Assembly (NCBI RefSeq): GCF_900163565.1
Contig: NZ_FUHU01000044.1
Coordinates: 62,001 to 126,000, forward strand
Direction of reading: 5' to 3'
DNA: 64,000 bases
Origin: Agrococcus casei LMG 22410
GTDB taxonomy: Bacteria > Actinomycetota > Actinomycetes > Actinomycetales > Microbacteriaceae
A program made the translations under genes and the position numbers. The notes beneath the pieces were generated by a model that had not been told where the DNA came from, did no database searches, and saw only the letters and a list, made by a program, of their open reading frames with translations. Of the stretch, positions 1 to 64,000 are shown one piece after another (the first letter of the stretch is position 1; every line of letters begins with the position of its first letter).

Positions 1-684
1 GCACTGATGATCGCGCGCATCAGACGACCCGAGCCTCCGCCGCATCCGACGAAGACCCGCATGCTGCGCGGCATCGCAGAGGGCGTCGGATTCGTCTACC
101 GACACCGCACCCTGGCGCCGCTGGCCGCCTCGACGCACGTGTGGTTCTTCGCCAACAGCATCGCGATGACCGTGCTCGCGCTGTTCGCGCTGCGGGGGCT
201 CGGCCTCTCCCCCGTCGCGTACGGCCTCGTACTGACGGCGGCTGGCGTCGGCGGGCTGGTGGGTGCTCTCGCAGCCAATGCAGCGGCGGCACGGATGGGC
301 GAAGGCAACACGATCATCGCCTCTCGCGGTCTCTGCGCGCTCACCTGGGCGGGCACGGCGCTGACCCCTGATTTCGATGCCACATGGACTACCGTCGCCG
401 CGCTGTGTGCTGTGCAGCTGCTCTATGGCTTCTCTCTGGGCCTCGAGGATCCGAGCGAGATGGCCTACCGCCAGACGGTGACCCCACGAGCAATGCTGGG
501 GCGCGTCGGCTCGACGATGCGGTCGGCCAATCGCACTGTCGCGGTCATCGGGGCGCTGTCTGGCGGCGTGATGGCTGGCGTGCTCGACTACCGTCCGACG
601 CTGCTGATCGTCGTTGGAATCTTCGCCGCGGCCGCGCTGGTCGCTCTGCTCTCACCGCTGCGCGGAGCTCGCGTCGAGCGATGA
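1..684 (+). CDS. MFS transporter, C-terminal half (5' end outside window)
   Basis: The open frame is already running at base 1 (two sense codons precede the first ATG at 7), so the gene is cut by the window edge. The visible 225 residues hold about six hydrophobic segments (for example around 40-60, 70-95, 135-155 and 185-220), which fits the C-terminal six-helix bundle of a 12-helix major facilitator. The helix pattern, with an Arg-rich cytoplasmic stretch first and PxxxLGR-type wording near residue 160, resembles the drug/siderophore exporter (MFS_3) branch. The substrate cannot be read from the sequence. It ends at TGA 682-684, 164 nt before the next gene. The family call is fairly safe; the role is not. 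Confidence 0.7.
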   Translation, partial: ALMIARIRRPEPPPHPTKTRMLRGIAEGVGFVYRHRTLAPLAASTHVWFFANSIAMTVLALFALRGLGLSPVAYGLVLTAAGVGGLVGALAANAAAARMGEGNTIIASRGLCALTWAGTALTPDFDATWTTVAALCAVQLLYGFSLGLEDPSEMAYRQTVTPRAMLGRVGSTMRSANRTVAVIGALSGGVMAGVLDYRPTLLIVVGIFAAAALVALLSPLRGARVER

Positions 685-848
685 CCCATGCTGCCGAGGG
701 CACGTCAGGTCGGCGTACACTGGCGCTTGGCTTTTCTCGATGACACAATCATCCGCCTTGCACGCGGCGCCACGGTTACCGCCGATTCGCCTGTGCAGAA
801 CGACAATTGCAACATGTTCGGGCCCTGCCCACTAGGAAGCTATCCCCA

Positions 849-2177
849 ATGACCACAACCGAAGCCAAGAAGGCGAACTCACCGCGCAAGGTGATCCTGG
901 CCAGCCTCATCGGCACGTCCATCGAGTTCTACGACTTCTACGCGTACGCGACAGCAGCCGTGCTCGTGTTCCCGACGCTGTTCTTCGCATCTGACGACGA
1001 GACCACGTCACTGCTGGCGTCGTTCGCCGTGTTCGGCGTCGCGTTCATCGCCCGCCCCCTCGGCTCGATTCTGTTCGGCCATTTCGGCGACAAGGTCGGC
1101 CGTAAGAAGACCCTCGTCGCATCACTGCTCACCATGGGCATCGCGACGACGCTCATCGGCCTCCTCCCGACGGCGCAGACCCCCGGCTGGGAGATCCTGG
1201 CGCCCACACTGCTTGTGATCATGCGCTTCGGACAGGGCCTGGGGCTTGGAGGCGAATGGTCAGGCGCGGCACTGCTCGCGACCGAGAACGCCCCTCCCGG
1301 AAAGCGCGCCATCTTCGGCACCTTCCCGCAGCTCGGCGCCCCCATCGGCTTCATCCTGGCCAACACCGTCTTCATCGCTCTCAGCTATGGCCTCACCGAA
1401 GCCGAGTTCCTCGCGTGGGGCTGGCGCGTGCCATTCCTCGCAAGCGCAATCCTGGTCATCGTCGGTCTCTGGGTGCGCATCTCGCTCATGGAGACTCCGT
1501 CATTCACAAAGATGGTCGAGAAGCAGGCCGTTGCCGCAGTGCCGGTGGCTCGCGTGTTCAAGACCGCATGGAAGCCGCTCATCCAGGGCACGTTCATCAT
1601 GTTCGCCACCTACGTGCTGTTCTATCTGATGACGACCTTCACACTGACCTACGGCACCGCCGACACCGATGCAGACGTCGCGGGCCTCGGCTACGAGCGC
1701 ACTGACTTCCTGTGGATGCTCGTCTTCGGCGTGGTGTTCTTCGGCATCTTCACCCTCGTCTCCGGCCCCCTGGCCGAGAAGCAGGGCCGTCGCAAGATGC
1801 TCACGTGGGTCACGATCTCGATCGCAGTGTTCGGACTGCTGTGGGTGCCGCTGCTCGCCGGCGGCTTCGTCGGCACGATGTTCATGCTGTCGCTCGGCTT
1901 CACGCTCATGGGTCTCACGTTCGGCCCCATGGCCGCCTACCTGCCTGAGCTGTTCCCTGCGAACGTGCGCTACACCGGCAGTGCGATCGCCTACAACGTC
2001 TCGAGCATCATCGGTGCCGCTGTGGCCCCGTTCATCGCGGTCGCCCTCTGGACGCTCGGGGGCGGCAGCACGTTCTGGGTCGGCATCTACCTCGCTGCAG
2101 CAGCCGTCGTCACGTTCGTCGCACTGCGCCTGACGCACGACACGAAGGACCTCGAGTACACCGAGAACCTCGAGTAG
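849..2177 (+). CDS. MFS symporter of the metabolite:H+ symporter (MHS) family
   Basis: A 442-residue inner-membrane protein with 12 predicted helices. It begins with the family's typical opening, a short hydrophilic head followed by SLIGTSIEFYDFYAYA, and has the loop 2-3 signature HFGDKVGRKK near residue 80 with a second copy (EKQGRRK) between helices 8 and 9. This is the ProP/shikimate/alpha-ketoglutarate permease group, which imports organic acids or compatible solutes with protons; the exact substrate is not evident. The start at 849 is preferred over an in-frame ATG at 807 because AGGAAG (834-839) sits 9 nt upstream. It is monocistronic and followed by a strong hairpin. Confidence 0.85.
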   Translation: MTTTEAKKANSPRKVILASLIGTSIEFYDFYAYATAAVLVFPTLFFASDDETTSLLASFAVFGVAFIARPLGSILFGHFGDKVGRKKTLVASLLTMGIATTLIGLLPTAQTPGWEILAPTLLVIMRFGQGLGLGGEWSGAALLATENAPPGKRAIFGTFPQLGAPIGFILANTVFIALSYGLTEAEFLAWGWRVPFLASAILVIVGLWVRISLMETPSFTKMVEKQAVAAVPVARVFKTAWKPLIQGTFIMFATYVLFYLMTTFTLTYGTADTDADVAGLGYERTDFLWMLVFGVVFFGIFTLVSGPLAEKQGRRKMLTWVTISIAVFGLLWVPLLAGGFVGTMFMLSLGFTLMGLTFGPMAAYLPELFPANVRYTGSAIAYNVSSIIGAAVAPFIAVALWTLGGGSTFWVGIYLAAAAVVTFVALRLTHDTKDLEYTENLE

Positions 2178-2192
2178 CAGAGGGCCTCACAC

Positions 2193-2233
2193 AAGCAGAT
2201 CGCCGGGCGTCAGTGACGCCCGGCGATCTGCTT
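2193..2233. terminator. Bidirectional intrinsic terminator
   Basis: Perfect 20-bp inverted repeat (2193-2212 against 2214-2233, beginning AAGCAGATCGCCGGG) with a tiny loop, ending in a short T run on the + strand and, read backwards, also ending in CTT. It lies between the stop of the MHS symporter and the leftward nhaA region, so it can end transcription from both sides. Confidence 0.8.
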
Positions 2234-2274
2234 TGCTGACGGATGCGCAAGCCAAGTCGGTTGCGCCGCGCAGG

Positions 2275-2496
2275 TCACGAACGATCGCGCCGCATGCGAT
2301 CGACTCGACGGCGCCCGCTGATGGGCACGACAAGCAGAAAGTAGACCATCTGGATGCCGAAGATCGTCCAGAACACCCACATCTGGTCGCGCAAGAGCAC
2401 GGATGCGGCAATCGCGCTGATGACCAGTACCGCGATGACGATCAGGTGCGTCGGCCGCAGCAGCTCGTACCGGTAGTCGGCGCTGAAGTGACGAAG
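2275..2496 (-). other. ATG-less two-helix reading frame directly after the nhaA stop
   Basis: Reading on past the nhaA TGA (2497-2499) in the same frame gives 73 sense codons up to TGA at 2275-2277. The product looks real: it starts LRHFSADYRYELLRPTHL, then two hydrophobic segments (about residues 18-34 and 39-58) and an Arg-rich tail, a normal small inside-positive membrane protein. There is no ATG before residue 39, and the first GTG lies inside helix 1. Either it uses an unusual start, or it is reached by readthrough of the nhaA TGA (context TGA CTT), or it is a separate gene that has lost its start. No function is known to me. The following hairpin at 2193-2233 would end the transcript. 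Confidence 0.4.
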
Positions 2497-3822
2497 TCAG
2501 TCCTGGCGCTGGTAGACGTCGGGAGTTCCGTCGTCGTCAGCGTCGATCGCGTCGCGCACGGCGATCTTCTTGTAGTGGCGGTTGCGCACCGAAAGCAGGA
2601 TGGCAGCGAGAATCGCCGCAAGCACCGACGCTTTCAGCACCCCTGCCTTCGCGAGATCGTGCACGGGGTCGCCCGAGTCGAAGCTCAGCTCGGTCACCAG
2701 CAGCGACACAGTGAACCCGATTCCGGCGAGGAGGCCGACGCCGAGCAGATCGATCCACTTGTACGACGGGTCGAGGCTGCGACCCATCGCCTTGTTCGCG
2801 ATGAAGGTCACGAGCGAGATGCCGATGGGCTTGCCGAGGATCAGCGCGGCCATGATCGCGATCGTCACCGGCTCGGTGAACCCGGCGATGAAGCCGTCGA
2901 CTCCCCCGACAGAGACCCCCGCTGCGAAGAACGCGAAGATCGGCACCGCAACACCTGCCGACAGGGGGCGGAAACGGTGCTCGAACTCCTCTGCCAGTCC
3001 CGGCGCATCCGTCTTGCCCTTCGCGAAGACCGGAACAGCGAAGCCGAGCAGCACACCGGCGATGGTCGCGTGGATTCCAGACTCGTGCATGAACACCCAG
3101 GCGAGGATGCCGAGCGGCAGCAGGATGAGCCAGGCTGCCCACATGCGCGTGGCGAAGAACTTGCGGCAGAGGTGCGCGAGCAGGCCGTAGACGATGATGA
3201 TCGCGATCGAGGTGCCCAGCGGCATGAACTGGATCTCATCGGTGTAGAAGATGGCGATGATCGAGATGGCGAGGAGATCGTCGACGACCGCGAGCGTGAG
3301 CAGGAAGATGCGCAGGGGCGAGGGCAGGTGCGAGCCAATGATGGCCAGCACCGCGACCGCGAATGCGATGTCGGTTGCGGTCGGAATGGCCCAGCCCTGC
3401 GAGAGCCCTTCGTGACGACCCGCGATCGCGAGGTACACCAGGGCCGGCACGGCGACGCCGCCGAATGCCGCGGCGATGGGCACGACGGCGGTCTTGAACT
3501 TGCGGAGGTCGCCGATGACGAACTCCTTCTTCAGCTCAAGGCCGACCAGGAAGAAGAAGATCGCGAGCAGCCCGTCGGCAGCCCAGGTGCCGAGCGACAG
3601 CTTCAGGCCGATGGCTTCGAAGCCGACCTCGAAGTCGCGCATTGCGAAGTATGCATCTGCCCACGGGGTGTTCGCCCAGACGATGGCGATCGCGGCGAAC
3701 GCGACGAGCAGCCCGCCGCCCACGGTCTCTTTGCGCAGAATCGTTCCGATTCGCGTCGCTTCTGAGTGGCTGCCGTAGTCAGGAAACTGACCGGGCTGGG
3801 GCTTCGATGCTTCGGATGTCAT
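2497..3822 (-). CDS. nhaA: Na+/H+ antiporter NhaA
   Basis: A 441-residue membrane protein that exports Na+ (or Li+) in exchange for protons, giving salt and alkaline-pH tolerance. Family marks are clear: the paired aspartates in LAVVDDLLAI (Asp181-Asp182), the upstream PTATDIAFA with Asp151 in an unwound helix, and about 11-12 helices throughout. The C-terminus is hydrophilic (ending DDDGTPDVYQRQD). An in-frame extension upstream to 4092 has no membrane character and runs across the divergent promoter region, so the ATG at 3822 is chosen. The gene is divergent from the ABC transporter at 3937. An in-frame membrane ORF follows its stop codon. Confidence 0.95.
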   Translation of the reverse strand: MTSEASKPQPGQFPDYGSHSEATRIGTILRKETVGGGLLVAFAAIAIVWANTPWADAYFAMRDFEVGFEAIGLKLSLGTWAADGLLAIFFFLVGLELKKEFVIGDLRKFKTAVVPIAAAFGGVAVPALVYLAIAGRHEGLSQGWAIPTATDIAFAVAVLAIIGSHLPSPLRIFLLTLAVVDDLLAISIIAIFYTDEIQFMPLGTSIAIIIVYGLLAHLCRKFFATRMWAAWLILLPLGILAWVFMHESGIHATIAGVLLGFAVPVFAKGKTDAPGLAEEFEHRFRPLSAGVAVPIFAFFAAGVSVGGVDGFIAGFTEPVTIAIMAALILGKPIGISLVTFIANKAMGRSLDPSYKWIDLLGVGLLAGIGFTVSLLVTELSFDSGDPVHDLAKAGVLKASVLAAILAAILLSVRNRHYKKIAVRDAIDADDDGTPDVYQRQD

Positions 3823-3936
3823 GGGATTCCGTTCCAGGGTGCGATGATTGAACCTGTCGACCAGACTTCCCGACGCACCGTCGACAATGCTAACCGAGAT
3901 GTCTGTCTCGGCCGAAATATGAGGAGAGTTGCGCAT

Positions 3937-5751
3937 ATGGCGTTTGGTCGTCGCCAGAAGGATGAAGGCCCGCGTGCGAGCCTGAAAGAGCTGCTGCCGT
4001 ATCTGTTCGTGCGGCGCGGTCTGTTTGCCGGAGCAATCGTGCTCTCGCTGATCGGAGCGGTCACGTCGCTTATCCAGCCGCTGTTCGTGCAAGAGATCAT
4101 CGCTCGCGTCGAGCAGCAGTCACCACTTGCCTGGCTGCCCCTCCTGCTGGTCGTGTTCGTGCTCGCCGATGCGCTGGTGTCGGGCTTCGAGCACTTCCTG
4201 CTGCAGGTGATCGGCGAGAACGTCGTGCGCGGCAGCAGGCGCAGGCTCGTCAGCCGCATGCTGCACCTGCCCATCATCGAGTTCGACGCACGCCGAACCG
4301 GCGACCTCGTCTCTCGCGTCGGCAGTGACACGACGCTGCTTCGCGCGGTGCTGACGCAGGGGCTCGTCGAAGCCATCGGCGGCACGCTGACGCTGGTCGG
4401 CGCCGTCATTGCGATGGCCATCATCGACCCCATGCTGCTCGGCGTGACCGTCGGCGTCGTCGCCATCGCGATCGTAGCGATGGTCGTCGTCATGCCGCTG
4501 CTCTCGCGTGCCACAAGGCGCGCACAGGAACAGGTCGGCCACCTCACCAGCGCCCTTGAGCGCGGCATCAGCGGAATCCGCACGATCCGCGCTGCCGGCG
4601 CATCCGAGCAGGAGATCTCTGAGATTCACAGCCGCACCGACGATGCATATCGGGCAGGGATCAAGGTCGCGCAGATCTCGGCGTTCGTTGTGCCGGTCGC
4701 AGGCCTTGCCATGCAGCTGGCCTTTCTCGCCGTGCTCGGACTCGGCGGCCTGCGCGTCGCTTCAGGCGACCTCGCTATCGCCCAGCTGGTGGCATTCCTG
4801 ATGTTCCTGTTCTTGATGATCATGCCCCTCGGCCAGCTATTCGGTGCGATGTCGGCGGTCTCGCAGGCGCTTGGCGCGCTCGGCCGCATCCAGGAGATCG
4901 TGCGATTGCCGAGCGAGGCTGAGGTGCCTGCGGCTGCCGCTCAGCCGAGCAGACAGACGGATGCGGCAATTGAGTTCGTCGACGTCTCGTTCGCCTACCC
5001 CGAGCAGGTCGTGCACGCGAAGTCGACGACGTCTGACGAGGCTGCTGCTGAGGGCGCCGTGTCGCCGAAATCGGTGCTTCGGAATGTGTCGTTCCGGGTT
5101 CCGCGCGGGTCGAAGATTGCGCTCGTCGGTCCGTCAGGTGCGGGCAAGTCGACCTCGTTCGCTCTCATCGAGCGGTTCTACGAGCCTGACACGGGTTCGA
5201 TTCATGTCGACGGCGGAGACGTTCGCTCACTCAGCCACGAGGAGCTGCGCTCGCGCATCGGCTATGTCGAGCAGGATGCGCGGGTGCTGGCGGGCACGAT
5301 CCGCGACAACCTGCGCATCGGCAGGCGAGGTGCCACCGAGGGCGACATGCTCGATGTGCTCGAGCGGGTCAACCTCGCTGAGATCGTCGACCGCGCAGAC
5401 GACGGGCTCGACACCCAGGTCGGCGAAGGCGGCGTCAAGCTGTCTGGCGGACAGCGTCAGCGCCTCGCGATCGCACGCGCCCTGCTTGCTGCCCCGCCCA
5501 TCCTGCTGCTCGATGAGTCGACGTCGAGCCTCGACTCGCTGAACGAGATGCGCATGAAGGAGGCGATCGACGCGGTTGCCGTGGGCCGCACGATGCTGGT
5601 GATCGCCCACCGGCTCTCGACCGTGGTCGACTCCGACGCGATCATCGTGCTCGATGAGGGGCAGGTGTGCGCGGTCGGCTCGCACGACGAACTGCTCGAG
5701 ACATCGGCCCTGTACCGCTCGATCGCCTCACATCAGCTGCTCACCAACTGA
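3937..5751 (+). CDS. ABC transporter, fused permease/ATPase (multidrug or lipid type)
   Basis: A 604-residue half-transporter: an N-terminal six-helix domain (about 25-330) and a nucleotide-binding domain. The ATPase has Walker A GPSGAGKST near 397, the signature LSGGQRQRLAIARA near 501, Walker B ILLLDEST near 521 and the switch His in VIAHRLST. It should work as a homodimer exporting lipophilic compounds or lipids; the substrate is not visible. Between the strand region at about 350 and Walker A there is an insertion of about 20 residues rich in Thr, Ala and Glu. The ATG at 3937 is chosen because GAGGAGA (3921-3927) lies 9 nt upstream; the ATG at 3919 overlaps that ribosome-binding site. Confidence 0.9.
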   Translation: MAFGRRQKDEGPRASLKELLPYLFVRRGLFAGAIVLSLIGAVTSLIQPLFVQEIIARVEQQSPLAWLPLLLVVFVLADALVSGFEHFLLQVIGENVVRGSRRRLVSRMLHLPIIEFDARRTGDLVSRVGSDTTLLRAVLTQGLVEAIGGTLTLVGAVIAMAIIDPMLLGVTVGVVAIAIVAMVVVMPLLSRATRRAQEQVGHLTSALERGISGIRTIRAAGASEQEISEIHSRTDDAYRAGIKVAQISAFVVPVAGLAMQLAFLAVLGLGGLRVASGDLAIAQLVAFLMFLFLMIMPLGQLFGAMSAVSQALGALGRIQEIVRLPSEAEVPAAAAQPSRQTDAAIEFVDVSFAYPEQVVHAKSTTSDEAAAEGAVSPKSVLRNVSFRVPRGSKIALVGPSGAGKSTSFALIERFYEPDTGSIHVDGGDVRSLSHEELRSRIGYVEQDARVLAGTIRDNLRIGRRGATEGDMLDVLERVNLAEIVDRADDGLDTQVGEGGVKLSGGQRQRLAIARALLAAPPILLLDESTSSLDSLNEMRMKEAIDAVAVGRTMLVIAHRLSTVVDSDAIIVLDEGQVCAVGSHDELLETSALYRSIASHQLLTN

Positions 5752-5754
5752 TCT

Positions 5755-5807
5755 AGTGTCGAGTAACGCTGGTGTTTGACCGTCAAACACCAGCGTTACT
5801 CGACACT
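5755..5807. repeat. 53-bp palindrome, copy 1 (26-bp arms); likely bidirectional terminator
   Basis: Arms 5755-5780 and 5782-5807 are perfect inverted copies around one C; the centre is GTTTGACCGTCAAAC and the arms contain TAACGC. It fills the space between the convergent ABC transporter and PTS genes (stops at 5751 and 5811). A second copy of identical geometry lies at 54455-54507, so besides ending transcription it belongs to a repeat family. Confidence 0.85.
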
Positions 5808-5810
5808 GAC

Positions 5811-7715
5811 TCAAACGAACTCGACGCGCGCACCCGGACGGTTCAGCACCACCACCGGCGTCACCGCCGAGTACCCGGCTGCCTTGATCGCATCGAGGTC
5901 GAGACGCAGCAGGGGCGTGCCGGCAGCAACCTCGTCGCCCTCAGCAACGAGCGCCTCGAGCCCGGCTCCATTGAGCTTCACGGTGTCGATGCCCGCATGC
6001 ACGAGCACCTCGATGCCATCGCTGAGCGCAAGGCCGACCGCGTGCGGCGCAACCGACACCACGCGGCCGGCCGCCGGCGCGACGACCATGCCATCGACGG
6101 GCTGCACTGCCAGGCCGGGGCCCAGGGTTCCGGCCGCGAACACCTCGTCGGGCACCTCCTGCAGCGTGATCACCTGACCCTGCACCGGCTGGCGCAACCT
6201 CACGACAGCCGACTCGGCGACCGCAGCCGCCGCATCCGCTGTCTGATCCGGCCCCTCTTCAGGAACCCGGCCGGCGATGATGTCGTCCATCGCGTCGCGC
6301 ACGAACTGCACGTTGAGACCGTAGATGACCTGCACCGACTTGCCACCGGGCTTGACGGTCGCGATCGCACCGGCCTGCTTCAGCGCCTGGTCGTCGACGA
6401 GCGACGGGTCGGCGACTTCGAGACGCAGCCTGGTGGTGCAGTTGTCGAGGCTCGTGATGTTGCGCTTGCCGCCGAGTCCGTGCAGGAAACCGGATGCCGC
6501 AGTCGCGTACTTGCCGCCACCTGCAGTCGCCAGCGTGCCTGTGCTGCCGGTCACAGCCTCGTCTTCTGGCTCGCGGCCGGGCGTCGGAAGCTTGAGCTTG
6601 AGGATCACGAAGCGGAACACGATGAAGTAGACGCCGAACCAGAACACGCCCATCACGAGCAGCATCCACGGATTCTGCGCCATCGGGTTCGCCCATCCGA
6701 GCACCATGTCGATGAAGCCCGCAGAGAAGCCGAAGCCCATGCGGGTCGGCAGCAGCGCGGCGATGAACATCGAGATGCCGGTGAATGCCGCGTGCACGAC
6801 GTAGAGCACAGGCGCGAGGAACATGAAGGCGAACTCGAGCGGCTCGGTGACTCCGGTCAGGAACGAGGCAAACGCGGCCGAGATCATGATGCCCGCGGTT
6901 GCCTTGCGGCGCTTGGTCTTTGCGGTGACGTACATCGCGAGCGCTGCACCGGGCAGGCCGAACATCATGATCGGGAAGAATCCGGCCATGTACTGGCCGG
7001 TGACACCGAATGTGCCGGTGCCAGCGAGGAAGTTGTTGAGGTCGTTGATGCCTGCGACGTCGAACCAGAACACCGAGTTGAGCGCGTGGTGCAGGCCGAG
7101 CGGAATCAGCAGGCGGTTCAGGAATCCGTAGATGCCGGCGCCGACCGGGCCGAGCGTGAGCATCCACTCGCCGAAGATGACCAGGCCGTTGTAGACGAAG
7201 GGCCAGATGAAGAACAGCGCGACCGCCACGACCAGCGAGATGCCGGCGGTGATGATGGCGACGGAGCGCTTGCCCGAGAAGAACGAGAGGTAGTCGGGCA
7301 GCTTCGTGTCTTTGAACCGGTTGTAGCTCCAGGCGCCGATCAGACCGCAGATGATGCCCACGAACACGTTCTGGATCTTGCCGAAGGCCGGGTCGACGGC
7401 TTCGAGCGCCTCAGCGCCGGTGAGCAGCTGCACGGTCTCGGGCTTCAGTAGGGTTGTGACTGTGAGCCATGAGACGAGGCCGGCGAGCGCAGACGTGCCA
7501 TCAGATTTGTCGGCCATGCCGATCGAGATGCCGATCGCGAACAGCAGCGCCATGTTGTCGATGAGCGCGCCGCCGGCTGCGGTCAGGAACACCGAGGCGA
7601 TGTTGTCGCCGGCGAGGTTCGTGATCCAGTAGCCGACGCCGAGGAGGATTGCGGCGACCGGCAGCACTGCCACCGGCAGCATGATCGATCGGCCGAGTCG
7701 TTGGAAGAATTTCAT
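5811..7715 (-). CDS. nagE: PTS system EIICBA component, N-acetylglucosamine-type
   Basis: A 634-residue phosphotransferase permease that imports and phosphorylates its sugar. Domain order is C-B-A: a membrane EIIC domain (1-370) opening MKFFQRLGRSIMLPVAVLP, an EIIB domain with the phosphorylated Cys in LDNCTTRLRL (about 427), and a Crr-like EIIA domain with the active His in VLVHAGIDTVKLNG (about 572). The EIIC start is typical of the glucose/N-acetylglucosamine branch. The neighbours nagB, nagA and a ROK regulator make N-acetylglucosamine (or glucosamine) the likely substrate; glucose cannot be excluded from sequence alone. GGGAG lies 6 nt before the ATG. It is divergent from the regulator, with a palindromic operator between them. 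Confidence 0.87.
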   Translation of the reverse strand: MKFFQRLGRSIMLPVAVLPVAAILLGVGYWITNLAGDNIASVFLTAAGGALIDNMALLFAIGISIGMADKSDGTSALAGLVSWLTVTTLLKPETVQLLTGAEALEAVDPAFGKIQNVFVGIICGLIGAWSYNRFKDTKLPDYLSFFSGKRSVAIITAGISLVVAVALFFIWPFVYNGLVIFGEWMLTLGPVGAGIYGFLNRLLIPLGLHHALNSVFWFDVAGINDLNNFLAGTGTFGVTGQYMAGFFPIMMFGLPGAALAMYVTAKTKRRKATAGIMISAAFASFLTGVTEPLEFAFMFLAPVLYVVHAAFTGISMFIAALLPTRMGFGFSAGFIDMVLGWANPMAQNPWMLLVMGVFWFGVYFIVFRFVILKLKLPTPGREPEDEAVTGSTGTLATAGGGKYATAASGFLHGLGGKRNITSLDNCTTRLRLEVADPSLVDDQALKQAGAIATVKPGGKSVQVIYGLNVQFVRDAMDDIIAGRVPEEGPDQTADAAAAVAESAVVRLRQPVQGQVITLQEVPDEVFAAGTLGPGLAVQPVDGMVVAPAAGRVVSVAPHAVGLALSDGIEVLVHAGIDTVKLNGAGLEALVAEGDEVAAGTPLLRLDLDAIKAAGYSAVTPVVVLNRPGARVEFV

Positions 7716-7811
7716 GAGGGCTCCCGGTACCAGTTGTGCGCCCTCCGCTGAGCCTGACCGCTGCGGGCGCCTTCGCCCCGTGCACCGACTCTTGAGAGAT
7801 GCGTTTGATCG

Positions 7812-7829
7812 TTAACTTCATTAAGTTAA
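7812..7829. promoter_or_regulatory. Palindromic operator between nagE and the ROK regulator
   Basis: TTAACTT (7812-7818) and AAGTTAA (7823-7829) form a perfect 7-bp inverted repeat with a 4-nt spacer, in an AT-rich island of the 141-nt divergent region. Size and position fit the binding site of the adjacent ROK repressor controlling both arms. Confidence 0.7.
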
Positions 7830-7856
7830 TATGGGAGACTACCTGACTGAGAGGCG

Positions 7857-9011
7857 ATGGCGCATCCCATGAATGACCAGCGTGGCGGATTCCCCGTGAC
7901 CGGGTCGGTCGCTCGGCGCAGCCTGCGCCCGCAGGACGCCCGTCGCCATCACCGCGCCCTGGTGCTGAGCCTGCTGCAGCGCTCCCCCGGTTCGTCTCGC
8001 GCCCAGCTGGCTCGTTCGACGGGCCTCTCGCAGGTGGCGATCTCCGGTGTCGTCGCCGAGCTGATCACCGAGGGCATCGTGGCCGAGCAGGGCGTACGCC
8101 CCTCGAAGCGCCCGGGAGCCCCCGCTCGCGCGCTGCACCTCATCAGCGCCGCCCGAACGGTCGCCGCCGTCGCGATCTCGAGCGCCGACGAGATCGAGGG
8201 CACGCTCTTCGACCTGACCGGAACCCAGCTGTTCCACACGACCGTCTCGCGCGCGGGTGCTGTCGGCCCCGACGCCCTCGCGCTGCTCGAAGGCGTGATC
8301 GAGACGGTGCTCCAGCAGGCCGAGGCCCCCGTTCTCGGCATCGGCGTCAGCGCCACCGGCATCATCGACGCAGAGGGCGTCGTGCGCTCGTCGTCGCATC
8401 TCGCTTGGAGCGATCTGCCTCTTCGCGCACACCTCGAGCAGCGGATGCGCCTGCCCGTTGCCGTCGTCGGCGGCGTGACCGCAATCGGCATCGCCGAAGT
8501 GAGCGAGGGCGACACGAGCCACGATCTGCTGATGGTGCGCATCGGCAACGGCGTCGGCGCCGCCACCATCGTCAACGGCAGCGTCGTGCACGGGCTGCAC
8601 GGAGCCGCGGGCGAGTTCGGGCACGTCGTCGTCGACCCCTCGTCTGATCGCCTGTGCCAGTGCGGACGCCGCGGATGCCTCGAAGCCACCCTCGCCACCC
8701 CGCAGCTGCGCGACAGGCTTGCGCGCGCATCCGCGTCTGAACACGACACCGTGCTCGCCGAGGCCGGACGCATGCTCGGCATCGCGCTGGCTCCCGCCGT
8801 GGCTGTGCTCGGACTCACCGACATTGCTGTAACGGGGCCGCGCGACCTGATCGAGGGGCCGCTGCTGGCAGCCTGTCGTGATCAGCTGTCAGAGAGCCTG
8901 CTCGACGTGGTCGCGGCGAGGCTGCGGGTGCGAATCGCAGAAGGCGACGAATCGGCGAGGCTGCGCGGTGTGTTCGCCATCGTACTGTCGAATGAACTCG
9001 GCATCGCGTGA
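7857..9011 (+). CDS. ROK family transcriptional regulator (NagC-like)
   Basis: A 384-residue protein with an N-terminal winged helix (about 25-85, SRAQLARSTGLSQVAISGVV) and a C-terminal ROK sugar-binding domain carrying the zinc motif CQCGRRGCLEA near residue 266. ROK repressors of this layout bind amino sugars or their phosphates and control amino-sugar uptake and breakdown. The gene is first in a rightward operon with nagB and nagA and divergent from the PTS gene, so it is the likely local repressor, relieved by GlcNAc-6-P or GlcN-6-P. The ATG at 7857 is only 2 nt from GAGAGG; the ATG at 7869 is a possible alternative start. Confidence 0.85.
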   Translation: MAHPMNDQRGGFPVTGSVARRSLRPQDARRHHRALVLSLLQRSPGSSRAQLARSTGLSQVAISGVVAELITEGIVAEQGVRPSKRPGAPARALHLISAARTVAAVAISSADEIEGTLFDLTGTQLFHTTVSRAGAVGPDALALLEGVIETVLQQAEAPVLGIGVSATGIIDAEGVVRSSSHLAWSDLPLRAHLEQRMRLPVAVVGGVTAIGIAEVSEGDTSHDLLMVRIGNGVGAATIVNGSVVHGLHGAAGEFGHVVVDPSSDRLCQCGRRGCLEATLATPQLRDRLARASASEHDTVLAEAGRMLGIALAPAVAVLGLTDIAVTGPRDLIEGPLLAACRDQLSESLLDVVAARLRVRIAEGDESARLRGVFAIVLSNELGIA

Positions 9012-9039
9012 GCAGTTCGGTGCGAGAAGGAGGCAGAAC

Positions 9040-9777
9040 ATGTCAGAAGTGATCATCGCGAAGACGGCCGACGAGGCCGGAGCAGTCGTCGCGCGGCGCA
9101 TCGCCGACCAGATCGCGGCCTCGCCGAGCTTCGTGCTGGGCGTTGCGACCGGCTCGACCCCCTTGACGACCTATCGCGCGCTGGCTGACCTGATTCGCAC
9201 CGAGTCGATTGCGGTCGATGCCGTGCGCGCGTTCGCCCTCGATGAGTACGTCGGACTGCCGGCCGGCCACCCCGAGGGCTACGCCAGCGTGGTCGCCCGC
9301 GAGGTCGTGAGGCCGCTCGGCCTCGACCCGCAGCTCGTGCGCGTGCCAGACGGAAGCGCCGAGGCAGACGAAGCGTCGTGCGCCGACTACGAGGCCGCGA
9401 TTCGCGAGGCGGGCGGCGTCGACCTGCAGCTGCTCGGGATCGGATCCACTGGGCACATCGGCTTCAACGAGCCCGGCAGCGCCTTCGACTCGCGCACTCG
9501 CGTGACCGAGCTGGCCGAGTCGACCAGGCGCGACAATGCGCGCTTCTTCGACTCGATCGACGACGTGCCGACGCACGCTGCAACACAGGGCATCGGCACG
9601 ATCCTCGAAGCCCGGCAGCTGGTGCTGCTGGCGTTCGGCGAGAACAAGGCACAGGCCGTCGCCCGAGCGGTCGAAGGACCCGTGACAGAAGCGCTGCCGG
9701 CATCGGCCCTGCAGCTGCATCCGCGCGCGACGATCGTGATCGACGAGGCAGCGGCAAGCCTGCTGCGGAATCGCTGA
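9040..9777 (+). CDS. nagB: Glucosamine-6-phosphate deaminase
   Basis: A 245-residue cytosolic enzyme that converts glucosamine-6-phosphate to fructose-6-phosphate and ammonia, the step that brings amino sugars into glycolysis. Family motifs are present: ATGSTPLTTY for phosphate binding near 35, the catalytic Asp region ALDEYVGL near 66, and GIGSTGHIGFNEPG near 135. Length is close to the 240-265 residues usual for NagB. The start is fixed by AGAAGGAGG (9025-9033) 6 nt before ATG 9040, after the regulator stop at 9011. nagA begins one base after its stop. Confidence 0.94.
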   Translation: MSEVIIAKTADEAGAVVARRIADQIAASPSFVLGVATGSTPLTTYRALADLIRTESIAVDAVRAFALDEYVGLPAGHPEGYASVVAREVVRPLGLDPQLVRVPDGSAEADEASCADYEAAIREAGGVDLQLLGIGSTGHIGFNEPGSAFDSRTRVTELAESTRRDNARFFDSIDDVPTHAATQGIGTILEARQLVLLAFGENKAQAVARAVEGPVTEALPASALQLHPRATIVIDEAAASLLRNR

Positions 9778-9778
9778 C

Positions 9779-10942
9779 ATGCGCACCCTGATTCACTCGG
9801 TGCAGGTGCACGGGTCGGATGCCGACTGGCTGCTGATCGACGACGGCCGCGTTCGCGAGACGGGCAAGGGTGACTCGTGGCGTTCGATCACGGGCTTGGA
9901 CGGCGTCGACGCTGCGGTTGTCGACGGTGCTGCGGTCGCGGGCGAGGGCGCGCTGCTGGCTCCCGGCTTCATCGACCTGCACACCCACGGCGGTGGCGGG
10001 TTCGCCCACGAAGAAGGTGCCGATGCCATCCGCTCAGCCCGCGAATTCCACCGCAGACACGGCACCACGAGCGCGGTTGTGTCGCTCGTGACCGACTCTG
10101 CTGATCTGCTCGCCGAGCGGGTCGCCGAGATCGCCGGGCTGGCCGGCGAGCTGGGCGGTGGCGAACTGGGCATTCTCGGGTCGCACCTTGAGGGGCCGTT
10201 TCTGTCAGATGCGCGTCGCGGCGCGCACGATGCCTCGCAGCTGCGAGCGCCGGATGCGGTGCTGCAGCGGCTGCTCGAAGCGGGTTCCGGAACCGTTCGG
10301 CAGGTGACGCTTGCGCCTGAGCTCGACGGCGGTCTCGACGCCGTGCGCGCGATCGTCGATGCGGGTGCGGTGTGCGCAATCGGACACACAGAGGCCGACC
10401 GCGATCTGACCGCGCGGGCATTCGACGCCGGAGCAACCCTCCTGACCCATGCGTTCAACGCCATGGCGCCGCTGCTGCACCGCTCCCCCGGACCTGTCGG
10501 CGCGGCGCTGTCTGACGACCGTGTCGTGATCGAGCTGATCGCCGACGGCGTGCACGTGCACCCTGACCTGCTGCGCATGGTGTTTGCTGCGGCCCCGGGC
10601 CGAGTCGCGCTCGTCACCGATGCGATGGTGGCGGCCGGAGCCGCCGACGGCGACTACGTGCTCGGGTCGCTCGACGTCGTCGTGACCGACGGTGTGGCGC
10701 GGCTTCGCGAGGGCGGCGCCATCGCGGGATCGACACTGACACAGGATGCGGCGGTGCGGCAGGCGGTCGCGGCCGGCGTGCCGGTGAGCGATGCGATCGC
10801 CGCCGTGACGACGACTCCCGCACGCGTGCTGGGGGTCGATCTGGGCATCCTGTCTGCTGGTCGCGCTGCAGATGCGGTGCTGCTGACCAGTGATCTCCAG
10901 GTGCGGGCTGTGTGGAGTGCCGGGGAGGCCGTCGCCCTCTGA
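9779..10942 (+). CDS. nagA: N-acetylglucosamine-6-phosphate deacetylase
   Basis: A 387-residue amidohydrolase that removes acetate from GlcNAc-6-P, feeding NagB. It shows the metal-binding motif GFIDLHTHGGGG near 67, the conserved HLEGPF, GHTEAD and LLTHAFNAM (metal-ligand His residues), and the catalytic Asp in LVTDAM. The ATG at 9779 follows the nagB stop by one base and has no good ribosome-binding site, so translation is probably coupled. The TGA stop (10940-10942) is the first triplet of a repeat element (TGAACTCCAAAGGGAG). Confidence 0.94.
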   Translation: MRTLIHSVQVHGSDADWLLIDDGRVRETGKGDSWRSITGLDGVDAAVVDGAAVAGEGALLAPGFIDLHTHGGGGFAHEEGADAIRSAREFHRRHGTTSAVVSLVTDSADLLAERVAEIAGLAGELGGGELGILGSHLEGPFLSDARRGAHDASQLRAPDAVLQRLLEAGSGTVRQVTLAPELDGGLDAVRAIVDAGAVCAIGHTEADRDLTARAFDAGATLLTHAFNAMAPLLHRSPGPVGAALSDDRVVIELIADGVHVHPDLLRMVFAAAPGRVALVTDAMVAAGAADGDYVLGSLDVVVTDGVARLREGGAIAGSTLTQDAAVRQAVAAGVPVSDAIAAVTTTPARVLGVDLGILSAGRAADAVLLTSDLQVRAVWSAGEAVAL

Positions 10943-10943
10943 A

Positions 10944-10986
10944 CTCCAAAGGGAGGTCAGCTCTGCAAGGTCCTCTCCAAAGGGAG
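10944..10986. repeat. Two copies of the CTCCAAAGGGAG mini-hairpin
   Basis: The 12-mer CTCCAAAGGGAG occurs at 10944-10955 and 10975-10986, each able to fold as CTCC/GGAG around AAAG, with flanks GAnCTCC and GGAGnTCAG extending the stem. The same 12-mer in reverse complement occurs three times at 48135-48319. No gene lies in 10943-11084. Confidence 0.75.
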
Positions 10987-11027
10987 TTCAGCTTTGCCAC
11001 GCGGTCGACCCGCCGCCCCAGACGCCA

Positions 11028-11061
11028 GAACGCGCAGCAAGCCGAAGCCTGCTGCGCGTTC
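11028..11061. terminator. Hairpin between convergent nagA and gabD
   Basis: GAACGCGCAGCA (11028-11039) and TGCTGCGCGTTC (11050-11061) form a perfect 12-bp stem with a 10-nt loop. It lacks a clear U run but is well placed to end both convergent transcripts. Confidence 0.65.
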
Positions 11062-11084
11062 CGAAACGCTGAAGTGCGTCGCCG

Positions 11085-12560
11085 CTATGCGTGCGGGTTC
11101 GGGATCAGCGAGTACTTCTTCGACAGGTACTCGTGGATGCCCTCAGCACCGCCCTCGGTGCCGATGCCCGACTGCTTGACGCCACCGAACGGTGCCGCAG
11201 CGTTGGCGAGCACACCGATGTTGATGCCCATCATGCCGCTGTCGATCAGGTCGACCATGCGGTGCTGACGCTGCGAGTCTTCGGTGAAGACGTAGCTCAT
11301 CAGGCCGTACTCGGTGCGGTTTGCAAGCGCGACAGCCTCTTCTTCGGTCTCGAAGCGCTGCACTGCAAGCACCGGCCCGAAGATCTCCTCGATCGAGATG
11401 CTCATCTCGTCGTTGACACCGTCGAGCACCGTCGGCTCGAAGAACGAGCCGGGACCCTCGACGCGGTTGCCGCCGTGCTTGAGCGTTGCTCCGGCACTGA
11501 CTGCCTCATCGACCAGACGCTTGACGTTGGTGACAGCCTTCTCTTCGACGAGGGGGCCGATCGTAACGCCGTCTTCCGTGCCGCGACCGATCTTGAGCTC
11601 CTTGACACGCTCGGTGACGCGCTGTACGAACTCGTCAGCGATCGAGTTATGCACGATGAAGCGGTTGCCTGCCGTGCACGCTTCGCCGATGTTGCGGAAC
11701 TTCGCAGCCATCGCACCATCTACAGCCTTGTCGAGGTCAGCGTCTTCAAAGACGACGAACGGGGCGTTGCCGCCGAGCTCCATCGACGAGCGCAGCACCT
11801 TGTCGGCAGCCTTCTTCATGAGGCTGATGCCGACCGGAGTCGAACCCGTGAACGAGATCTTGCGCAGGCGGTCATCGCTCATGATCTCGTCGGTGACAGC
11901 ACCGGTCGAGCGGGTCGTGATGACGTTGACGACACCCTTGGGCAGACCGGCTTCTTCGAGCACCTGCACGAACAACAGAGTCGACAGCGGGGTCAGCGTC
12001 GCGGGCTTGACGACCATGGTGCAGCCGGCTGCGATTGCGGGGCCGATCTTGCGCGTGGCCATAGCCAGCGGGAAGTTCCAGGGGGTGACGAGGTAGCAGG
12101 GCCCGACGGGTCGGTGTGCGACCAGCATGCGGCCGGTTCCCTCGGGGTTGTCGTTGTAGCGGCCGTAAACGCGGACTGCCTCTTCAGAGAACCAGCGCAG
12201 GAACTCGGATCCGTACTTGACTTCGCCATACGCCTCAGAGAGGGGCTTGCCCATCTCCATCGTCATGAGCAGGGCGAACTCGTCCTTGCGCTCGGTGATG
12301 ATGTCGAACGCGCGACGCAGGATGTCGGAGCGCTCACGAGCAGAGGTGCGCGCCCACTCGTCCTGCACAGCGCACGCGGCGTCGAGGGCACGCTTGCCGT
12401 CGGCGACCGAGCCGTTGGCGATCTCGTGGATCTTCTCGCCCGTTGCCGGGTCGCTCACATCGATCGTGCCGTCTTCTCCGTCGACCCATTCGCCAGCAAT
12501 GTAGAGCTTGCCGCTGGGGATCTTCGAGAGGAGCGCTTGCTCCTGGGCTGCGTTGGCCAT
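11085..12560 (-). CDS. gabD: Succinate-semialdehyde dehydrogenase (NAD(P)+)
   Basis: A 491-residue aldehyde dehydrogenase that oxidises succinate semialdehyde to succinate, the last step of GABA breakdown. The general-base Glu lies in SMELGGNAP (about 260) and the nucleophilic Cys in NIGEACTAGNRF (about 295); the cofactor-binding FTGSTPVG and the pair KPATLTPLS are also present. Sequence style (PWNFPLAMATRKIGPA, EEIFGPV) matches the GabD branch, although a broader aldehyde range is possible. AAGGAG lies 7 nt before ATG 12560; an in-frame GTG-type start 30 nt upstream is less likely. No GABA transaminase is beside it, so it is apparently a single-gene unit. Confidence 0.87.
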   Translation of the reverse strand: MANAAQEQALLSKIPSGKLYIAGEWVDGEDGTIDVSDPATGEKIHEIANGSVADGKRALDAACAVQDEWARTSARERSDILRRAFDIITERKDEFALLMTMEMGKPLSEAYGEVKYGSEFLRWFSEEAVRVYGRYNDNPEGTGRMLVAHRPVGPCYLVTPWNFPLAMATRKIGPAIAAGCTMVVKPATLTPLSTLLFVQVLEEAGLPKGVVNVITTRSTGAVTDEIMSDDRLRKISFTGSTPVGISLMKKAADKVLRSSMELGGNAPFVVFEDADLDKAVDGAMAAKFRNIGEACTAGNRFIVHNSIADEFVQRVTERVKELKIGRGTEDGVTIGPLVEEKAVTNVKRLVDEAVSAGATLKHGGNRVEGPGSFFEPTVLDGVNDEMSISIEEIFGPVLAVQRFETEEEAVALANRTEYGLMSYVFTEDSQRQHRMVDLIDSGMMGINIGVLANAAAPFGGVKQSGIGTEGGAEGIHEYLSKKYSLIPNPHA

Positions 12561-12673
12561 ACGAGGCTCCTTCGTTCTGGTGAATCTCACTTGCCGGATC
12601 GTTTCGGCATCATGTCTGCCTCAACACTACAGTCACCCGTGACCGAGCACCACCACTTGCCGACAGGCCGGGG

Positions 12674-12679
12674 CACAAT
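12674..12679 (+). promoter_or_regulatory. -10 box for a leaderless transcript of the MDR gene
   Basis: CACAAT ends 6 nt before the ATG at 12686, the spacing expected when transcription starts at the initiation codon. No ribosome-binding site is present. The same geometry recurs at several genes in this window. Confidence 0.5.
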
Positions 12680-12685
12680 GGATGC

Positions 12686-13603
12686 ATGGCTGACATGATG
12701 CGACAGATCTGGATCGACGAGTTCGGCGGCACCGAGGCGCTGCGGATGCGCGAGACGGCGGCACCGCAGGCGGGCCCCGGCCAGGTGCGCGTGCGGGTGC
12801 GGGCCGCGTCGCTGAACCCGGTCGACTGGAAGATCTTCGGCGGCGGGGCAGCGTCTGTCGGCACGAGCTTCGCTCCGCCGATGGGCGTCGGCAACGACAT
12901 CGCCGGCACGATCGACCAGGTCGGCGCTGGCGTCACAGGGTTCACGGTCGGCGACCGCGTCTTCGGCTCGGCTCGCGTCAAGGCCCTGCAGGACTTCACG
13001 GTGCTCGACGTTCCGGCGGTGAAGCTCGCGCGCATCCCCGACGGCCTCGACGACCCAGAGGCCGCATGCCTCGTCGTCGCCGGCCGCACCGCATGGGACG
13101 GCGTCGAGTCGCTCGGCGTCACTGCCGGCGAGACGCTGCTGGTGCACGGAGCAGCCGGAGGCGTGGGCCAGTATGCCGTGCAGCTCGCCGTTCGCAAGGG
13201 CGTGCGGGTGATCGGCACCGCCAGCCCGCACAACCACGACCTGCTGCGCGAGCTCGGAGCCGAGCCCGTCGACTACCGCGGCGACCTGGCCGCGAAGCTT
13301 GCGCAGCTCGCTCCCCTGCACGCCGCTTTCGACGCGGCCGACGGCAGCGGCGTGCTGGCAGCGACGGCCAACGGCGTCGACATCGAGCGCTGCATCACGG
13401 TCGGCGCGAAGGGCACGGGCGGCGCCCGAGGCGTCGCGACAGACCTCGAGACACACGGAGCCCTCGACGAGCTCGCCGCCCTTGCCGTGCGCGGCGAACT
13501 GCGCACGCGCATCCTGGGCCGCTACTCGCTGAACGACGCCGCCGAGGCCTATCACGAGCAGATGACGGGGTCAGTCGCCGGCAAGCTGATCGTGCAGCTG
13601 TAG
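12686..13603 (+). CDS. NAD(P)-dependent zinc-less MDR oxidoreductase (quinone-oxidoreductase-like)
   Basis: A 305-residue medium-chain reductase: GroES-like N-domain with SLNPVDWKI near 42, and a Rossmann domain with VHGAAGGVGQYAVQLA near 154. Typical zinc-ligand cysteines are absent, so it belongs with the quinone oxidoreductases and enoyl reductases that use NADPH. The substrate cannot be told. It is convergent with the alpha/beta hydrolase gene and overlaps it by 33 nt (13571-13603). Translation probably begins on a leaderless mRNA. Confidence 0.82.
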   Translation: MADMMRQIWIDEFGGTEALRMRETAAPQAGPGQVRVRVRAASLNPVDWKIFGGGAASVGTSFAPPMGVGNDIAGTIDQVGAGVTGFTVGDRVFGSARVKALQDFTVLDVPAVKLARIPDGLDDPEAACLVVAGRTAWDGVESLGVTAGETLLVHGAAGGVGQYAVQLAVRKGVRVIGTASPHNHDLLRELGAEPVDYRGDLAAKLAQLAPLHAAFDAADGSGVLAATANGVDIERCITVGAKGTGGARGVATDLETHGALDELAALAVRGELRTRILGRYSLNDAAEAYHEQMTGSVAGKLIVQL

Positions 13604-14797
13604 CCGCTCGAGGGCCGGTTCGAGATGCTGCCAGAAGGCAGACGGATGCTCGGCGTGCGGAAAGTGCCCGAGTTCGGGCATGAGCGCGAATGACGAGTTC
13701 GGAATCCGGTCTGCCATCTGCCGCGATCGCTCGGGCGGAACACTCGTGTCATAGGCGCCGCTCAGCACGGCGATGTGCGGGCTGCCGGCGGTGAGCAGGC
13801 TCGCGATGTCGTCGAAGCTCCACTGCTGATAGCCGTCGATGTCGGCGGCATAGACGCCCGAGGCGCCCGACGAGTAGCCCCAGTGCACGCGGTCGCGGTG
13901 CTCGGCGGGCGAGGCCGGATTCATGAGCCCCACCGTCCACTCGGGCACGAGGCGCGACTGGTCGATGTCGGCTGCCGACAGCAGGTCGCTCGATCTGCCG
14001 CGCACGTCTTCTGCAGCCTGGCATGAGACGGCGCCGGCGAATCGGTGCGGATGCACGGCGATCGCGCGCACGACGGCGGCGCCAGCCATCGACGGCCCAA
14101 GCAGCATGGGCCTCGCAAGCCCCAGGGCATCGGCGACGCCGACGATGTGCTGCGTGTACTCCTCCGGCGTCAGCCGATACTCGACGCCAGCTGCCGGAGT
14201 CGACTTGCCGTGCCACGGAAGATCGAACGCAATGACCTCGAAGTGCTCGGTGATCGGGGTGTCGGTGACGAGGCCGTGAAACTGCGTCGTGTCAGAGCCG
14301 GCAGTCGGCAGGCAGAGCAGCTGGGGCCCCTCGCCGGCGCGCTCGACGAACACGTCGCTGACCCCGAGCGGGCCGTCGACCCGCACGTACTCGCCGCGCA
14401 TCGCCAGCGGCCGACGCACCGCAGGCACCTCGGTCTCGGTGGCCGGTCGCAGTGCCTCGACAGCGCCTCGCACGACGTGCAAGTGCCGCCAGAACGCGCG
14501 CTCGTCGCCTTCCAGCCGGATGCGGCCGTCGCGCACCAGCGGCAGCACGTGCTGCCAGCCGGCCTCCGGAGTCGCCGACAACAGCCGAGCCCAGACATCG
14601 TCGGATGCGGTGAGCGAGAAGTCAGGTTCGTCTGCGGCAGATACGGCCCCGTCGGTGAACGCCGCCGTCACACGCGCTGATTCGCTGCTGGAAGCGCCGT
14701 CACCAGCCAGTGTGAACGCGACCGCCGCACCCCGTGCGATCGAGGCGAGCCGCGCATCCGCTTCGAGACGCCGAATGGCATCCTCCGGAATGGTCAC
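13571..14797 (-). CDS. Alpha/beta hydrolase with N-terminal SCP2-like domain
   Basis: A 408-residue protein. Residues 1-120 resemble a small lipid-carrier (SCP2-like) module with the pattern DVWARLLS...GWQHVLPLVRDGRIRLEGD, and residues 130-408 are an alpha/beta hydrolase with nucleophile Ser in LLGPSMAGA (about 234), Asp in SGAYDTSVPPE and His in LGHFPHAEH. It is the last gene of a leftward operon with an MBL lactonase-like gene, a CMD-domain gene and a dehydrogenase, so it probably hydrolyses an ester or enol-lactone intermediate; this is inference. Its start overlaps the upstream stop by 4 nt, indicating coupling. Confidence 0.78.
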   Translation of the reverse strand: MTIPEDAIRRLEADARLASIARGAAVAFTLAGDGASSSESARVTAAFTDGAVSAADEPDFSLTASDDVWARLLSATPEAGWQHVLPLVRDGRIRLEGDERAFWRHLHVVRGAVEALRPATETEVPAVRRPLAMRGEYVRVDGPLGVSDVFVERAGEGPQLLCLPTAGSDTTQFHGLVTDTPITEHFEVIAFDLPWHGKSTPAAGVEYRLTPEEYTQHIVGVADALGLARPMLLGPSMAGAAVVRAIAVHPHRFAGAVSCQAAEDVRGRSSDLLSAADIDQSRLVPEWTVGLMNPASPAEHRDRVHWGYSSGASGVYAADIDGYQQWSFDDIASLLTAGSPHIAVLSGAYDTSVPPERSRQMADRIPNSSFALMPELGHFPHAEHPSAFWQHLEPALERLQLHDQLAGD

Positions 14798-15588
14798 GGC
14801 CGTCTGCCGATCACGGTGGCGATGCCGTCGAGCGGCTCACCGTACGCTTCGAAGTCGGTCATGCTCGCCGGGTCGTGCCCCGTCACAAGATGGTCAGCCG
14901 GGTGCTCGCGGATCGTCTCGAGCGCCCTGTATGACTCAGGAATGTCGGCCATCGAGGCGAACAGCCAGTCGCGCTCGAGCTCTTCGACGAAGTGGCAGGC
15001 GTCGCTGGCGAGCAGCACGAGCCCCTCGCTGGTGTCGACTTCGACCATCACCTGGCCAGGAGTGTGCCCGCCGACCTCGACCAGCCGGATGCCGTCGCGC
15101 AGCTCATGCTCGCCGCTGAACCGCACGAGGCGGCCCTCGCGATCGGCTGCGCTCAGGTCATCGACCTCGTGGGGGTCGCCGAAGTGCGAGAACAGGGGCT
15201 TCTTCGCGATCTCGCCCGTCCAGAACTCGTACTCGCTCGAGGCGATGTGCAGCTCGGACCCAGCGAACCTGCTGATGTTGCCGATGTGGTCATAGTGTGC
15301 GTGCGTCACCACGATCGGGGGCGCCTGCTCGGGCGTCACCCCGATGCGCGCGAGGGCCTCGACCGGATCGATCAGCACCGTGCGGCCGCGCTTCTCAGCG
15401 CCGGCTGCCGAGTACCCGGTGTCGACCAGGATCGTCTCGTCGCCGCGGCGAAGCACCCAGAGGTAGTAGTCAGTCGTGTAGTCGCCGTCTGCCTCGCCGT
15501 AGAAGGCATAGTTCATGAACGCCTCGCTCTTGCGGGCGGTTCGGGTGCCGTGTCGGATGATCACGACTTGCCACGGCTGCTGACTCAC
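14794..15588 (-). CDS. MBL-fold metallo-hydrolase, N-acyl-homoserine-lactonase-like
   Basis: A 264-residue metallo-beta-lactamase-fold enzyme with the two-zinc motif VVTHAHYDHIG near 94, a later GGHTPGQV and the metal ligands SDACHFVEE and TGHDP. This spacing and the VDTGYSAAGA opening are those of the AHL-lactonase/AttM group, which open lactone rings; in this operon the substrate may be a catabolic lactone rather than a quorum signal. The GTG at 15588 is chosen because GGAGGGGAG lies about 8 nt upstream; an ATG at 15618 would add ten residues. Fourth gene of the GntR-led operon. Confidence 0.8.
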   Translation of the reverse strand: MSQQPWQVVIIRHGTRTARKSEAFMNYAFYGEADGDYTTDYYLWVLRRGDETILVDTGYSAAGAEKRGRTVLIDPVEALARIGVTPEQAPPIVVTHAHYDHIGNISRFAGSELHIASSEYEFWTGEIAKKPLFSHFGDPHEVDDLSAADREGRLVRFSGEHELRDGIRLVEVGGHTPGQVMVEVDTSEGLVLLASDACHFVEELERDWLFASMADIPESYRALETIREHPADHLVTGHDPASMTDFEAYGEPLDGIATVIGRRP

Positions 15589-15632
15589 TGGCTGACTCCC
15601 CTCCGGGTGCTCCGTCATGGCGTGATGCGGCT

Positions 15633-16061
15633 CTAGTTCGAGCCGGCTCCGCCCTCGTGCACTTCGACGCTCGGCTCGATGCCGTCGACGTCGACCACCT
15701 CGCGCCAGGCCTCGAAGCCGGTCTGGAATGCGACGATGCCGGCCTCAGGAAGCGCGATCTCGATGGCCTCGAGAATCTCCTGCGGCGTCAGGCCCAGGTC
15801 GAGCGCCACGCGGATGTGCGACTGGATGTGGCCCTTCGACGCGCGCATCACGGTGAGCGAGACGATGAAGATGAGCTCCTTCGTCTTGCGGTCGAGCGTG
15901 CGCTGGTTGAGGTACGCGGCCGAGACGAGGCCGTTGGTCGCCTGCAGCACCTCGAAGTCCTGCTTGGCCATCACCTTGTGATAATCGAGCACATAGCCGC
16001 GCTTGCGGGCCATGTCGTCGATGTACTCCTGGGGGTCGACTGCCTTGGGTTCGCTGGTCAT
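15633..16061 (-). CDS. Carboxymuconolactone decarboxylase-domain protein
   Basis: A 142-residue all-helical protein of the CMD/AhpD superfamily, with TKELIFIVSLTVMRASKGHIQSHIRVALDLGLTP compressed around the family's conserved E-x(n)-H region (about 68-100). The Cys-x-x-Cys redox pair of AhpD is absent, so it is more like the decarboxylase/hydrolase subgroup than a peroxidase. It overlaps the upstream dehydrogenase gene by 4 nt and is followed by the lactonase-like gene, supporting a role in breaking down a lactone or aromatic-derived compound. The precise reaction is unknown. Confidence 0.75.
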   Translation of the reverse strand: MTSEPKAVDPQEYIDDMARKRGYVLDYHKVMAKQDFEVLQATNGLVSAAYLNQRTLDRKTKELIFIVSLTVMRASKGHIQSHIRVALDLGLTPQEILEAIEIALPEAGIVAFQTGFEAWREVVDVDGIEPSVEVHEGGAGSN

Positions 16062-16969
16062 CGTGCTTCCTCTCCTCCATGCTCAGATGCCCTGAGCTCG
16101 ATTCCGGTGCGCTGCTCGTAGACGCGCGCGACTTCGGTGTGGTCTGGCCGCTCGCCGAGTGCCTCACGGCCTTCGCTGAGCGTCTCGAATGCGGCTGTCG
16201 TGACCGGCGAGAAGCCGACCTGCTCAGCCAGCCCCATGGCGATCTTCATGTCTTTCAGCATCAGGTCGTAGGCAAACCCCGATGCGAAGGTGCCCGGCAG
16301 AATGTGCTTCGGAAACTTCACCTGCGACGCCTGGCTCATGCCGGTCGCGGTGTTGATGACGTCGATGAACACGTCGGGCGCGACGCCGAATTTCGCCCCG
16401 ATCGTCGCGGCCTCGCTCGCTGCCGCGATGTTGGTCGCGCTCAGCAGGTTGTTGAGGGCCTTCACCGCGTGACCGGCACCGGCGTCGCCGACGTGGCTGA
16501 TGTCGCCGCCGAGCACCTCGAGGTGCGGCATGGCGTGCGCCACGTGGTCAGCGGCACCGCCGACTATGATGGCGAGCTCGCCGGTCTCGGCCTTCGCGAC
16601 GCCGCCCGAAACCGGTGCGTCGACGTAGCCGAGGCCGTGCTCGCCGGCGGTCTTCGCCAGCTGCTGCGTGCTCTGCGGCTCGCTCGAGCCCATGTCGATC
16701 ACCACCGCGCCCTTCGGCAGCCGCTCGAACAGGCCGTCGTCGACGAGCAGCTGCTCGACATGGCGGCTCGTCGGCAGCATCAGGATAACGGTGTCGACGT
16801 CTGCCGGAATCGCCTCGAGCGACGCGATCGCTGTGGCCTCGGAGTCGGCCGCGAGACCCTCTGAGGCAGCCGGCACGACGTCGAAGACGAATGTCGGATG
16901 CGCGGCTGAGTGGAGCCTGGCCATGGGCGCGCCCATGTGGCCGAGGCCGATGAAGATCGTGGCGTTCAT
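16058..16969 (-). CDS. NAD(P)-dependent beta-hydroxyacid dehydrogenase (3-hydroxyisobutyrate dehydrogenase family)
   Basis: A 303-residue oxidoreductase with the N-terminal Rossmann motif IFIGLGHMGAPMA, the substrate-binding DAPVSGGVAKAETGEL (about 117-132) and the catalytic Lys in AGHAVKALNNLLSATN (about 170). Such enzymes oxidise 3-hydroxyisobutyrate, L-threonate, tartronate or similar acids. The motif set is intact and the length normal. It lies between the GntR regulator (4-nt overlap) and the CMD gene, so it is the first enzyme gene of the operon. Substrate assignment is open. Confidence 0.82.
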   Translation of the reverse strand: MNATIFIGLGHMGAPMARLHSAAHPTFVFDVVPAASEGLAADSEATAIASLEAIPADVDTVILMLPTSRHVEQLLVDDGLFERLPKGAVVIDMGSSEPQSTQQLAKTAGEHGLGYVDAPVSGGVAKAETGELAIIVGGAADHVAHAMPHLEVLGGDISHVGDAGAGHAVKALNNLLSATNIAAASEAATIGAKFGVAPDVFIDVINTATGMSQASQVKFPKHILPGTFASGFAYDLMLKDMKIAMGLAEQVGFSPVTTAAFETLSEGREALGERPDHTEVARVYEQRTGIELRASEHGGEEAR

Positions 16970-17625
16970 GCGTTGCCTTCCTGCTGCAGGTGGTCGAGGG
17001 CGATGGCCGAGGCCGCCATGACGTGGGCGACCGAGAGTCGATAGGCCTCATCGGCGTCACGCGACGCGATCGCATCGATCACAGCCGTCAGCTCATGGAG
17101 CATCGTGCCTTCGCGGTTGGGGTGCGAGAGGGTGACCGCGCGGAGCTGGCTGATGCGGGCCTGCACGCCGTCGAGCTGCTCGCCGATGATGGCGTTGCCG
17201 CTGGCCGCGATGAGTGCGTCGTAGAAGCGGTTCTTCAGCTCGAGCATCGGCACGAGGTCGCTCGACGCACGCCCGGCGACTGCCTCCAGGGCCTCGCGCA
17301 GTCGGTCGATCTGCGCATCCGTCGCGTTCCTCGCCGACAGGCGTGCCGCAGCGCCCTCAAGCGCCGCGCGCACTTCGTAGAGCTGCCTGGCCTCATCGCG
17401 GGTGAGCTCGGCGACGATGGGGCCGCTGCCCGGCTGCAGCCTGACGAGTCGCTCAGATTCGAGCTGGCGCAGCGCTTCGCGCACGACGGTGCGGCTGACG
17501 CCGAGGAGGTCGCCGAGGTCCTTCTCTTTCAGCCGGATGCCGGGCGCAAGCGCGCCGGACACGATCTGCGATCGCAACTCGATGACCGCCTGCTCTCGCA
17601 GCGGGGCCGCTTGTCTCTGCAGCAT
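16966..17625 (-). CDS. GntR/FCD-family transcriptional regulator
   Basis: A 219-residue regulator: winged-helix DNA-binding domain (about 10-75, LKEKDLGDLLGVSRTVVREALRQLESE) and a C-terminal helical FCD effector domain (about 85-210) with the metal-binding pattern RNA..D...ALIAASGN..H. The FadR/FCD group usually represses its own operon until a carboxylic-acid effector binds. The ATG at 17625 has GGAG about 6 nt upstream; a GTG at 17631 overlaps that site. A perfect palindrome at 17649-17667, just upstream, is the likely self-operator. It leads the five-gene operon down to 13571. Confidence 0.87.
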   Translation of the reverse strand: MLQRQAAPLREQAVIELRSQIVSGALAPGIRLKEKDLGDLLGVSRTVVREALRQLESERLVRLQPGSGPIVAELTRDEARQLYEVRAALEGAAARLSARNATDAQIDRLREALEAVAGRASSDLVPMLELKNRFYDALIAASGNAIIGEQLDGVQARISQLRAVTLSHPNREGTMLHELTAVIDAIASRDADEAYRLSVAHVMAASAIALDHLQQEGNA

Positions 17626-17648
17626 TGCCACTCCTTCGTCTGCTCTTA

Positions 17649-17667
17649 TCGTAATACCGTATTACGA
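17649..17667. promoter_or_regulatory. GntR operator palindrome
   Basis: TCGTAATACCGTATTACGA is a perfect 9-bp inverted repeat around one C, 24 nt upstream of the regulator start. The GTA...TAC half-sites fit FCD-type GntR operators, so autoregulation of the operon is likely. Confidence 0.75.
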
Positions 17668-17706
17668 AATAACCAAGACTGCCTGAGAGTGGCGAGCTCT
17701 CGACGA

Positions 17707-18276
17707 CTAGCGAACGATCTCGGCGCCCGCCTCAGCCATCTCGGCAATCGCCGCAGCAGCCGACTCTTCAGCCACGAAGGCCGTCATGCCGACGAGCACC
17801 CGAACCCGCAGCCCCGCACGCAGGGCGTCGAGAGCGGATGCGCGCACACAGTAGTCGGTCGCGATTCCGACGACGTCAAGCTCGGCGATGCCGGCATCGC
17901 TCAGCACCTGCTCGAGCGAGCTGCCGCCTGCTGTGCCCTCGAACGCCGAGTAGGCAGGCTCGCCCTGCCCCTTCTTGACGTGCACGCCGATCAGCGTCGT
18001 GTCGAGCGCGTCGTGATACTCGGCGCCGTGCGTGTCTGCGACGCAGTGCACGGGCCAGGTGTCGACGAAGTCGGGCTCGCCGGTCGCGAAGTGCCCGCCG
18101 TTGTCGCCCGCGGCGTCGTGCCAGTCGCGGCTTGCGACGACGAGGTCATAAGCGGATGCGCGCACGTGTTCAGAGACGGCTGCGGCGACTGCCGCCCCGC
18201 CGTCGCAGCCGAGAGCGCCGCCCTCGGTGAAGTCATTCTGCACGTCGACGATCAGGATTGCTCGCTTCGCGGTCAT
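17707..18276 (-). CDS. pncA: Nicotinamidase (isochorismatase-like hydrolase)
   Basis: A 189-residue cysteine hydrolase that converts nicotinamide to nicotinate in NAD salvage. The catalytic triad region is visible: Asp in IVDVQNDFTEGGALG (residue 10), the metal-site D-x-H motif in SRDWHDAAG, the conserved Lys in VHVKKGQ and the nucleophilic Cys in VGIATDYCVRAS (about 143) with its cis-peptide. Length and motif spacing match PncA. It lies beside the chromosomal end of the prophage; in the uninfected chromosome it is directly downstream of tRNA-Thr and its hairpin. Confidence 0.88.
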   Translation of the reverse strand: MTAKRAILIVDVQNDFTEGGALGCDGGAAVAAAVSEHVRASAYDLVVASRDWHDAAGDNGGHFATGEPDFVDTWPVHCVADTHGAEYHDALDTTLIGVHVKKGQGEPAYSAFEGTAGGSSLEQVLSDAGIAELDVVGIATDYCVRASALDALRAGLRVRVLVGMTAFVAEESAAAAIAEMAEAGAEIVR

Positions 18277-18317
18277 GCCGCCAATCTACCCGGGCCCGGT
18301 GACACGGGCGACCGGAG

Positions 18318-18354
18318 CAGACGCAAGAAGACCCTCCGACCAGACTTGCGTCTG
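18318..18354 (-). terminator. Orphaned host terminator of tRNA-Thr
   Basis: CAGACGCAAG (18318-18327) and CTTGCGTCTG (18345-18354) form a perfect 10-bp stem with a 17-nt loop. Before integration this hairpin lay just downstream of the 3' end of tRNA-Thr (now only a 3' remnant at 18372-18411), so it is the natural terminator of that tRNA, separated from it by the prophage. Confidence 0.65.
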
Positions 18355-18371
18355 GGCGAAGGGCCTTGCTG

Positions 18372-18411
18372 GTGCCGCCTGGCAGAATCGAACTGCCGAC
18401 CTATTCATTAC
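18372..18411. other. attL: 40-bp attachment core
   Basis: Identical over 40 bp to 35343-35382; identity stops abruptly on both sides. It contains only the 3' part of tRNA-Thr (T arm, variable loop, 3' acceptor), with no 5' half, so no functional tRNA is made here. Confidence 0.95.
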
Positions 18412-18458
18412 AAGGCGACCACTTCGCCGAGGTCATCCCGCTTCGCCTCGCGTCATGA
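18412..18458 (+). other. Virus-only C-terminal extension of the repressor reading frame
   Basis: If attP is rebuilt by joining the repressor end (35342 plus the core) to the DNA after attL, the repressor frame continues here for 15 codons (QGDHFAEVIPLRLAS) to TGA 18456-18458. In the lysogen this segment has no start codon and is cut off from the repressor. The C-terminal Leu-Ala-Ser resembles ssrA-type degradation ends (Leu-Ala-Ala). The integrase ATG follows 53 nt after the stop. Confidence 0.75.
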
Positions 18459-18511
18459 CTCGTAATCGTGCCTCGATAGTTTCGCCGTTCCCCTGCACGA
18501 ACGGAGAAACG

Positions 18512-19321
18512 ATGTCGATTCTCGACGACTGGAAGAGCTGGCAGCAAGCACAAGGGCTGTCACACCGAACGATCACCGAGCGATCAGCCACGATGCGGCA
18601 CCTCGAGCACGAGGCCGGCGTCGAGCTGCTGAGTGTCACGCCGGCCCATGTCATCGCATACTGCTCGCGGCCCGGCCTGGCTGCCTCGTCACGCGCCTCC
18701 TACCATGCGACGATCAGAGCGTTCTACGCTTGGGCGCTGCGCACTGGCAGGATCGCCCAAGACCCGACCGAGCAGACACCAAGGCCGAAGCGCCCGAAGT
18801 CGCTCCCTCGGCCCATCCAGACGCAACACGTCAGCGCTCTCTTGCGCGTCGTGAATCGCCGCCGAACGGGAATGATGGTCGTGCTCGCAACCTATGCCGG
18901 GCTGCGTGTCCACGAGATAGCGAAGTTCAAGGGCGAAGACCTCGACCGCATCGGGCAGACCATCACCGTGACCGGCAAGGGTGGCAAGACCGCCATGATC
19001 CCTGCGCATGAAGTGGTGCTCGAGTACGCCGAAGAGTTCCCACTGTTTGACCATTGGTTCCCTGCATACGCCGGTGCCGAGCACGTCACGCCTCACGCCG
19101 TATCCGACGCGATCCGACGAGCGATGCGACGAGCTGGCTTCGCCGGCCAGCCTCACCAACTGCGCCACTACTACGCGACCGAGCTACTCGAGCATGGCGT
19201 CGACGTGCGCATCGTGCGCGATCTCATGCGGCACGAGTCCATCGCCACGACCGAGCTCTACACGCGCGTTTCGCTGCGCCAGATGGTCGCCGGCATAGCT
19301 GCACTACCTCGAGCCGCCTAG
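18512..19321 (+). CDS. int: Phage tyrosine-recombinase integrase
   Basis: A 269-residue integrase that recombines attP with tRNA-Thr. It has an N-terminal SAM-like core-binding domain (1-85) and a catalytic domain with Arg in YAGLRVHEIAKF (about 130), H-x-L-R in HQLRHYYATE (about 215), a second His in LMRHESIATT and the nucleophile Tyr in TELYTRVS (about 249). An N-terminal arm-binding domain is lacking, as in simple phage integrases. GGAG lies 5 nt before ATG 18512. The protein ends Arg-Ala-Ala, an ssrA-like end that may make it short-lived. In the viral genome it lies directly behind the repressor gene; in the lysogen it is separated from that promoter. Confidence 0.95.
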   Translation: MSILDDWKSWQQAQGLSHRTITERSATMRHLEHEAGVELLSVTPAHVIAYCSRPGLAASSRASYHATIRAFYAWALRTGRIAQDPTEQTPRPKRPKSLPRPIQTQHVSALLRVVNRRRTGMMVVLATYAGLRVHEIAKFKGEDLDRIGQTITVTGKGGKTAMIPAHEVVLEYAEEFPLFDHWFPAYAGAEHVTPHAVSDAIRRAMRRAGFAGQPHQLRHYYATELLEHGVDVRIVRDLMRHESIATTELYTRVSLRQMVAGIAALPRAA

Positions 19322-19920
19322 CTGCACATAGTGACGTTGCGATCCGCGTACCAGTTATGGTCGATGCCGGATATGTCGGTGATGACGACCGTGCCGAGCG
19401 CGGGTACGGCGTCACAGGACATATTGAATACCCAGCGGGCGGTGTCGTCTCGCTCGGCGTCTGTGAGCTGCTGTTGCACTTGCACGCGGATGGTGGATGA
19501 GGTGATCTCCTCGATCCCTGTGATCGCGTAGCCGGGGCTCGAGGTGCCAAGCTCGGAGAAGGCCGAGACGCCGTTACTGGCGAGTACAGCCGCCTCAACG
19601 TCTGCTGCTAGATCGCTGGGGTCGGCGGTCGGCGTCTCGGTCTCGGTCTCGGTCGGTTCTTCCGTGACCTCGTCGACGGCTGGCTCGTCGGGCGTCTCGG
19701 TCTCGGCCGCGTCCGTCTCCTCGGCCGGCTCGGTGGCGCTGGGTGACGCCGGGGCCGCCGAGTCTTCCAGTGCTGCACCGATCGAGCCGATGACCACTAG
19801 GGGAAGGACAAAGAGAACGATGAAGCCAGCAAGCACCCATACCCACCAGCGCTTGTACCAAGGCGTAGAGGGCTTGGGTGGTCGCTGAGGGCCGTTCGCC
19901 AGCGGGTTCGAGACAGTCAT
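19318..19920 (-). CDS. Membrane-anchored extracellular protein, probable prophage accessory gene
   Basis: A 200-residue protein: a short Pro-rich cytoplasmic head, one hydrophobic helix (about 27-52, WWVWVLAGFIVLFVLPLVVI), an acidic Glu/Thr/Pro-rich spacer (about 53-105) and a folded C-terminal domain with two Cys (MSCDAV and the final MCS) that could pair outside the cell. I do not recognise the family; the layout resembles DUF4333-like surface proteins. It converges with int (4-nt overlap) and has its own apparent leaderless promoter, separate from the lytic genes. That suggests expression in the lysogen, for example superinfection exclusion or host-surface change; this is inference only. 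Confidence 0.7.
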   Translation of the reverse strand: MTVSNPLANGPQRPPKPSTPWYKRWWVWVLAGFIVLFVLPLVVIGSIGAALEDSAAPASPSATEPAEETDAAETETPDEPAVDEVTEEPTETETETPTADPSDLAADVEAAVLASNGVSAFSELGTSSPGYAITGIEEITSSTIRVQVQQQLTDAERDDTARWVFNMSCDAVPALGTVVITDISGIDHNWYADRNVTMCS

Positions 19921-19926
19921 ACGGCC

Positions 19927-19932
19927 ATTCTA
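19927..19932 (-). promoter_or_regulatory. -10 box of the prophage accessory gene
   Basis: On the minus strand TAGAAT ends 6 nt before ATG 19920, giving a leaderless start. No ribosome-binding site is visible. It lies at the very end of the holin gene. Confidence 0.5.
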
Positions 19933-20280
19933 GGCGTTCCTCGAGGCGTCCTCCTCTTCGCTGTGCTGGACGGGGATCGTGCCGGTCTTCGCTGCCAGAA
20001 TTTCGCGAGTCTTGGCGAGCTCGGTGGCTGCCCTGTCGCGATCGCCTTGGAGCTGTTCGAGCCGGCCGTTGGTCTGCTTGTCGACCTTGTCGATCTTGTC
20101 GTTGACCTGGCCGAGGCCGTAGATCGTACCGGCGGCGCTGATGAGGAGGCCGACGATGATGACGACCTGCTGCACGAACGTTCCGAGCGATTCAGGGCGC
20201 ACGATCTGGAGGATGATCGAGCCGATGAGTCCGACCAATACGATCGCGCCGATCGTTAGGTACATGAGGTTTTTGTTCAT
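19930..20280 (-). CDS. Putative holin
   Basis: A 116-residue protein with two hydrophobic helices (about 5-25 and 36-58) and a charged C-terminal helix rich in Lys, Glu and Arg that is likely a coiled coil (VNDKIDKVDKQTNGRLEQLQ). Size, topology and position directly after the endolysin gene are those of a holin, which opens the membrane for the lysin; family membership is inferred. The ATG at 20280 is preferred because AAGG lies about 8 nt upstream; ATG 20289 overlaps it. Confidence 0.65.
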   Translation of the reverse strand: MNKNLMYLTIGAIVLVGLIGSIILQIVRPESLGTFVQQVVIIVGLLISAAGTIYGLGQVNDKIDKVDKQTNGRLEQLQGDRDRAATELAKTREILAAKTGTIPVQHSEEEDASRNA

Positions 20281-20348
20281 GGGGTGCATCCTTCGGGGTT
20301 AGGGGATGTCGAGCTCGTCGGCTTCGACGACCTCGGGCGGTTCGTTGG

Positions 20349-21368
20349 TCAGAGCAGCTTGTTGACTTCGCGCTGGACTGCCTTGGGGTCGTAGCCCGCA
20401 GCCCGCAGCTTCTGAGAGCGCTGAGGGTCGTTGCCCCAGGGGTTCCGACCGTTGACTCCGTGGACGATCTCGCGGGCGATCTGGGCGTTGGACTTTTTCG
20501 AGGAAGCTGCCGGAGCTGCACCGCCGCCGCCGTAGTAGATGCGGTTCACCTCGGCTTGTACGGCTGCCGGGTCGAAGCCTGCCGCGCGAATCTTAGCTGA
20601 GCGGCCCGGCTCATTGCCGAAGTCTCCCCGGTACGTCCGAAGCGCCATGTGCGCGAGTGAGCCTCCCGAGGGCGCGGGTGCCGGTGCGGGGGCTGAGCCA
20701 TCTCCGCCGTAGTAGCGGCGATTGACCTCGGCCTGGATGACTGCGGGGTCGTAGCCTGCGTCGCGGAGTCGGGCGGAGCGCTGCGGCTCGTTGCCGTAGT
20801 GTCCCGCGTAGACTGCTTCCGCAACCTGCGCCGTGGTCTGCTTGCCGGGCTTCGGGTCGGGCTTCGGGTCGGGCTTCGGGTCGGGCTTGCCTCCCATAGC
20901 GACGCGCACGAGGTTGACAAACTCGTCCCAGCGGCTCTCTCCACGGATGAACGTGGGGCAGTTCTTGCCGCTCCAGTGGTTGTGCTGAACCATGTTGGCG
21001 AGCGGTATGCCCTCGGTCGTGAGGATATGCGCGCACAGTTCGGCGGCGTTCTGACGAGCTGCGGCTCGACTCATGTCCGAATTCACGCAGATTTCAACGG
21101 CGATAGACGACATATTGCCGTGGCCTTGACCGTCACCTGCGTGCCAGAGCCGGAGGTTGTGCGAGTAGCTCTGCACCGCCTCGCGCGCATCGACCGTCCA
21201 GTGCCATGTGGCCCACTCCCACCTGCGTGACTGGAGATTGGCGTGAGCTGCCGCGTTCGCCCCAGGGGAGGTGTTGCCAGTTTCGTGGATCGTGAGATAG
21301 CGTTTCGGGTTCGTGCCAGCGAACTTCATGCCCGTATCTGAGACGAGCTGTTGGCGCATTGTAACCAT
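20349..21368 (-). CDS. Endolysin: N-acetylmuramoyl-L-alanine amidase with three CW_7 repeats
   Basis: A 339-residue lysin. Residues 1-160 form an amidase_2 (T7 lysozyme-like) zinc domain with LTIHETGNT (first His), the WHWTVD strand and HNHWSGKNCPTFIR carrying the last ligands. A linker of repeated Pro-Asp-Pro-Lys units follows. Then come three copies of the Cpl-7-type cell-wall-binding repeat (near 185-220, 240-275 and 300-338), each with the pattern GNEPQRSARLRDAGYDP..VQ.EVN. The enzyme cuts the peptide from muramic acid during lysis. AGGAGAA lies 5 nt before the ATG. The region 20281-20348 holds only the gap to the holin, with a coding-like but start-less stretch. Confidence 0.92.
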   Translation of the reverse strand: MVTMRQQLVSDTGMKFAGTNPKRYLTIHETGNTSPGANAAAHANLQSRRWEWATWHWTVDAREAVQSYSHNLRLWHAGDGQGHGNMSSIAVEICVNSDMSRAAARQNAAELCAHILTTEGIPLANMVQHNHWSGKNCPTFIRGESRWDEFVNLVRVAMGGKPDPKPDPKPDPKPGKQTTAQVAEAVYAGHYGNEPQRSARLRDAGYDPAVIQAEVNRRYYGGDGSAPAPAPAPSGGSLAHMALRTYRGDFGNEPGRSAKIRAAGFDPAAVQAEVNRIYYGGGGAAPAASSKKSNAQIAREIVHGVNGRNPWGNDPQRSQKLRAAGYDPKAVQREVNKLL

Positions 21369-21380
21369 GTTGTTCTCCTG

Positions 21381-21563
21381 TTACTCTGTTTTATTCAGTG
21401 CAGCCGACAGGTCGGCGAGATCGCCGCCGTCGGCTTCGTATGCGTGCGCGAGCTGCGCGATCTGGTCGGGAATGTCGGCCAGGCGGTGCCTACGCTCCTG
21501 CTCGGTCAGCACGTCGATGCGTAGCTGGTGCAGCTCTTCGTCAGACTTTGTTCGTAGATCCAT
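21381..21563 (-). CDS. Small phage protein of unknown function
   Basis: A 60-residue hydrophilic helical protein (MDLRTKSDEELHQLRIDVL at the start) with no recognised domain. It lies between the tail fibre gene and the endolysin, where small structural or lysis-associated proteins are common in actinophages. Spacing to both neighbours is 12-13 nt, as in one operon. No function is proposed. Confidence 0.6.
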   Translation of the reverse strand: MDLRTKSDEELHQLRIDVLTEQERRHRLADIPDQIAQLAHAYEADGGDLADLSAALNKTE

Positions 21564-21575
21564 TGGTATAGCTCC

Positions 21576-22298
21576 TTATGCGGGAAGTCCTGGCAACGAC
21601 GTCGGGAACGCTTCGTCGGTGATGTAAGTCAGCGTGAACTGGTGCCGTCGGCCGGGATAGCCTGTGACGTAGATCGCACCAGCTGAGTTCATACCAGCCT
21701 GGTAGTTCTCAATGGGCACACTCGAACTGACGGCAACATCAATCGAAAACATCAAGGATGTCCCCGGCCTGTATCCGCTCCCCAGGGTGACGAAAACGGC
21801 GTATGACGACTGCGTAAGCACAACATTTTGCATTGTCACAGTCACTAGGTGGCCGATCCTGCGGAGGCGCAGCGTCCCGAGGTTGCTGGCGTCGATCGAC
21901 TCGGCATTGATTAGGCCGGTGATATCGCGCCAGCCGGTGTCTTGTTCCAAGGCGGTAAGGCGGTCGCCGCCATCGACTCGGATCCATTCGGAGAACGGGC
22001 TGTCGATGGTTGAGTAGCGGTGGAACTCTCGAGGATTGCTGCCGTAAGCCCACGCCTTCTGCTGTGTGGTGTTGCCGATCTTGCCGACTAACAGCACTCC
22101 GCTAACAGCATCGGGTGCGTTTGCGCTGCCGCTCCAGTATCCGTACAGTCCAGGCTCGAGGGCGGTGTCGAGGCTGCCGGTCGTGGGGATCGTGCCGCGC
22201 CAGAATGAGCCGTCAGCGTAGGCCTCGAGGTGAGCCCGTAGGGCGTTGAGTTGTGTGGCGTAGAGGACGTCTCCGTCAGTGAAGTTGTGGAAGGTCAT
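21576..22298 (-). CDS. Putative tail fibre / receptor-binding protein
   Basis: A 240-residue protein starting FHNFTDGDVLYATQLNALRAHLE, a common opening of tail-tip fibre proteins that attaches the chain to the tail, then a Gly/Ser-rich beta-strand body (ALEPGLYGYWSGSANAPDAV and following) like pyocin-knob or fibre tips. It overlaps the upstream minor tail gene by 4 nt. Position (after the minor tail protein, before lysis genes) supports a host-binding role. Host receptor unknown. Confidence 0.7.
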   Translation of the reverse strand: MTFHNFTDGDVLYATQLNALRAHLEAYADGSFWRGTIPTTGSLDTALEPGLYGYWSGSANAPDAVSGVLLVGKIGNTTQQKAWAYGSNPREFHRYSTIDSPFSEWIRVDGGDRLTALEQDTGWRDITGLINAESIDASNLGTLRLRRIGHLVTVTMQNVVLTQSSYAVFVTLGSGYRPGTSLMFSIDVAVSSSVPIENYQAGMNSAGAIYVTGYPGRRHQFTLTYITDEAFPTSLPGLPA

Positions 22299-23938
22299 GA
22301 TGTCCTCGTCTCGTATGTGATGCGGTGACGGCGGGGGGTGATGTGGTGGGCGATGCCGGCGATCCGGTAGGTGCTGCTGATGTCTCGGAATCGGGCGGTG
22401 ATGCGGTCGCCGAGCTCGAGGGAGCGGGCGAGGGGTTGCTTGTCGGCCTCGACGGTGATAGAGCGGATCGTCTCGTGCGGGGTGTCGTGCGTCGTGAAGA
22501 TCGCGTTAGCTCGGCCTGGTAGGAGCGCGTCGGGTAGTTGCGTCGCGAGGTTCATGGGCCGTGGCCGGTAGCGGGCGACGGACGCGGGGCTCGTGAGTGT
22601 GTGGGGTTCTTCGTGGACGATCCAGGCGTCGGCTTGCTCGTGTGAGGGTTGCCGGCCTCGGTTGTCGATGTCGAGCGTGTTGACCGTGTCAGAGGTTGAG
22701 TAGCCGGCGTCGACGTCGACGTAGCAAAGGTGCGTCGATGCGCTGCTGTGCTGGTCGCTGAGGTCGGCTCGGGGTGCTGCTGCTGGTTTCGTGGCGAGGC
22801 GGCCGAGTCGGTCGATGTGCCAGGGCTGGCCGGCGGAGTCAGCGGCCATGACGAGGTGGTTGTAGGCGTTGGACTGGTAAGCGACCGGCTGGAGTGGCAG
22901 GAGTGGCGATCCCGGCTGCCACTGCTCCAGAAGGCCGTAGCCGATGTTGTAGGTGACGTCGGTGTGCGGTAGTTCACCTGTGTAGTCGCGGAATACGCGA
23001 AGGCGGCGTGTGGTGCTTGTCGCTTTGAAGATGACTTCTGCGACCGCGTAGCGTTTGCGGCCATTGTGGGCGACCTGCACGCCGATGGAGCGCTCGCCGG
23101 AGTCTGTGCCGACGGCGAACGTGGCGAGGCTCTCGTCGAAGTTCCATACGCTGCCTGAGCCGCTGCCGACACCGATGAGGGCGTAGAAGCGGTAGATCGT
23201 GCCGATGGTGAGGCCGGTGGCGAGGCGCTGCATTCCGAACTGGCCGGAGGTCATGCTGATGCTTTCACGGACGGCGTCGATGGTGTCGTTGATGAAGAGG
23301 CGGTTTTCGGCGTCGACTGGGCCGTAGTTGTAGCCGGTGGGGCGGGTGCCGAATCGTTCCCATGCGCCGAGGCTCGCGCTTTGAGTGACCCATCCGTGGG
23401 CGGGGCTGTCTAGGTCAGTGGTGACGTTCGCGGCTGCGGCGAGCTGCTCGACACGGTCGTCGATGCGATGCACGGGAGGATTGGTCGCGTCGATGTCGCC
23501 GGGTGCGCCGCGAACCATTGTGGCCTTGAGTTCGCGGATCGCGTCGGAGGCGTTGATAGTGACGGTGTAGTCGTCGCTTTGCTTCTCGTAGGCGACATCG
23601 ATGTCGTCGAGCGCGCCAGTCCAGAGCGTTTCGTTGCTACTGGTGTCGCGGAGGCGCACAAGCGTGCCGGGATAGACGTCATAGCCGAGGACGGGGTTGA
23701 GGGCGTTGTGCGCGATGAAGCTGAGGTAGCCGGCGTCGATGGCGGTGGTCGCGTCGACGGGGTTTCCGCCGGAGCGGGCGGTGATACTCGAGAGGTCGCA
23801 TTTCACGTCGATCCAGCGCGGCGCGTCCTGGTCTGGGTCGATTCCCAGGCGTGCCAGCGCTAGACGTGAGTGGCCGAGGATGAAGTCCTCGAGGGGCTGC
23901 ATGAATAGCTCGAGGGCGATGTAGTCTACGGCGCTCAT
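22295..23938 (-). CDS. Minor tail protein (distal tail / baseplate hub region)
   Basis: A 547-residue protein directly after the tape measure gene (4-nt overlap). The N-terminal part (DVYPGTLVRLRDTSSNETLW and SDDYTVTINASDAIREL) resembles the beta-rich distal-tail and hub proteins of siphoviruses of Gram-positive hosts, which bind the tip of the tail tube. The middle part has carbohydrate-binding-like strands. No catalytic motif is seen. Function is inferred from gene order plus this weak resemblance. Confidence 0.75.
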   Translation of the reverse strand: MSAVDYIALELFMQPLEDFILGHSRLALARLGIDPDQDAPRWIDVKCDLSSITARSGGNPVDATTAIDAGYLSFIAHNALNPVLGYDVYPGTLVRLRDTSSNETLWTGALDDIDVAYEKQSDDYTVTINASDAIRELKATMVRGAPGDIDATNPPVHRIDDRVEQLAAAANVTTDLDSPAHGWVTQSASLGAWERFGTRPTGYNYGPVDAENRLFINDTIDAVRESISMTSGQFGMQRLATGLTIGTIYRFYALIGVGSGSGSVWNFDESLATFAVGTDSGERSIGVQVAHNGRKRYAVAEVIFKATSTTRRLRVFRDYTGELPHTDVTYNIGYGLLEQWQPGSPLLPLQPVAYQSNAYNHLVMAADSAGQPWHIDRLGRLATKPAAAPRADLSDQHSSASTHLCYVDVDAGYSTSDTVNTLDIDNRGRQPSHEQADAWIVHEEPHTLTSPASVARYRPRPMNLATQLPDALLPGRANAIFTTHDTPHETIRSITVEADKQPLARSLELGDRITARFRDISSTYRIAGIAHHITPRRHRITYETRTS

Positions 23939-26373
23939 ATCGTCACCATCCCGCCGCTTCGCTGGTACGCCTTGATGGTTCGCATAACTTCACGGCCGAT
24001 CTCGACCGGGTCGCCGACGCCGGCGGTGATGTTGACCGTGATGCCTCCACTACGGCCCGCTGTGCGGGCTTGAGAGGCTCGGAACGGCTCGACAGACAGC
24101 GAGGGGTCGAAGGCGCTTTCCATGCTCGTTGCGAGGCCTCCCATGAGGCTGCGGAGGCGATTGGGGCCGGAGAGACCCTGTTCGAGCCCTTGCACGGTGA
24201 AGCGGCCGAGGTCGCGAAACACCTTCGATGGTGAGGAGATGCCGAGCATACTCTTTGCCCAACCGACGACGCCGCCGACAACGTTACTGACGGCGTCCCT
24301 AAGCCAGCCGGCCATATTGTGAATGCCGTTGATGAGTCCTCGGATGATGTCGCTGCCGATCTGCGCGAATCGGCCGGGAAGCGATCGAACGAAACCGAGG
24401 ATCTTTCCGGGCAGGTCTCGGAAGATGCCGACGACGTTGCCCATGCCGCTGGAGACTGTCGAGCGGGCTCGGTTCATCATGCCGGAGAAGAAGTTGACGA
24501 CGGCCCCGACCATGTTTGACACGAAGCCACGGATTTTTCCGATCGCGCCGCTAAAGAGATTCTGGATGTTGTCCCAGACTGTTCGAACGATGTTCGCTGC
24601 ACCAGCGAAGTCGCCCTTGAAGATGTTGACGATGAATAAGATTGCGCCGGCGACGACCTGCTGGATGATCTGTCCGACGGTCTCGAAGATCGTCTTGATG
24701 ACGTTCCAAGCGTTCGAGACGACGGTGGTGATCGCGTCCCATGCGTCGGCAAAGACGCTGCTGATGCCGTCCCAGAGTGCGGTAAAGAATTCAGCGACGG
24801 GAGCCCATGCGGATTGCATCCCGTCGGCGTTCTCGAGGGCGTTGATTTGCAGGTCGACGAACCAGCCAATAAGGCCGACGATCGCGTCGACGACGAGGAC
24901 GATCACGTCGACGAGGAATTGCAGGGCCGGCACGAGGAGCTCGACTAGGGGTGCGACGAGTTCCAGAATCGGGGTCATTAGTGCGGTGAAGAGCTCCAGG
25001 AGTGGCGCGAGGAGCTCGAGCACCGAGCCGAGGATCGGGGCGAGAGCACCGATTAGGGACTCCAGGAGCGGGGCGAGGGCGGTGAGGAGATCGCCGACGA
25101 CGGTTGCAACCAGGGCGAGGAGTGGGCCGAGGGAGTCCAGTGCCGGGGTGAGTGCTGCGAGGACGACGGTGGCGACCTCGAGGAGCACCGGGGCGAGCTG
25201 CATGACGACGCCGGCGATGCTGCCGAATATGTCGATGAGGGGTGGCAGAACGGTTGCGACGAGGCTGCCGATTAGGTCGCCGAGCTGTTCGAGGACGGGC
25301 GCCAGGAGCGGGCCGATCTGTGCTGCCGCGTCGGAGGCGATGCCGGCCAGTTGCGAGAACGTCTCTCCTAGCTGCTCGCTGACGGGTGCGAGGGCGTCCA
25401 TGATGATGCGGAGCGGTGAGAGTTGCGAGACGAGGTCGATGATCGGCTGCACTGTTGCCATGAGGCCGCCGAAGCCTCCGAAGCCGTCGAGGAAGCCGGC
25501 AACCGAGTCGGCTGCGGCTTGCAGCGCGGGAATGATCGTGCCTTGCGCTGATTCCCAGAATGCGTCGGCGAATGGTTTGACTTTGCCGGCAACGGCGTCG
25601 AGGGCGACGGTGATTGCCGAGAACGATTCGCGGGCGATGGGGAGGACGCCGCCGGCGAGCACCTCACCGAACCGAGAGAGTGCCGCGCCCATGTTCGCGA
25701 ACGCTCCCCTAGTGGTCTCGGCCGACGCTAACGCTGCGCCGCCGATGTTCTCCTCGATGACGTTGCGGAATGCCTCGGCGTCGACGGCCCCGGAGGTGAC
25801 CATCTTTCGCATTTCTTCTGCGGTGACGCCGAACTCCTCGGACAGCCAGGACAGTACGGGGATGCCTCGGTCGGCGAGCTGGTTGAGCTCTTGCGTGGTG
25901 AGCTTGCCATTGGCTTGGATCTTGTTGAAGATCGCGCCCATGTCGTCCATGCTGATACCGGCGATCGCGGAGGCGTCGGCGATCGCGGTGAGGTACTTCT
26001 CGAGCTCTGCGCCTTCTTTGACGCCGGCTGCCATTGCGCCGGCTGCTGCGGTGACGGCCGAGTCGAGGCCGAACGCGGTGCCCTTGACCGAGCCGAGAGC
26101 GGCGTCCATAACTTTACCGATAGCGACGGTGTCGTAGCCGAGGCCCTTGAGTTTGGCTTGGGCGTCCTCGATGTTCAGTGCTCGGCTGAGGCCGCCTTTG
26201 ATCGCGATTGCGCCGATCGCTGCGGTGATGCCGGCGGCTGCTCCAGCGACACCGAGGGCGAGTTTTCCGATGCCGGAGATCGCGCCGCCGATGCCGCTGG
26301 AGACGTTCTTCATGCCTCGAGTGAATGGTGCCGTGTCTGCGAGGACGCTGACGATGACTGTCTGCTTCGCCAT
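23935..26373 (-). CDS. Tape measure protein
   Basis: An 812-residue, largely helical protein, the longest gene of the prophage, which sets tail length and is ejected with the DNA. It shows ADTAPFTRGMKNVSSGIGG at the start, a Gly-rich amphipathic helix, the conserved tape-measure domain (about 80-260, with TTQELNQLADRGIPVLSWLS), long hydrophobic repeats built on LxPLLxxL (about 340-500) and a C-terminal region MLGISSPSKVFRDLGRFTVQGL found in many tape measures. It follows the tail assembly chaperones, as usual. Length predicts a tail of roughly 120 nm by the known rule of about 1.5 angstrom per residue. Confidence 0.93.
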   Translation of the reverse strand: MAKQTVIVSVLADTAPFTRGMKNVSSGIGGAISGIGKLALGVAGAAAGITAAIGAIAIKGGLSRALNIEDAQAKLKGLGYDTVAIGKVMDAALGSVKGTAFGLDSAVTAAAGAMAAGVKEGAELEKYLTAIADASAIAGISMDDMGAIFNKIQANGKLTTQELNQLADRGIPVLSWLSEEFGVTAEEMRKMVTSGAVDAEAFRNVIEENIGGAALASAETTRGAFANMGAALSRFGEVLAGGVLPIARESFSAITVALDAVAGKVKPFADAFWESAQGTIIPALQAAADSVAGFLDGFGGFGGLMATVQPIIDLVSQLSPLRIIMDALAPVSEQLGETFSQLAGIASDAAAQIGPLLAPVLEQLGDLIGSLVATVLPPLIDIFGSIAGVVMQLAPVLLEVATVVLAALTPALDSLGPLLALVATVVGDLLTALAPLLESLIGALAPILGSVLELLAPLLELFTALMTPILELVAPLVELLVPALQFLVDVIVLVVDAIVGLIGWFVDLQINALENADGMQSAWAPVAEFFTALWDGISSVFADAWDAITTVVSNAWNVIKTIFETVGQIIQQVVAGAILFIVNIFKGDFAGAANIVRTVWDNIQNLFSGAIGKIRGFVSNMVGAVVNFFSGMMNRARSTVSSGMGNVVGIFRDLPGKILGFVRSLPGRFAQIGSDIIRGLINGIHNMAGWLRDAVSNVVGGVVGWAKSMLGISSPSKVFRDLGRFTVQGLEQGLSGPNRLRSLMGGLATSMESAFDPSLSVEPFRASQARTAGRSGGITVNITAGVGDPVEIGREVMRTIKAYQRSGGMVTI

Positions 26374-26382
26374 GCTGGGCTC

Positions 26383-26806
26383 CTATCTCGAGTGCATTTC
26401 GTAGAGTGCTCGGTTGATCGCGACGTATTCGGGCCAGGTCAGCGCGTAGAACTCGGCCGGGGTGTAGTGGAGATGAACGGCGAATTGCGCCATGCGGTCG
26501 CGAAAACTAGTCGCTTTTGGTGGCCTCGTCGGCGACCTCGACTTCTTCAGCGATGCCGAGGGCCAGGAGCGTCGAATCGTCGCCGAGGTCAATGAGCTTC
26601 TGGAGGTCGGTGAACGCGAGTTCGCGGGTGTTCTTGATCGTCCAGTCACCGTCTTCGCGGCGCTTGAGGACGGTCACGAGGGCGATCACGAACTTCATCT
26701 TGGGCCGCTCGGGGTCGCCCATCGTTTCGATCGCGAGGCCGGAGGTGTCCTCGACGAACTCGATTTCGCCGAGGGTGAGCGGCGAGTCAATGGTGAGCTT
26801 GTCCAT
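26383..26806 (-). CDS. Tail assembly chaperone, long form made by frameshift
   Basis: A second frame (to TAG 26383-26385) overlaps the end of the short chaperone gene and encodes FAVHLHYTPAEFYALTWPEY, the kind of C-terminal piece found in the long chaperones of siphoviruses. It lacks its own good start (an internal ATG at 26493 has no clear ribosome-binding site), so it is most likely joined to the short form by a shift at the AAAA run 26515-26518. Relative to the first frame the step is +1 (or -2), not the common -1. Joined, the product is about 140 residues. The two forms together coat the tape measure during tail assembly. Confidence 0.75.
26507..26806 (-). CDS. Tail assembly chaperone, short form
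   Basis: A 99-residue acidic protein (MDKLTIDSPLTLGEIEFVED at the start) in the fixed position between major tail protein genes and the tape measure. It ends DEATKSD at TAG 26507-26509. Such short chaperones bind the tape measure protein. The last codons hold ACC AAA AGC, where ribosomes can slip into the frame of the long form. Confidence 0.85.
   Translation of the reverse strand: MDKLTIDSPLTLGEIEFVEDTSGLAIETMGDPERPKMKFVIALVTVLKRREDGDWTIKNTRELAFTDLQKLIDLGDDSTLLALGIAEEVEVADEATKSD
26515..26518 (-). other. Candidate +1/-2 frameshift site
   Basis: On the mRNA strand the sequence is ACC AAA AGC GAC TAG. A tRNA-Lys on AAA can re-pair perfectly with AAA one base forward, reading on as AAA GCG ACT AGT and entering the long chaperone frame. 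The -1 frame closes after 30 codons and has no chaperone-like sequence. Confidence 0.6.
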
Positions 26807-26818
26807 GCTGGTTGTCCT

Positions 26819-27229
26819 TTACTTGAGTTCTGCGCCGGCGAGGATGTCGCCGACGCCTTGGTTGAAGCGGTTGAGGATCGCGCCGCGCTGCGCCTGGATC
26901 GCCGTGAGAAGGAACGGGCTCGGCTGGTAGGCGTTATCTGGGGTGCCGTAGTGGATGACGCCGGCGTAGGGGATGCGTGCGCCGCCGGCGCGAACGACGG
27001 CTTTGGTCTTGCCTCGGCCGGATCGGATTGATTCTCGGAGCCGGCCGGAGTCGACTGGTACGCGGCCTTGAGCGTCGCGCACGGCGATCATGCCGATCTC
27101 GTGCATGAGATCGCGCATGTTCTGCGCGTCGACGCCGGCGCGAGCGAGCGCGCGGTTGAGGCGGCCGAGACCCTTGACGGTGACCTTTACGGGGCCGCCG
27201 GTGTAGGTGTGATCGGCCGCCTCGACCAT
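26819..27229 (-). CDS. HK97 gp10-like tail/connector protein
   Basis: A 136-residue protein with the HK97-gp10 pattern: a helical head (LNRALARAGVDAQNMRDLM), IAVRDAQGRVPVDSGRLRESI, and the end VIHYGTPDNAYQPSPFLLTA. Members are small tail-completion or head-closure components. The ATG at 27229 comes 3 nt after the major tail protein stop; longer upstream frames run through that gene. Its position after, rather than before, the major tail gene is a little unusual. Confidence 0.78.
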   Translation of the reverse strand: MVEAADHTYTGGPVKVTVKGLGRLNRALARAGVDAQNMRDLMHEIGMIAVRDAQGRVPVDSGRLRESIRSGRGKTKAVVRAGGARIPYAGVIHYGTPDNAYQPSPFLLTAIQAQRGAILNRFNQGVGDILAGAELK

Positions 27230-27231
27230 GA

Positions 27232-27744
27232 CTAGGCTGCCTTGCTCGTGGTCTTGCTCGTGGTCGACTTCGACGCGGTCGTCGACGTTGTCGACATGGC
27301 GCGTGCTGCGTCGGCCCGCGCCGGCAGTGTGGAGCCGGTGGCGACGAGCTCGGGCTCTCCTGTGATGTCGAATCGGGTCTCGAAGCTGTAGACGTTCGTT
27401 CGGCCAGCCTGGCCGCCGAGGTCGGGCTTGGGGCCGATCGTCAACATTCCGGTGAAGTGCGGCTCGTCTGCGCTGGCCTCGACGTTGCCGTGCGGGGCGT
27501 ACACGAACGGCACTTCCTCGCCGGTGTGCTCCCATACCGTTCGCCAGAATGAGCCGTCAGCGGTCGACTGGTTCGCGCTGAGGGTAAAGAAGTGCTGCCG
27601 GCTGCCGCTGGGGTCACAGAATGTGACAGCGTCCGTGTCTCCATCTTCCGACGACATAATCGCTGAGCGAATGTCACAGTAGTGGTCGACACCGTCGATC
27701 GTGATGCCGAGGTCTTTGCCTCGGATTACTGGGCTCTTTGCCAT
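27232..27744 (-). CDS. Major tail protein
   Basis: A 170-residue beta-rich protein (KSPVIRGKDLGITIDGVDHY, then GTMLTIGPKPDLGG-like strands) located between tail-terminator and chaperone genes, the usual place of the tail-tube subunit. The end is a Ser/Thr/Lys/Ala-rich tail (about 147-170), which may be flexible decoration on the tube surface. Assignment rests on size, composition and order. Confidence 0.78.
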   Translation of the reverse strand: MAKSPVIRGKDLGITIDGVDHYCDIRSAIMSSEDGDTDAVTFCDPSGSRQHFFTLSANQSTADGSFWRTVWEHTGEEVPFVYAPHGNVEASADEPHFTGMLTIGPKPDLGGQAGRTNVYSFETRFDITGEPELVATGSTLPARADAARAMSTTSTTASKSTTSKTTSKAA

Positions 27745-27755
27745 TTTGGGTGCTC

Positions 27756-28130
27756 CTAGTTATTGAGGGTGAAGTCATGCGTCACGGTGACGATGACGCC
27801 GGGGTAGTCGGTGCTGTTCCAGGTGATCGGGGTGGGTTGGGTTACGTTCTGCACCAGGAAGCCGGCCTCGTCGAGCGCGTCGATGTGCGTCTCGAGGTAC
27901 TCGTCGAGGTCGGTCGCCGTTCGCCGGTTGTCGCCAGCGCGGAGGACGATGACGATCTCGAGGCGGATGACGTGCTCGATGAACGTCTCGGCCTGTTCGA
28001 TGTAGGGGTCGCCGGCCTGGATGACTGCGCACGGCGGCGCGATCCTGCCGGGAACATAGGCGTAGGCGTTGAGGCCGGCATCCTTGAGTGTTGTCTCGGC
28101 GAGCTCGCGGATCGTCTTGAGGCTACTCAT
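27756..28130 (-). CDS. Tail terminator / completion protein
   Basis: A 124-residue protein (SSLKTIRELAETTLKDAGLN, then a strand-rich body ending VIVTVTHDFTLNN) with the alpha/beta layout of phage tail terminators, which cap the tail tube and join it to the head. Its ATG overlaps the stop of the connector gene by 4 nt. Longer upstream frames are Arg/His-rich antisense-like sequence and were rejected. Confidence 0.72.
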   Translation of the reverse strand: MSSLKTIRELAETTLKDAGLNAYAYVPGRIAPPCAVIQAGDPYIEQAETFIEHVIRLEIVIVLRAGDNRRTATDLDEYLETHIDALDEAGFLVQNVTQPTPITWNSTDYPGVIVTVTHDFTLNN

Positions 28131-28441
28131 GCTGCACCGATGCCGACGTAGTGGCGCAGAATGGGGTACGCGCCGACGAGCGGGTCTCGGGCCACTCGGA
28201 TCGGTGCGGCGTCCGGGGTCGCGAACTGCGCGATTCCGTTGGGGGCGTTGCGTCGGTTGTAGAGCTCGCTGCCGACCTCGAGGATCGCACGCTCGCGCAC
28301 CTTGTCCGGCACCTCGGCGCTGCCGACGTAGCCGTCGATGAGCACCTCGGCCGTCTCGGCGCACTCGGGGATGAATGCGTCGGTGGCTTCGGCGTTGACG
28401 TAGACCGCGAGGCGGTCAGCGAGCGTGCGATCCTCGGCCAT
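28127..28441 (-). CDS. Head-to-tail connector protein
   Basis: A 104-residue, mainly helical protein (DRLAVYVNAEATDAFIPECA, then VRERAILEVGSELYNRRNAP) of the adaptor type (HK97 gp6-like) that binds the portal ring. It follows the capsid gene by 2 nt and overlaps the next gene by 4 nt. Assignment is by gene order and the helical pattern with a conserved ELYNRRNAP. Confidence 0.75.
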   Translation of the reverse strand: MAEDRTLADRLAVYVNAEATDAFIPECAETAEVLIDGYVGSAEVPDKVRERAILEVGSELYNRRNAPNGIAQFATPDAAPIRVARDPLVGAYPILRHYVGIGAA

Positions 28442-28443
28442 GA

Positions 28444-29994
28444 CTATGCGCCGGCCGTGGTCACGTCGATCGGGAGGATCGCTGCCGGAACCTCGTTCGC
28501 GACTGCGCCGTAGCGGTATACGCTGTATGCCTTGGTGAGGTTGAGGACGTTCTCGTCCTGGAGCTGCACCAGGGGCGAGTCGTAGGCGGTGAGCGCTGCC
28601 GGGTTCGCGAATGCGGCCGTGGAGGCTGCCAGGCTCGGCACTGCGAATACGTTGAGGCCGACGAGGTCGCCGGAGAGGCCGGCGACGTTCAGCTTTCCGA
28701 CCGTGTTTGCGCCGCTGTTGGACAGCGTGAGGAGCGGGCGGCCGTCGGCTGCGACTGCGTTCTTGATGGTCTTGAATACGTCAGTGGAGACGATGAGGGC
28801 CTCCATGCCGTAGCCGAGGTCGTCGAAGTAGACGCCGCCGTCGATGACGAGGTCAGTCCATGCTTGCCAGGTGTCGGCCTCGAGGAGTACGGCGTCGGAG
28901 GCGCGGGCCGTGAGAGCTGCTTCGAAGGCGTTGGCGACGTTCAGCTTCTTCGTCTTACCTGCCGCGACTGCGAGGGCGTCGAGGGTGCGCTGGAGCACGG
29001 GGAGGCTGGAGCGCTCGATCGCCTGGCGCGAGAGGAGCGACGCGCCGCCGTAGGTGTGAACCGGCGCGGTCTTGGTGCGGAGCTTGACGTTGCCGAGCGG
29101 CAGGTCGTCGCCTTCTTCGAGCTGCTCGGAGACTTCGACGGTGACCGATTCGAGCTCGGCGTACTCGATGTTCATGCCGGTTGAGGGCAGGGCCTTCGAG
29201 CCGAAGAAGTTGGACAGCGCGCCGCTGGTGTTGTCGAAAATGCGGGTGAGGTCGCCGACCCAGGCGTCTTTGACGGGCGCGTCAGCGGTGGTGCCGCCGG
29301 CGAACTCTCGGGCCTCCTGCTGCATTTCGTTGTAGCGGTTGATCGCTGCCTCATCGCCGCTGGCGATCGCGCGGAGCATGGCTGCTGCGCTGCGGGCCTC
29401 CTCGCGGGGTGCGGCGTTGAGGTCGCGATCCATGAAAGAGATGAACTTGCGTTCGAGCTCGTCGAGCTGGCTGCGAGCCTCGGTGTCGACAGTGTCGACA
29501 GTGTCGTTGGTGGTCATGGTGGGCCTTTCGGTCTTGGTTCGGACAGTTTCGAGTCGGGCGTCGGAGTAGGCGGGGAACGGCTCGAGCGACACCTCAGAGA
29601 CTCGAACGCGCGTGCGGATGATGTCGCCGGTCTCGTCGTCGGTGAGGTGCTCGATCGGGTCGAACCGGATGGAGAACGTGTCGATGACGCCGTCGCGGGC
29701 GAGGGCGTAGGCGTCGTTGCCGGCCTGGGTGTCGGAGAACCGAGCCCGGAACTTCCAACCGTCGTCGGTGTCCTCGAAGTCGATGACGGGGCCGATCGGT
29801 TCGCGGTGGCGGTAGAAGAACATGACCTTGCCGTCGACTTCGACGCTGCCGCGCTGGAAGCGCTCGTTGTAGGAGCCGAACCAGTCGTTGATTTCGACTG
29901 TCTGCTCCCAGGGAACGCCGATGCCGGTGATTGTGCGGGTCTCGTCGTCGGTGCCGACGATCTCGACGAGGCCGGTGCGGATGTGGTCAGTCAT
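28444..29994 (-). CDS. Fused prohead protease-major capsid protein
   Basis: A 516-residue polyprotein. Residues 1-155 are an HK97-type (U35) prohead protease with MFFYRHREPIGPVIDF, the catalytic-region GVIDTFSIRFDP and VSEVSLEPFPAYSDARL. Residues 160-516 are an HK97-fold capsid subunit with a charged scaffold-like segment (about 170-235) and the shell domain after it (VTVEVSEQLEEGDDLPLGNV). Met160 (ATG 29517) has GAAAGG about 7 nt upstream, so the capsid part might also be made alone. In most phages the two are separate genes. Confidence 0.9.
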   Translation of the reverse strand: MTDHIRTGLVEIVGTDDETRTITGIGVPWEQTVEINDWFGSYNERFQRGSVEVDGKVMFFYRHREPIGPVIDFEDTDDGWKFRARFSDTQAGNDAYALARDGVIDTFSIRFDPIEHLTDDETGDIIRTRVRVSEVSLEPFPAYSDARLETVRTKTERPTMTTNDTVDTVDTEARSQLDELERKFISFMDRDLNAAPREEARSAAAMLRAIASGDEAAINRYNEMQQEAREFAGGTTADAPVKDAWVGDLTRIFDNTSGALSNFFGSKALPSTGMNIEYAELESVTVEVSEQLEEGDDLPLGNVKLRTKTAPVHTYGGASLLSRQAIERSSLPVLQRTLDALAVAAGKTKKLNVANAFEAALTARASDAVLLEADTWQAWTDLVIDGGVYFDDLGYGMEALIVSTDVFKTIKNAVAADGRPLLTLSNSGANTVGKLNVAGLSGDLVGLNVFAVPSLAASTAAFANPAALTAYDSPLVQLQDENVLNLTKAYSVYRYGAVANEVPAAILPIDVTTAGA

Positions 29995-29996
29995 AA

Positions 29997-31178
29997 TTAG
30001 GCTGCGCTTTCATTGACGGGCTGAGGTCGGAGCGGGGGGTATTTCTCGAGGTCGCGAACCTCGGGGACGGTGAGGAAGCCGGCCCGGATCGCGATCTCGT
30101 GCGCCTCGTACCGTGTCTTGGTGTCGGAGCGGAGGAGCGCGTCGATGTTGAAGCGCACGCGCTGACCTCGCGGCAGGAGGTTCGTGAGCGCGTCCTCGAT
30201 CTCGATGAGGTACTGCATGAGACTGAATCGGACGTACCCGATCCAGTCCTGTTCGACGTTGGAGTAGGTCTGCGAGTTGCCCTCGACGGCGGCGAGCATG
30301 AGCGACGCGGGGACGCCGAAGAGTCGCGCTATCTGCGTCGTCGTGAACTCTTGTGACTCGATGAACTGCGCGTCACGCGGGCTCACGAATACGGGGCTGT
30401 AGGTTACGCCGTGTCCGAGGACTGCGATACCTCGAGTGCCGCCTTGGGTTTGATCCCAGCGCTCTTTGATGCTGTTGGCGGTTTCGGTCGTGAGGGCCGA
30501 GTCGGTCTTGAGGATGCCGGTGGGCTGGCCTCCAGGGCCGAGGAAGAAGTTGTGCGCGTGGTCGCGGAGATCGAGCGCGCCGGCGAGCTCGGATTGTGCT
30601 GCCTGGATCGGGCCGAGACCGTAGGCGCTGCCTGGTACTCGGAGGAGCGTGAGGTGCTCGATCTCGGAGGGCTTATAGGTTCGGCCTCGGTAGTCGTAGC
30701 GGTCGACGTGGCCGTTGCGGTCGGCACGGATGACGATGTCGAGCGGGTTGAGCACCTCGACGTTGCGGAGGTTGCCGGCGTCGTCGCGCTGGAGTCGCCA
30801 GTAGGCGTTGCCGTTGCCGGCGAGTGATCCGACGGTCTGCTCGATGAACTGCGAGCGGGACGCGAACGGGTTGGGGCGGCGAATGATCGTCGGGGTCGGG
30901 ATCGTGGTCTCTTCGCCGGTCTCAGCGTCGGTGCGAGATACGTCGATGCCGAGCTGCTTGGCGCTGATGATGTGGATCGAGACTGCGCGGTAGACCATCG
31001 AGAGGCTGAGGGCCTTACCCATCGAGACGCTGCGGTCGGTCTTCTCGCGGGGCGGCGGCTGCACGCGCGCGGCGGCGAGGTGGGGCTTGTTGGGGCCGGG
31101 CTCGAGCGACTCGGCTCGCTTCGCTGCGGTCGGTACAGCGAGCGACGGTTGCCCTGTGAGCCATTCTCGGAGTCCCAT
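29997..31178 (-). CDS. Portal protein (HK97 family)
   Basis: A 393-residue protein forming the dodecameric DNA gate of the head. Typical portal features are SMVYRAVSIHIISAKQLGI, the clip/stem region IIRRPNPFASRSQFIEQTVG, GNAYWRLQRDD, and the late IARLFGVPASLM helix with EQDWIGYVRFSL. Length is within the 380-450 usual for the family. It sits between the terminase and the protease-capsid gene. Confidence 0.93.
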   Translation of the reverse strand: MGLREWLTGQPSLAVPTAAKRAESLEPGPNKPHLAAARVQPPPREKTDRSVSMGKALSLSMVYRAVSIHIISAKQLGIDVSRTDAETGEETTIPTPTIIRRPNPFASRSQFIEQTVGSLAGNGNAYWRLQRDDAGNLRNVEVLNPLDIVIRADRNGHVDRYDYRGRTYKPSEIEHLTLLRVPGSAYGLGPIQAAQSELAGALDLRDHAHNFFLGPGGQPTGILKTDSALTTETANSIKERWDQTQGGTRGIAVLGHGVTYSPVFVSPRDAQFIESQEFTTTQIARLFGVPASLMLAAVEGNSQTYSNVEQDWIGYVRFSLMQYLIEIEDALTNLLPRGQRVRFNIDALLRSDTKTRYEAHEIAIRAGFLTVPEVRDLEKYPPLRPQPVNESAA

Positions 31179-31203
31179 ACCAGGGACTATAGACGAGGTT
31201 TTC

Positions 31204-32676
31204 TCAGAACACTTGCACTTCGGCGTGTCGGGTGCTGGTTTCGGCTGCGAGCACGCCGTATGCGGTCGCGATCGTGGTGTCGACTTCGACGCTGGAGTCC
31301 TTGCGGCTGATGCGGAAGGACTCTCCCACGTCTTTGCGAACTGCTCGGGGTATCTGCACGTCGAGGAGCGCGTCTCCGGCGTGCTGGAGTGTGCGGGTTG
31401 CGATTCGGGCGTAGAAGCGCGTGGCGGCGTTCGTGGCGTGGCCGAGGGTGCCCTTGATGACGTTGTATCCCTTGCCCTTGAGGCGGTCGGCGAGCTCGCC
31501 GAGGCTGAGGGCGTCCATGATGAAGCCGGCGGGGCCGTAGTTCGTTCCTAGGTCGTGGGCGACGCGCTCGAGCATGTCTACGTCCGGACGCTCGAGGGAT
31601 GCAACCACTTCTGTCCAGATGATGCCGTCGTCGTCTTGGACGGATGCAACGATCGAGGCCCATGACCACTCGGGAGTACGGTCGATCGATATCCAGGCCG
31701 GCAAGTGCCGGGGGAACTTCGAGCCGGCTGGCCGGCGAACGCGCTGCCAGACGGCGGCGGTAATGAACGTCGAGGAGGATGCGCCGAATCGGTTGAAAAC
31801 ATATCGGACGATCTCATGCTCGGGCATGGTCTCGATGTCGTCGAGGATGTCTTCGGCGTCGAGGCGGCCGTCTGCGGCTGCGGGGTTCGCCTCGAGGATG
31901 TAGTGCCTTCGCGTGTGCCGATCGTCGGGGACGCGAACCTCGGGGGCTTCCCAGATGAAATAGCCGAATCGCTCGCCGATGTTGGGGTCTTCGGTGTCTT
32001 CGTAGAGGCGGAGGAGTAGCTCGGACTCGTCGTTGCCGGCGGTGGTGTAGCCGATAACGATGCCGTTGCGGCGTGCGCGTGATCCGTTGACCATGTCAGT
32101 CCAGAGCGCGGCCGGCAGGATGTGGAGCTCGTCGGCGAGTCCGACGGATACGTCGAGGCCCTGGACTGCTGCCGACTTCGACGGCTTGATCTCGTAGACG
32201 CCGCCGTCGTGGCTGCTGATGCCTCGAGTGTCGGTGAGTCTGGCGAATCTGCGTCGGAGGCGCTTGTCTCCGTCGATCGCGGCCATGAGGCGTTTGTAGA
32301 TGATGCGTGCTTGCTCGCTGCTGGAGGCGATGCCGATGACGAGCGCGCCGGCCTCGCGGAGGAGACCATAGAGGGCGAAGATGCTGCCGATGACGCTCTT
32401 GCCGTTCTGCCGCGCGAGGCTGATGACGACTTGCCGATAGCGGAGGCGGCCGGCTCGGGCGTGGTCGGCGGGATACACCTCGAGAACGTGCCGGATGAGG
32501 TGGCGCTGGTACTCGTCGAGGTTCAGGCGGGTGCCGTCGGGCGTGCGCCAGACGAGGTCGATGAGCTTGAGGAGCCAGTCGCCATGCGAGGGGAACTCCT
32601 CAGACAGTGGGGGGCTGTGCCGAGTGGGAGGCCAGCCGCTCGAACGGCACTTCTCGCAAAGTTGCTTAGCTGGCAC
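31204..32676 (-). CDS. Terminase large subunit
   Basis: A 490-residue packaging motor. The ATPase has a Walker A-like VISLARQNGKSVIG (about 85-98), the Walker B-type VGLADELHILP near 180 and a coupling motif GYTTAGN; the nuclease domain holds acidic residues in ISIDRTPEWSW and GFIMDALSLGEL. It cuts concatemers and pumps DNA into proheads. The start is a GTG at 32676 that overlaps the small-subunit gene by 11 nt; an unusual Cys pair (LCEKCRSSGW) lies at the N-terminus. Confidence 0.92.
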   Translation of the reverse strand: MPAKQLCEKCRSSGWPPTRHSPPLSEEFPSHGDWLLKLIDLVWRTPDGTRLNLDEYQRHLIRHVLEVYPADHARAGRLRYRQVVISLARQNGKSVIGSIFALYGLLREAGALVIGIASSSEQARIIYKRLMAAIDGDKRLRRRFARLTDTRGISSHDGGVYEIKPSKSAAVQGLDVSVGLADELHILPAALWTDMVNGSRARRNGIVIGYTTAGNDESELLLRLYEDTEDPNIGERFGYFIWEAPEVRVPDDRHTRRHYILEANPAAADGRLDAEDILDDIETMPEHEIVRYVFNRFGASSSTFITAAVWQRVRRPAGSKFPRHLPAWISIDRTPEWSWASIVASVQDDDGIIWTEVVASLERPDVDMLERVAHDLGTNYGPAGFIMDALSLGELADRLKGKGYNVIKGTLGHATNAATRFYARIATRTLQHAGDALLDVQIPRAVRKDVGESFRISRKDSSVEVDTTIATAYGVLAAETSTRHAEVQVF

Positions 32677-32944
32677 GCGCGCGCTCGATGATCTGGTCGA
32701 CCTCGTCGTCGTGCGCTGCGGCTTCGGGGTTCGCCTTGAGCAGCGCTCGATGCGTGAGGCCGAACTGAGCCAGCATTGCCGGCGTCACCTTGCCGCTGTC
32801 GAGCTCCTCGGCGATCGCTTGCAGCGACACAATGCTCGGGAGGTGCTCGTCGGAGAGGTAGGGGGCATTCCCCAAGAACTTCTCCACTGCCTGTGAGAAC
32901 CTCCCCGATATTCGCTCGATCTCGAGCCCAACTAGCTCGTTCAC
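32666..32944 (-). CDS. Terminase small subunit-like protein
   Basis: A 92-residue helical acidic protein directly before the large terminase subunit. The pattern LSDEHLPSIVSLQAIAEELD..KVTPAMLAQFGLTHRALLK resembles the small subunits of actinophages, which recognise the packaging site. GTG start, overlapping the HNH gene stop by 4 nt. Position is the main evidence. Confidence 0.7.
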   Translation of the reverse strand: MNELVGLEIERISGRFSQAVEKFLGNAPYLSDEHLPSIVSLQAIAEELDSGKVTPAMLAQFGLTHRALLKANPEAAAHDDEVDQIIERARAS

Positions 32945-33309
32945 GCGGTCACCTCAGAAATATTTTGTCCCGTTTGTGAAAATGCGAGTTGGGGGCGGGG
33001 TGCCCTGGGGCCTCCCAGAAAAGGCGCGGCGACCTGGGCGACGACGCCGGCGATCCAGGCGGGGTTGAGCCAGGGCGTGCGCTCGGCGGTTCGGTCGGAC
33101 TTGACACCGTTGCAGCGGCGGCAGAGGGCTTGCAGCTCGTCGTCACGGTACTCGCGGCCGGGGTCGAGGACGATGGGCTCGATGTGGTCGACCGTGGCGT
33201 CAGCACCAGCGAGAGGCTTCGCGCATCGCTGGCATGTCCAGCCGTCGCGATCGAGGACGCGCTTACGCTGCGCATCCCATGATGAGCCTCTCGCTGAGTG
33301 CTTTGCCAT
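32941..33309 (-). CDS. HNH endonuclease
   Basis: A 122-residue nuclease with CQRCAKPL (first zinc pair), TVDHIEPIVLDPG (the catalytic His with the Asp before it), and LCRRCNGVKSDRT (second zinc pair and the N of HNH). HNH genes beside terminase genes assist DNA packaging in many HK97-like phages. The C-terminal 35 residues are Pro-rich. The ATG is at 33309; the gene overlaps the terminase small subunit by 4 nt. Confidence 0.9.
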   Translation of the reverse strand: MAKHSARGSSWDAQRKRVLDRDGWTCQRCAKPLAGADATVDHIEPIVLDPGREYRDDELQALCRRCNGVKSDRTAERTPWLNPAWIAGVVAQVAAPFLGGPRAPRPQLAFSQTGQNISEVTA

Positions 33310-33314
33310 GTCGT

Positions 33315-33512
33315 CTAGACCTCCTGGCCTCGGATTATAGCTGAGACTTCCTCGGCGGTGTAAGCGCGGCCGCGCGCGGTGAGCTCGTCCCGGACGATCT
33401 CGAGGAGGTCTTGGGCGTCGGTGATCGCGATGTGCGTGACCTCGACGAGCTGCTCGAGTTCGGCTGTGCTGCGCTCGTGCAACGTGGGCTGGAGTTCTTC
33501 GGTGAGGGTCAT
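33315..33512 (-). CDS. Small phage protein, unknown function
   Basis: A 65-residue helical acidic protein (MTLTEELQPTLHERSTAELE at the start) with no recognised domain. AAAGAAGAAG lies just upstream of ATG 33512. It overlaps the next upstream gene by 4 nt in a tight run of small early genes. Confidence 0.6.
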   Translation of the reverse strand: MTLTEELQPTLHERSTAELEQLVEVTHIAITDAQDLLEIVRDELTARGRAYTAEEVSAIIRGQEV

Positions 33513-33619
33513 GGCTTCTTCTTTCGGTTGCGGGTGGCGTAGGCGATGCCGAGGGCTGCGGTGCCGGCGGCGCAGAGGGCGAGGGCGTACCACTGTTCGA
33601 AGTGTTCGAGGGGCATCAT
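33509..33619 (-). CDS. Very small single-helix membrane protein
   Basis: A 36-residue frame: MMPLEHFEQW, one hydrophobic helix (about residues 11-28, ALALCAAGTAALGIAYA) and a basic end (TRNRKKKP). The tandem ATGs (33619 and 33616) overlap the stop of the gene before it, and its own stop overlaps the next start, so it sits in a coupled array. It could be an antiholin-like or membrane-targeting peptide; no family is recognised. Confidence 0.55.
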   Translation of the reverse strand: MMPLEHFEQWYALALCAAGTAALGIAYATRNRKKKP

Positions 33620-33951
33620 TGGGCGAGTTCTGCTTCTTCGAGGAGTTCTGCGAGCTCGCGGGCGGCTGCTTGCTGCCGGCACATGCTGGGGGGCCAGCCA
33701 GCCGGCCACGCGCGGCCGCGCGCCTCGAGGCCATACTCGGCCGCCGCGATGACTTCGTGGACGAGATCGGCGTCCACTTCGAGAGCGATCTTGGCGGGAC
33801 TTGAAGCCTTGAGCGCTGCCCGTTCGGCTGTCATTGCGCGAAGAGCGGCGAGCATACCTGGGACGTCGAAGTCGCCGCATCTGACGCATTCGAACCGACC
33901 GTTGGGCGCGTGGTCGCTGTACTCTCCTTCCCGGCTTATGCAAGCGCTCAT
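33616..33951 (-). CDS. Small phage protein with Cys pair, unknown function
   Basis: A 111-residue protein with a possible zinc knuckle at the N-terminus (one Cys in MSACISREG and the pair FECVRCGDF) followed by a long helical region and Trp/Pro patch (RAWPAGWPPSMCRQ). ATG 33951 overlaps the upstream gene by 4 nt. No family is recognised; such proteins are common among early genes of actinophages. Confidence 0.6.
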   Translation of the reverse strand: MSACISREGEYSDHAPNGRFECVRCGDFDVPGMLAALRAMTAERAALKASSPAKIALEVDADLVHEVIAAAEYGLEARGRAWPAGWPPSMCRQQAAARELAELLEEAELAQ

Positions 33952-34211
33952 GCTCCCTGCTCCTGTCGTGCTGGGTCGATGCGTCGCAGGACTCGGCCGT
34001 AGGCTTCGGCGCATCGGGCGTAGAAGCGGAGGCCGGCTGGTGTGAGTTGCATGGGCGCGATCTTGGCGATGACTCGGTCGACGGTGTTCGCGATGTCAAT
34101 GACGGTGAGGTAGTCGCGGTCGGTGAGGCGTACGCCGCTGATGCGGAGTGCTGCTTCGTGTACTTGTTCGAAGTCGTCGAGGACTGCGATCTTAGGGTCG
34201 TGGGCGCTCAT
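33948..34211 (-). CDS. Small phage protein, unknown function
   Basis: An 87-residue protein, mainly helical (VLDDFEQVHEAALRISGVRL), ending LRRIDPARQEQGA. AAGGAGG lies about 8 nt before ATG 34211, the best ribosome-binding site of the early genes. It overlaps both neighbours by 4 nt. No domain is recognised. Confidence 0.6.
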   Translation of the reverse strand: MSAHDPKIAVLDDFEQVHEAALRISGVRLTDRDYLTVIDIANTVDRVIAKIAPMQLTPAGLRFYARCAEAYGRVLRRIDPARQEQGA

Positions 34212-34822
34212 GCGTCGCCCTCCTTTCGGTTGGGCGATGTGATGGTCGCGAGTGGTTCGAGGCAGTCGGCGCAGAGCCCTAGGCGTCGGTTGATGCGATG
34301 GGGGTCGGGGTAGTTCGTCTCGCACTTCGTCCACGCTTCGCGCGCACGGTTACTAGGTGAGTTGTTCTTTAGATCTTTAGTTACGGGGTTAGGGGACGTT
34401 TTGGGGGGCCTTTGTGTACCCCCCCGGGGGTATAAATTGCCCTCCCCTGGCAATTCCCCCGGGGGCTGTGGATAACTCGTCAGAGGCTCCACTGAGATGC
34501 TGTCTCGGGTCTTGTGATTCTTCGTCCGGTCGCAGTCGGGAGGGCACGTCAGCGTGAACTTGTAGAGGTTCGGGCGTTGGTAGTCCTCGATGTTGCCGTT
34601 GCCGCCACGCTGCAACATGACCTCAATCTCTCCGAGGTCTGTGAGCCTCCTCACGGCCTTGCGTGCCGTGCGCAGGTCGACGTTCGCGTACTTCGCCAAC
34701 GTCGCCATAGCGGGCCATGCGCCGCCGTCGCCGTCATGGTTCGCGATGCCGACGAGCACCATGCGCGCGGCCCCCGTCGACTTTGAGTGGTGCATCGCGA
34801 TCACCATCGTCTCGATGCTCAT
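34208..34822 (-). CDS. HTH-domain protein, possible replication initiator
   Basis: A 204-residue protein. The first 75 residues form a winged helix of the replication-initiator type (LVGIANHDGDGGAWPAMATL, DLRTARKAVRRLTDLGEIEV) as in phage replisome organisers. A Pro-rich linker follows, encoded by a C/G-run-rich stretch around 34400-34470, and a zinc-ribbon-like end (CETNYP.., LCADCLEPL). As the only plausible replication gene of this phage, it may recruit host DnaB at the origin; this is inference. The coding region around 34440-34470 could itself hold the origin. Confidence 0.65.
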   Translation of the reverse strand: MSIETMVIAMHHSKSTGAARMVLVGIANHDGDGGAWPAMATLAKYANVDLRTARKAVRRLTDLGEIEVMLQRGGNGNIEDYQRPNLYKFTLTCPPDCDRTKNHKTRDSISVEPLTSYPQPPGELPGEGNLYPRGGTQRPPKTSPNPVTKDLKNNSPSNRAREAWTKCETNYPDPHRINRRLGLCADCLEPLATITSPNRKEGDA

Positions 34823-35001
34823 GCCGACCGCTCCTGCTCGAGGGTTGCAACGTCAGCCTCGGCGAAGAGGTAAGTACCGTTCGATGCTGGGAGCTTCTGA
34901 GTAGGCGCCAGGCGTCCTTGCCTGACCATCCAGAGCACGAGCTGCCGCGTGACACCGAGGCGCTCGGCGACCTGGCTGGTCGTGAGATCGTTGTTTGTCA
35001 T
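34819..35001 (-). CDS. Excisionase / Cro-like HTH_17 DNA-binding protein
   Basis: A 60-residue protein consisting of one MerR-like helix-turn-helix (LTTSQVAERLGVTRQLVLWM, then GRLAPTQKLPASNGTYLFAE). Small proteins of this family are excisionases or early-operon repressors. It is the first gene of the leftward lytic operon and divergent from the repressor, the place of cro/xis in a lambdoid-style switch. ATG 35001 follows an apparent -10 by 6 nt (leaderless), and a half-operator overlaps the start codon. Confidence 0.75.
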   Translation of the reverse strand: MTNNDLTTSQVAERLGVTRQLVLWMVRQGRLAPTQKLPASNGTYLFAEADVATLEQERSA

Positions 35002-35035
35002 ACGCACAACTTAGCCTAAATTGTGCGTACGCACA
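35001..35035. promoter_or_regulatory. Prophage switch operators
   Basis: TGTGCGTACGCACA (35022-35035) is a perfect 14-bp palindrome, and a matching half-site ACGCACAA occurs at 35002-35009, touching the excisionase-like start codon. Between them, on the minus strand, lie TAGGCT and TAAGTT -10 candidates. This is the expected place for repressor binding to shut the leftward early promoter. Confidence 0.7.
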
Positions 35036-35068
35036 GTAACTTCTCTAGGTCGTGTCGTAGCACACTGC

Positions 35069-35074
35069 TATGAT
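35069..35074 (+). promoter_or_regulatory. -10 box of the repressor promoter
   Basis: TATGAT ends 7 nt before ATG 35082; no ribosome-binding site is present, so the repressor mRNA is probably leaderless. Confidence 0.55.
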
Positions 35075-35081
35075 TTGTCGT

Positions 35082-35405
35082 ATGACAAACATGCAAGATG
35101 TCGGGATCGTGCCGGGCTGGGAGCTGCGGCACCGGCTACAGCGAGCTCGCGAGATAACTGGTCTCGAGCAAGCTGAGTTCGCTGAGTCGTTGGGCGTGTC
35201 GCGCAATAGCGTCTCAAGTGCCGAGCGCGGCGCGACGCGGCCGCGTGAGATAACGCTGCGGGCGTGGGCGCTGCGAAGCGGTGTGCCGTTGCAGTGGATC
35301 AAGACGGGCGAGGCCCCGTCACCTGATGATGACGGGGCCACTGTGCCGCCTGGCAGAATCGAACTGCCGACCTATTCATTACGAGTGAATCGCTCTGCCG
35401 ACTGA
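35082..35405 (+). CDS. Prophage repressor whose 3' end is the attachment site
   Basis: A 107-residue XRE-type repressor (lysogen form). Its helix-turn-helix lies at about 15-70 (LRHRLQRAREITGLEQAEFA, then SVSSAERGATRPR). From residue 88 the coding sequence is the 40-bp attachment core, and residues 101-107 (RVNRSAD) come from host tRNA-Thr DNA read antisense; the stop is inside the tRNA gene. In the rejoined viral genome the same gene would be 115 residues long, ending QGDHFAEVIPLRLAS, and would lie directly before int. This matches integration-dependent immunity, in which only the integrated form is stable. An ATG at 35070 overlaps the -10 box and is less likely. Confidence 0.85.
   Translation: MTNMQDVGIVPGWELRHRLQRAREITGLEQAEFAESLGVSRNSVSSAERGATRPREITLRAWALRSGVPLQWIKTGEAPSPDDDGATVPPGRIELPTYSLRVNRSAD
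35312..35339 (-). terminator. Phage-supplied hairpin downstream of tRNA-Thr, inside the repressor gene
   Basis: GGCCCCGTCA (35312-35321) and TGACGGGGCC (35330-35339) form a perfect 10-bp stem with an 8-nt loop, 4 nt beyond the tRNA-Thr 3' end on the minus strand. It probably replaces the host hairpin (18318-18354) left behind by integration. It lies in repressor codons 77-86. Confidence 0.6.
35343..35382. other. attR: 40-bp attachment core
   Basis: Perfect copy of 18372-18411. Here the core completes tRNA-Thr on the minus strand and encodes repressor residues 88-100 on the plus strand. Confidence 0.95.
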
Positions 35406-35416
35406 GCTAAGGCGGC
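35344..35416 (-). tRNA. tRNA-Thr (anticodon CGT)
   Basis: A 73-nt cloverleaf with every stem paired: acceptor GCCGCCT/AGGCGGC, D arm GCTC/GAGC, anticodon arm ATTCA/TGAAT around loop CTCGTAA (anticodon CGT, reading ACG), and T arm GGCAG/CTGCC with TTCGATT. The discriminator is A; CCA is not encoded. The prophage core supplies the part from the anticodon loop to the 3' end, so the gene is restored after integration. Confidence 0.96.
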
Positions 35417-35437
35417 GTGCGCTGGGCACGGCTACCA

Positions 35438-35458
35438 ATCATAGCGGAAAAAATCCGC
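35438..35458 (-). promoter_or_regulatory. tRNA-Thr promoter and upstream hairpin
   Basis: On the minus strand TATGAT (35443-35438) lies 21 nt before the tRNA and is a good -10. Just upstream GCGGA/TCCGC (35444-35448 and 35454-35458) form a small hairpin with an A/T loop, possibly ending the transcript from the hydrolase gene at 35480. Confidence 0.5.
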
Positions 35459-35479
35459 CCACGATGCCGCGCCCAGACG

Positions 35480-37090
35480 CTAGCAGTTGTCGATGTCTGC
35501 CGTCGGCGCATCTCCTGTCAGCAGGTAGTTCGACACCGGGCCGTCGACGCACGCATTGCCCTGTCCGTACTGGCCGTGGCCCTCGGCGCTGACCGTGATG
35601 AGCACGCCCGACTCGAGCTGGTCAGCCAGCGAGACCGACTGCTCGTACGGCGTGGCCGGGTCGTTGATGCCGCCGATCACGATGATGGGGTTGGCGCCGG
35701 GCGCCTCGATCTTCGACTGGTCGCGCGAGCCCGCGTTCGGCCAGTCGAGGCACGACGACAGCCCTGAGAAGTATCGGCCGACTGTCGGGGCCTCCTCCTG
35801 CACGATCTCGGCGTTGTCGCGGATCACGTCGTAGTCGCTTTCGGGCGCGTAGTCGAGACAGTTGATGCCGACGAGCGCTTCGAACGAGTTGTCGACGAAC
35901 GTGCCGTCGGGGTTGACTCCGTAGTACTCGTCGACGGCGGTGAATGCGCTGGTGGCGTCGCCGTCCATGACGTCGCCGATGATCTCGCGCAGCACCGGCC
36001 ACTGGAACTCGGCGTAGAGGTTCGCGGCAATCGACGTGAAGAAGTTGCTGCCGCCGAGCAGTCGGTCGTTCGAGCCCTTGAGCGGCTTCTTGTCGAGCTC
36101 GTCGAACAGCTCGGTCATCTCGTCGAGCGCGCCCTGCCTGCTCGATGCGTCGATCGGGCAGTCTGACCCGGCGATGCAGTCCTCGAGGAAGTTGCCGAGC
36201 GCAAGCTCGAAGCCCTTCGCCTGGAAGAGCGTGCCGTCAGCGTCTGTCGACTCGGGCGACACCGCTGCGTCGAGCACGAACCGGCCCACGTTCTCGGGGA
36301 ACAGTCCAGCGTAGGTCGCACCCAGCAGCGTGCCGTACGAGACGCCGTAGTAGTCGAGCTGCTCCTCGCCGAGCAGCGCGCGGATCAGGTCCATGTCGCT
36401 CGCGGCCTGCTCGGTGCCGAAGTAGCCGATGGCCTCGCCCGTGTGCTCTTCGCACGCCTCGGCGAACTCCTTGGCGCCTTCGCGCGACTGGTCGAGAGCC
36501 TCGTCGCTGAGCCAGTCGGTGTCGTCGTACTTGGGCGCTTCGTCGCCGTCGTGCGTCGAGAACATCCAGTTGTAGAGCGTCTCGGGGTCGTCGTAGCAGG
36601 TGATGGGCGTCGACCGCGCGACACCGCGGGGGTCGAAGCCGACGAGGTTATACGACTCGCGGATCTCAGGCGGCACGAGATAGTCGGCGAACTGCGCGAC
36701 GTAGTCGAAGCCCGATGCGCCGGGGCCGCCCGGGTTGTACAGCAGGTGCCCCTGCGCTTCGCCGGTGGCCTCCTGCACGTTGAAGTGCACCTCGACGGTC
36801 TTGTCGGGGTCGGGATTGAACCAGTCCATGGGAGCTTCGATGACCGCACACTGGGTGCCGCCCTCGCAGCTGCTCCACTCGACCTCCTGCTCGTAGAACG
36901 GCACGAGCGCCTCATCGACACCCTGAGTCGGATCGAAGCCCTCGGTGCTCGTCGGGTCGGTCGGATCAACCGGGCCGGTCGGCGGGTTCAGCAGCGCCGG
37001 CACGAACACGCAGCCCGTCAGGGCGACGGCCGCAGCGCTCACCATGGCGACTGCAGAGAATGCCCTCCTGGCGAAGGTTCTGGAATGCAC
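35480..37090 (-). CDS. Secreted lipoprotein alpha/beta hydrolase (TAP-like peptidase)
   Basis: A 536-residue exported enzyme. The N-terminal signal ends in lipobox VALTGC (Cys27), so it is anchored to the outer face of the membrane. The alpha/beta hydrolase core has the oxyanion-hole motif YNPGGPGASG (about 118-127), nucleophile Ser in YYGVSYGTLLG (about 248), Asp in GGINDPATPYE and His in SAEGHGQYGQG; a TAP-like C-terminal domain carries paired cysteines. Relatives are Streptomyces tripeptidyl aminopeptidases. GTG start with AAAGGA about 8 nt upstream. It flanks the right end of the prophage. Confidence 0.88.
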   Translation of the reverse strand: MHSRTFARRAFSAVAMVSAAAVALTGCVFVPALLNPPTGPVDPTDPTSTEGFDPTQGVDEALVPFYEQEVEWSSCEGGTQCAVIEAPMDWFNPDPDKTVEVHFNVQEATGEAQGHLLYNPGGPGASGFDYVAQFADYLVPPEIRESYNLVGFDPRGVARSTPITCYDDPETLYNWMFSTHDGDEAPKYDDTDWLSDEALDQSREGAKEFAEACEEHTGEAIGYFGTEQAASDMDLIRALLGEEQLDYYGVSYGTLLGATYAGLFPENVGRFVLDAAVSPESTDADGTLFQAKGFELALGNFLEDCIAGSDCPIDASSRQGALDEMTELFDELDKKPLKGSNDRLLGGSNFFTSIAANLYAEFQWPVLREIIGDVMDGDATSAFTAVDEYYGVNPDGTFVDNSFEALVGINCLDYAPESDYDVIRDNAEIVQEEAPTVGRYFSGLSSCLDWPNAGSRDQSKIEAPGANPIIVIGGINDPATPYEQSVSLADQLESGVLITVSAEGHGQYGQGNACVDGPVSNYLLTGDAPTADIDNC

Positions 37091-37160
37091 GAGTGGAGTC
37101 CTTTCGTCTCAGGCCATCCTGGTCTACACCGCTGTGGATTTCCCCAACGGCGGGCTGCTC

Positions 37161-38318
37161 TCAGCGCTCGGCTCGGGCCGTCGAGACGGTCACGAGCGCC
37201 GCTTCCATGGCCAGCAGCGCGGGCACGTTCGAGCCGACGCGGTCGCGTGCGATCGACAGGTCTTCGAGCACGGCAAGCGCACCTTCGGCCCCGGCTTCGC
37301 GCGCGAAGACGGCGATGCCCTCGCGTGCCGACTCGTTGACCAGCTGCTCGTCGACGCCGATCGCGACCAGTAGGGCGTCGCGAAACAGGCTCATGAGATC
37401 GACGAGAATGCGGTCGACGCCATCGCGGACCCCGCGCTTCTCGCGGTTCTTCTGGTCCTTGCGAAACTGCGTCAGCGAGCCGCGCACCTGACGCGGCACA
37501 GTTCCGCCCGGCTCGATGCCCAGCTGACGCAGGAACTTCGCCTCCTCCGATGCCAGCTGCTCCTCGTCGAGCGAGCTCGCATCCGCTGTCGCGATCGCCA
37601 TGAACGCCTCGGCAGCGAGCACAGCTGTGCCGACACTGCGGATGCGCAGGGCCGTGTCGATCGTCTCTGCTCGCCGAGACCGCGCATCCGCGTCTGTTGC
37701 AAGCCTGCGGGCCATGCCGATGTGACTCTGCGCCTCGCGCGCCGCCGTGAGCGCCAGGGCGGGGTCGACGCCGTTTCGCTCGCTCAGCAGCCGTGCCACA
37801 TCGTCTGCTGACGGCACACGCAGCATCACCGAGCGACAGCGCGAGCGGATGGTCGGCAGCACGTCAGCCTCGCTGGGGGCGCAGAGAATCCAGATCGTCT
37901 GCTCGGGGGGCTCTTCGATCGCTTTGAGCAGCGAGTTCGCGGCCGACTCGCTCATGCGGTCGGCGTCTTCGACGATGACGACGCGGTGCCGTGACGACGA
38001 CGGGCCGAAGCTCGCGCGCCGGGCAGCCTCGCGGGCAGCCGTCACGGGGATGATGACGCCTTCAGTGCCGAGCACGATGAGGTCGGCGTGGGTGCGGGCT
38101 GCGACCTGCCGGTGCGCGCCCTCGTCATGTTCGCCGGCTGTCGGGCTCAGCAGGTCGGCGGCGAAAGCGAACGCCAGGTTCGAGCGGCCCGAGCCCGGAG
38201 GTCCCGTCACCAGCCACGCGTGCGTGAGGGTGCTCGACGATCCGTCTGCACCGCTCGCCGCCGAGTGCAGCGTCGACACCGCACGCGTCTGGCCGACGAT
38301 GTCGTCCCAGAGGTTCAC
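37161..38318 (-). CDS. holB: DNA polymerase III delta' subunit
   Basis: A 385-residue clamp-loader subunit, with an AAA+ fold: P-loop-like VTGPPGSGRSNLAFAF (about 36-50), IVEDADRMSESAANSLLKAI (about 112-131) and the sensor region LCAPSEADVLPTIRSRC. The P-loop has Arg in place of the catalytic Lys, in line with delta' not hydrolysing ATP. It is coupled to tmk by a 4-nt overlap and follows topA in a leftward operon, a common actinobacterial order. GTG start. Confidence 0.9.
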   Translation of the reverse strand: MNLWDDIVGQTRAVSTLHSAASGADGSSSTLTHAWLVTGPPGSGRSNLAFAFAADLLSPTAGEHDEGAHRQVAARTHADLIVLGTEGVIIPVTAAREAARRASFGPSSSRHRVVIVEDADRMSESAANSLLKAIEEPPEQTIWILCAPSEADVLPTIRSRCRSVMLRVPSADDVARLLSERNGVDPALALTAAREAQSHIGMARRLATDADARSRRAETIDTALRIRSVGTAVLAAEAFMAIATADASSLDEEQLASEEAKFLRQLGIEPGGTVPRQVRGSLTQFRKDQKNREKRGVRDGVDRILVDLMSLFRDALLVAIGVDEQLVNESAREGIAVFAREAGAEGALAVLEDLSIARDRVGSNVPALLAMEAALVTVSTARAER

Positions 38319-38938
38319 GCCTGCTCCAGCACAGCTGAGACACGGTCGCGGATGCGCTGCTGCAGCGAGTCGATCGGCTCGGTTCCGTCGAGCACCAGGA
38401 ATCGGTCTGGCTCGGCCTCTGCCAGCCGCAGGTAGGCGCGTCGCACGCGCTCGTGGAAGTCGTCGCCTGCAGCCTCCAGGCGATCCGGCGTCTCGTCGCG
38501 GGCTGCGAGCCGCTCGCGTCCGACTGCCGGGGGCAGGTCGATCAGCACGGTGACGTCGGGGATGAGCCCCTCGGTGCCCCAGAGCGAGAGGTCGCGGATG
38601 TCGTTCGGCTCGAGCTCGCGCCCTTCGCCCTGATACGCGACCGACGAGTCGAAGTAGCGATCCTGCAGCACGACGGCGCCTCGCTCGAGGGCCGGCCGAA
38701 CGACTGTGGCGATGTGGTGCGACCTGTCGGCGGCGTAGAGGAGCGCCTCTGCGCGGTCGGTGATGTGACCGCCCGTGTGCAGCAGAAGGCTGCGGATCTC
38801 GGCGCCGAGCTCGGTGCCGCCCGGCTCTCTCGTGAACACGACCTCGCGGCTCTGCGCGAGCCAGTCTGCGAGCAGCCTCGACTGCGTCGACTTGCCCGAG
38901 CCGTCGCCGCCCTCGAAGGTGATGAAGAGGCCGCTCAC
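38315..38938 (-). CDS. tmk: Thymidylate kinase
   Basis: A 207-residue enzyme phosphorylating dTMP to dTDP. P-loop FEGGDGSGKSTQ (about 7-18), the DR-Y motif in VLQDRYFDSSVAYQGEGRE (about 90-108) and the lid region are present. The GTG at 38938 lies 4 nt after the topA stop; longer frames run antisense-like through the topA tail and were rejected. Together with holB and topA it forms a DNA-replication operon. Confidence 0.93.
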   Translation of the reverse strand: MSGLFITFEGGDGSGKSTQSRLLADWLAQSREVVFTREPGGTELGAEIRSLLLHTGGHITDRAEALLYAADRSHHIATVVRPALERGAVVLQDRYFDSSVAYQGEGRELEPNDIRDLSLWGTEGLIPDVTVLIDLPPAVGRERLAARDETPDRLEAAGDDFHERVRRAYLRLAEAEPDRFLVLDGTEPIDSLQQRIRDRVSAVLEQA

Positions 38939-38942
38939 CGCG

Positions 38943-41699
38943 CTACTCGCTCGTCGTCTTCTTTGCGGCTGCCGTCTTGGCAGCGGGCTTCTTGGCGGGA
39001 GCCTTCTTCGCCGCCGGCTTCTTCGCTGCCGGCTTCTTCGCAGGTGCCTTCTTGGCGGGTGCCTTCTTCGCAGCAGGCTTCTTGGCCGGCCCCTTGTCGC
39101 GCTTGATCTGCAGCAGCTCGACCGCACGCTCGAACGTCATCTCGTCGACGCTGTCGCCGCGCGGGATCGTGGCGTTCGTGGTGCCGTCAGTGACGTACGG
39201 GCCGAATCGGCCGTCCTTCACCTTGATCGGCTTGCCGGAGACCGGGTCGTTGTCGAACTCCTTGAGCGCGCTGGCAGCCTTGCGCCCTGCGTACTTCGGC
39301 TGCTTGAACCGCTCGACGGCCTCTTCGACCGTCACGGTCAGCAGCTGGTCCTCGTTGTCGAGCGAGCGCGTGTCTGCGCCGCGAGTCAGGAACGGCCCGT
39401 AGCGGCCGGGGCGCGCCTGGATCTCCTCGCCGGTGTCGGGGTCGGTGCCGACCGTGCGCGGCAGCGACAGCAGCTGCAGGGCGGTCTCGAAGTCGACGGT
39501 CTCAGGCTCCATGCGCTTGAACAGCGATGCTCGGCGCGGCTTGGGCGCGTTCTTCGGCTTCGCCTTGACCTCGCCGGTCTCGGGATCGACCTTGTCGGGC
39601 ACGACCTCTTCGATGTAGGGGCCGAATCGACCGTTCTTCACCGCGATGTCGAGTCCGGTCTCGGGGTGCTGGCCGAGCACCCGGTCTTCCTGCTTCGGCG
39701 CGTTGAACAGCTCGGTCGCCTTCTCGGGCGTCAGCTCGTCGGGAGCAAGCTCTTCAGGAACATTCGCTCGCTTCAGCTCGCCCTTCTCGTCGGTTCCCTC
39801 GAGGTACGGGCCGTACTGGCCCACGCGCAGCGTGATGCCCTCGGCAACCGGAATCGAGTTGACCTCGCGGGCGTCGACATCGCCGATGCCCGCAACCGTG
39901 TCGCGCAGGCCCTTGTGCGTCTCGTTGCCGAAGTAGAACCCGGTCAGCCAGTCGACGCGGTCGGCCGAGCCGTCGGCGATCTCGTCGAGGTCGTTCATCA
40001 TCGATGCCGTGAAGTCGTAGTCGACGAGCTCGCCGAGGTTGTCTTCGAGCAGCTTGATCGTCGAGAACGCAATCCAGTTCGGCACGAGGGCGCCGCCGCG
40101 AAGGGTGACGAATCCGCGTCTGAGGATCGTGTCGATGATCGACGCATACGTCGACGGGCGACCGATCTCGAGCTCTTCGAGCGCCTTCACGAGGCTGGCC
40201 TCCGTGTAGCGGGGAGGAGGCGTCGTCGAGTGCGACTTCGTCTCGATGCTCTCGAGCCCGAGCGAGTCGTTCTCGCGCACGTCGGGCAGCTTCGTGTTGC
40301 CCTGATCCTGGTCGTCGTAGCGCGACTTCTCAGACGACTCCTCGTACGCCTGCAGGAATCCGGGCTCGGTGATGACCGTGCCGCTCGCGCTGAACTGCGC
40401 GACGCCGCTGCTGGTCGCCGACGAGTCGATCGTGATGGTCGCGGTCTGACCCGTCGCGTCGATCATCTGGCTGGCGACGGTGCGCTTCCAAATCAGCTCG
40501 TACAGCTTCAGCTCGCCCGAGCTGACCTTGCCGGCCAGCTGCTTCGGCGACTGGAAGGTGTCACCGGCGGGGCGAATGGCTTCGTGCGCCTCCTGCGCGT
40601 TCTTCGAGCGACCCGAGTAGAGGCGGGGCTTGTCGGGAACCGAGCCGGCACCGTAGAGCTCGGTCGCCTGCTTGCGAGCCGCCGAGATCGCCTGCGACGA
40701 CAGGTTCGGCGAGTCGGTTCGCATATAGGTGATGTAACCGTTCTCATACAGCCCCTGCGCCAGCGACATCGTCTGCTTGGCCGTGAACTTGAGCTTTCGA
40801 CCGGCCTCCTGCTGGAGCGTCGAGGTCATGAACGGAGCGGATGGGCGGCGGCGGTAGGGCTTGGAGTCGACGCCTGCGACGCGGTAGGCGGCATCCTTCA
40901 GCTCGGCCGCCAGCTTCTCGATGCCCTCAGCGGAGAGTCGCTCGCGAACGCCCTGGATCTCACCGGCGTCGTTGAAGTCGCTGCCCTGGGCGATCTTGAC
41001 GCCGTCGAGCTTCGCGAGCCTGGCCGGGAACACCTGCGACTCGGCTTCGAACTCAGCCTTCAGCGACCAGTAGTCGGCCGACACGAACGCCATGCGCTCG
41101 CGCTCGCGGTCGACGATGAGCCGAGCGGTCGGCGACTGCACGCGGCCCGCGCTCAGGCCTGCACGCACCTTGCGCCACAGCACCGGCGACACCTCGTAAC
41201 CGTAGAGGCGGTCGAGGATGCGGCGGGTCTCCTGAGCGTCGACCAGCGGCATGTTGATCTCGCGGGTGTTCTCGCGAGCGTGCTGGATGGCGTCCTTGGT
41301 GATCTCGTTGAAGACCATGCGGCTGACGGGAACCTTGGGCTTCAGAACCTCGAGCAGGTGCCACGCGATGGCCTCGCCCTCGCGGTCCTCATCAGTTGCG
41401 AGGATGAGCTCGTCGGCATCCTTGAGCGCGCGCTTGAGCTCGGTGACCGTCTTCTTCTTCTCAGCGCCCACGACGTAGTAGGGCTCGAAGCCGTTCTCGA
41501 TGTCGACGGCGAACTTGCCGAAGGGCCCCTTCTTCAGGTCGGCCGGAAGCTCCTTGGGGCTCACGAGGTCACGGATGTGGCCTACAGACGCCAGCACCTT
41601 GTAGCCCTCGCCCAAGTACTTCTCGATCGTCTTGCCCTTGGCGGGGGACTCCACGATGACGAGCGTCGTGCCCGTCTTCTCAGTCGTTGCCTTTGCCAC
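38943..41699 (-). CDS. topA: DNA topoisomerase I
   Basis: A 918-residue type IA topoisomerase that relaxes negative supercoils. N-terminal TOPRIM domain (LVIVESPAKGKTIEKYLGEG and ATDEDREGEAIAWHLLE), the catalytic Tyr in NGYITYMRTDSPNLS (about 322), and then several short C-terminal repeat domains (each with GRFGPYI/V-type motifs, about 600-870) replacing zinc fingers, as in mycobacterial TopA. The last 45 residues are a Lys/Ala/Pro-rich tail that binds DNA. GTG start with GGAGCGA about 10 nt upstream. Confidence 0.96.
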   Translation of the reverse strand: MAKATTEKTGTTLVIVESPAKGKTIEKYLGEGYKVLASVGHIRDLVSPKELPADLKKGPFGKFAVDIENGFEPYYVVGAEKKKTVTELKRALKDADELILATDEDREGEAIAWHLLEVLKPKVPVSRMVFNEITKDAIQHARENTREINMPLVDAQETRRILDRLYGYEVSPVLWRKVRAGLSAGRVQSPTARLIVDRERERMAFVSADYWSLKAEFEAESQVFPARLAKLDGVKIAQGSDFNDAGEIQGVRERLSAEGIEKLAAELKDAAYRVAGVDSKPYRRRPSAPFMTSTLQQEAGRKLKFTAKQTMSLAQGLYENGYITYMRTDSPNLSSQAISAARKQATELYGAGSVPDKPRLYSGRSKNAQEAHEAIRPAGDTFQSPKQLAGKVSSGELKLYELIWKRTVASQMIDATGQTATITIDSSATSSGVAQFSASGTVITEPGFLQAYEESSEKSRYDDQDQGNTKLPDVRENDSLGLESIETKSHSTTPPPRYTEASLVKALEELEIGRPSTYASIIDTILRRGFVTLRGGALVPNWIAFSTIKLLEDNLGELVDYDFTASMMNDLDEIADGSADRVDWLTGFYFGNETHKGLRDTVAGIGDVDAREVNSIPVAEGITLRVGQYGPYLEGTDEKGELKRANVPEELAPDELTPEKATELFNAPKQEDRVLGQHPETGLDIAVKNGRFGPYIEEVVPDKVDPETGEVKAKPKNAPKPRRASLFKRMEPETVDFETALQLLSLPRTVGTDPDTGEEIQARPGRYGPFLTRGADTRSLDNEDQLLTVTVEEAVERFKQPKYAGRKAASALKEFDNDPVSGKPIKVKDGRFGPYVTDGTTNATIPRGDSVDEMTFERAVELLQIKRDKGPAKKPAAKKAPAKKAPAKKPAAKKPAAKKAPAKKPAAKTAAAKKTTSE

Positions 41700-41719
41700 G
41701 TCGTCTCATCGCTCCTAAC

Positions 41720-41756
41720 AAGCCGCTTCGTGCGGCGGGTGCATCCGTCGATGCAC
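41720..41756. terminator. Tandem hairpins between the pilus operon and topA
   Basis: GCCGC-ttcgt-GCGGC and GTGCATC-CGTC-GATGCAC (41739-41745 with 41750-41756) follow the last pilus gene on the minus strand. U runs are weak, so termination efficiency is uncertain. Confidence 0.45.
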
Positions 41757-41759
41757 ATT

Positions 41760-42137
41760 TCACGGTGGATCCTCTGTCGGCTGACCGGCCGCGCTCTCAG
41801 CGAGCACGGGCACGCCACCGAGACGCACCTCGCAAACTACCGTAACTGTAGTACCCGTCACATGGCATTCGACAACCGCTCCCCCGCTGGCGTCGGCGAC
41901 AGCTGCCGCGGCGGCACACGGCTCGTCGGTCGTGAATCCTGCTGTCGCAGTCGCGCCGGCGAGGGCCGCGGAGTCGGCAGCGCTCGCGGCTTTGGCGCGC
42001 GCCGCCTGCAGCACGGTGCCGGTCAGCACCAGCAGCGCGACCGTCACCGCAGCCATCACGACGACGAGTGCGAGCACGCCGCCAGAGCCCCTCTCGCCCG
42101 CTGCTGCCGCAGCCACTCGCCTACCAGCCCCGTGCAT
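41760..42137 (-). CDS. TadE/TadG-like secretion-neighbourhood protein (Rv3654c-like)
   Basis: A 125-residue protein: basic head ending GERGSGG, a hydrophobic helix (VLALVVVMAAVTVALLVLTG) and an exposed domain with two Cys (EPCAAA and VVECHV). The pattern G-x(n)-hydrophobic helix with AKAASAADSAALAGA is that of TadG-like minor pilins of the actinobacterial Tad locus. It overlaps the gene before it by 17 nt and ends the operon. Start chosen at ATG 42137. Confidence 0.78.
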   Translation of the reverse strand: MHGAGRRVAAAAAGERGSGGVLALVVVMAAVTVALLVLTGTVLQAARAKAASAADSAALAGATATAGFTTDEPCAAAAAVADASGGAVVECHVTGTTVTVVCEVRLGGVPVLAESAAGQPTEDPP

Positions 42138-42441
42138 CCGCGCAGCTCCTCGCCCGCAGCACGAGTGCCCCGTGCAGCGCTGTCTCTTCGAGCACGACGC
42201 AGACGATGACACCCCCTTCGACGTGCACGGCTGCCGACCCCGCGTACGCTGCCGGGTCGTCGCCGCGAGCCGCAGCACGCGCAGCGTCACCGGCGGCCGC
42301 TTCGAGGGCGACCTGCTGGGCGCCGGCCATGACGCCCGCGATCGCCACAGCGACGACCGCGAGCACCGCCGGCGCGGCAGTGGCGAGCTCGGCAGTGACC
42401 GTGCCGAGCTCGCCGCGCATCCTATGGAATAGAGAGCGCAT
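42121..42441 (-). CDS. TadE-family minor pilin
   Basis: A 106-residue pilin-like protein with the cleavage-site pattern ELG/TVTAELATAAPAV: prepilin peptidase would cut after Gly with Glu at +5, followed by a hydrophobic helix (about 22-42). It overlaps the neighbouring genes. ATG 42441 overlaps the previous gene by 20 nt; ATG 42420, 2 nt after that gene's stop, is an equally plausible coupled start giving a 99-residue protein. Confidence 0.78.
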   Translation of the reverse strand: MRSLFHRMRGELGTVTAELATAAPAVLAVVAVAIAGVMAGAQQVALEAAAGDAARAAARGDDPAAYAGSAAVHVEGGVIVCVVLEETALHGALVLRARSCADARGW

Positions 42442-42586
42442 TCCGCACCATGTCGGTGAGCACCTCGCGCACCTCGTCGCTGCGCAGGATCACGACCAGC
42501 AGGCCGGCGAATCCGACCGCTGCCATCGTCGCGATGACGTACTCGGCCGTCGCCGCGCCCTCATCGTCAGCTAGCTTCTGCCACAT
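42422..42586 (-). CDS. DUF4244 / Flp-type major pilin
   Basis: A 54-residue pilin: LADDEGAATAEYVIATMAAV (cleavage after Gly, Glu at +5, then Tyr, the Flp signature), a hydrophobic helix and a short basic-acidic end. It should form the pilus fibre after processing. GAGGAGGAA lies just upstream of ATG 42586. Confidence 0.82.
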   Translation of the reverse strand: MWQKLADDEGAATAEYVIATMAAVGFAGLLVVILRSDEVREVLTDMVRNALSIP

Positions 42587-42710
42587 GTCTTCCTCCTCAT
42601 ATCTGCGACACCGTGTCGCGGCACCAGTGTCGGGGCTGGGGGAGCAGAACGGGGCGGATGCGCGCAGCCTGTGCAGAGGCGCGGCCTGTGGAGTGTGCGG
42701 GCGGTCAGCA

Positions 42711-42737
42711 TAGGCTTGGCGCAGACTCTCGAAGGAG
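42711..42737 (+). promoter_or_regulatory. Promoter and ribosome-binding site of the membrane protein gene
   Basis: TAGGCT (42711-42716) is a good -10 box; a 28-nt leader holds GAAGGAG (42731-42737), 6 nt before ATG 42744. The rest of 42587-42743 shows no gene. Confidence 0.5.
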
Positions 42738-42743
42738 CAGAGC

Positions 42744-44069
42744 ATGCAGCCGTTGCCGACGTCACTGTGGTGGGCCTTCTCGTCGTCGCTGTGGCGCGTG
42801 CTCGTGCAGATCGCAGGCGCTGGCATTGCCATCGGGCTCACAGCCCTCGTCTTCATCGTGGGCACCCCGTACTCGGGCATCGCAGGCATCGCCTGGATGT
42901 CGATCGTTCCGCTCAACGTGGGGATCGTCGGGGTCGTGCTGCTGTTCGTCGCGGGCTGGGCGGGGCTCATGGCCACTGCGCTCGAATGGCCGCCCACGCT
43001 GCGGCGCCTGCGACTCGCGACCGGCATGGCCCAGTCAGGCACAGAGCCGAGGGGCCTCCCTCCTGTGCCGCAGCTCAGCACGACTGCGGTGACGCTGTCG
43101 GGCTGGATAGGCATGGTCCTCCTCATAGTGGTCGCGTGGGTCAGCACCCTCGAGGCACGGGGCAGCGACGAGACCTTCGCCGTCATCGCAGTCGCCTCGT
43201 GGAGTCTCGTCGCGTTCTCGGCGATCATGCTGCTGCTCGCCCGCGTCGCCTCGCGTGCATGGAACAGGCAGCTCGAGCAGCTCGCGTTCGTGCGTCCCGA
43301 GCTCATTGCCCGCGTTCCGGCCAAGAAGAAAAGCGCCGCGAAGAAGCGCAGGCAGAACGCCGACGGCGCACGGCCCAGCCGGTTCAGGGGCGCGATCAAT
43401 GCCGCAGCCGTCCTGATGCTGCTCGCGTGGCCGGCGCGTGGCCTCCTCGTCGCCGGAAACGAGACGCTGCAGCGCGGCCAGTTCGTCGACAACGACTTCT
43501 CTGTCTTCGCATTCGTGCTGCTCGTGATGTTCGCCGCTGTCGTCGTGGGCTTCGCGGTGCGACTGCTGATCGTGCAGATCGCGGGAGCCGCGCACTCGGC
43601 CGCCGCGAGCCGCGAGAGCCTGTCGCTGCTGCGCGACGCCATCTCTGCGGAAGAGCAGCGCACGGTCATCGAGGCCGAGATCGCGCGGCGACGACCGCTG
43701 CAGGTGGCGGCGACGCTGCTGGTGATCGCCGGCACCGCGGCCATCGGCATTGGCCTCACCCCGCTGTGGACGGTGCCTGGCGAGTTTCCGGTGCACTCAG
43801 AGCCCGGTGACCTCGCGCCTCTCGCACCGCTCACGCAGCTTCTGCCGGTCGGCGTCGCGCTCTTCGTCGCCGCGTGGCTGTGCGAAGCTGCGTCGACGAC
43901 CCGGCTCTGGAGGCGCATCACCCGCTGGCAGCGCGAGCTGCCCGGGATCGTCGTTCCGTTCGAGAAGATCGACTTCGTCGGAGCGCGCTCAGCGAGTGCC
44001 GTGCAGATGCGCGAGCAGCTGGAGCGAGAGCGGTCGTCAGACGGGCAGCGAGAGCCCCGAGACGATTGA
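42744..44069 (+). CDS. Polytopic membrane protein of unknown function
   Basis: A 441-residue protein with about eight hydrophobic helices (near 18-40, 54-80, 112-130, 145-170, 222-240, 256-278, 315-335 and 370-390) and basic cytoplasmic loops, notably PAKKKSAAKKRRQNADGARP near 195. I do not recognise a family. It is inserted, on the opposite strand, between the pilin genes and the TadC/TadA genes, so it splits the Tad cluster, and its 3' end overlaps the TadC-like gene by 33 nt. Whether it serves the pilus is unknown. Confidence 0.7.
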   Translation: MQPLPTSLWWAFSSSLWRVLVQIAGAGIAIGLTALVFIVGTPYSGIAGIAWMSIVPLNVGIVGVVLLFVAGWAGLMATALEWPPTLRRLRLATGMAQSGTEPRGLPPVPQLSTTAVTLSGWIGMVLLIVVAWVSTLEARGSDETFAVIAVASWSLVAFSAIMLLLARVASRAWNRQLEQLAFVRPELIARVPAKKKSAAKKRRQNADGARPSRFRGAINAAAVLMLLAWPARGLLVAGNETLQRGQFVDNDFSVFAFVLLVMFAAVVVGFAVRLLIVQIAGAAHSAAASRESLSLLRDAISAEEQRTVIEAEIARRRPLQVAATLLVIAGTAAIGIGLTPLWTVPGEFPVHSEPGDLAPLAPLTQLLPVGVALFVAAWLCEAASTTRLWRRITRWQRELPGIVVPFEKIDFVGARSASAVQMREQLERERSSDGQREPRDD

Positions 44070-44888
44070 CAGCACGAACGGGATGACTCCGAGCAGCACG
44101 AACGACGGCAGCACGCAGACTCCCAGCGGCACGGTGAGCATGACGGCTGCCTTCGCCGCCTGCTGTTCGCCCTGCTGCACTGTCGCGCGCCGCGCAGCCC
44201 GCGCCTCCGCCTCCAGCAGACCGCGCACGGGGATGCCCGCTCTGCTCGCGAGATCGGCCACCGACGCAACGGCCTCGGTGTCGACGAGCTCAATGTCTTC
44301 GTCTCTGAGGGCGCGCTCGACCAGGGCCTGAGCACCGCGCATCGACATGCCGCCGCGAAGCGCGATCGAGAGCAGCTCGAGCTGGAGCCCGGCCGCTCGC
44401 TCCTGCTTCGACGCGGCCGTCACGATGCGCCTGCTCCACCACCATGCCAGCACGAGCAGCCCCGTGCCCGCGAGCGCCGCGATCACGCCGATCGGCGACC
44501 CGGTCATCGCGGCGATCGGATTCAGTCCGAGCGCAAACGCGAGCACCGGTCCCAGCATCGGCAGCGCCACGACGAGCTTTGCCGTCGCCTTCGGCCCGGC
44601 CAGCGCAGTGTCGAGGTCACGGGCCTGCTTGGCGCGCTCTCGGAGACCGTCGCCGATGGCCTGCAGCGCCCCGGCCATCCCGGCTCCTGACTCCTTCGCG
44701 ACCGCGAGCGCCGCCCGCGGAAACGCCGCCTCCGGACCAGACCGGCCGGGTGCCAGCGGATCGTCGTCGAGGTAGGTGCGGGCCCGGTCGACGCCGATGC
44801 CGCCCTGCACGAGCGCAGCCAGCCGCTCGACGGCCGCGGCTGCGTCATCAAGCGTGCTCGGCTGCTTCGACGATCTCGAGGTGGCCAC
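44037..44888 (-). CDS. Type II secretion F-domain protein (TadB/TadC-like)
   Basis: A 283-residue inner-membrane platform protein of the Tad pilus machine. A cytoplasmic helical head is followed by two helices (about 108-150), then a T2SSF domain (LQLELLSIALRGGMSMRGAQ, and RAGIPVRGLLEAEARAARRA) and two C-terminal helices. It works with the ATPase encoded directly upstream (41-nt overlap). Often two such genes, tadB and tadC, exist; here only one is seen. Confidence 0.85.
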   Translation of the reverse strand: MATSRSSKQPSTLDDAAAAVERLAALVQGGIGVDRARTYLDDDPLAPGRSGPEAAFPRAALAVAKESGAGMAGALQAIGDGLRERAKQARDLDTALAGPKATAKLVVALPMLGPVLAFALGLNPIAAMTGSPIGVIAALAGTGLLVLAWWWSRRIVTAASKQERAAGLQLELLSIALRGGMSMRGAQALVERALRDEDIELVDTEAVASVADLASRAGIPVRGLLEAEARAARRATVQQGEQQAAKAAVMLTVPLGVCVLPSFVLLGVIPFVLSIVSGLSLPV

Positions 44889-45864
44889 CCCGCATCACCA
44901 CCTCTCCTATAGCGGCGACTCCGCGTCGACCTGCGACGCGCTCGACGTGCACGACGGCGCCGATCGCGCTCGCGACCTGGCGCCCCATCGCCTCCTGTGA
45001 GAGTCCGGCCAGAGCGCCGAGGGCCTCGAGCCTCGACGCGACGTCGGCGAGCGAGTTAGCGTGCAGGGTTCCGGCGCCGCCGTCGTGCCCGGTGTTGAGC
45101 GCCATCAGCAGGTCGCGCACCTCGGGCCCGCGGCACTCCCCCAGCACCAGCCGGTCTGGACGCATGCGCAGCGACTCGCGCACGAGCCGCGAGAGCGAGA
45201 TCTCGCCGGCTCCCTCGACGTTCGCCTGTCGCGACTCGAGCGCTACGACATGGGGATGCTCGATGCGAAGCTCTGCCACGTCTTCGATCGTCACGATGCG
45301 CTCGTCAGGCGGCACTTCGCCGAGCATCGCCGCGAGCAGCGTCGTCTTGCCGCTGCCTCCTGCACCGACGATCAGCGTGTTGACACGGCGCTCGACCAGC
45401 GAGCGGATGCGCTGCAGCGGCACAGCGCGAAACGCACCCAGGCGCTCCAGCTCGGCAAGGCTCGGCCTCATTCCCGACGGCAGCCGAATCGACAGCTGCG
45501 TGCCGCCCACTGCCACCGGCGACAGCACCGCGTGCACGCGCACGCCTTCGCCGAGCCGCACATCCACGCACGGCGACGCCTCGTCGATGTGCCGGCCGCC
45601 CGCGCCGACCAGCTCGACCGCGAGCTCGCGAACCCGTCGTTCGCCGAGCTTCAGTGCGTGCTTGCGAAGGGCCGACCCGTCGTCAGCCCAGACGCCCTCA
45701 GACGAAGCGAACACGTCGGTGACGGCGGGGTCTGCGACGAGCGGCAGCAGCTCGGCAAACTCGAGCGGCAGGCCTCGCCGGCCAGCGCCGCCGAACGGTG
45801 CGTCGTCGAGTGCTCCTCCCGGAACAAACGGAATCTGCTGGTCTCGGCCCATGCCATGGATCAT
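44848..45864 (-). CDS. TadA/VirB11-like secretion ATPase
   Basis: A 338-residue CpaF/TadA-type ATPase driving pilus assembly. Walker A is VGAGGSGKTTLLAAML (about 163-178), followed by an Asp box (IVTIEDVAELRI), the Walker B-type RPDRLVLGECRGPEV (about 232-246) and the His box GHDGGAGTLHANSLADV. The usual upstream gene for a septum-site-determining protein (SSD) of the actinobacterial Tad locus is missing here. ATG 45864 is used; ATG 45852 is possible. Confidence 0.9.
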   Translation of the reverse strand: MIHGMGRDQQIPFVPGGALDDAPFGGAGRRGLPLEFAELLPLVADPAVTDVFASSEGVWADDGSALRKHALKLGERRVRELAVELVGAGGRHIDEASPCVDVRLGEGVRVHAVLSPVAVGGTQLSIRLPSGMRPSLAELERLGAFRAVPLQRIRSLVERRVNTLIVGAGGSGKTTLLAAMLGEVPPDERIVTIEDVAELRIEHPHVVALESRQANVEGAGEISLSRLVRESLRMRPDRLVLGECRGPEVRDLLMALNTGHDGGAGTLHANSLADVASRLEALGALAGLSQEAMGRQVASAIGAVVHVERVAGRRGVAAIGEVVMRGGHLEIVEAAEHA

Positions 45865-45964
45865 GCACGGATGCGCGACACGACCGCCTGCCGAGCGGCT
45901 GGGTGTGGAGAGTGCCCGCTTGTGGAGAGCACCCCATCCGTGTGCCGCCGCAGTGCTGATGGGT

Positions 45965-45998
45965 GGCGGCGCCCGGAATTGGGGGATCGGGCGCCGCC
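45965..45998. promoter_or_regulatory. Strong hairpin in the 307-nt gap between the tadA-like gene and acs
   Basis: GGCGGCGCCCG (45965-45975) and CGGGCGCCGCC (45988-45998) form a perfect 11-bp stem with a 12-nt loop (GAATTGGGGGAT). A related ATTGGGGGAA follows at about 46011-46020, and TGTGGAGAG occurs twice at about 45904-45928. The 307-nt gap (45865-46171) has no gene; this hairpin may be part of the pilus-operon leader or a terminator-attenuator. Confidence 0.5.
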
Positions 45999-46133
45999 AG
46001 ACGCATTGGGATTGGGGGAATCCATGCTTGCGTCAGCATCGGCGAACTGGTCGCCGGCCTCAATGGTATCCAGCCTGGCGAAGTGCCACACTGATTCCGC
46101 CCGCGTCGACTGTTGCCGAAACGTTCTGGCAGG

Positions 46134-46166
46134 TAGGCTCCGTTGGGTAGACCACTAGCAAGGGAG
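46134..46166 (+). promoter_or_regulatory. acs promoter -10 and ribosome-binding site
   Basis: TAGGCT (46134-46139) is a -10 candidate with TTGCCG (46113-46118) upstream at a short 15-nt spacing; AGGGAG (46161-46166) is the ribosome-binding site for ATG 46172. Confidence 0.5.
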
Positions 46167-46171
46167 CAGTG

Positions 46172-48115
<1,944 letters not shown>

Positions 48116-48181
48116 CGGCTCATGCGATGCTGAACTCCCTTTGGAGATCAGTTTCGCCAGCCTCACTCCAAAAGGAGACAA

Positions 48182-48220
48182 AACGCCGAAAGGGAGCCCA
48201 AACAGCTCCCTTTCGGCGTT
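48182..48220. terminator. acs terminator
   Basis: Perfect 16-bp stem (48182-48197 with 48205-48220, beginning AACGCCGAAAGGGAGC) with a 7-nt loop and flanking A and T runs, so it can work in both directions. Confidence 0.85.
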
Positions 48221-48301
48221 TGTCGCGCATCCGTCTCCCTTTGGAGAACCCCACCAGAATCTGCACTCCCTTCGGAGAACACGGATGCGGCGGCCCGGCA
48301 A

Positions 48302-48325
48302 TCTGCACTCCCTTTGGAGTGCAGA
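48302..48325. terminator. Extended mini-hairpin downstream of ridA
   Basis: TCTGCACTCC (48302-48311) pairs perfectly with GGAGTGCAGA (48316-48325) around CTTT, 15 nt after the ridA stop on the minus strand. It is both a repeat copy and a possible terminator. Confidence 0.5.
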
Positions 48326-48340
48326 AAGCCAGGGAATCCC

Positions 48341-48799
48341 TCAGGCGAACTCGACGATCAGGTCGACCTCGACGGGCGACTGCAGCGGCAGCTCAGCAAC
48401 GCCGACGGCGGCGCGAGCGTGCAGCCCGGCATCGCCGAACACTTCGCCGAGCAGCTCGGATGCTCCGTTGATGACACCGGGCTGGCCTGTGAAGCCCGAC
48501 GCGCTGGCGACGAAGCCGCCGACCTTCACGATGCGGGTGACGCGGTCGAGCGACCCGATCGCGTCGTCGATCGCAGCCAGGCCGTTGAGGATGCAGATGC
48601 GCGCCAGATCCTTGGCCTCGTCGGGCGTCACATCGCCGCCGACGTAGCCGGTGCGCGGCAGCTCGCCGTCGACGAAGGGCAGCTGGCCCGACAGGAACAC
48701 CAGGTTGCCCGTCACGACGGCCGGAACATAGGCGGCAACCGGCGCCGCGACCTTGGGCAGCTCGAAGCCGAGTTCGGCGAGCTTCTCGACCGCGCTCAC
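48341..48799 (-). CDS. RidA family (YjgF/YER057c/UK114) protein
   Basis: A 152-residue protein of the family that hydrolyses reactive enamine/imine intermediates. Typical stretches are LVFLSGQLPFVDGELP (about 53-68), DEAKDLARICILNGLAAIDDAIGSLD and VRVGGFVAS-like sequence (IVKVGGFVASASGF). The conserved Arg near the end of the family is not clearly placed (the C-terminus reads HARAAVGVAELPLQSPVEVD, where ARAAVGVAELP is the standard motif). Longer than Escherichia coli RidA (128), like the LPS-biosynthesis/TdcF-type actinobacterial group. GTG start overlapping the next gene by 4 nt. Confidence 0.87.
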   Translation of the reverse strand: MSAVEKLAELGFELPKVAAPVAAYVPAVVTGNLVFLSGQLPFVDGELPRTGYVGGDVTPDEAKDLARICILNGLAAIDDAIGSLDRVTRIVKVGGFVASASGFTGQPGVINGASELLGEVFGDAGLHARAAVGVAELPLQSPVEVDLIVEFA

Positions 48800-48948
48800 T
48801 GCTTCGGCCGCTTCATGAATGCGACCATGCCGCCTTCTGGCCCGGCACCGATGTGCACGAGCTCCCAGCCTTCAGCGCCCCAGTTGTTCAGGATCGCAGC
48901 CTCTTTGTGCAACAGCAGCGGTGTTGTCACGTACTCCCATAGCGTCAT
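48796..48948 (-). CDS. Small DUF4177-like protein
   Basis: A 50-residue protein (LWEYVTTPLLLHKEAAILNN, then GWELVHIGAG) with the short beta-alpha-beta pattern and the W-E-Y / G-W-E-L signature of DUF4177-type proteins; function unknown. AAGGGG lies about 8 nt before ATG 48948. It is coupled to ridA (4-nt overlap) and divergent from the penicillin-binding protein gene. Confidence 0.72.
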   Translation of the reverse strand: MTLWEYVTTPLLLHKEAAILNNWGAEGWELVHIGAGPEGGMVAFMKRPKQ

Positions 48949-48978
48949 TGCCCATCCCCTTTTCATAGGTTGATCGCG

Positions 48979-48984
48979 TAGTCT
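48979..48984 (+). promoter_or_regulatory. -10 box for the leaderless PBP transcript
   Basis: TAGTCT ends 7 nt before ATG 48992, without a ribosome-binding site, suggesting a leaderless start. Confidence 0.45.
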
Positions 48985-48991
48985 TGCACCC

Positions 48992-51541
48992 ATGACTGCG
49001 CGTAAATTCAAGCCAGGCAGCCTGATCAGCAACTTCCTGGGCCTCATCGGCTTCAGTGTTGCCGCGGGCCTGCTCGTCGCTGCCACCATCACACCGGGAC
49101 TCGCTGTGACTGCTGCTGCGACGACCAGTGGCCTCGATCTCTTCAGTGCTCTGCCAGCCTACGCAACGATCAACCAGCAGGTCGAGCGAAACGTCATCTA
49201 CGGCAAGAAAGACGGCAAGAACGTCGAGATCGCCCGCTTCTTCAACCAGAACCGCCAGGCTGTCGAGCTGAAGCAGGTCTCAGAGCACGCACAGAACGCC
49301 GCGATCGCAGCAGAAGACCGTCGCTACTACACGCACTCGGGCGTCGACACGCAGTCCCTCGCACGCGCTGTGCTGTCGCAGCTGGGCCTCGGAGGCGACT
49401 CGGGCGGCTCGACCCTGACGATGCAGCTGGTGCGCCAGCAGGTCATCATGGACGCCTTCCTGCGCGGCGACCAAGAGACCATCGACGAACAGCAGTCAGA
49501 GGACTACAACCGCAAGCTTCGCGAGATCAAGCTGGCCATCGGCCTCGAGCGCGAGTACACGAAGAACGAGATCCTGCTCGCCTACCTCAACATCGCCAAC
49601 TTCGGCGGCACGGTGTACGGCATCCAGGCTGCGTCGCAGGAGATCTTCGGCATCCCGGCGAAGGATCTGAACCCGGCGCAGGCGGCATCGCTCATGGCCA
49701 CCGTGAAAGAGCCGAGCACCATCTCGCTGCTGAACCCCGATAACTTCGAGGCGAACGAAGACAGACGCAACTGGATCCTGTCGCAGATGCTCGCCGAGGA
49801 CTACATCACCCAAGACGAGTACGACGAGTACTCCGCCATTCCCGTCGACGACGAGTACGTCAACTACTCCCCGTCGCCAAGCGGCTGCATCGCCGGCTAC
49901 GAGTCGGCTCGCTACTTCTGCGACTACGTGCAGCACGTGCTGAAGCAGGACCAGGTCTACGGTCAGCACATCTTCGGCACGAGCTCAGAGGCCAACCTCC
50001 AGGCGCTCGATCAGGGCGGCTACAAGATCTACACCTCGATCGACCTCGAGCTGAACGACCAGGTCACAGAAGACCTGCGCGAAGTCGTTCCGCAGGACGA
50101 GACCCGATGGCAGTCGGGTGGCGCCGTGAGCATGCTCGAAGTCGGCACTGGGCGCATCCTCGCGATGGCTCAGAACAAGGAGTATGACAACCGAGAAGAT
50201 GCCCCGAACACCGGAACAGGCATCAACTTCAACACGACATATCCGTACGGAGGGTCGACCGGATTCCAGCCGGGCTCGACCTACAAGATCTTCACGCTCG
50301 CCGAGTGGATCGCCTCCGGCCACAGCGTGAACGAGTCAGTCGACGCAAGCAATAAGCCACGAATGATCACGGTCAACGGGCAGCCGTACGGCGAATCGTA
50401 CGACGTGCTGAACTACAACCGCGACATGAACTACGGCAACCAGACCGCCACACAGATCATGGTGAAGTCGCTCAACACCGGCACCATCGAGATGGCATCC
50501 CGACTCGACCTCGTCGACATCCAGGCAACAGCGAGCGCCATGGGCATCAAGCCGGCCGCCGACCCAGGCGGCGATCTCGAGCTCGTGCCCTCCGCCCTCA
50601 TCGGCGGAAGCCAGGGCATCGCGCCGCTGTCGATGGCCGAGGCCATCCAGACCGTCGCGAACGACGGTGTGCACTGCGACCCGATGGCAATCGACAAGAT
50701 CAAGGACCGCGAAGGCAATGAGATCCCGGTGCCGCCGCAGAACTGCGAGCGCGCCATCGAGTCGAAGACCGCAACCGCCATGCAGCACGTGCTGCAGCAG
50801 GTCACGGCCGGAAACAGCGAGAACAACCCCAACGTCGCCGAGCCGATCATCTCGAAGACCGGTACCGCTGAGAACTCCGAGCAGCTTTGGATCATCGGGG
50901 CAAGCCCCAAGGTCGCCACTGCAGTCTGGACCGGAAACATCCAGGGCAACCAGGTGCTGATCGACCTCTGGAACAACCCGCAGCGCGTGTTCCGACCCGC
51001 GATGCAGGCAGCCGTGAGCCTCTACCCCGGTGGCGAGTTCAAGGAAGCCGACGCCGAGACCCTCATGGGCGACGCATCGCCGCTTGAGGACGTGACCGGC
51101 ATGAAGGTCAACGACGCCAAGAAGGAGCTCGAAGACGCCGGCTACGAGAACGTCTCGATCGGCGACGAGGTCGAGGGCTCGAACCCGAAGGGCACCGTCG
51201 AGTACACGGCCCCCGGTCAGGGAACCCCGGTCTCGAAGCAGACCCCGATCACCATCTACCCCTCTGACGGTTCGAAGACCGACGAGGATGACGATGAGGC
51301 CGAGAGCGACGGGTCTGTGTGGCCCGACATCGTCGGCATGCAGTACTCCGAGGCGCAGAGCGCCATCGACGGGGCCGGATTCAGCAGGGCGAACATTCAG
51401 ATCACCTGGTATCCGGGCAACGAGGGTCAACGCTGTCAGGTGCTGGCCCAGAACCCGGCCGCCGGCAGCAGCGCTAGCCCAGGCGACCCGATCTCGGTGG
51501 TGCTCGGAGGCAACTCCGACGGCACTGCTGCCAGCTGCTGA
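48992..51541 (+). CDS. Class A penicillin-binding protein with two PASTA domains
   Basis: An 849-residue bifunctional cell-wall synthase: a cytoplasmic stub and one membrane helix (about 12-45), a GT51 glycosyltransferase domain with catalytic Glu in AAIAAEDRRYYTHSGVD (about 105) and the transpeptidase domain with Ser in PGSTYKIFTLAEW (about 429), SLN-type VKSLNTGT and SKTGTAENS (about 622). Two PASTA repeats (about 690-760 and 775-848), separated by an acidic linker, bind uncrosslinked muropeptides. It polymerises and crosslinks lipid II. It is followed at once by the metallophosphoesterase gene, like the ponA operons of other actinobacteria. Confidence 0.94.
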   Translation: MTARKFKPGSLISNFLGLIGFSVAAGLLVAATITPGLAVTAAATTSGLDLFSALPAYATINQQVERNVIYGKKDGKNVEIARFFNQNRQAVELKQVSEHAQNAAIAAEDRRYYTHSGVDTQSLARAVLSQLGLGGDSGGSTLTMQLVRQQVIMDAFLRGDQETIDEQQSEDYNRKLREIKLAIGLEREYTKNEILLAYLNIANFGGTVYGIQAASQEIFGIPAKDLNPAQAASLMATVKEPSTISLLNPDNFEANEDRRNWILSQMLAEDYITQDEYDEYSAIPVDDEYVNYSPSPSGCIAGYESARYFCDYVQHVLKQDQVYGQHIFGTSSEANLQALDQGGYKIYTSIDLELNDQVTEDLREVVPQDETRWQSGGAVSMLEVGTGRILAMAQNKEYDNREDAPNTGTGINFNTTYPYGGSTGFQPGSTYKIFTLAEWIASGHSVNESVDASNKPRMITVNGQPYGESYDVLNYNRDMNYGNQTATQIMVKSLNTGTIEMASRLDLVDIQATASAMGIKPAADPGGDLELVPSALIGGSQGIAPLSMAEAIQTVANDGVHCDPMAIDKIKDREGNEIPVPPQNCERAIESKTATAMQHVLQQVTAGNSENNPNVAEPIISKTGTAENSEQLWIIGASPKVATAVWTGNIQGNQVLIDLWNNPQRVFRPAMQAAVSLYPGGEFKEADAETLMGDASPLEDVTGMKVNDAKKELEDAGYENVSIGDEVEGSNPKGTVEYTAPGQGTPVSKQTPITIYPSDGSKTDEDDDEAESDGSVWPDIVGMQYSEAQSAIDGAGFSRANIQITWYPGNEGQRCQVLAQNPAAGSSASPGDPISVVLGGNSDGTAASC

Positions 51542-51544
51542 CGC

Positions 51545-52468
51545 ATGAGCACACCAGCAGCACGCGCAGGAGGAGCACTCCTCGGAGCCCTGGGAGGCGT
51601 CGCGATCGCGACCGCGTTCTATTCGATCGCGATCGAGCGCAAGGCCTACCGGATCCGCTTCGAAGAGCTCCCGATCCTGCCCGAGGGGTCACGGCCCATC
51701 GCGATCCTGCACCTTGCCGACATCCACTTGGCACCGTGGCAGCGTCGCACCGTCGACTGGCTGCAGGGCCTGCGCGACCTCGAGCCTGACTTCATCATCA
51801 ACACGGGCGACAGCCTCGGCCACCGCGACTCGCTGCGGCCGCTGGCTGAGGCGCTCGCACCCTTTGCGGGCATCCCCGGCGTCTTCGTGCACGGCTCGAA
51901 CGACTACTACGGCCCCACGCTCAAGAACCCGCTGCGCTACATCGGCTTTCCGCAGCTCGTGCAGGAGCGTCCCAAGCCCGAGCTCGACATCGAGTCGCTC
52001 GAGCGCATCTACAGCGCGTTCGGCTGGGTCGACCTCAACAACTCGGCAGCGAGCTTCACCGTGCGCGGCACCGAGCTGTCGCTGGTCGGAACCGGCGACG
52101 CCCACATCGACCTTGACGACATCGAGTCCGCTGAGCGGGCCCTGCAGGCGCTCCCCGCTGCCGATGTCACGCTCGGTGTGACGCATGCTCCTTACACCCA
52201 TGTACTCGACGGCCTGGCAGCACTCGGCGCGGATGCCCTGATCGCCGGACACACACACGGCGGGCAGGTGCGCATCCCCGGTGGTCCCGCCCTCACGACC
52301 AACTCCGACCTGCCGGTCGAGCACTCCGACGGACTCACCACCTGGCGAGCCGGCGGCCGCGATGTGCCGCTGCAGGTCTCGGCAGGCATCGGCACGTCGA
52401 TGCTGGCGCCGTTCAGGCTCGGCACGCCGCCCGAGGCGGTGCTCCTCACGCTGACCGCGCGCCGGTAG
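51545..52468 (+). CDS. Membrane-anchored metallophosphoesterase
   Basis: A 307-residue calcineurin-like phosphoesterase with an N-terminal hydrophobic anchor (about 9-27). Metal-binding motifs are in order: ILHLADIHLAPWQ (D-x-H), INTGDSLGHRDSL (GD-x-x), FVHGSNDYYG (GSND; usually GNHD, here Ser and Asn-Asp) and the His pair VTHAPYTHV and IAGHTHGGQVRIPG. It belongs to the YkuE group often beside PBP genes in actinobacteria. Natural substrate unknown. ATG 51545 lies 3 nt after the PBP stop, so it is cotranscribed. Confidence 0.88.
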   Translation: MSTPAARAGGALLGALGGVAIATAFYSIAIERKAYRIRFEELPILPEGSRPIAILHLADIHLAPWQRRTVDWLQGLRDLEPDFIINTGDSLGHRDSLRPLAEALAPFAGIPGVFVHGSNDYYGPTLKNPLRYIGFPQLVQERPKPELDIESLERIYSAFGWVDLNNSAASFTVRGTELSLVGTGDAHIDLDDIESAERALQALPAADVTLGVTHAPYTHVLDGLAALGADALIAGHTHGGQVRIPGGPALTTNSDLPVEHSDGLTTWRAGGRDVPLQVSAGIGTSMLAPFRLGTPPEAVLLTLTARR

Positions 52469-52471
52469 CAT
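52466..52471 (+). promoter_or_regulatory. -10 box of the murT-gatD operon
   Basis: TAGCAT ends 6 nt before ATG 52478 (leaderless geometry); its TAG is also the stop codon of the preceding gene. Confidence 0.5.
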
Positions 52472-52477
52472 CGTCCT

Positions 52478-53743
52478 ATGCCCGCGCTGCCCGTCATCAC
52501 CGGAAAACTCGCGTTCGGCGCCCTTCGCATCATGGGCCGCAGCGGCAACGCCCTGCCCGGCCTCATCGTCGAGCGTGTGTTTCCGCGCTACTTCGCGAAG
52601 GCGCTGAGCCGTCTCCCCCACGGCGTGATCGTCGTCAGCGGCACGAACGGCAAGACCACCACCACGAAGATGATCGCCACGATGCTCGCCAAGAAGCATC
52701 GCGTCGTCACCAATGACACGGGCTCGAACTTCGTGCGCGGAGCCATCGGAGCCCTCGTGCAGCAGTCGTCATGGGGCGGCAGGCTCGACGGCGACGTCGC
52801 TGTGTTCGAACTCGACGAGGCGCACGCCGTGAAGTTCGTCGAGAAGTATGCGCCGCAGCACGTGCTGCTGCTCAACGTCTCGCGTGACCAGCTCGACCGC
52901 TTCGGCGAGATCGACTACACCGCATCGCTGCTGGCCAAGGTTGCGAAGGCGGCCACCGCATCCGTCACTCTGAACTCCGATGACGAGCGACTCGCAGCGC
53001 TCGCCGGCGAACTGCAGGTGCCCGTGCACTGGTTCGCGCTGAGCGAGCCGATGCAGCAGCTGTTTCCGACCGACGAAGAGCTCTACGACGAGGTCGAGAC
53101 CCAGCCGGTTCGCGAGGGGGCGGATGCAGTGCTGCAGCAGTACGACGCGGCGTCGGGGCACACGGTCATCGACTTCGCGGGCGATGTGCGTCAGCTGACG
53201 CTGCGCACCACCGGCGCTCACAACGCCCAGAACGCGACGGCGGCCGCTGTGGCAACGATGCGCGTCGGGCTGAGCGTCGACGAGGTCTGCGCCGGCCTCG
53301 AAGAGGTCGAGCCCGCGTTCGGCCGTGGTCAGTCGTATCGCATTGCCGGTCGCGACGTGACGATGCACCTCGTGAAGAACCCTGCCGGATTCAGACAGTC
53401 GCTGCAGGCGGGACTCGCTGAGAGTCCCGACCGGGCCTGCATCATCATCAACGACGCGGATGCCGACGGCCGCGACATGTCGTGGCTGTGGGATGTGCAG
53501 TTCGACGCTCTGCGGGAGGCGGGCATCCCCGTCACGACAGGAGGGGTGCGCGCGGCTGACATGGCGGTGCGCCTGAAGTACTCCGGGGTCGACGTCGGCA
53601 GCGCCGTGAGCGAGCTCGAGAGTGTCGTCGATGCGGCGGTGCAGGCGACTCCTGCCGGCGGCAGGCTGACCGTGTTCGCCAGCTACACAGCGATGTGGGG
53701 CCTCTACCGCCACCTCGACGCACAGCATGAGGGGGCACTGTGA
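52478..53743 (+). CDS. murT: Lipid II isoglutaminyl synthase, subunit MurT
   Basis: A 421-residue Mur-ligase-like enzyme that, with GatD, amidates the alpha-carboxyl of D-Glu in lipid II. It has the ATP loop VVSGTNGKTTTTKMIATML (about 52-70), ELDEAHAVKF, the DUF1727-type C-terminal domain and IIINDADADGRDMSWLWD (about 325-342). Four Cys of a ribbon-type zinc module seen in some MurT proteins are not present in the middle region. The end overlaps gatD by 4 nt, fixing the pair. Confidence 0.92.
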   Translation: MPALPVITGKLAFGALRIMGRSGNALPGLIVERVFPRYFAKALSRLPHGVIVVSGTNGKTTTTKMIATMLAKKHRVVTNDTGSNFVRGAIGALVQQSSWGGRLDGDVAVFELDEAHAVKFVEKYAPQHVLLLNVSRDQLDRFGEIDYTASLLAKVAKAATASVTLNSDDERLAALAGELQVPVHWFALSEPMQQLFPTDEELYDEVETQPVREGADAVLQQYDAASGHTVIDFAGDVRQLTLRTTGAHNAQNATAAAVATMRVGLSVDEVCAGLEEVEPAFGRGQSYRIAGRDVTMHLVKNPAGFRQSLQAGLAESPDRACIIINDADADGRDMSWLWDVQFDALREAGIPVTTGGVRAADMAVRLKYSGVDVGSAVSELESVVDAAVQATPAGGRLTVFASYTAMWGLYRHLDAQHEGAL

Positions 53744-54453
53744 CCACGCTCAGAATCGCGCATCTGTATCCGCGCGAGATGAACATCTACGGCGACACTG
53801 GCAACCTCGTCGTGCTCCTGAAGCGTCTCGAATGGCGTGGGCTCACCGCTGAGGCGGTTGCAGTGGGGGTGGGCGACACGCTGCCCGCAGACGTCGACAT
53901 CGTGCTCGGCGGCGGCGGGCAGGATGCAGCTCAGGGCGACATCGGCGAAGACTTCGTCACCCGTTCGGCTGACCTTCGCTCCATGGCTGACGATGGTGTC
54001 GTGATGCTTGCGATCTGCGGGGCGTACCAGCTGCTCGGTCGTGAGTTTCGCACGCAGACCGGACGTGTCATCCGCGGCGCCGGCGTGCTCGACATCGAGA
54101 CGCAGGGTTCTGCGACCCGACTGATCGGCAACCATGCTGTCGACTCTGAGTGGGGTCAGCTGGTGGGCTACGAGAACCACAGCGGTCTCACGCGTCTCGG
54201 CGACGGCGTGCGCGCACTCGCAACCACCGCATCCGGCCGCGGCAACAACGGTGAAGACAGCACCGAGGGCGCGGTGCGCGACAACGTGTTCGGCACGTAC
54301 CTGCACGGGCCGCTGCTGGCGAAGAGCCCGGTGTTCGCGGACGAGCTGCTGCGCCGTGCCTTCGAGCGCCGCGCAGGTCAGGTGCTCGAACCTCTCGACG
54401 ACGCGCTCGAGCTGCAGGCAGCAGCTGTTGCGGCCAAGCGCCCCCGCACCTAG
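53740..54453 (+). CDS. gatD: Lipid II isoglutaminyl synthase, glutaminase subunit GatD
   Basis: A 237-residue class I glutamine amidotransferase supplying ammonia to MurT. It begins with LRIAHLYPREMNIYGDTGN, has the nucleophilic Cys in MLAICGAYQLLG (about 92) and catalytic His in GTYLHGPLLAKSP (about 189). GTG start overlapping the murT stop. Closely related to CobQ/CobB-like domains, but the murT partner settles the role. Confidence 0.93.
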   Translation: MTTLRIAHLYPREMNIYGDTGNLVVLLKRLEWRGLTAEAVAVGVGDTLPADVDIVLGGGGQDAAQGDIGEDFVTRSADLRSMADDGVVMLAICGAYQLLGREFRTQTGRVIRGAGVLDIETQGSATRLIGNHAVDSEWGQLVGYENHSGLTRLGDGVRALATTASGRGNNGEDSTEGAVRDNVFGTYLHGPLLAKSPVFADELLRRAFERRAGQVLEPLDDALELQAAAVAAKRPRT

Positions 54454-54454
54454 T

Positions 54455-54507
54455 TGTTGCTAATAACGCACCTGTTTGACCGTCAAACCGGTGCGTTATT
54501 CGCAACA
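54455..54507. repeat. 53-bp palindrome, copy 2 (26-bp arms)
   Basis: Arms 54455-54480 and 54482-54507 pair with two mismatches around one C; the centre is again GTTTGACCGTCAAAC, with TAACGC at the same arm position as in copy 1 (5755-5807). It lies just after gatD and before tRNA-Pro, so it may end the murT-gatD transcript. Confidence 0.85.
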
Positions 54508-54562
54508 TCTGGCGAGGTCGGGAATGCTGTAGGATAGACAGGTTGCATCCTCACGGATGCCA

Positions 54563-54639
<77 letters not shown>

Positions 54640-54666
54640 ATAGGTCGTGCATTGCGGTGCACCGTG

Positions 54667-54686
54667 AAGTGCACTATGGTGCACTT
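54667..54686. promoter_or_regulatory. Self-operator of the XRE-cupin regulator
   Basis: AAGTGCACTATGGTGCACTT is a perfect 8-bp inverted repeat (4-nt spacer) ending exactly at ATG 54687; it contains the -10 box TATGGT. A further GTGCAC lies at 54657-54662. Binding here would block its own leaderless promoter. Confidence 0.75.
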
Positions 54687-55307
54687 ATGAGCGTAGATCC
54701 CGTAGCGCTGGCCGTCGAGATCGGCCACCGCGTCAAAGCCGCAAGAACCGATCGCGGCTGGACACTCGACCAGCTGGCAGCGGCGGCAGAAGTCAGCAGA
54801 CGGATGGTCGTCAACATCGAGCAGGGCGCCACGAATCCCAGCATCGGCACCCTGTTGCGCCTCAGCGAATCGCTCGGGGTCGCGCTCGCTGAGCTCGTTG
54901 AGCCACCTCGCACAGGCGACGTGACCGTGACACGCGCTGGCGACGGCACGCTCCTCTGGCGCGGAGAACACGGCGGCACGGCGCGACTCGTCGCAAACAC
55001 CACCACTCCCGATGCGCTCGAGCTCTGGGAGTGGACTCTCGAACCGGGCGACCAGCACGAGAGCGATGCCCACATTGCATGCACTCGCGAGCTGCTGATG
55101 GTGCTCAGCGGAGAGCTCACTATTGTGCTCGACGAACAATCGACCGTGTTGCACGCTGGCGACGCCATCACCTTCAACGGCGATGTCTCGCACGTCTACG
55201 CGAACCGCGGCACCGCATCCGCAACATTCTCCATGACTGTCTTCGACCCTGAGCGTGCGAACGCCGGTCGTGGGAGTGTCGACAGCTCGGAGGCCTCACT
55301 TGGCTAA
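54687..55307 (+). CDS. XRE-family regulator with C-terminal cupin domain
   Basis: A 206-residue regulator: N-terminal helix-turn-helix (about 10-65, WTLDQLAAAAEVSRRMVVNI) and a C-terminal cupin (about 110-190, with MVLSGELTIVLDEQ and HAGDAITFNGDVSHVYAN) that binds a small ligand. Such proteins control transport or catabolic genes. It is coupled to the downstream EamA transporter (8-nt overlap), which is its likely target and may export or import the ligand. The start is fixed by the adjoining operator and -10 box. Confidence 0.88.
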   Translation: MSVDPVALAVEIGHRVKAARTDRGWTLDQLAAAAEVSRRMVVNIEQGATNPSIGTLLRLSESLGVALAELVEPPRTGDVTVTRAGDGTLLWRGEHGGTARLVANTTTPDALELWEWTLEPGDQHESDAHIACTRELLMVLSGELTIVLDEQSTVLHAGDAITFNGDVSHVYANRGTASATFSMTVFDPERANAGRGSVDSSEASLG

Positions 55308-56232
55308 CCGCATCTTCGGCGGCCTGCCGCCATGGAGTCTCGGCGTCGGCAGCATGCTCTCGATCCAGCTGAGCTTGTCGTTGTCGGTCGGAATCATCGA
55401 GATCGTCGGTCCGGCGGGCCTGGCGTGGCTGAGACTCGTCATAAGCTCGATGCTGTTTCTGCTGATCGCGCGCCCTACCCTGCGCTGGCTGCGCTCCATC
55501 AGGCGCGGCGACGTGCTGCCCGTGCTCGGGCTGGGAATAGCGACGGCGGTCATGATGGTCGGCTTCATGGGGGCCATCGAGAGGATTCCGCTCGGCACCG
55601 CTGTCGCCATTGAGTTTCTGGGCCCGCTCACCGTTGCCGCCGTTCGCAGCGGCGGAGGCAGACTGCTCGTCTGGCCGATTCTGGCTCTCGGTGGCGTGGT
55701 GCTGCTGACGGAACCGTGGGTAGGGGCCACTGATCCGCTGGGGATTCTCTACGCGGCCTGTGCGGGCGCGGGATGGGGCGCCTACGTGCTGCTGACGCAG
55801 AAGGTTGGCGACCGTTTCGGCGGCATCTCGGGGCTCGTGCTCACGATTCCCATCGCGGCAGTTGTCGTCACGCCTTTCGGCCTGCCGCAAGCCATGAACG
55901 GCCTCACCCCGATGGTGCTGCTCGGCATCGCCGGGCTTGCCGTGCTCGCTCCGACCCTGCCGTTCATCCTCGAGATGCTGGCGCTGCGTCGCATGACTCA
56001 GACAGCCTTCGGCACACTCATGGCCCTTGAGCCAGCATTCGGCGTGCTGCTGGGGCTGATCGTGCTGCATCAGATGCCGTCTTGGGTGCAGGCCATCGGC
56101 GTCTGCATCGTGGTCGTCGCCGGTGCCGGAGCTCAGCTGAAGGGCAAGCGGATGCCCGTTGAAGGCACCAGCAGCGCACTTCCGTCTTCAGACATCGACG
56201 AGCCCCTCACGGGCCCCATCCGCTTGCAGTGA
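55300..56232 (+). CDS. EamA/DMT-family transporter (RhtA-like)
   Basis: A 310-residue membrane protein with ten predicted helices in two EamA repeats (about 15-145 and 155-290). Wording such as GPAGLAWLRLVISSMLF, AIERIPLGTAVAIEFLGPL and MALEPAFGVLLGLIVL is typical of the RhtA threonine/homoserine exporter group. Start is proposed at TTG 55300, because GGAGG (55289-55293) lies 6 nt upstream and the protein then begins MANRIFGGLPPW; an upstream GTG at 55255 has no such site. It ends exactly one base before the convergent tdk stop. Confidence 0.85.
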   Translation: MANRIFGGLPPWSLGVGSMLSIQLSLSLSVGIIEIVGPAGLAWLRLVISSMLFLLIARPTLRWLRSIRRGDVLPVLGLGIATAVMMVGFMGAIERIPLGTAVAIEFLGPLTVAAVRSGGGRLLVWPILALGGVVLLTEPWVGATDPLGILYAACAGAGWGAYVLLTQKVGDRFGGISGLVLTIPIAAVVVTPFGLPQAMNGLTPMVLLGIAGLAVLAPTLPFILEMLALRRMTQTAFGTLMALEPAFGVLLGLIVLHQMPSWVQAIGVCIVVVAGAGAQLKGKRMPVEGTSSALPSSDIDEPLTGPIRLQ

Positions 56233-56850
56233 CTACCACAGCGATGGCAGCTCTGACTTTCGCTTCTCGTCGAAGTAGCACGAGGCGCAGAGCGACTCAT
56301 AGGTGACGTCTTCACCGTCAATCGCGACCTGGTCGCCGTCGAACACGAAGCGGTCGTCGACTTTGCGCCCGTTGAACATCGCTTTGCGCCCGCAACGACA
56401 GATCGTCTTGAGCTCTTCGAGCGAATGCGCAAGCTCGAGCAGCCTTGCAGAACCCGGGAACGCTCTGGTCTGGAAGTCGGTGCGAATGCCGTAGGCCAGC
56501 ACCGGCACTCCCCCGTCGACCGCCAGTTCGAGCAGCTGCTCAACCTGGTCGGGCAGCAGAAACTGCGCTTCGTCGATCAGGAGGCAGGCGACAGGGCCGT
56601 GCTCGCCTGCGGACGTTCGTTCGGATGCGCGGTCGAAGGCTTCACGGATGCGCTCGTCGGGAGTGATCACGAAGTCGACTTCGCGAGAGACCCCGAGGCG
56701 CGACACGATCTGGGTGTCGCCTTTGGTGTCGGTCGCGGGCTTCGCGAGCAGCACTCGCTGCCCACGCTCTTCGTAGTTGAACGCCGCCTGCAGCAGTCCG
56801 GTCGATTTGCCGGAGTTCATCGCTCCGTATCGAAAGTAGAGCTTGGCCAC
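56233..56850 (-). CDS. tdk: Thymidine kinase
   Basis: A 205-residue type II thymidine kinase of the salvage pathway. P-loop YGAMNSGKSTGLL (about 8-20), Walker B LLIDEAQFL (about 90), the lasso region and the zinc site (CRCGRKAMF and LCASCYF) are present. GTG start, 5 nt after the mqo stop, so the two genes are probably cotranscribed. It is convergent with the EamA gene with no gap. Confidence 0.94.
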   Translation of the reverse strand: MAKLYFRYGAMNSGKSTGLLQAAFNYEERGQRVLLAKPATDTKGDTQIVSRLGVSREVDFVITPDERIREAFDRASERTSAGEHGPVACLLIDEAQFLLPDQVEQLLELAVDGGVPVLAYGIRTDFQTRAFPGSARLLELAHSLEELKTICRCGRKAMFNGRKVDDRFVFDGDQVAIDGEDVTYESLCASCYFDEKRKSELPSLW

Positions 56851-56855
56851 GCTTC

Positions 56856-58592
56856 CTACTGCTTGCGCTCGTCGGCGTCGGCCGACTCGGCAGCCTCCTG
56901 CTCAGCCTCTGCATCGGTCGCCTCATCCGTGGCGATGTCTGCGTCAGCCGCCGGGGTCTCCATGTCATCGGCACCCTCTTCGACGTCGTCAGCCTTCTCT
57001 TCGCTGTCAGAGCCGAAGAAGCTGCTGCCGGCAGTGGCCTCTGAGACCTCGACTTCGAACTCGCCGTCGGCATCCGCCGAGTCAGCAACCGAGACGTCGT
57101 CGGGCTTTGCATCCGGGTCGACCGGAGCAAGATCAAGCACGTCGGCCGTGTGCGTCATCGAGGCGACAGCCGCGTCGAAGTCGTCGTTGAGCGACGTGCC
57201 CCAGCTGGGCACAAGCTTCGACAGCTCGTCGCGCCAGCCGTCGACACGGTCGTCGAAGCACTTCTCGAGCAGCTGCAGCATGATCGGCACTGCGGTCGAG
57301 GCTCCGGGAGATGCTCCGAGCAGGCCCGCAATCGAGCCATCGGCACCCGTGACGAGCTCGGTGCCGAACTGCAGCACTCCGCCCTTCTCGTCGTCCTTCT
57401 TCATCACCTGAACACGCTGGCCGGCGTCGATCAGGTACCAGTCATCGGGATCGAGGTCGGGGTAGAACTGGCGCAGCGCATCGAGCTGCTTCTCGCGGGT
57501 CGAGAAGATCTCGCCCAGCAGGTAGCCGACGAGGTCGAAGTTCGCCAGGCCAGCCCGAATCATCGGGTAGAGGTTGTGCAGTCGCAGCGACGCGAAGAGG
57601 TCGAAGTAGCTTCCGGTCTTCAGGAACTTCGAGTTCCAGCCCGCGAACGGGCCGAACAGCAGCGCGGGCTTGCCCTCGACGACGCGCGTGTCGAGGTGCG
57701 GAACCGACATCGGAGGCGCTCCGACCGATGCCTTGCCGTAGACCTTGGCGTCGTGGCGTGCGACGACCTCGGGGTTGTCGCAGCGCAGGAACTGACCGGT
57801 GATCGGGAATCCTCCGAAGCCGTGTGCCTCTTTGATGCCCGACTTCTGCAGCAGCGACAGCGCACCGCCGCCAGCGCCCACGAAGACGAACTTCGCACGC
57901 ACCTCGCGAGTCGCGTTTCCGATCTCGTTGCGCAGCTTGATCGTCCAGATGCCGTCTTTGCCGCGCTTCAGCGAGCGAACCGAAGTGTCGAGGTAGACCT
58001 GCGCGCCGCGCTGGTTGATGCCCTGCAGCAGCAGCTTCGTGAGCGCACCGAAGTTGACGTCGGTTCCGGCCGACGAATACGTCGCCGCGACCCTCTGATC
58101 CTTGTCGCGGCCGACCATGAGCGCAGGTGCCCATTCGGCGATCTGCTTGGGGTCGGTCGAGAAGCGCATACCGAGAAACAGCGGCTCGTCTTTGAGCGCC
58201 TCATAGCGGCGGCGCAGGTAGTCGACGTTGTCGTCGCCCCACACGAAGCTCATGTGCGGCGTCGGAACAATGAACTGCTCGGGCTCAGGCAGGAAGCCCT
58301 CTTCGACGAGTGCCGACCAGAACTGCCTGGACTGCTGGAACTGCTCGTTGATGCCGACAGCCTTGGCGGCCGTGACCGTGCCGTCCTTGGCCTCAGGCGT
58401 GTAGTTCAGCTCGCAGAGCGCAGCGTGCCCTGTGCCGGCGTTGTTCCAGGGGTTCGATGATTCGACAGCGACTTCGCCGAGGCGCTCGTAAACCTCGATC
58501 GAGAGGTCGGGGTCGAGTCGCTGCAGCAGGGTGCCGAGCGTGGCACTCATGATGCCTCCGCCGATCAGCGCTACGTCAATCGTCTTGCTCAC
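56856..58592 (-). CDS. mqo: Malate:quinone oxidoreductase with long acidic tail
   Basis: A 578-residue FAD enzyme that oxidises malate to oxaloacetate at the membrane and feeds quinone. FAD-binding VALIGGGIMSATLG (about 7-20), ESSNPWNNAGTGHAAL (about 45-60) and GASPGASTAVPIM near the end of the catalytic part are diagnostic. The catalytic core ends near residue 490; the remaining 85 residues are almost only Asp, Glu, Ala and Ser, an extension not seen in typical 490-500-residue Mqo. GTG start with GGAGAA about 9 nt upstream. Confidence 0.93.
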   Translation of the reverse strand: MSKTIDVALIGGGIMSATLGTLLQRLDPDLSIEVYERLGEVAVESSNPWNNAGTGHAALCELNYTPEAKDGTVTAAKAVGINEQFQQSRQFWSALVEEGFLPEPEQFIVPTPHMSFVWGDDNVDYLRRRYEALKDEPLFLGMRFSTDPKQIAEWAPALMVGRDKDQRVAATYSSAGTDVNFGALTKLLLQGINQRGAQVYLDTSVRSLKRGKDGIWTIKLRNEIGNATREVRAKFVFVGAGGGALSLLQKSGIKEAHGFGGFPITGQFLRCDNPEVVARHDAKVYGKASVGAPPMSVPHLDTRVVEGKPALLFGPFAGWNSKFLKTGSYFDLFASLRLHNLYPMIRAGLANFDLVGYLLGEIFSTREKQLDALRQFYPDLDPDDWYLIDAGQRVQVMKKDDEKGGVLQFGTELVTGADGSIAGLLGASPGASTAVPIMLQLLEKCFDDRVDGWRDELSKLVPSWGTSLNDDFDAAVASMTHTADVLDLAPVDPDAKPDDVSVADSADADGEFEVEVSEATAGSSFFGSDSEEKADDVEEGADDMETPAADADIATDEATDAEAEQEAAESADADERKQ

Positions 58593-58613
58593 GTACGTGT
58601 TCTCCAGTCGTTT

Positions 58614-60928
<2,315 letters not shown>

Positions 60929-60954
60929 TGAACTCCTTCAATGATGCGGTGAGA

Positions 60955-61566
60955 TCAGTCTACGCGCCCTGAGTCGATGCGACGACGCCCCTCGAATGCG
61001 CGACCGAGGGTCATCTCGTCGGCGAACTCGAGGTCTCCGCCGACCGGAAGCCCGCTCGCGAGACGCGACACGTGAATGCCGAGCGGCTGCAGCGTGCGGA
61101 TCAGATAGGTCGCCGTGGCCTCGCCTTCGACGTTCGGGTCGGTGGCGATGATGATCTCTTCGACTGATGCGTCTTGCAGACGCGAGAGCAGCCCCTTGAT
61201 GCGCAGCTGGTCAGGGCCGACGCCGTTCATGGGGTTCAGGGCGCCGCCGAGCACGTGATAGAGCCCCTTGAACTCGCGAGTGCGCTCGATGGCGACGACG
61301 TCTTTCGGCTCTTCGACGACACAGATGACTGCCTGCGAACGACGAGGGTCTGAGCAGATCTGGCAGACCTCCTGCTCACCGACGTTGCCGCAGATGTCAC
61401 AGAACCTCACGCGGTCGCGCACGGTCTGCAGCACATGGGCCAGGCGGCTTACGTCGAACGACTCGGTCTGGATGATGTGAAAAGCGATGCGCTGCGCTGA
61501 CTTCGGCCCGACACCGGGCAGGCGGCCGAGCTCGTCGATGAGCTCCTGGACGACTCCGTCATACAT
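60955..61566 (-). CDS. recR: Recombination protein RecR
   Basis: A 203-residue recombination-mediator protein that works with RecO and RecF in gap repair. Helix-hairpin-helix [20 protein letters not shown] (about 6-25), zinc motif [16 protein letters not shown] (57-72) and the Toprim core [17 protein letters not shown] (about 83-100) are all intact. Its ATG shares one base with the dnaX stop (TGATG), the usual dnaX-recR coupling. Confidence 0.96.
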
Positions 61567-63740
61567 CAGCGGCCCCCTTCGTTCGTGATCTCTTCTATGA
61601 ACTCGGCGCCGAGCTCTTCACGGATGACCGCTTCGCCATAGCGATTCTCTTCGTCGCGCGTGAGTTCGCGCTCCTGGGGCTCGTGCTGCTGCGCGGCCTG
61701 GTTGGCAGGCTGCTGCTGAGGAGGCTCAGCGCCCTGCATCGGCGGATCCGGCTCCGCCCACGGGTCTGCCGTCGAGTACGGCGACTCGACCTGCACCTCG
61801 TCGGCGCTCGGGATCTCGGCGACCGCCCATCCACCTGCCGCCGGAACAGATGTGGGCCGCTCTTCAGCGATCGGCTGTCCTGGTTCGGGCGTCGGCTCTG
61901 GTTGAGCCCGCGTCGTCTCGTCTGCTGCGGGCTCAGGCGCAGGTGCGACTGATGGCTTCATGTCGCTCGCATAGCCTGTGTCGCGAGGCGCGAACTTGAA
62001 CGCACGCCGGAAGCGCTCCTGCAGGGCACCGCGAATGATGTGCCAGATCATCACTTCGCCGTCTTTGCCCTGACGGAATTCCTCCATGTCGGGCTGCGAA
62101 CGGAATGCGAGGCCCACGGCGTCGCCGTCGAAGTCGACCGGCTTGATCGCGCTGGCCACCATCCAGGCCCGACGACTCTTGGACTCGATGACCGAGAGCA
62201 CCTCTGGCCAGGCATCTTCAATCTGCTTGAAGGTGAGCGACGACTGCTGCGGCTCGGGTTCGGTCGGTTCGGGCTCGTTGGGTTCAGGCTCTGTCGGCTC
62301 GGGCTCGGGCACAGTGGGCTCGGGCTCGGTCGGCTCGGGCTCAGTTGGCGCGGGCTCGGCGGGCTTTGACTCGGCGGCCTCAGGCTCGTGAGCTGGGTCG
62401 GGGGTCGGCTCAGGTCGCTCGGGCGGAGCGGCCGCGCTGGCAACCCGGAACGAGTTCGTTGCCGCCTGCACATTGGGCCGAGCTGGCTCTTCAGGCGTGG
62501 GCTCGGGTGTGGGCCGAGTCTGCTGCGGCGCCGACTCCTGCTTCTGCGGCTCAGGCGTCGAAGCCGGTGCGGGTCGCTGCCCGACTGGCTGCGACGAAGC
62601 TGGCTGGCGCGACGGACCAGCGGGTGCGGTGCTCACCGGGGCAGGCTGGCCCCCGACTAACAGGCGGGCGAGCATGAGCTCGAGGTGCAGCTTCGGGCTT
62701 GTCGCTCCCGTCATTCCGGTGAGCGACTTCGCCACGATGTCTGCCGCACGCGACAGCGGACCGGGGCCGAACTCGTGTGCTCGATCGCGCATCCGCTCGA
62801 CCTGCTCTTCTTGCGCGCCGTGCAGCAGTGCCTCGGCGTTGTCGCTCACGGCGGCGATGATGAGGTCGCGCAGGTACTCGAGCAGGTCCTCGACGAAGCG
62901 GCGCGGGTCTTGCCCGGTCTCGACGACGCGCTCTACCGACGCGAATGCGGCGGATGCGTCGCCAGCGGCAAGCGCCTTGGTCACCTCGTCGAGCAGCTCG
63001 GCGTGTGTGAAGCCGAGCAGCGACACTGCGAGCTCGTAGCTGACAGGCCCCTCTGAACCGGCGATCAGCTGGTCGAGCAGGCTGAGTGTGTCGCGGGCGG
63101 AGCCGCCGCCTGCGCGGATGACGAGCGGCAGCACACCGGGGTCGACCGAGACGCCCTCTTCGTTGACGATCTTGGTGACGTAGTCGAGCAGCACGCTCGG
63201 CGCGATCAGCCTGAAGGGATAGTGGTGCGTTCGCGAGCGGATCGTGCCGATGACCTTGTCGGGCTCGGTGGTCGCGAAGATGAACTTGACGTGCTCAGGC
63301 GGCTCTTCGACGATCTTCAGGAGTGCGTTGAAGCCGTCTTTCGAGACCATGTGGGCCTCGTCGATGATGTAGACCTTGTAGCGGTCGCGAGCCGGTGAGA
63401 TGGTGGCTCGCTCGCGCAGATCGCGGGCGTCGTCGACGCCACCGTGGCTGGCTGCGTCGATCTCGATGACGTCGATCGAGCCGCCGCCGTCGCGGCCGAG
63501 CTCGACACACGAGGGGCACACGTTGCAGGGGCTGTCGGTCGGCCCCTCTGCACAGTTGAGGCACCGAGCGAGGATGCGCGCGCTGGTCGTCTTGCCGCAG
63601 CCTCTCGGGCCGCTGAAGAGATACGCGTGATTCACACGATCGGTGCGAAGCGCGGTCATGAGCGGCTCGGTGACATGCTGCTGGCCCACGAGCTCAGCGA
63701 ATGCCTCCGGCCGATACCTGCGATACAGAGCCGACACCAT
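61566..63740 (-). CDS. dnaX: DNA polymerase III gamma/tau subunit
   Basis: A 724-residue clamp loader subunit. AAA+ domain: [15 protein letters not shown], Walker [17 protein letters not shown] (about 40-55), zinc cysteines ([16 protein letters not shown]), [20 protein letters not shown] and the SRC-equivalent [13 protein letters not shown]. Then a Pro-rich linker with many Glu-Pro-x repeats (about 420-540) and a tau-type C-terminal domain. No slippery A-run for a short gamma form was found. The ATG at 63740 is preferred; TAGGCT (63748-63753) lies 7 nt upstream and GGAG overlaps the gap. Confidence 0.95.
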
Positions 63741-63805
63741 GGACTCCAGCCTAGCGACTGCCACTGACATCGCAGCGCGGTCTCCACAGGCGGAGCAATC
63801 AGCAG

Positions 63806-63825
63806 CTTTGGACATTTGTCCAAAG
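63806..63825. promoter_or_regulatory. Perfect palindrome upstream of dnaX and the divergent gene
   Basis: CTTTGGACATTTGTCCAAAG is a perfect 9-bp inverted repeat with a 2-nt centre, in an intergenic stretch (63741-63982) that becomes AT-rich after 63830. It looks like a dimeric repressor operator; the protein that binds is unknown. Confidence 0.55.
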
Positions 63826-63982
63826 AAAGTCTGGTTCAAATCTTAAACATTTGCAGATCGTCACAATCACCATTGCCTCTTACTGCTATTGCCGAGATAA
63901 TTGGTACACAATCCTTCATGTCGGAGGCAGTCATTGGCCCCGGCTTCACCTATGGCATGAGCCATCAGCATCGGAGAATCAC

Positions 63983-64000
63983 ATGACAGAGAACACAAAG
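63983..64000 (+). CDS. Start of a gene cut by the window edge
   Basis: ATG at 63983 opens a frame (MTENTK) that continues past the window. GGAG (63972-63975) lies 7 nt upstream, and the AT-rich upstream region fits a promoter. With six codons no product can be named; the coding status is only suggested by the ribosome-binding site. Confidence 0.4.

Follow-up and report, generated by a model that had tools for sequence, protein, structure and literature searches.

A candidate BPs-type integration-dependent immunity system in an Agrococcus casei prophage and its recurrence in Microbacteriaceae

In the window, that is, the whole stretch of 64,000 nucleotides of Agrococcus casei LMG 22410 that was analysed, the repressor gene of a prophage runs through an attachment site and stops inside a tRNA gene. 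The question raised by this locus is whether the attachment site simply happens to lie there, or whether the exchange of the end of the repressor upon integration acts as a switch, as in mycobacteriophage BPs. The original prediction was that the same logic operates in this Microbacteriaceae host. The anatomy of the locus, the homology of its genes and a comparative test all fit this claim and support it as a prediction, and we consider it quite probable that the Agrococcus prophage carries a BPs-type integration-dependent immunity system.

Prophage anatomy and the two forms of the repressor

The prophage extends from core to core over ca 17 kb (18372–35382), with an exact 40-bp repeat at its ends. 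The left core, on the integrase side, is at 18372–18411 and the right core, on the repressor side, at 35343–35382, and the two match at 40 of 40 positions. The core is part of a tRNA-Thr(CGT) gene on the minus strand (35343–35416), the attB site, which remains intact according to ARAGORN. The genes between the cores are those of a siphophage-like element, with terminase, portal, a capsid–protease fusion, major tail protein, tape measure, tail proteins and amidase encoded on the minus strand, while several small open reading frames gave no match in the family scans of the prophage proteins.

The empty site was looked for in 24 related loci, most of them only ca 3 kb long, with Brevibacterium and Mycolicibacterium loci included and five genomes counted twice. 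In five of these, the nicotinamidase and hydrolase flanking genes are both found around the same tRNA, and the prophage integrase is present in none of the 24. A set of 14 genome-contig loci (from Agrococcus, Brevibacterium and others) mostly match the tRNA-coded end and are informative for the host and the empty site only. As a side observation, one T-stem pair of the tRNA-Thr (positions 51 and 63) is unlike that of 19 of 20 relative rows, the 20th row differing elsewhere in the T-stem; since both cores are identical, this pair may have come with a phage.

The prophage form of the XRE repressor is encoded on the plus strand (35082–35405). Starting at ATG 35082, the frame crosses the right core with codons 88–101 and stops inside the tRNA-Thr gene, with its last codons antisense to the tRNA, to yield a protein of 107 residues ending RVNRSAD. 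Both the coordinates and the sequence, which had been proposed earlier, were reproduced here; an alternative in-frame ATG at 35070 gives 111 residues. The protein matches HTH_3 (8.2e-9) and the transcriptional repressor family phrog_2328 (1.9e-28). Of 297 phage records found at E 0.01, the best, from Gordonia and Mycobacterium phages, carry the annotation immunity repressor (46.7% over 100% for RogerDodger), the lower ones coming from many other phages. No second repressor was seen among the scanned prophage proteins, several small open reading frames there being without a match.

Joining the core in silico to position 18412 reconstructs attP. The frame then stays open, as had been anticipated, into a phage-coded 3' end on the plus strand (18412–18458, ending AEVIPLRLAS), and the stop ends at 18458. 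The resulting viral form has 115 residues and ends QGDHFAEVIPLRLAS; the prophage form lacks this tail, ends soon after the core and is eight residues shorter. In the viral arrangement, the integrase gene lies directly downstream on the same strand, its ATG at 18512 following after the proposed gap of 53 nt. It encodes a tyrosine integrase of 269 residues (18512–19321, plus strand; PF00589, 1.1e-21; phrog_1), the closest relatives of which are those of cluster P mycobacteriophages (43%). Its C-terminus, PRAA, is an ssrA-like end as judged from the letters alone.

On the other side of the repressor, a divergent gene (34819–35007, minus strand) encodes a small excisionase/MerR-like HTH protein of 62 residues (HTH_17, 3.8e-8; excisionase phrog_4691, 7.6e-6), which may have a Cro or Xis role; a gene of this kind beside the repressor bears on the question of the recombination directionality factor. 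Between the two divergent genes there is a 14-bp perfect palindrome (35022–35035), present in a single copy in the window, which is a candidate operator. A consensus promoter scan returned one promoter-like site, at 34995–35022. A TATGAT hexamer (35069–35074, plus strand), read by eye and absent from the scan output, is a candidate −10 box, and since it is only 7 nt before ATG 35082 it suggests that the repressor mRNA is leaderless.

From these elements the following mechanism can be proposed. In the free phage, the repressor and the integrase would form one unit, presumably with a shared rep–int transcript, and attP would lie within the repressor gene. The viral tail after the core would most likely mark the repressor for host proteolysis, and the integrase, with its PRAA end, would probably be short-lived as well. 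Recombination of attP with the tRNA-Thr gene would exchange the tail for the host-coded residues ending RVNRSAD, and the 107-residue repressor is expected to be stable and to shut the divergent early promoter. At the same time, integration would cut the integrase gene off from the repressor promoter. The prediction is thus that recombination itself would decide immunity.

Recurrence in Microbacteriaceae and the C-terminal ends

To survey the family, a profile of nine repressors was run against 398 Microbacteriaceae genomes, which gave 32 repressor matches in 29 genomes. At 22 of the 30 repressor loci examined, an antisense tRNA (Thr, Arg, Lys, Asn or Ala) lies over the 3' end of the repressor; it is missing in G280, G251 (an attP-like form), G271, G370, G052, G358, G176 and at one of the two loci in G033. 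Reconstruction yielded 20 prophages, namely 19 of the 22 with an antisense tRNA, the Agrococcus prophage included, and G390, which uses tRNA-Val. The other three loci, L124, L126 and L130 (in G293, G179 and G276), are at contig ends and were not reconstructed. An exact core repeat is found beside the integrase in all 20 (35–44 bp in 19 cases and 82 bp in G033). A frame-breaking attP had been named as a result that would contradict the switch; instead, the reconstructed frame is open past the core in the Agrococcus prophage and in 20/20 of the set.

Some of these cases required a choice. In G343 the longest repeat, 84 bp, has no integrase, and a 39-bp repeat beside the integrase was used instead. 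The repeat of G033 includes the stem-loop discussed below, perhaps reflecting a tandem prophage; this case was kept and counted as lacking an A/S end. For G062, two contigs were joined by inference. G052 was considered as a further member and rejected, as the family repressor is present but the longest repeat found is only 11 bp. Separately, two related repressors lie ca 17 kb apart on contig C1 of G033 (626446–643389; L128, L150), one with an antisense tRNA and the other followed by an integrase, an arrangement that may be explained by a tandem prophage whose middle junction resembles attP.

The search of related phages for the order repressor–attP–integrase, which the original prediction had called for, thus finds it in the 20 reconstructed prophages and also outside of them. 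The attP-like G251 contig has the same tRNA as the Agrococcus prophage, the repressor–integrase order and a repressor ending LIAA. The free Curtobacterium phage Barebow has this order too, with a repressor ending RAS and an integrase ending IAS, and would be a suitable bench model, being a free Microbacteriaceae phage with the same arrangement. Its annotation at L111:14389–15697 gives only an HTH protein and an integrase, yet a tRNA-like core in the repressor frame and a stem-loop are present there. In the search for close relatives in which selection on the viral tail could be examined, two scans of viral contigs gave no relative of the integrase and one repressor match, L098, without usable content. 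DNA similarity to Arthrobacter and Curtobacterium phages falls in neighbouring HTH genes and not in the repressor. In the stretches examined of Arielagos, Root and BlueFeather, there is no annotated integrase beside the repressor-like gene.

The circuit looks common in the family, judging from the 22 of 30 loci, and it is mostly tied to very small prophages: the span is ca 15–18 kb in 16 of 20, with 8.2 kb in G133, 35 kb in G202 and 37 kb in G390. Five of them (G063, G240, G224, G393 and G185) have terminase, portal and capsid in common with the Agrococcus prophage at 37–57% identity; in the other nine reconstructed prophages of the same comparison, the structural matches are weaker or absent.

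We now consider the ends themselves. The original prediction had taken Leu-Ala-Ser as the destabilising end of the 115-residue viral form, and on sequence grounds it may be so. It counts against the BPs-type reading that LAS is unlike the host tmRNA tag, ANEKRTDFALAA, which ends ALAA, and that the two forms differ by only 8 residues, compared to 18 to 35 in the published text available for BPs, M. abscessus and Bifidobacterium. A terminal -AS does have precedent in cluster G, where the repressors of Liefie and Sneeze finish with KAS. For BPs, the accessible part of PMC4557955 reports that A135E in the 136-residue form stabilises the repressor, which means that the penultimate residue there is Ala, and BPs is grouped among systems without a standard ssrA-like tag in the part of PMC8092301 at hand. 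Within the window, [AV][AS] ends 4.5% and [LV]A[AS] 0.23% of 1295 open segments, perhaps with the tail's own segment included, and the evidence from the window alone is weaker than the comparative evidence.

That comparison bears directly on the simplest alternative, in which the position of the attachment site at the 3' end of an otherwise ordinary repressor gene is incidental, the protein tolerates either C-terminus and immunity is independent of integration. The two forms do differ only after the DNA-binding domain, and the BPs forms bind DNA alike in the available text of PMC4557955. However, the last residue is A or S in 12 of the 20 viral forms compared to 2 of the 20 prophage forms (Fisher p 0.002); the background is 21.8% of 5781 segments, and the binomial p for 12/20 is 2.4e-4, both p values being optimistic since the 20 prophages are related lineages and relatedness was ignored. 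Where the repressor frame of an isolated phage contains a tRNA-like core, the protein ends in A or S in 12/12 cases, the close pairs Wizard/RogerDodger, BigNuz/Brusacoram and Liefie/Sneeze each being counted separately. This count left out Dmitri, Nyceirae and Gusanita, which have no tRNA-like core by pattern, and Nazo, which is almost a duplicate of BigNuz; A is the last residue in each of these four. The viral tails also have a common motif at the same position, although the pattern was chosen post hoc (see below). On the other side, the eight viral forms without an A/S end (G096, G227, G202, G390, G240, G088, G033 and G062) favour the ordinary repressor, count against the BPs-type reading as well and mean that an A/S tag is not general. 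On balance, we find this alternative unlikely.

Another option is that integration still switches the repressor on, with the viral tail not being a degradation tag and instead, for example, hindering tetramers or binding a partner via a VIPL-like motif. The viral-only tails contain AEVIPL in both the Agrococcus prophage and BigNuz, AEVLPF in G390, AEIIRF in G161 and TEIPLF in the attP-like G251 contig. The pattern E[VI][IL]?[PR][LF], chosen after the tails had been inspected, occurs in 5 of 33 viral tails and, in a background that may include some of these tails, in 12 of 5781 segments; an earlier pattern gave 9/21 compared to 7/1295. This motif and the viral tails without an A/S end would fit such a role, as would an activating function of the BPs extension, proposed in the portion of PMC4557955 available. 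The same portion, however, traces the inactivity of the BPs viral form to proteolysis, and we regard the option as quite unlikely; under the BPs-type reading, the motif could also be an adaptor or protease contact. Finally, it is very improbable that the prophage is a decayed remnant with a functionless leftover frame across the core, since open frames with family matches encode terminase, portal, capsid, tape measure, amidase, integrase and repressor, and the cores are identical; the unmatched small open reading frames would suit this idea.

The in-frame stem-loop and filamentous-phage-like carriers

The repressor frame also contains a G+C-rich stem-loop (35312–35339), which is separated from the core by 3 nt. 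When synonymous codons were redrawn, its p value was 0.004 or 0.0125 in two runs. Of 18 repressors that contain a tRNA-like core, 10 reach the threshold p ≤ 0.02 (BigNuz, Typha, Liefie, Sneeze, Brusacoram, G227, G202 and G390 do not), as do 8 of the 20 Microbacteriaceae prophages, six genes being common to the two sets. In the relatives, the place is similar and the sequences are partly different. Stem-loops before a tRNA-derived core were also noticed in L001, L002, L067, L068, L099, L100, L108, L111 and others.

Downstream of the tRNA in the prophage, this stem-loop is the first structure encountered, and it stands in the place of a comparable stem-loop of the host (18312–18371, minus strand) that would have followed the tRNA before integration, putatively as a terminator. 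A terminator scan gave no T-run terminator, and both the phage stem-loop and its strand partner are without a T run, which we count against a classic intrinsic terminator. The stem-loop might instead act as a shared terminator for the convergent transcription of the tRNA and the repressor, possibly lent by the phage to the host tRNA. As such it is a testable candidate.

Two of the carriers are filamentous-phage-like prophages with the repressor–att–int arrangement of the Agrococcus prophage. The G133 element (L068:1615–9690, 8.2 kb, at tRNA-Thr) has none of the structural genes of the Agrococcus prophage and encodes a replication protein (Rep_1) and a Zot-family ATPase related to those of the Propionibacterium filamentous phage B5, with identities of 31% (68% of the protein covered) and 45% (74% covered), respectively; for the replication protein, Pseudomonas phage PMBT54 gives the top match. 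The element's viral repressor terminates in YGAAA and the integrase in LTLAA. In G062 (L200, L078), the replication protein, the ATPase and the repressor are on one contig at tRNA-Ala and the integrase is at the end of another, and with these contigs joined by inference the viral repressor would end LAK. A Zot-family ATPase of this type is present in 7 of the 398 genomes, and in the stretches examined two of the seven have the repressor module. Among the matches listed in our literature search, there was no report of an inovirus with integration-dependent immunity.

One can speculate that the switch is a portable cassette with its own transcription insulator. Namely, the in-frame stem-loop would replace the tRNA terminator and separate the convergent repressor and tRNA transcription, and the cassette would have moved between unrelated Microbacteriaceae viruses, from tailed phages of ca 15–18 kb to B5-related filamentous phages. 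We put this forward tentatively and would not be surprised to see it fail. If true, integration would decide immunity in filamentous phages likewise, and such carriers would make the circuit independent of the type of virus.

Comparison with known systems

The switch logic is already known from BPs-type systems, and what is new is the host family. In the literature searched, with most subscription papers outside the search, we found no report of integration-dependent immunity in Microbacteriaceae; a 34-kb Agrococcus prophage is described in PMC6196244, in the available text of which attP, repressor and immunity go unmentioned. The present results would add this family to the hosts of a circuit in which the decision on immunity is made by DNA recombination itself, and the ca 20 naturally paired C-termini, viral and prophage, provide a resource for learning repressor degradation marks.

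According to the accessible parts of PMC4557955, PMC9262239, PMC8092301, PMC5559632, PMC5513430 and PMC6109161, the circuit is known from phages of mycobacteria and Gordonia and from prophages of M. abscessus and Bifidobacterium. In it, the repressor gene contains attP, the viral form of the repressor is unstable and the prophage form shorter and stable, the tyrosine integrase is often tagged too and attB is commonly a tRNA gene; the Arthrobacter phage Galaxy has a similar gene order with attP elsewhere. The BPs precedent that had been invoked agrees with PMC4557955 and PMC9262239, as far as their available text goes. Like BPs and clusters G, I, N and P in these two sources, the Agrococcus prophage has attP in the repressor gene, rep followed by int on one strand, a divergent cro/xis-like gene, a palindromic operator candidate, a tRNA attB and differing C-termini. 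Unlike BPs, it resides in Agrococcus, uses tRNA-Thr and has a 17-kb genome, and its function in immunity is a predicted one. Its prophage repressor is shortened by 8 residues, compared to 33 in the BPs text at hand, and gains host-coded residues.

Bb423phi2 and 689b-1 of Bifidobacterium and the M. abscessus prophages were likewise recognised by rejoining prophage ends (PMC6109161, PMC8092301, in the parts available). These have other hosts and att sites and truncations of 18 to 35 residues compared to 8 here. In the same part of PMC8092301, MabB likewise adds seven host-coded residues, and some M. abscessus systems are without ssrA-like ends.

In gene content, the Agrococcus prophage resembles Microbacterium phage BonaeVitae (17.5 kb), its many relatives and Barebow, with terminase, portal, capsid and tail homologues at 38–50%. 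The annotation of BonaeVitae lists a repressor and no integrase, while Barebow has the int–rep order of the Agrococcus prophage. PMC5559632, in the text available, describes integration-dependent immunity in Gordonia phages of clusters CW and CV, and according to that text the CW phages McGonagall, Jeanie, GMA5 and GRU3 have 17-kb genomes and the same repressor–attP–int logic. Cluster CW also has a homologous repressor (51.7% over 81%) and a stem-loop of this type ahead of the core. The differences are that the CW site is a tRNA-Lys gene and that the viral C-terminus of the repressor is VAA in McGonagall and AAA in GMA5, unlike the LAS of the Agrococcus prophage.
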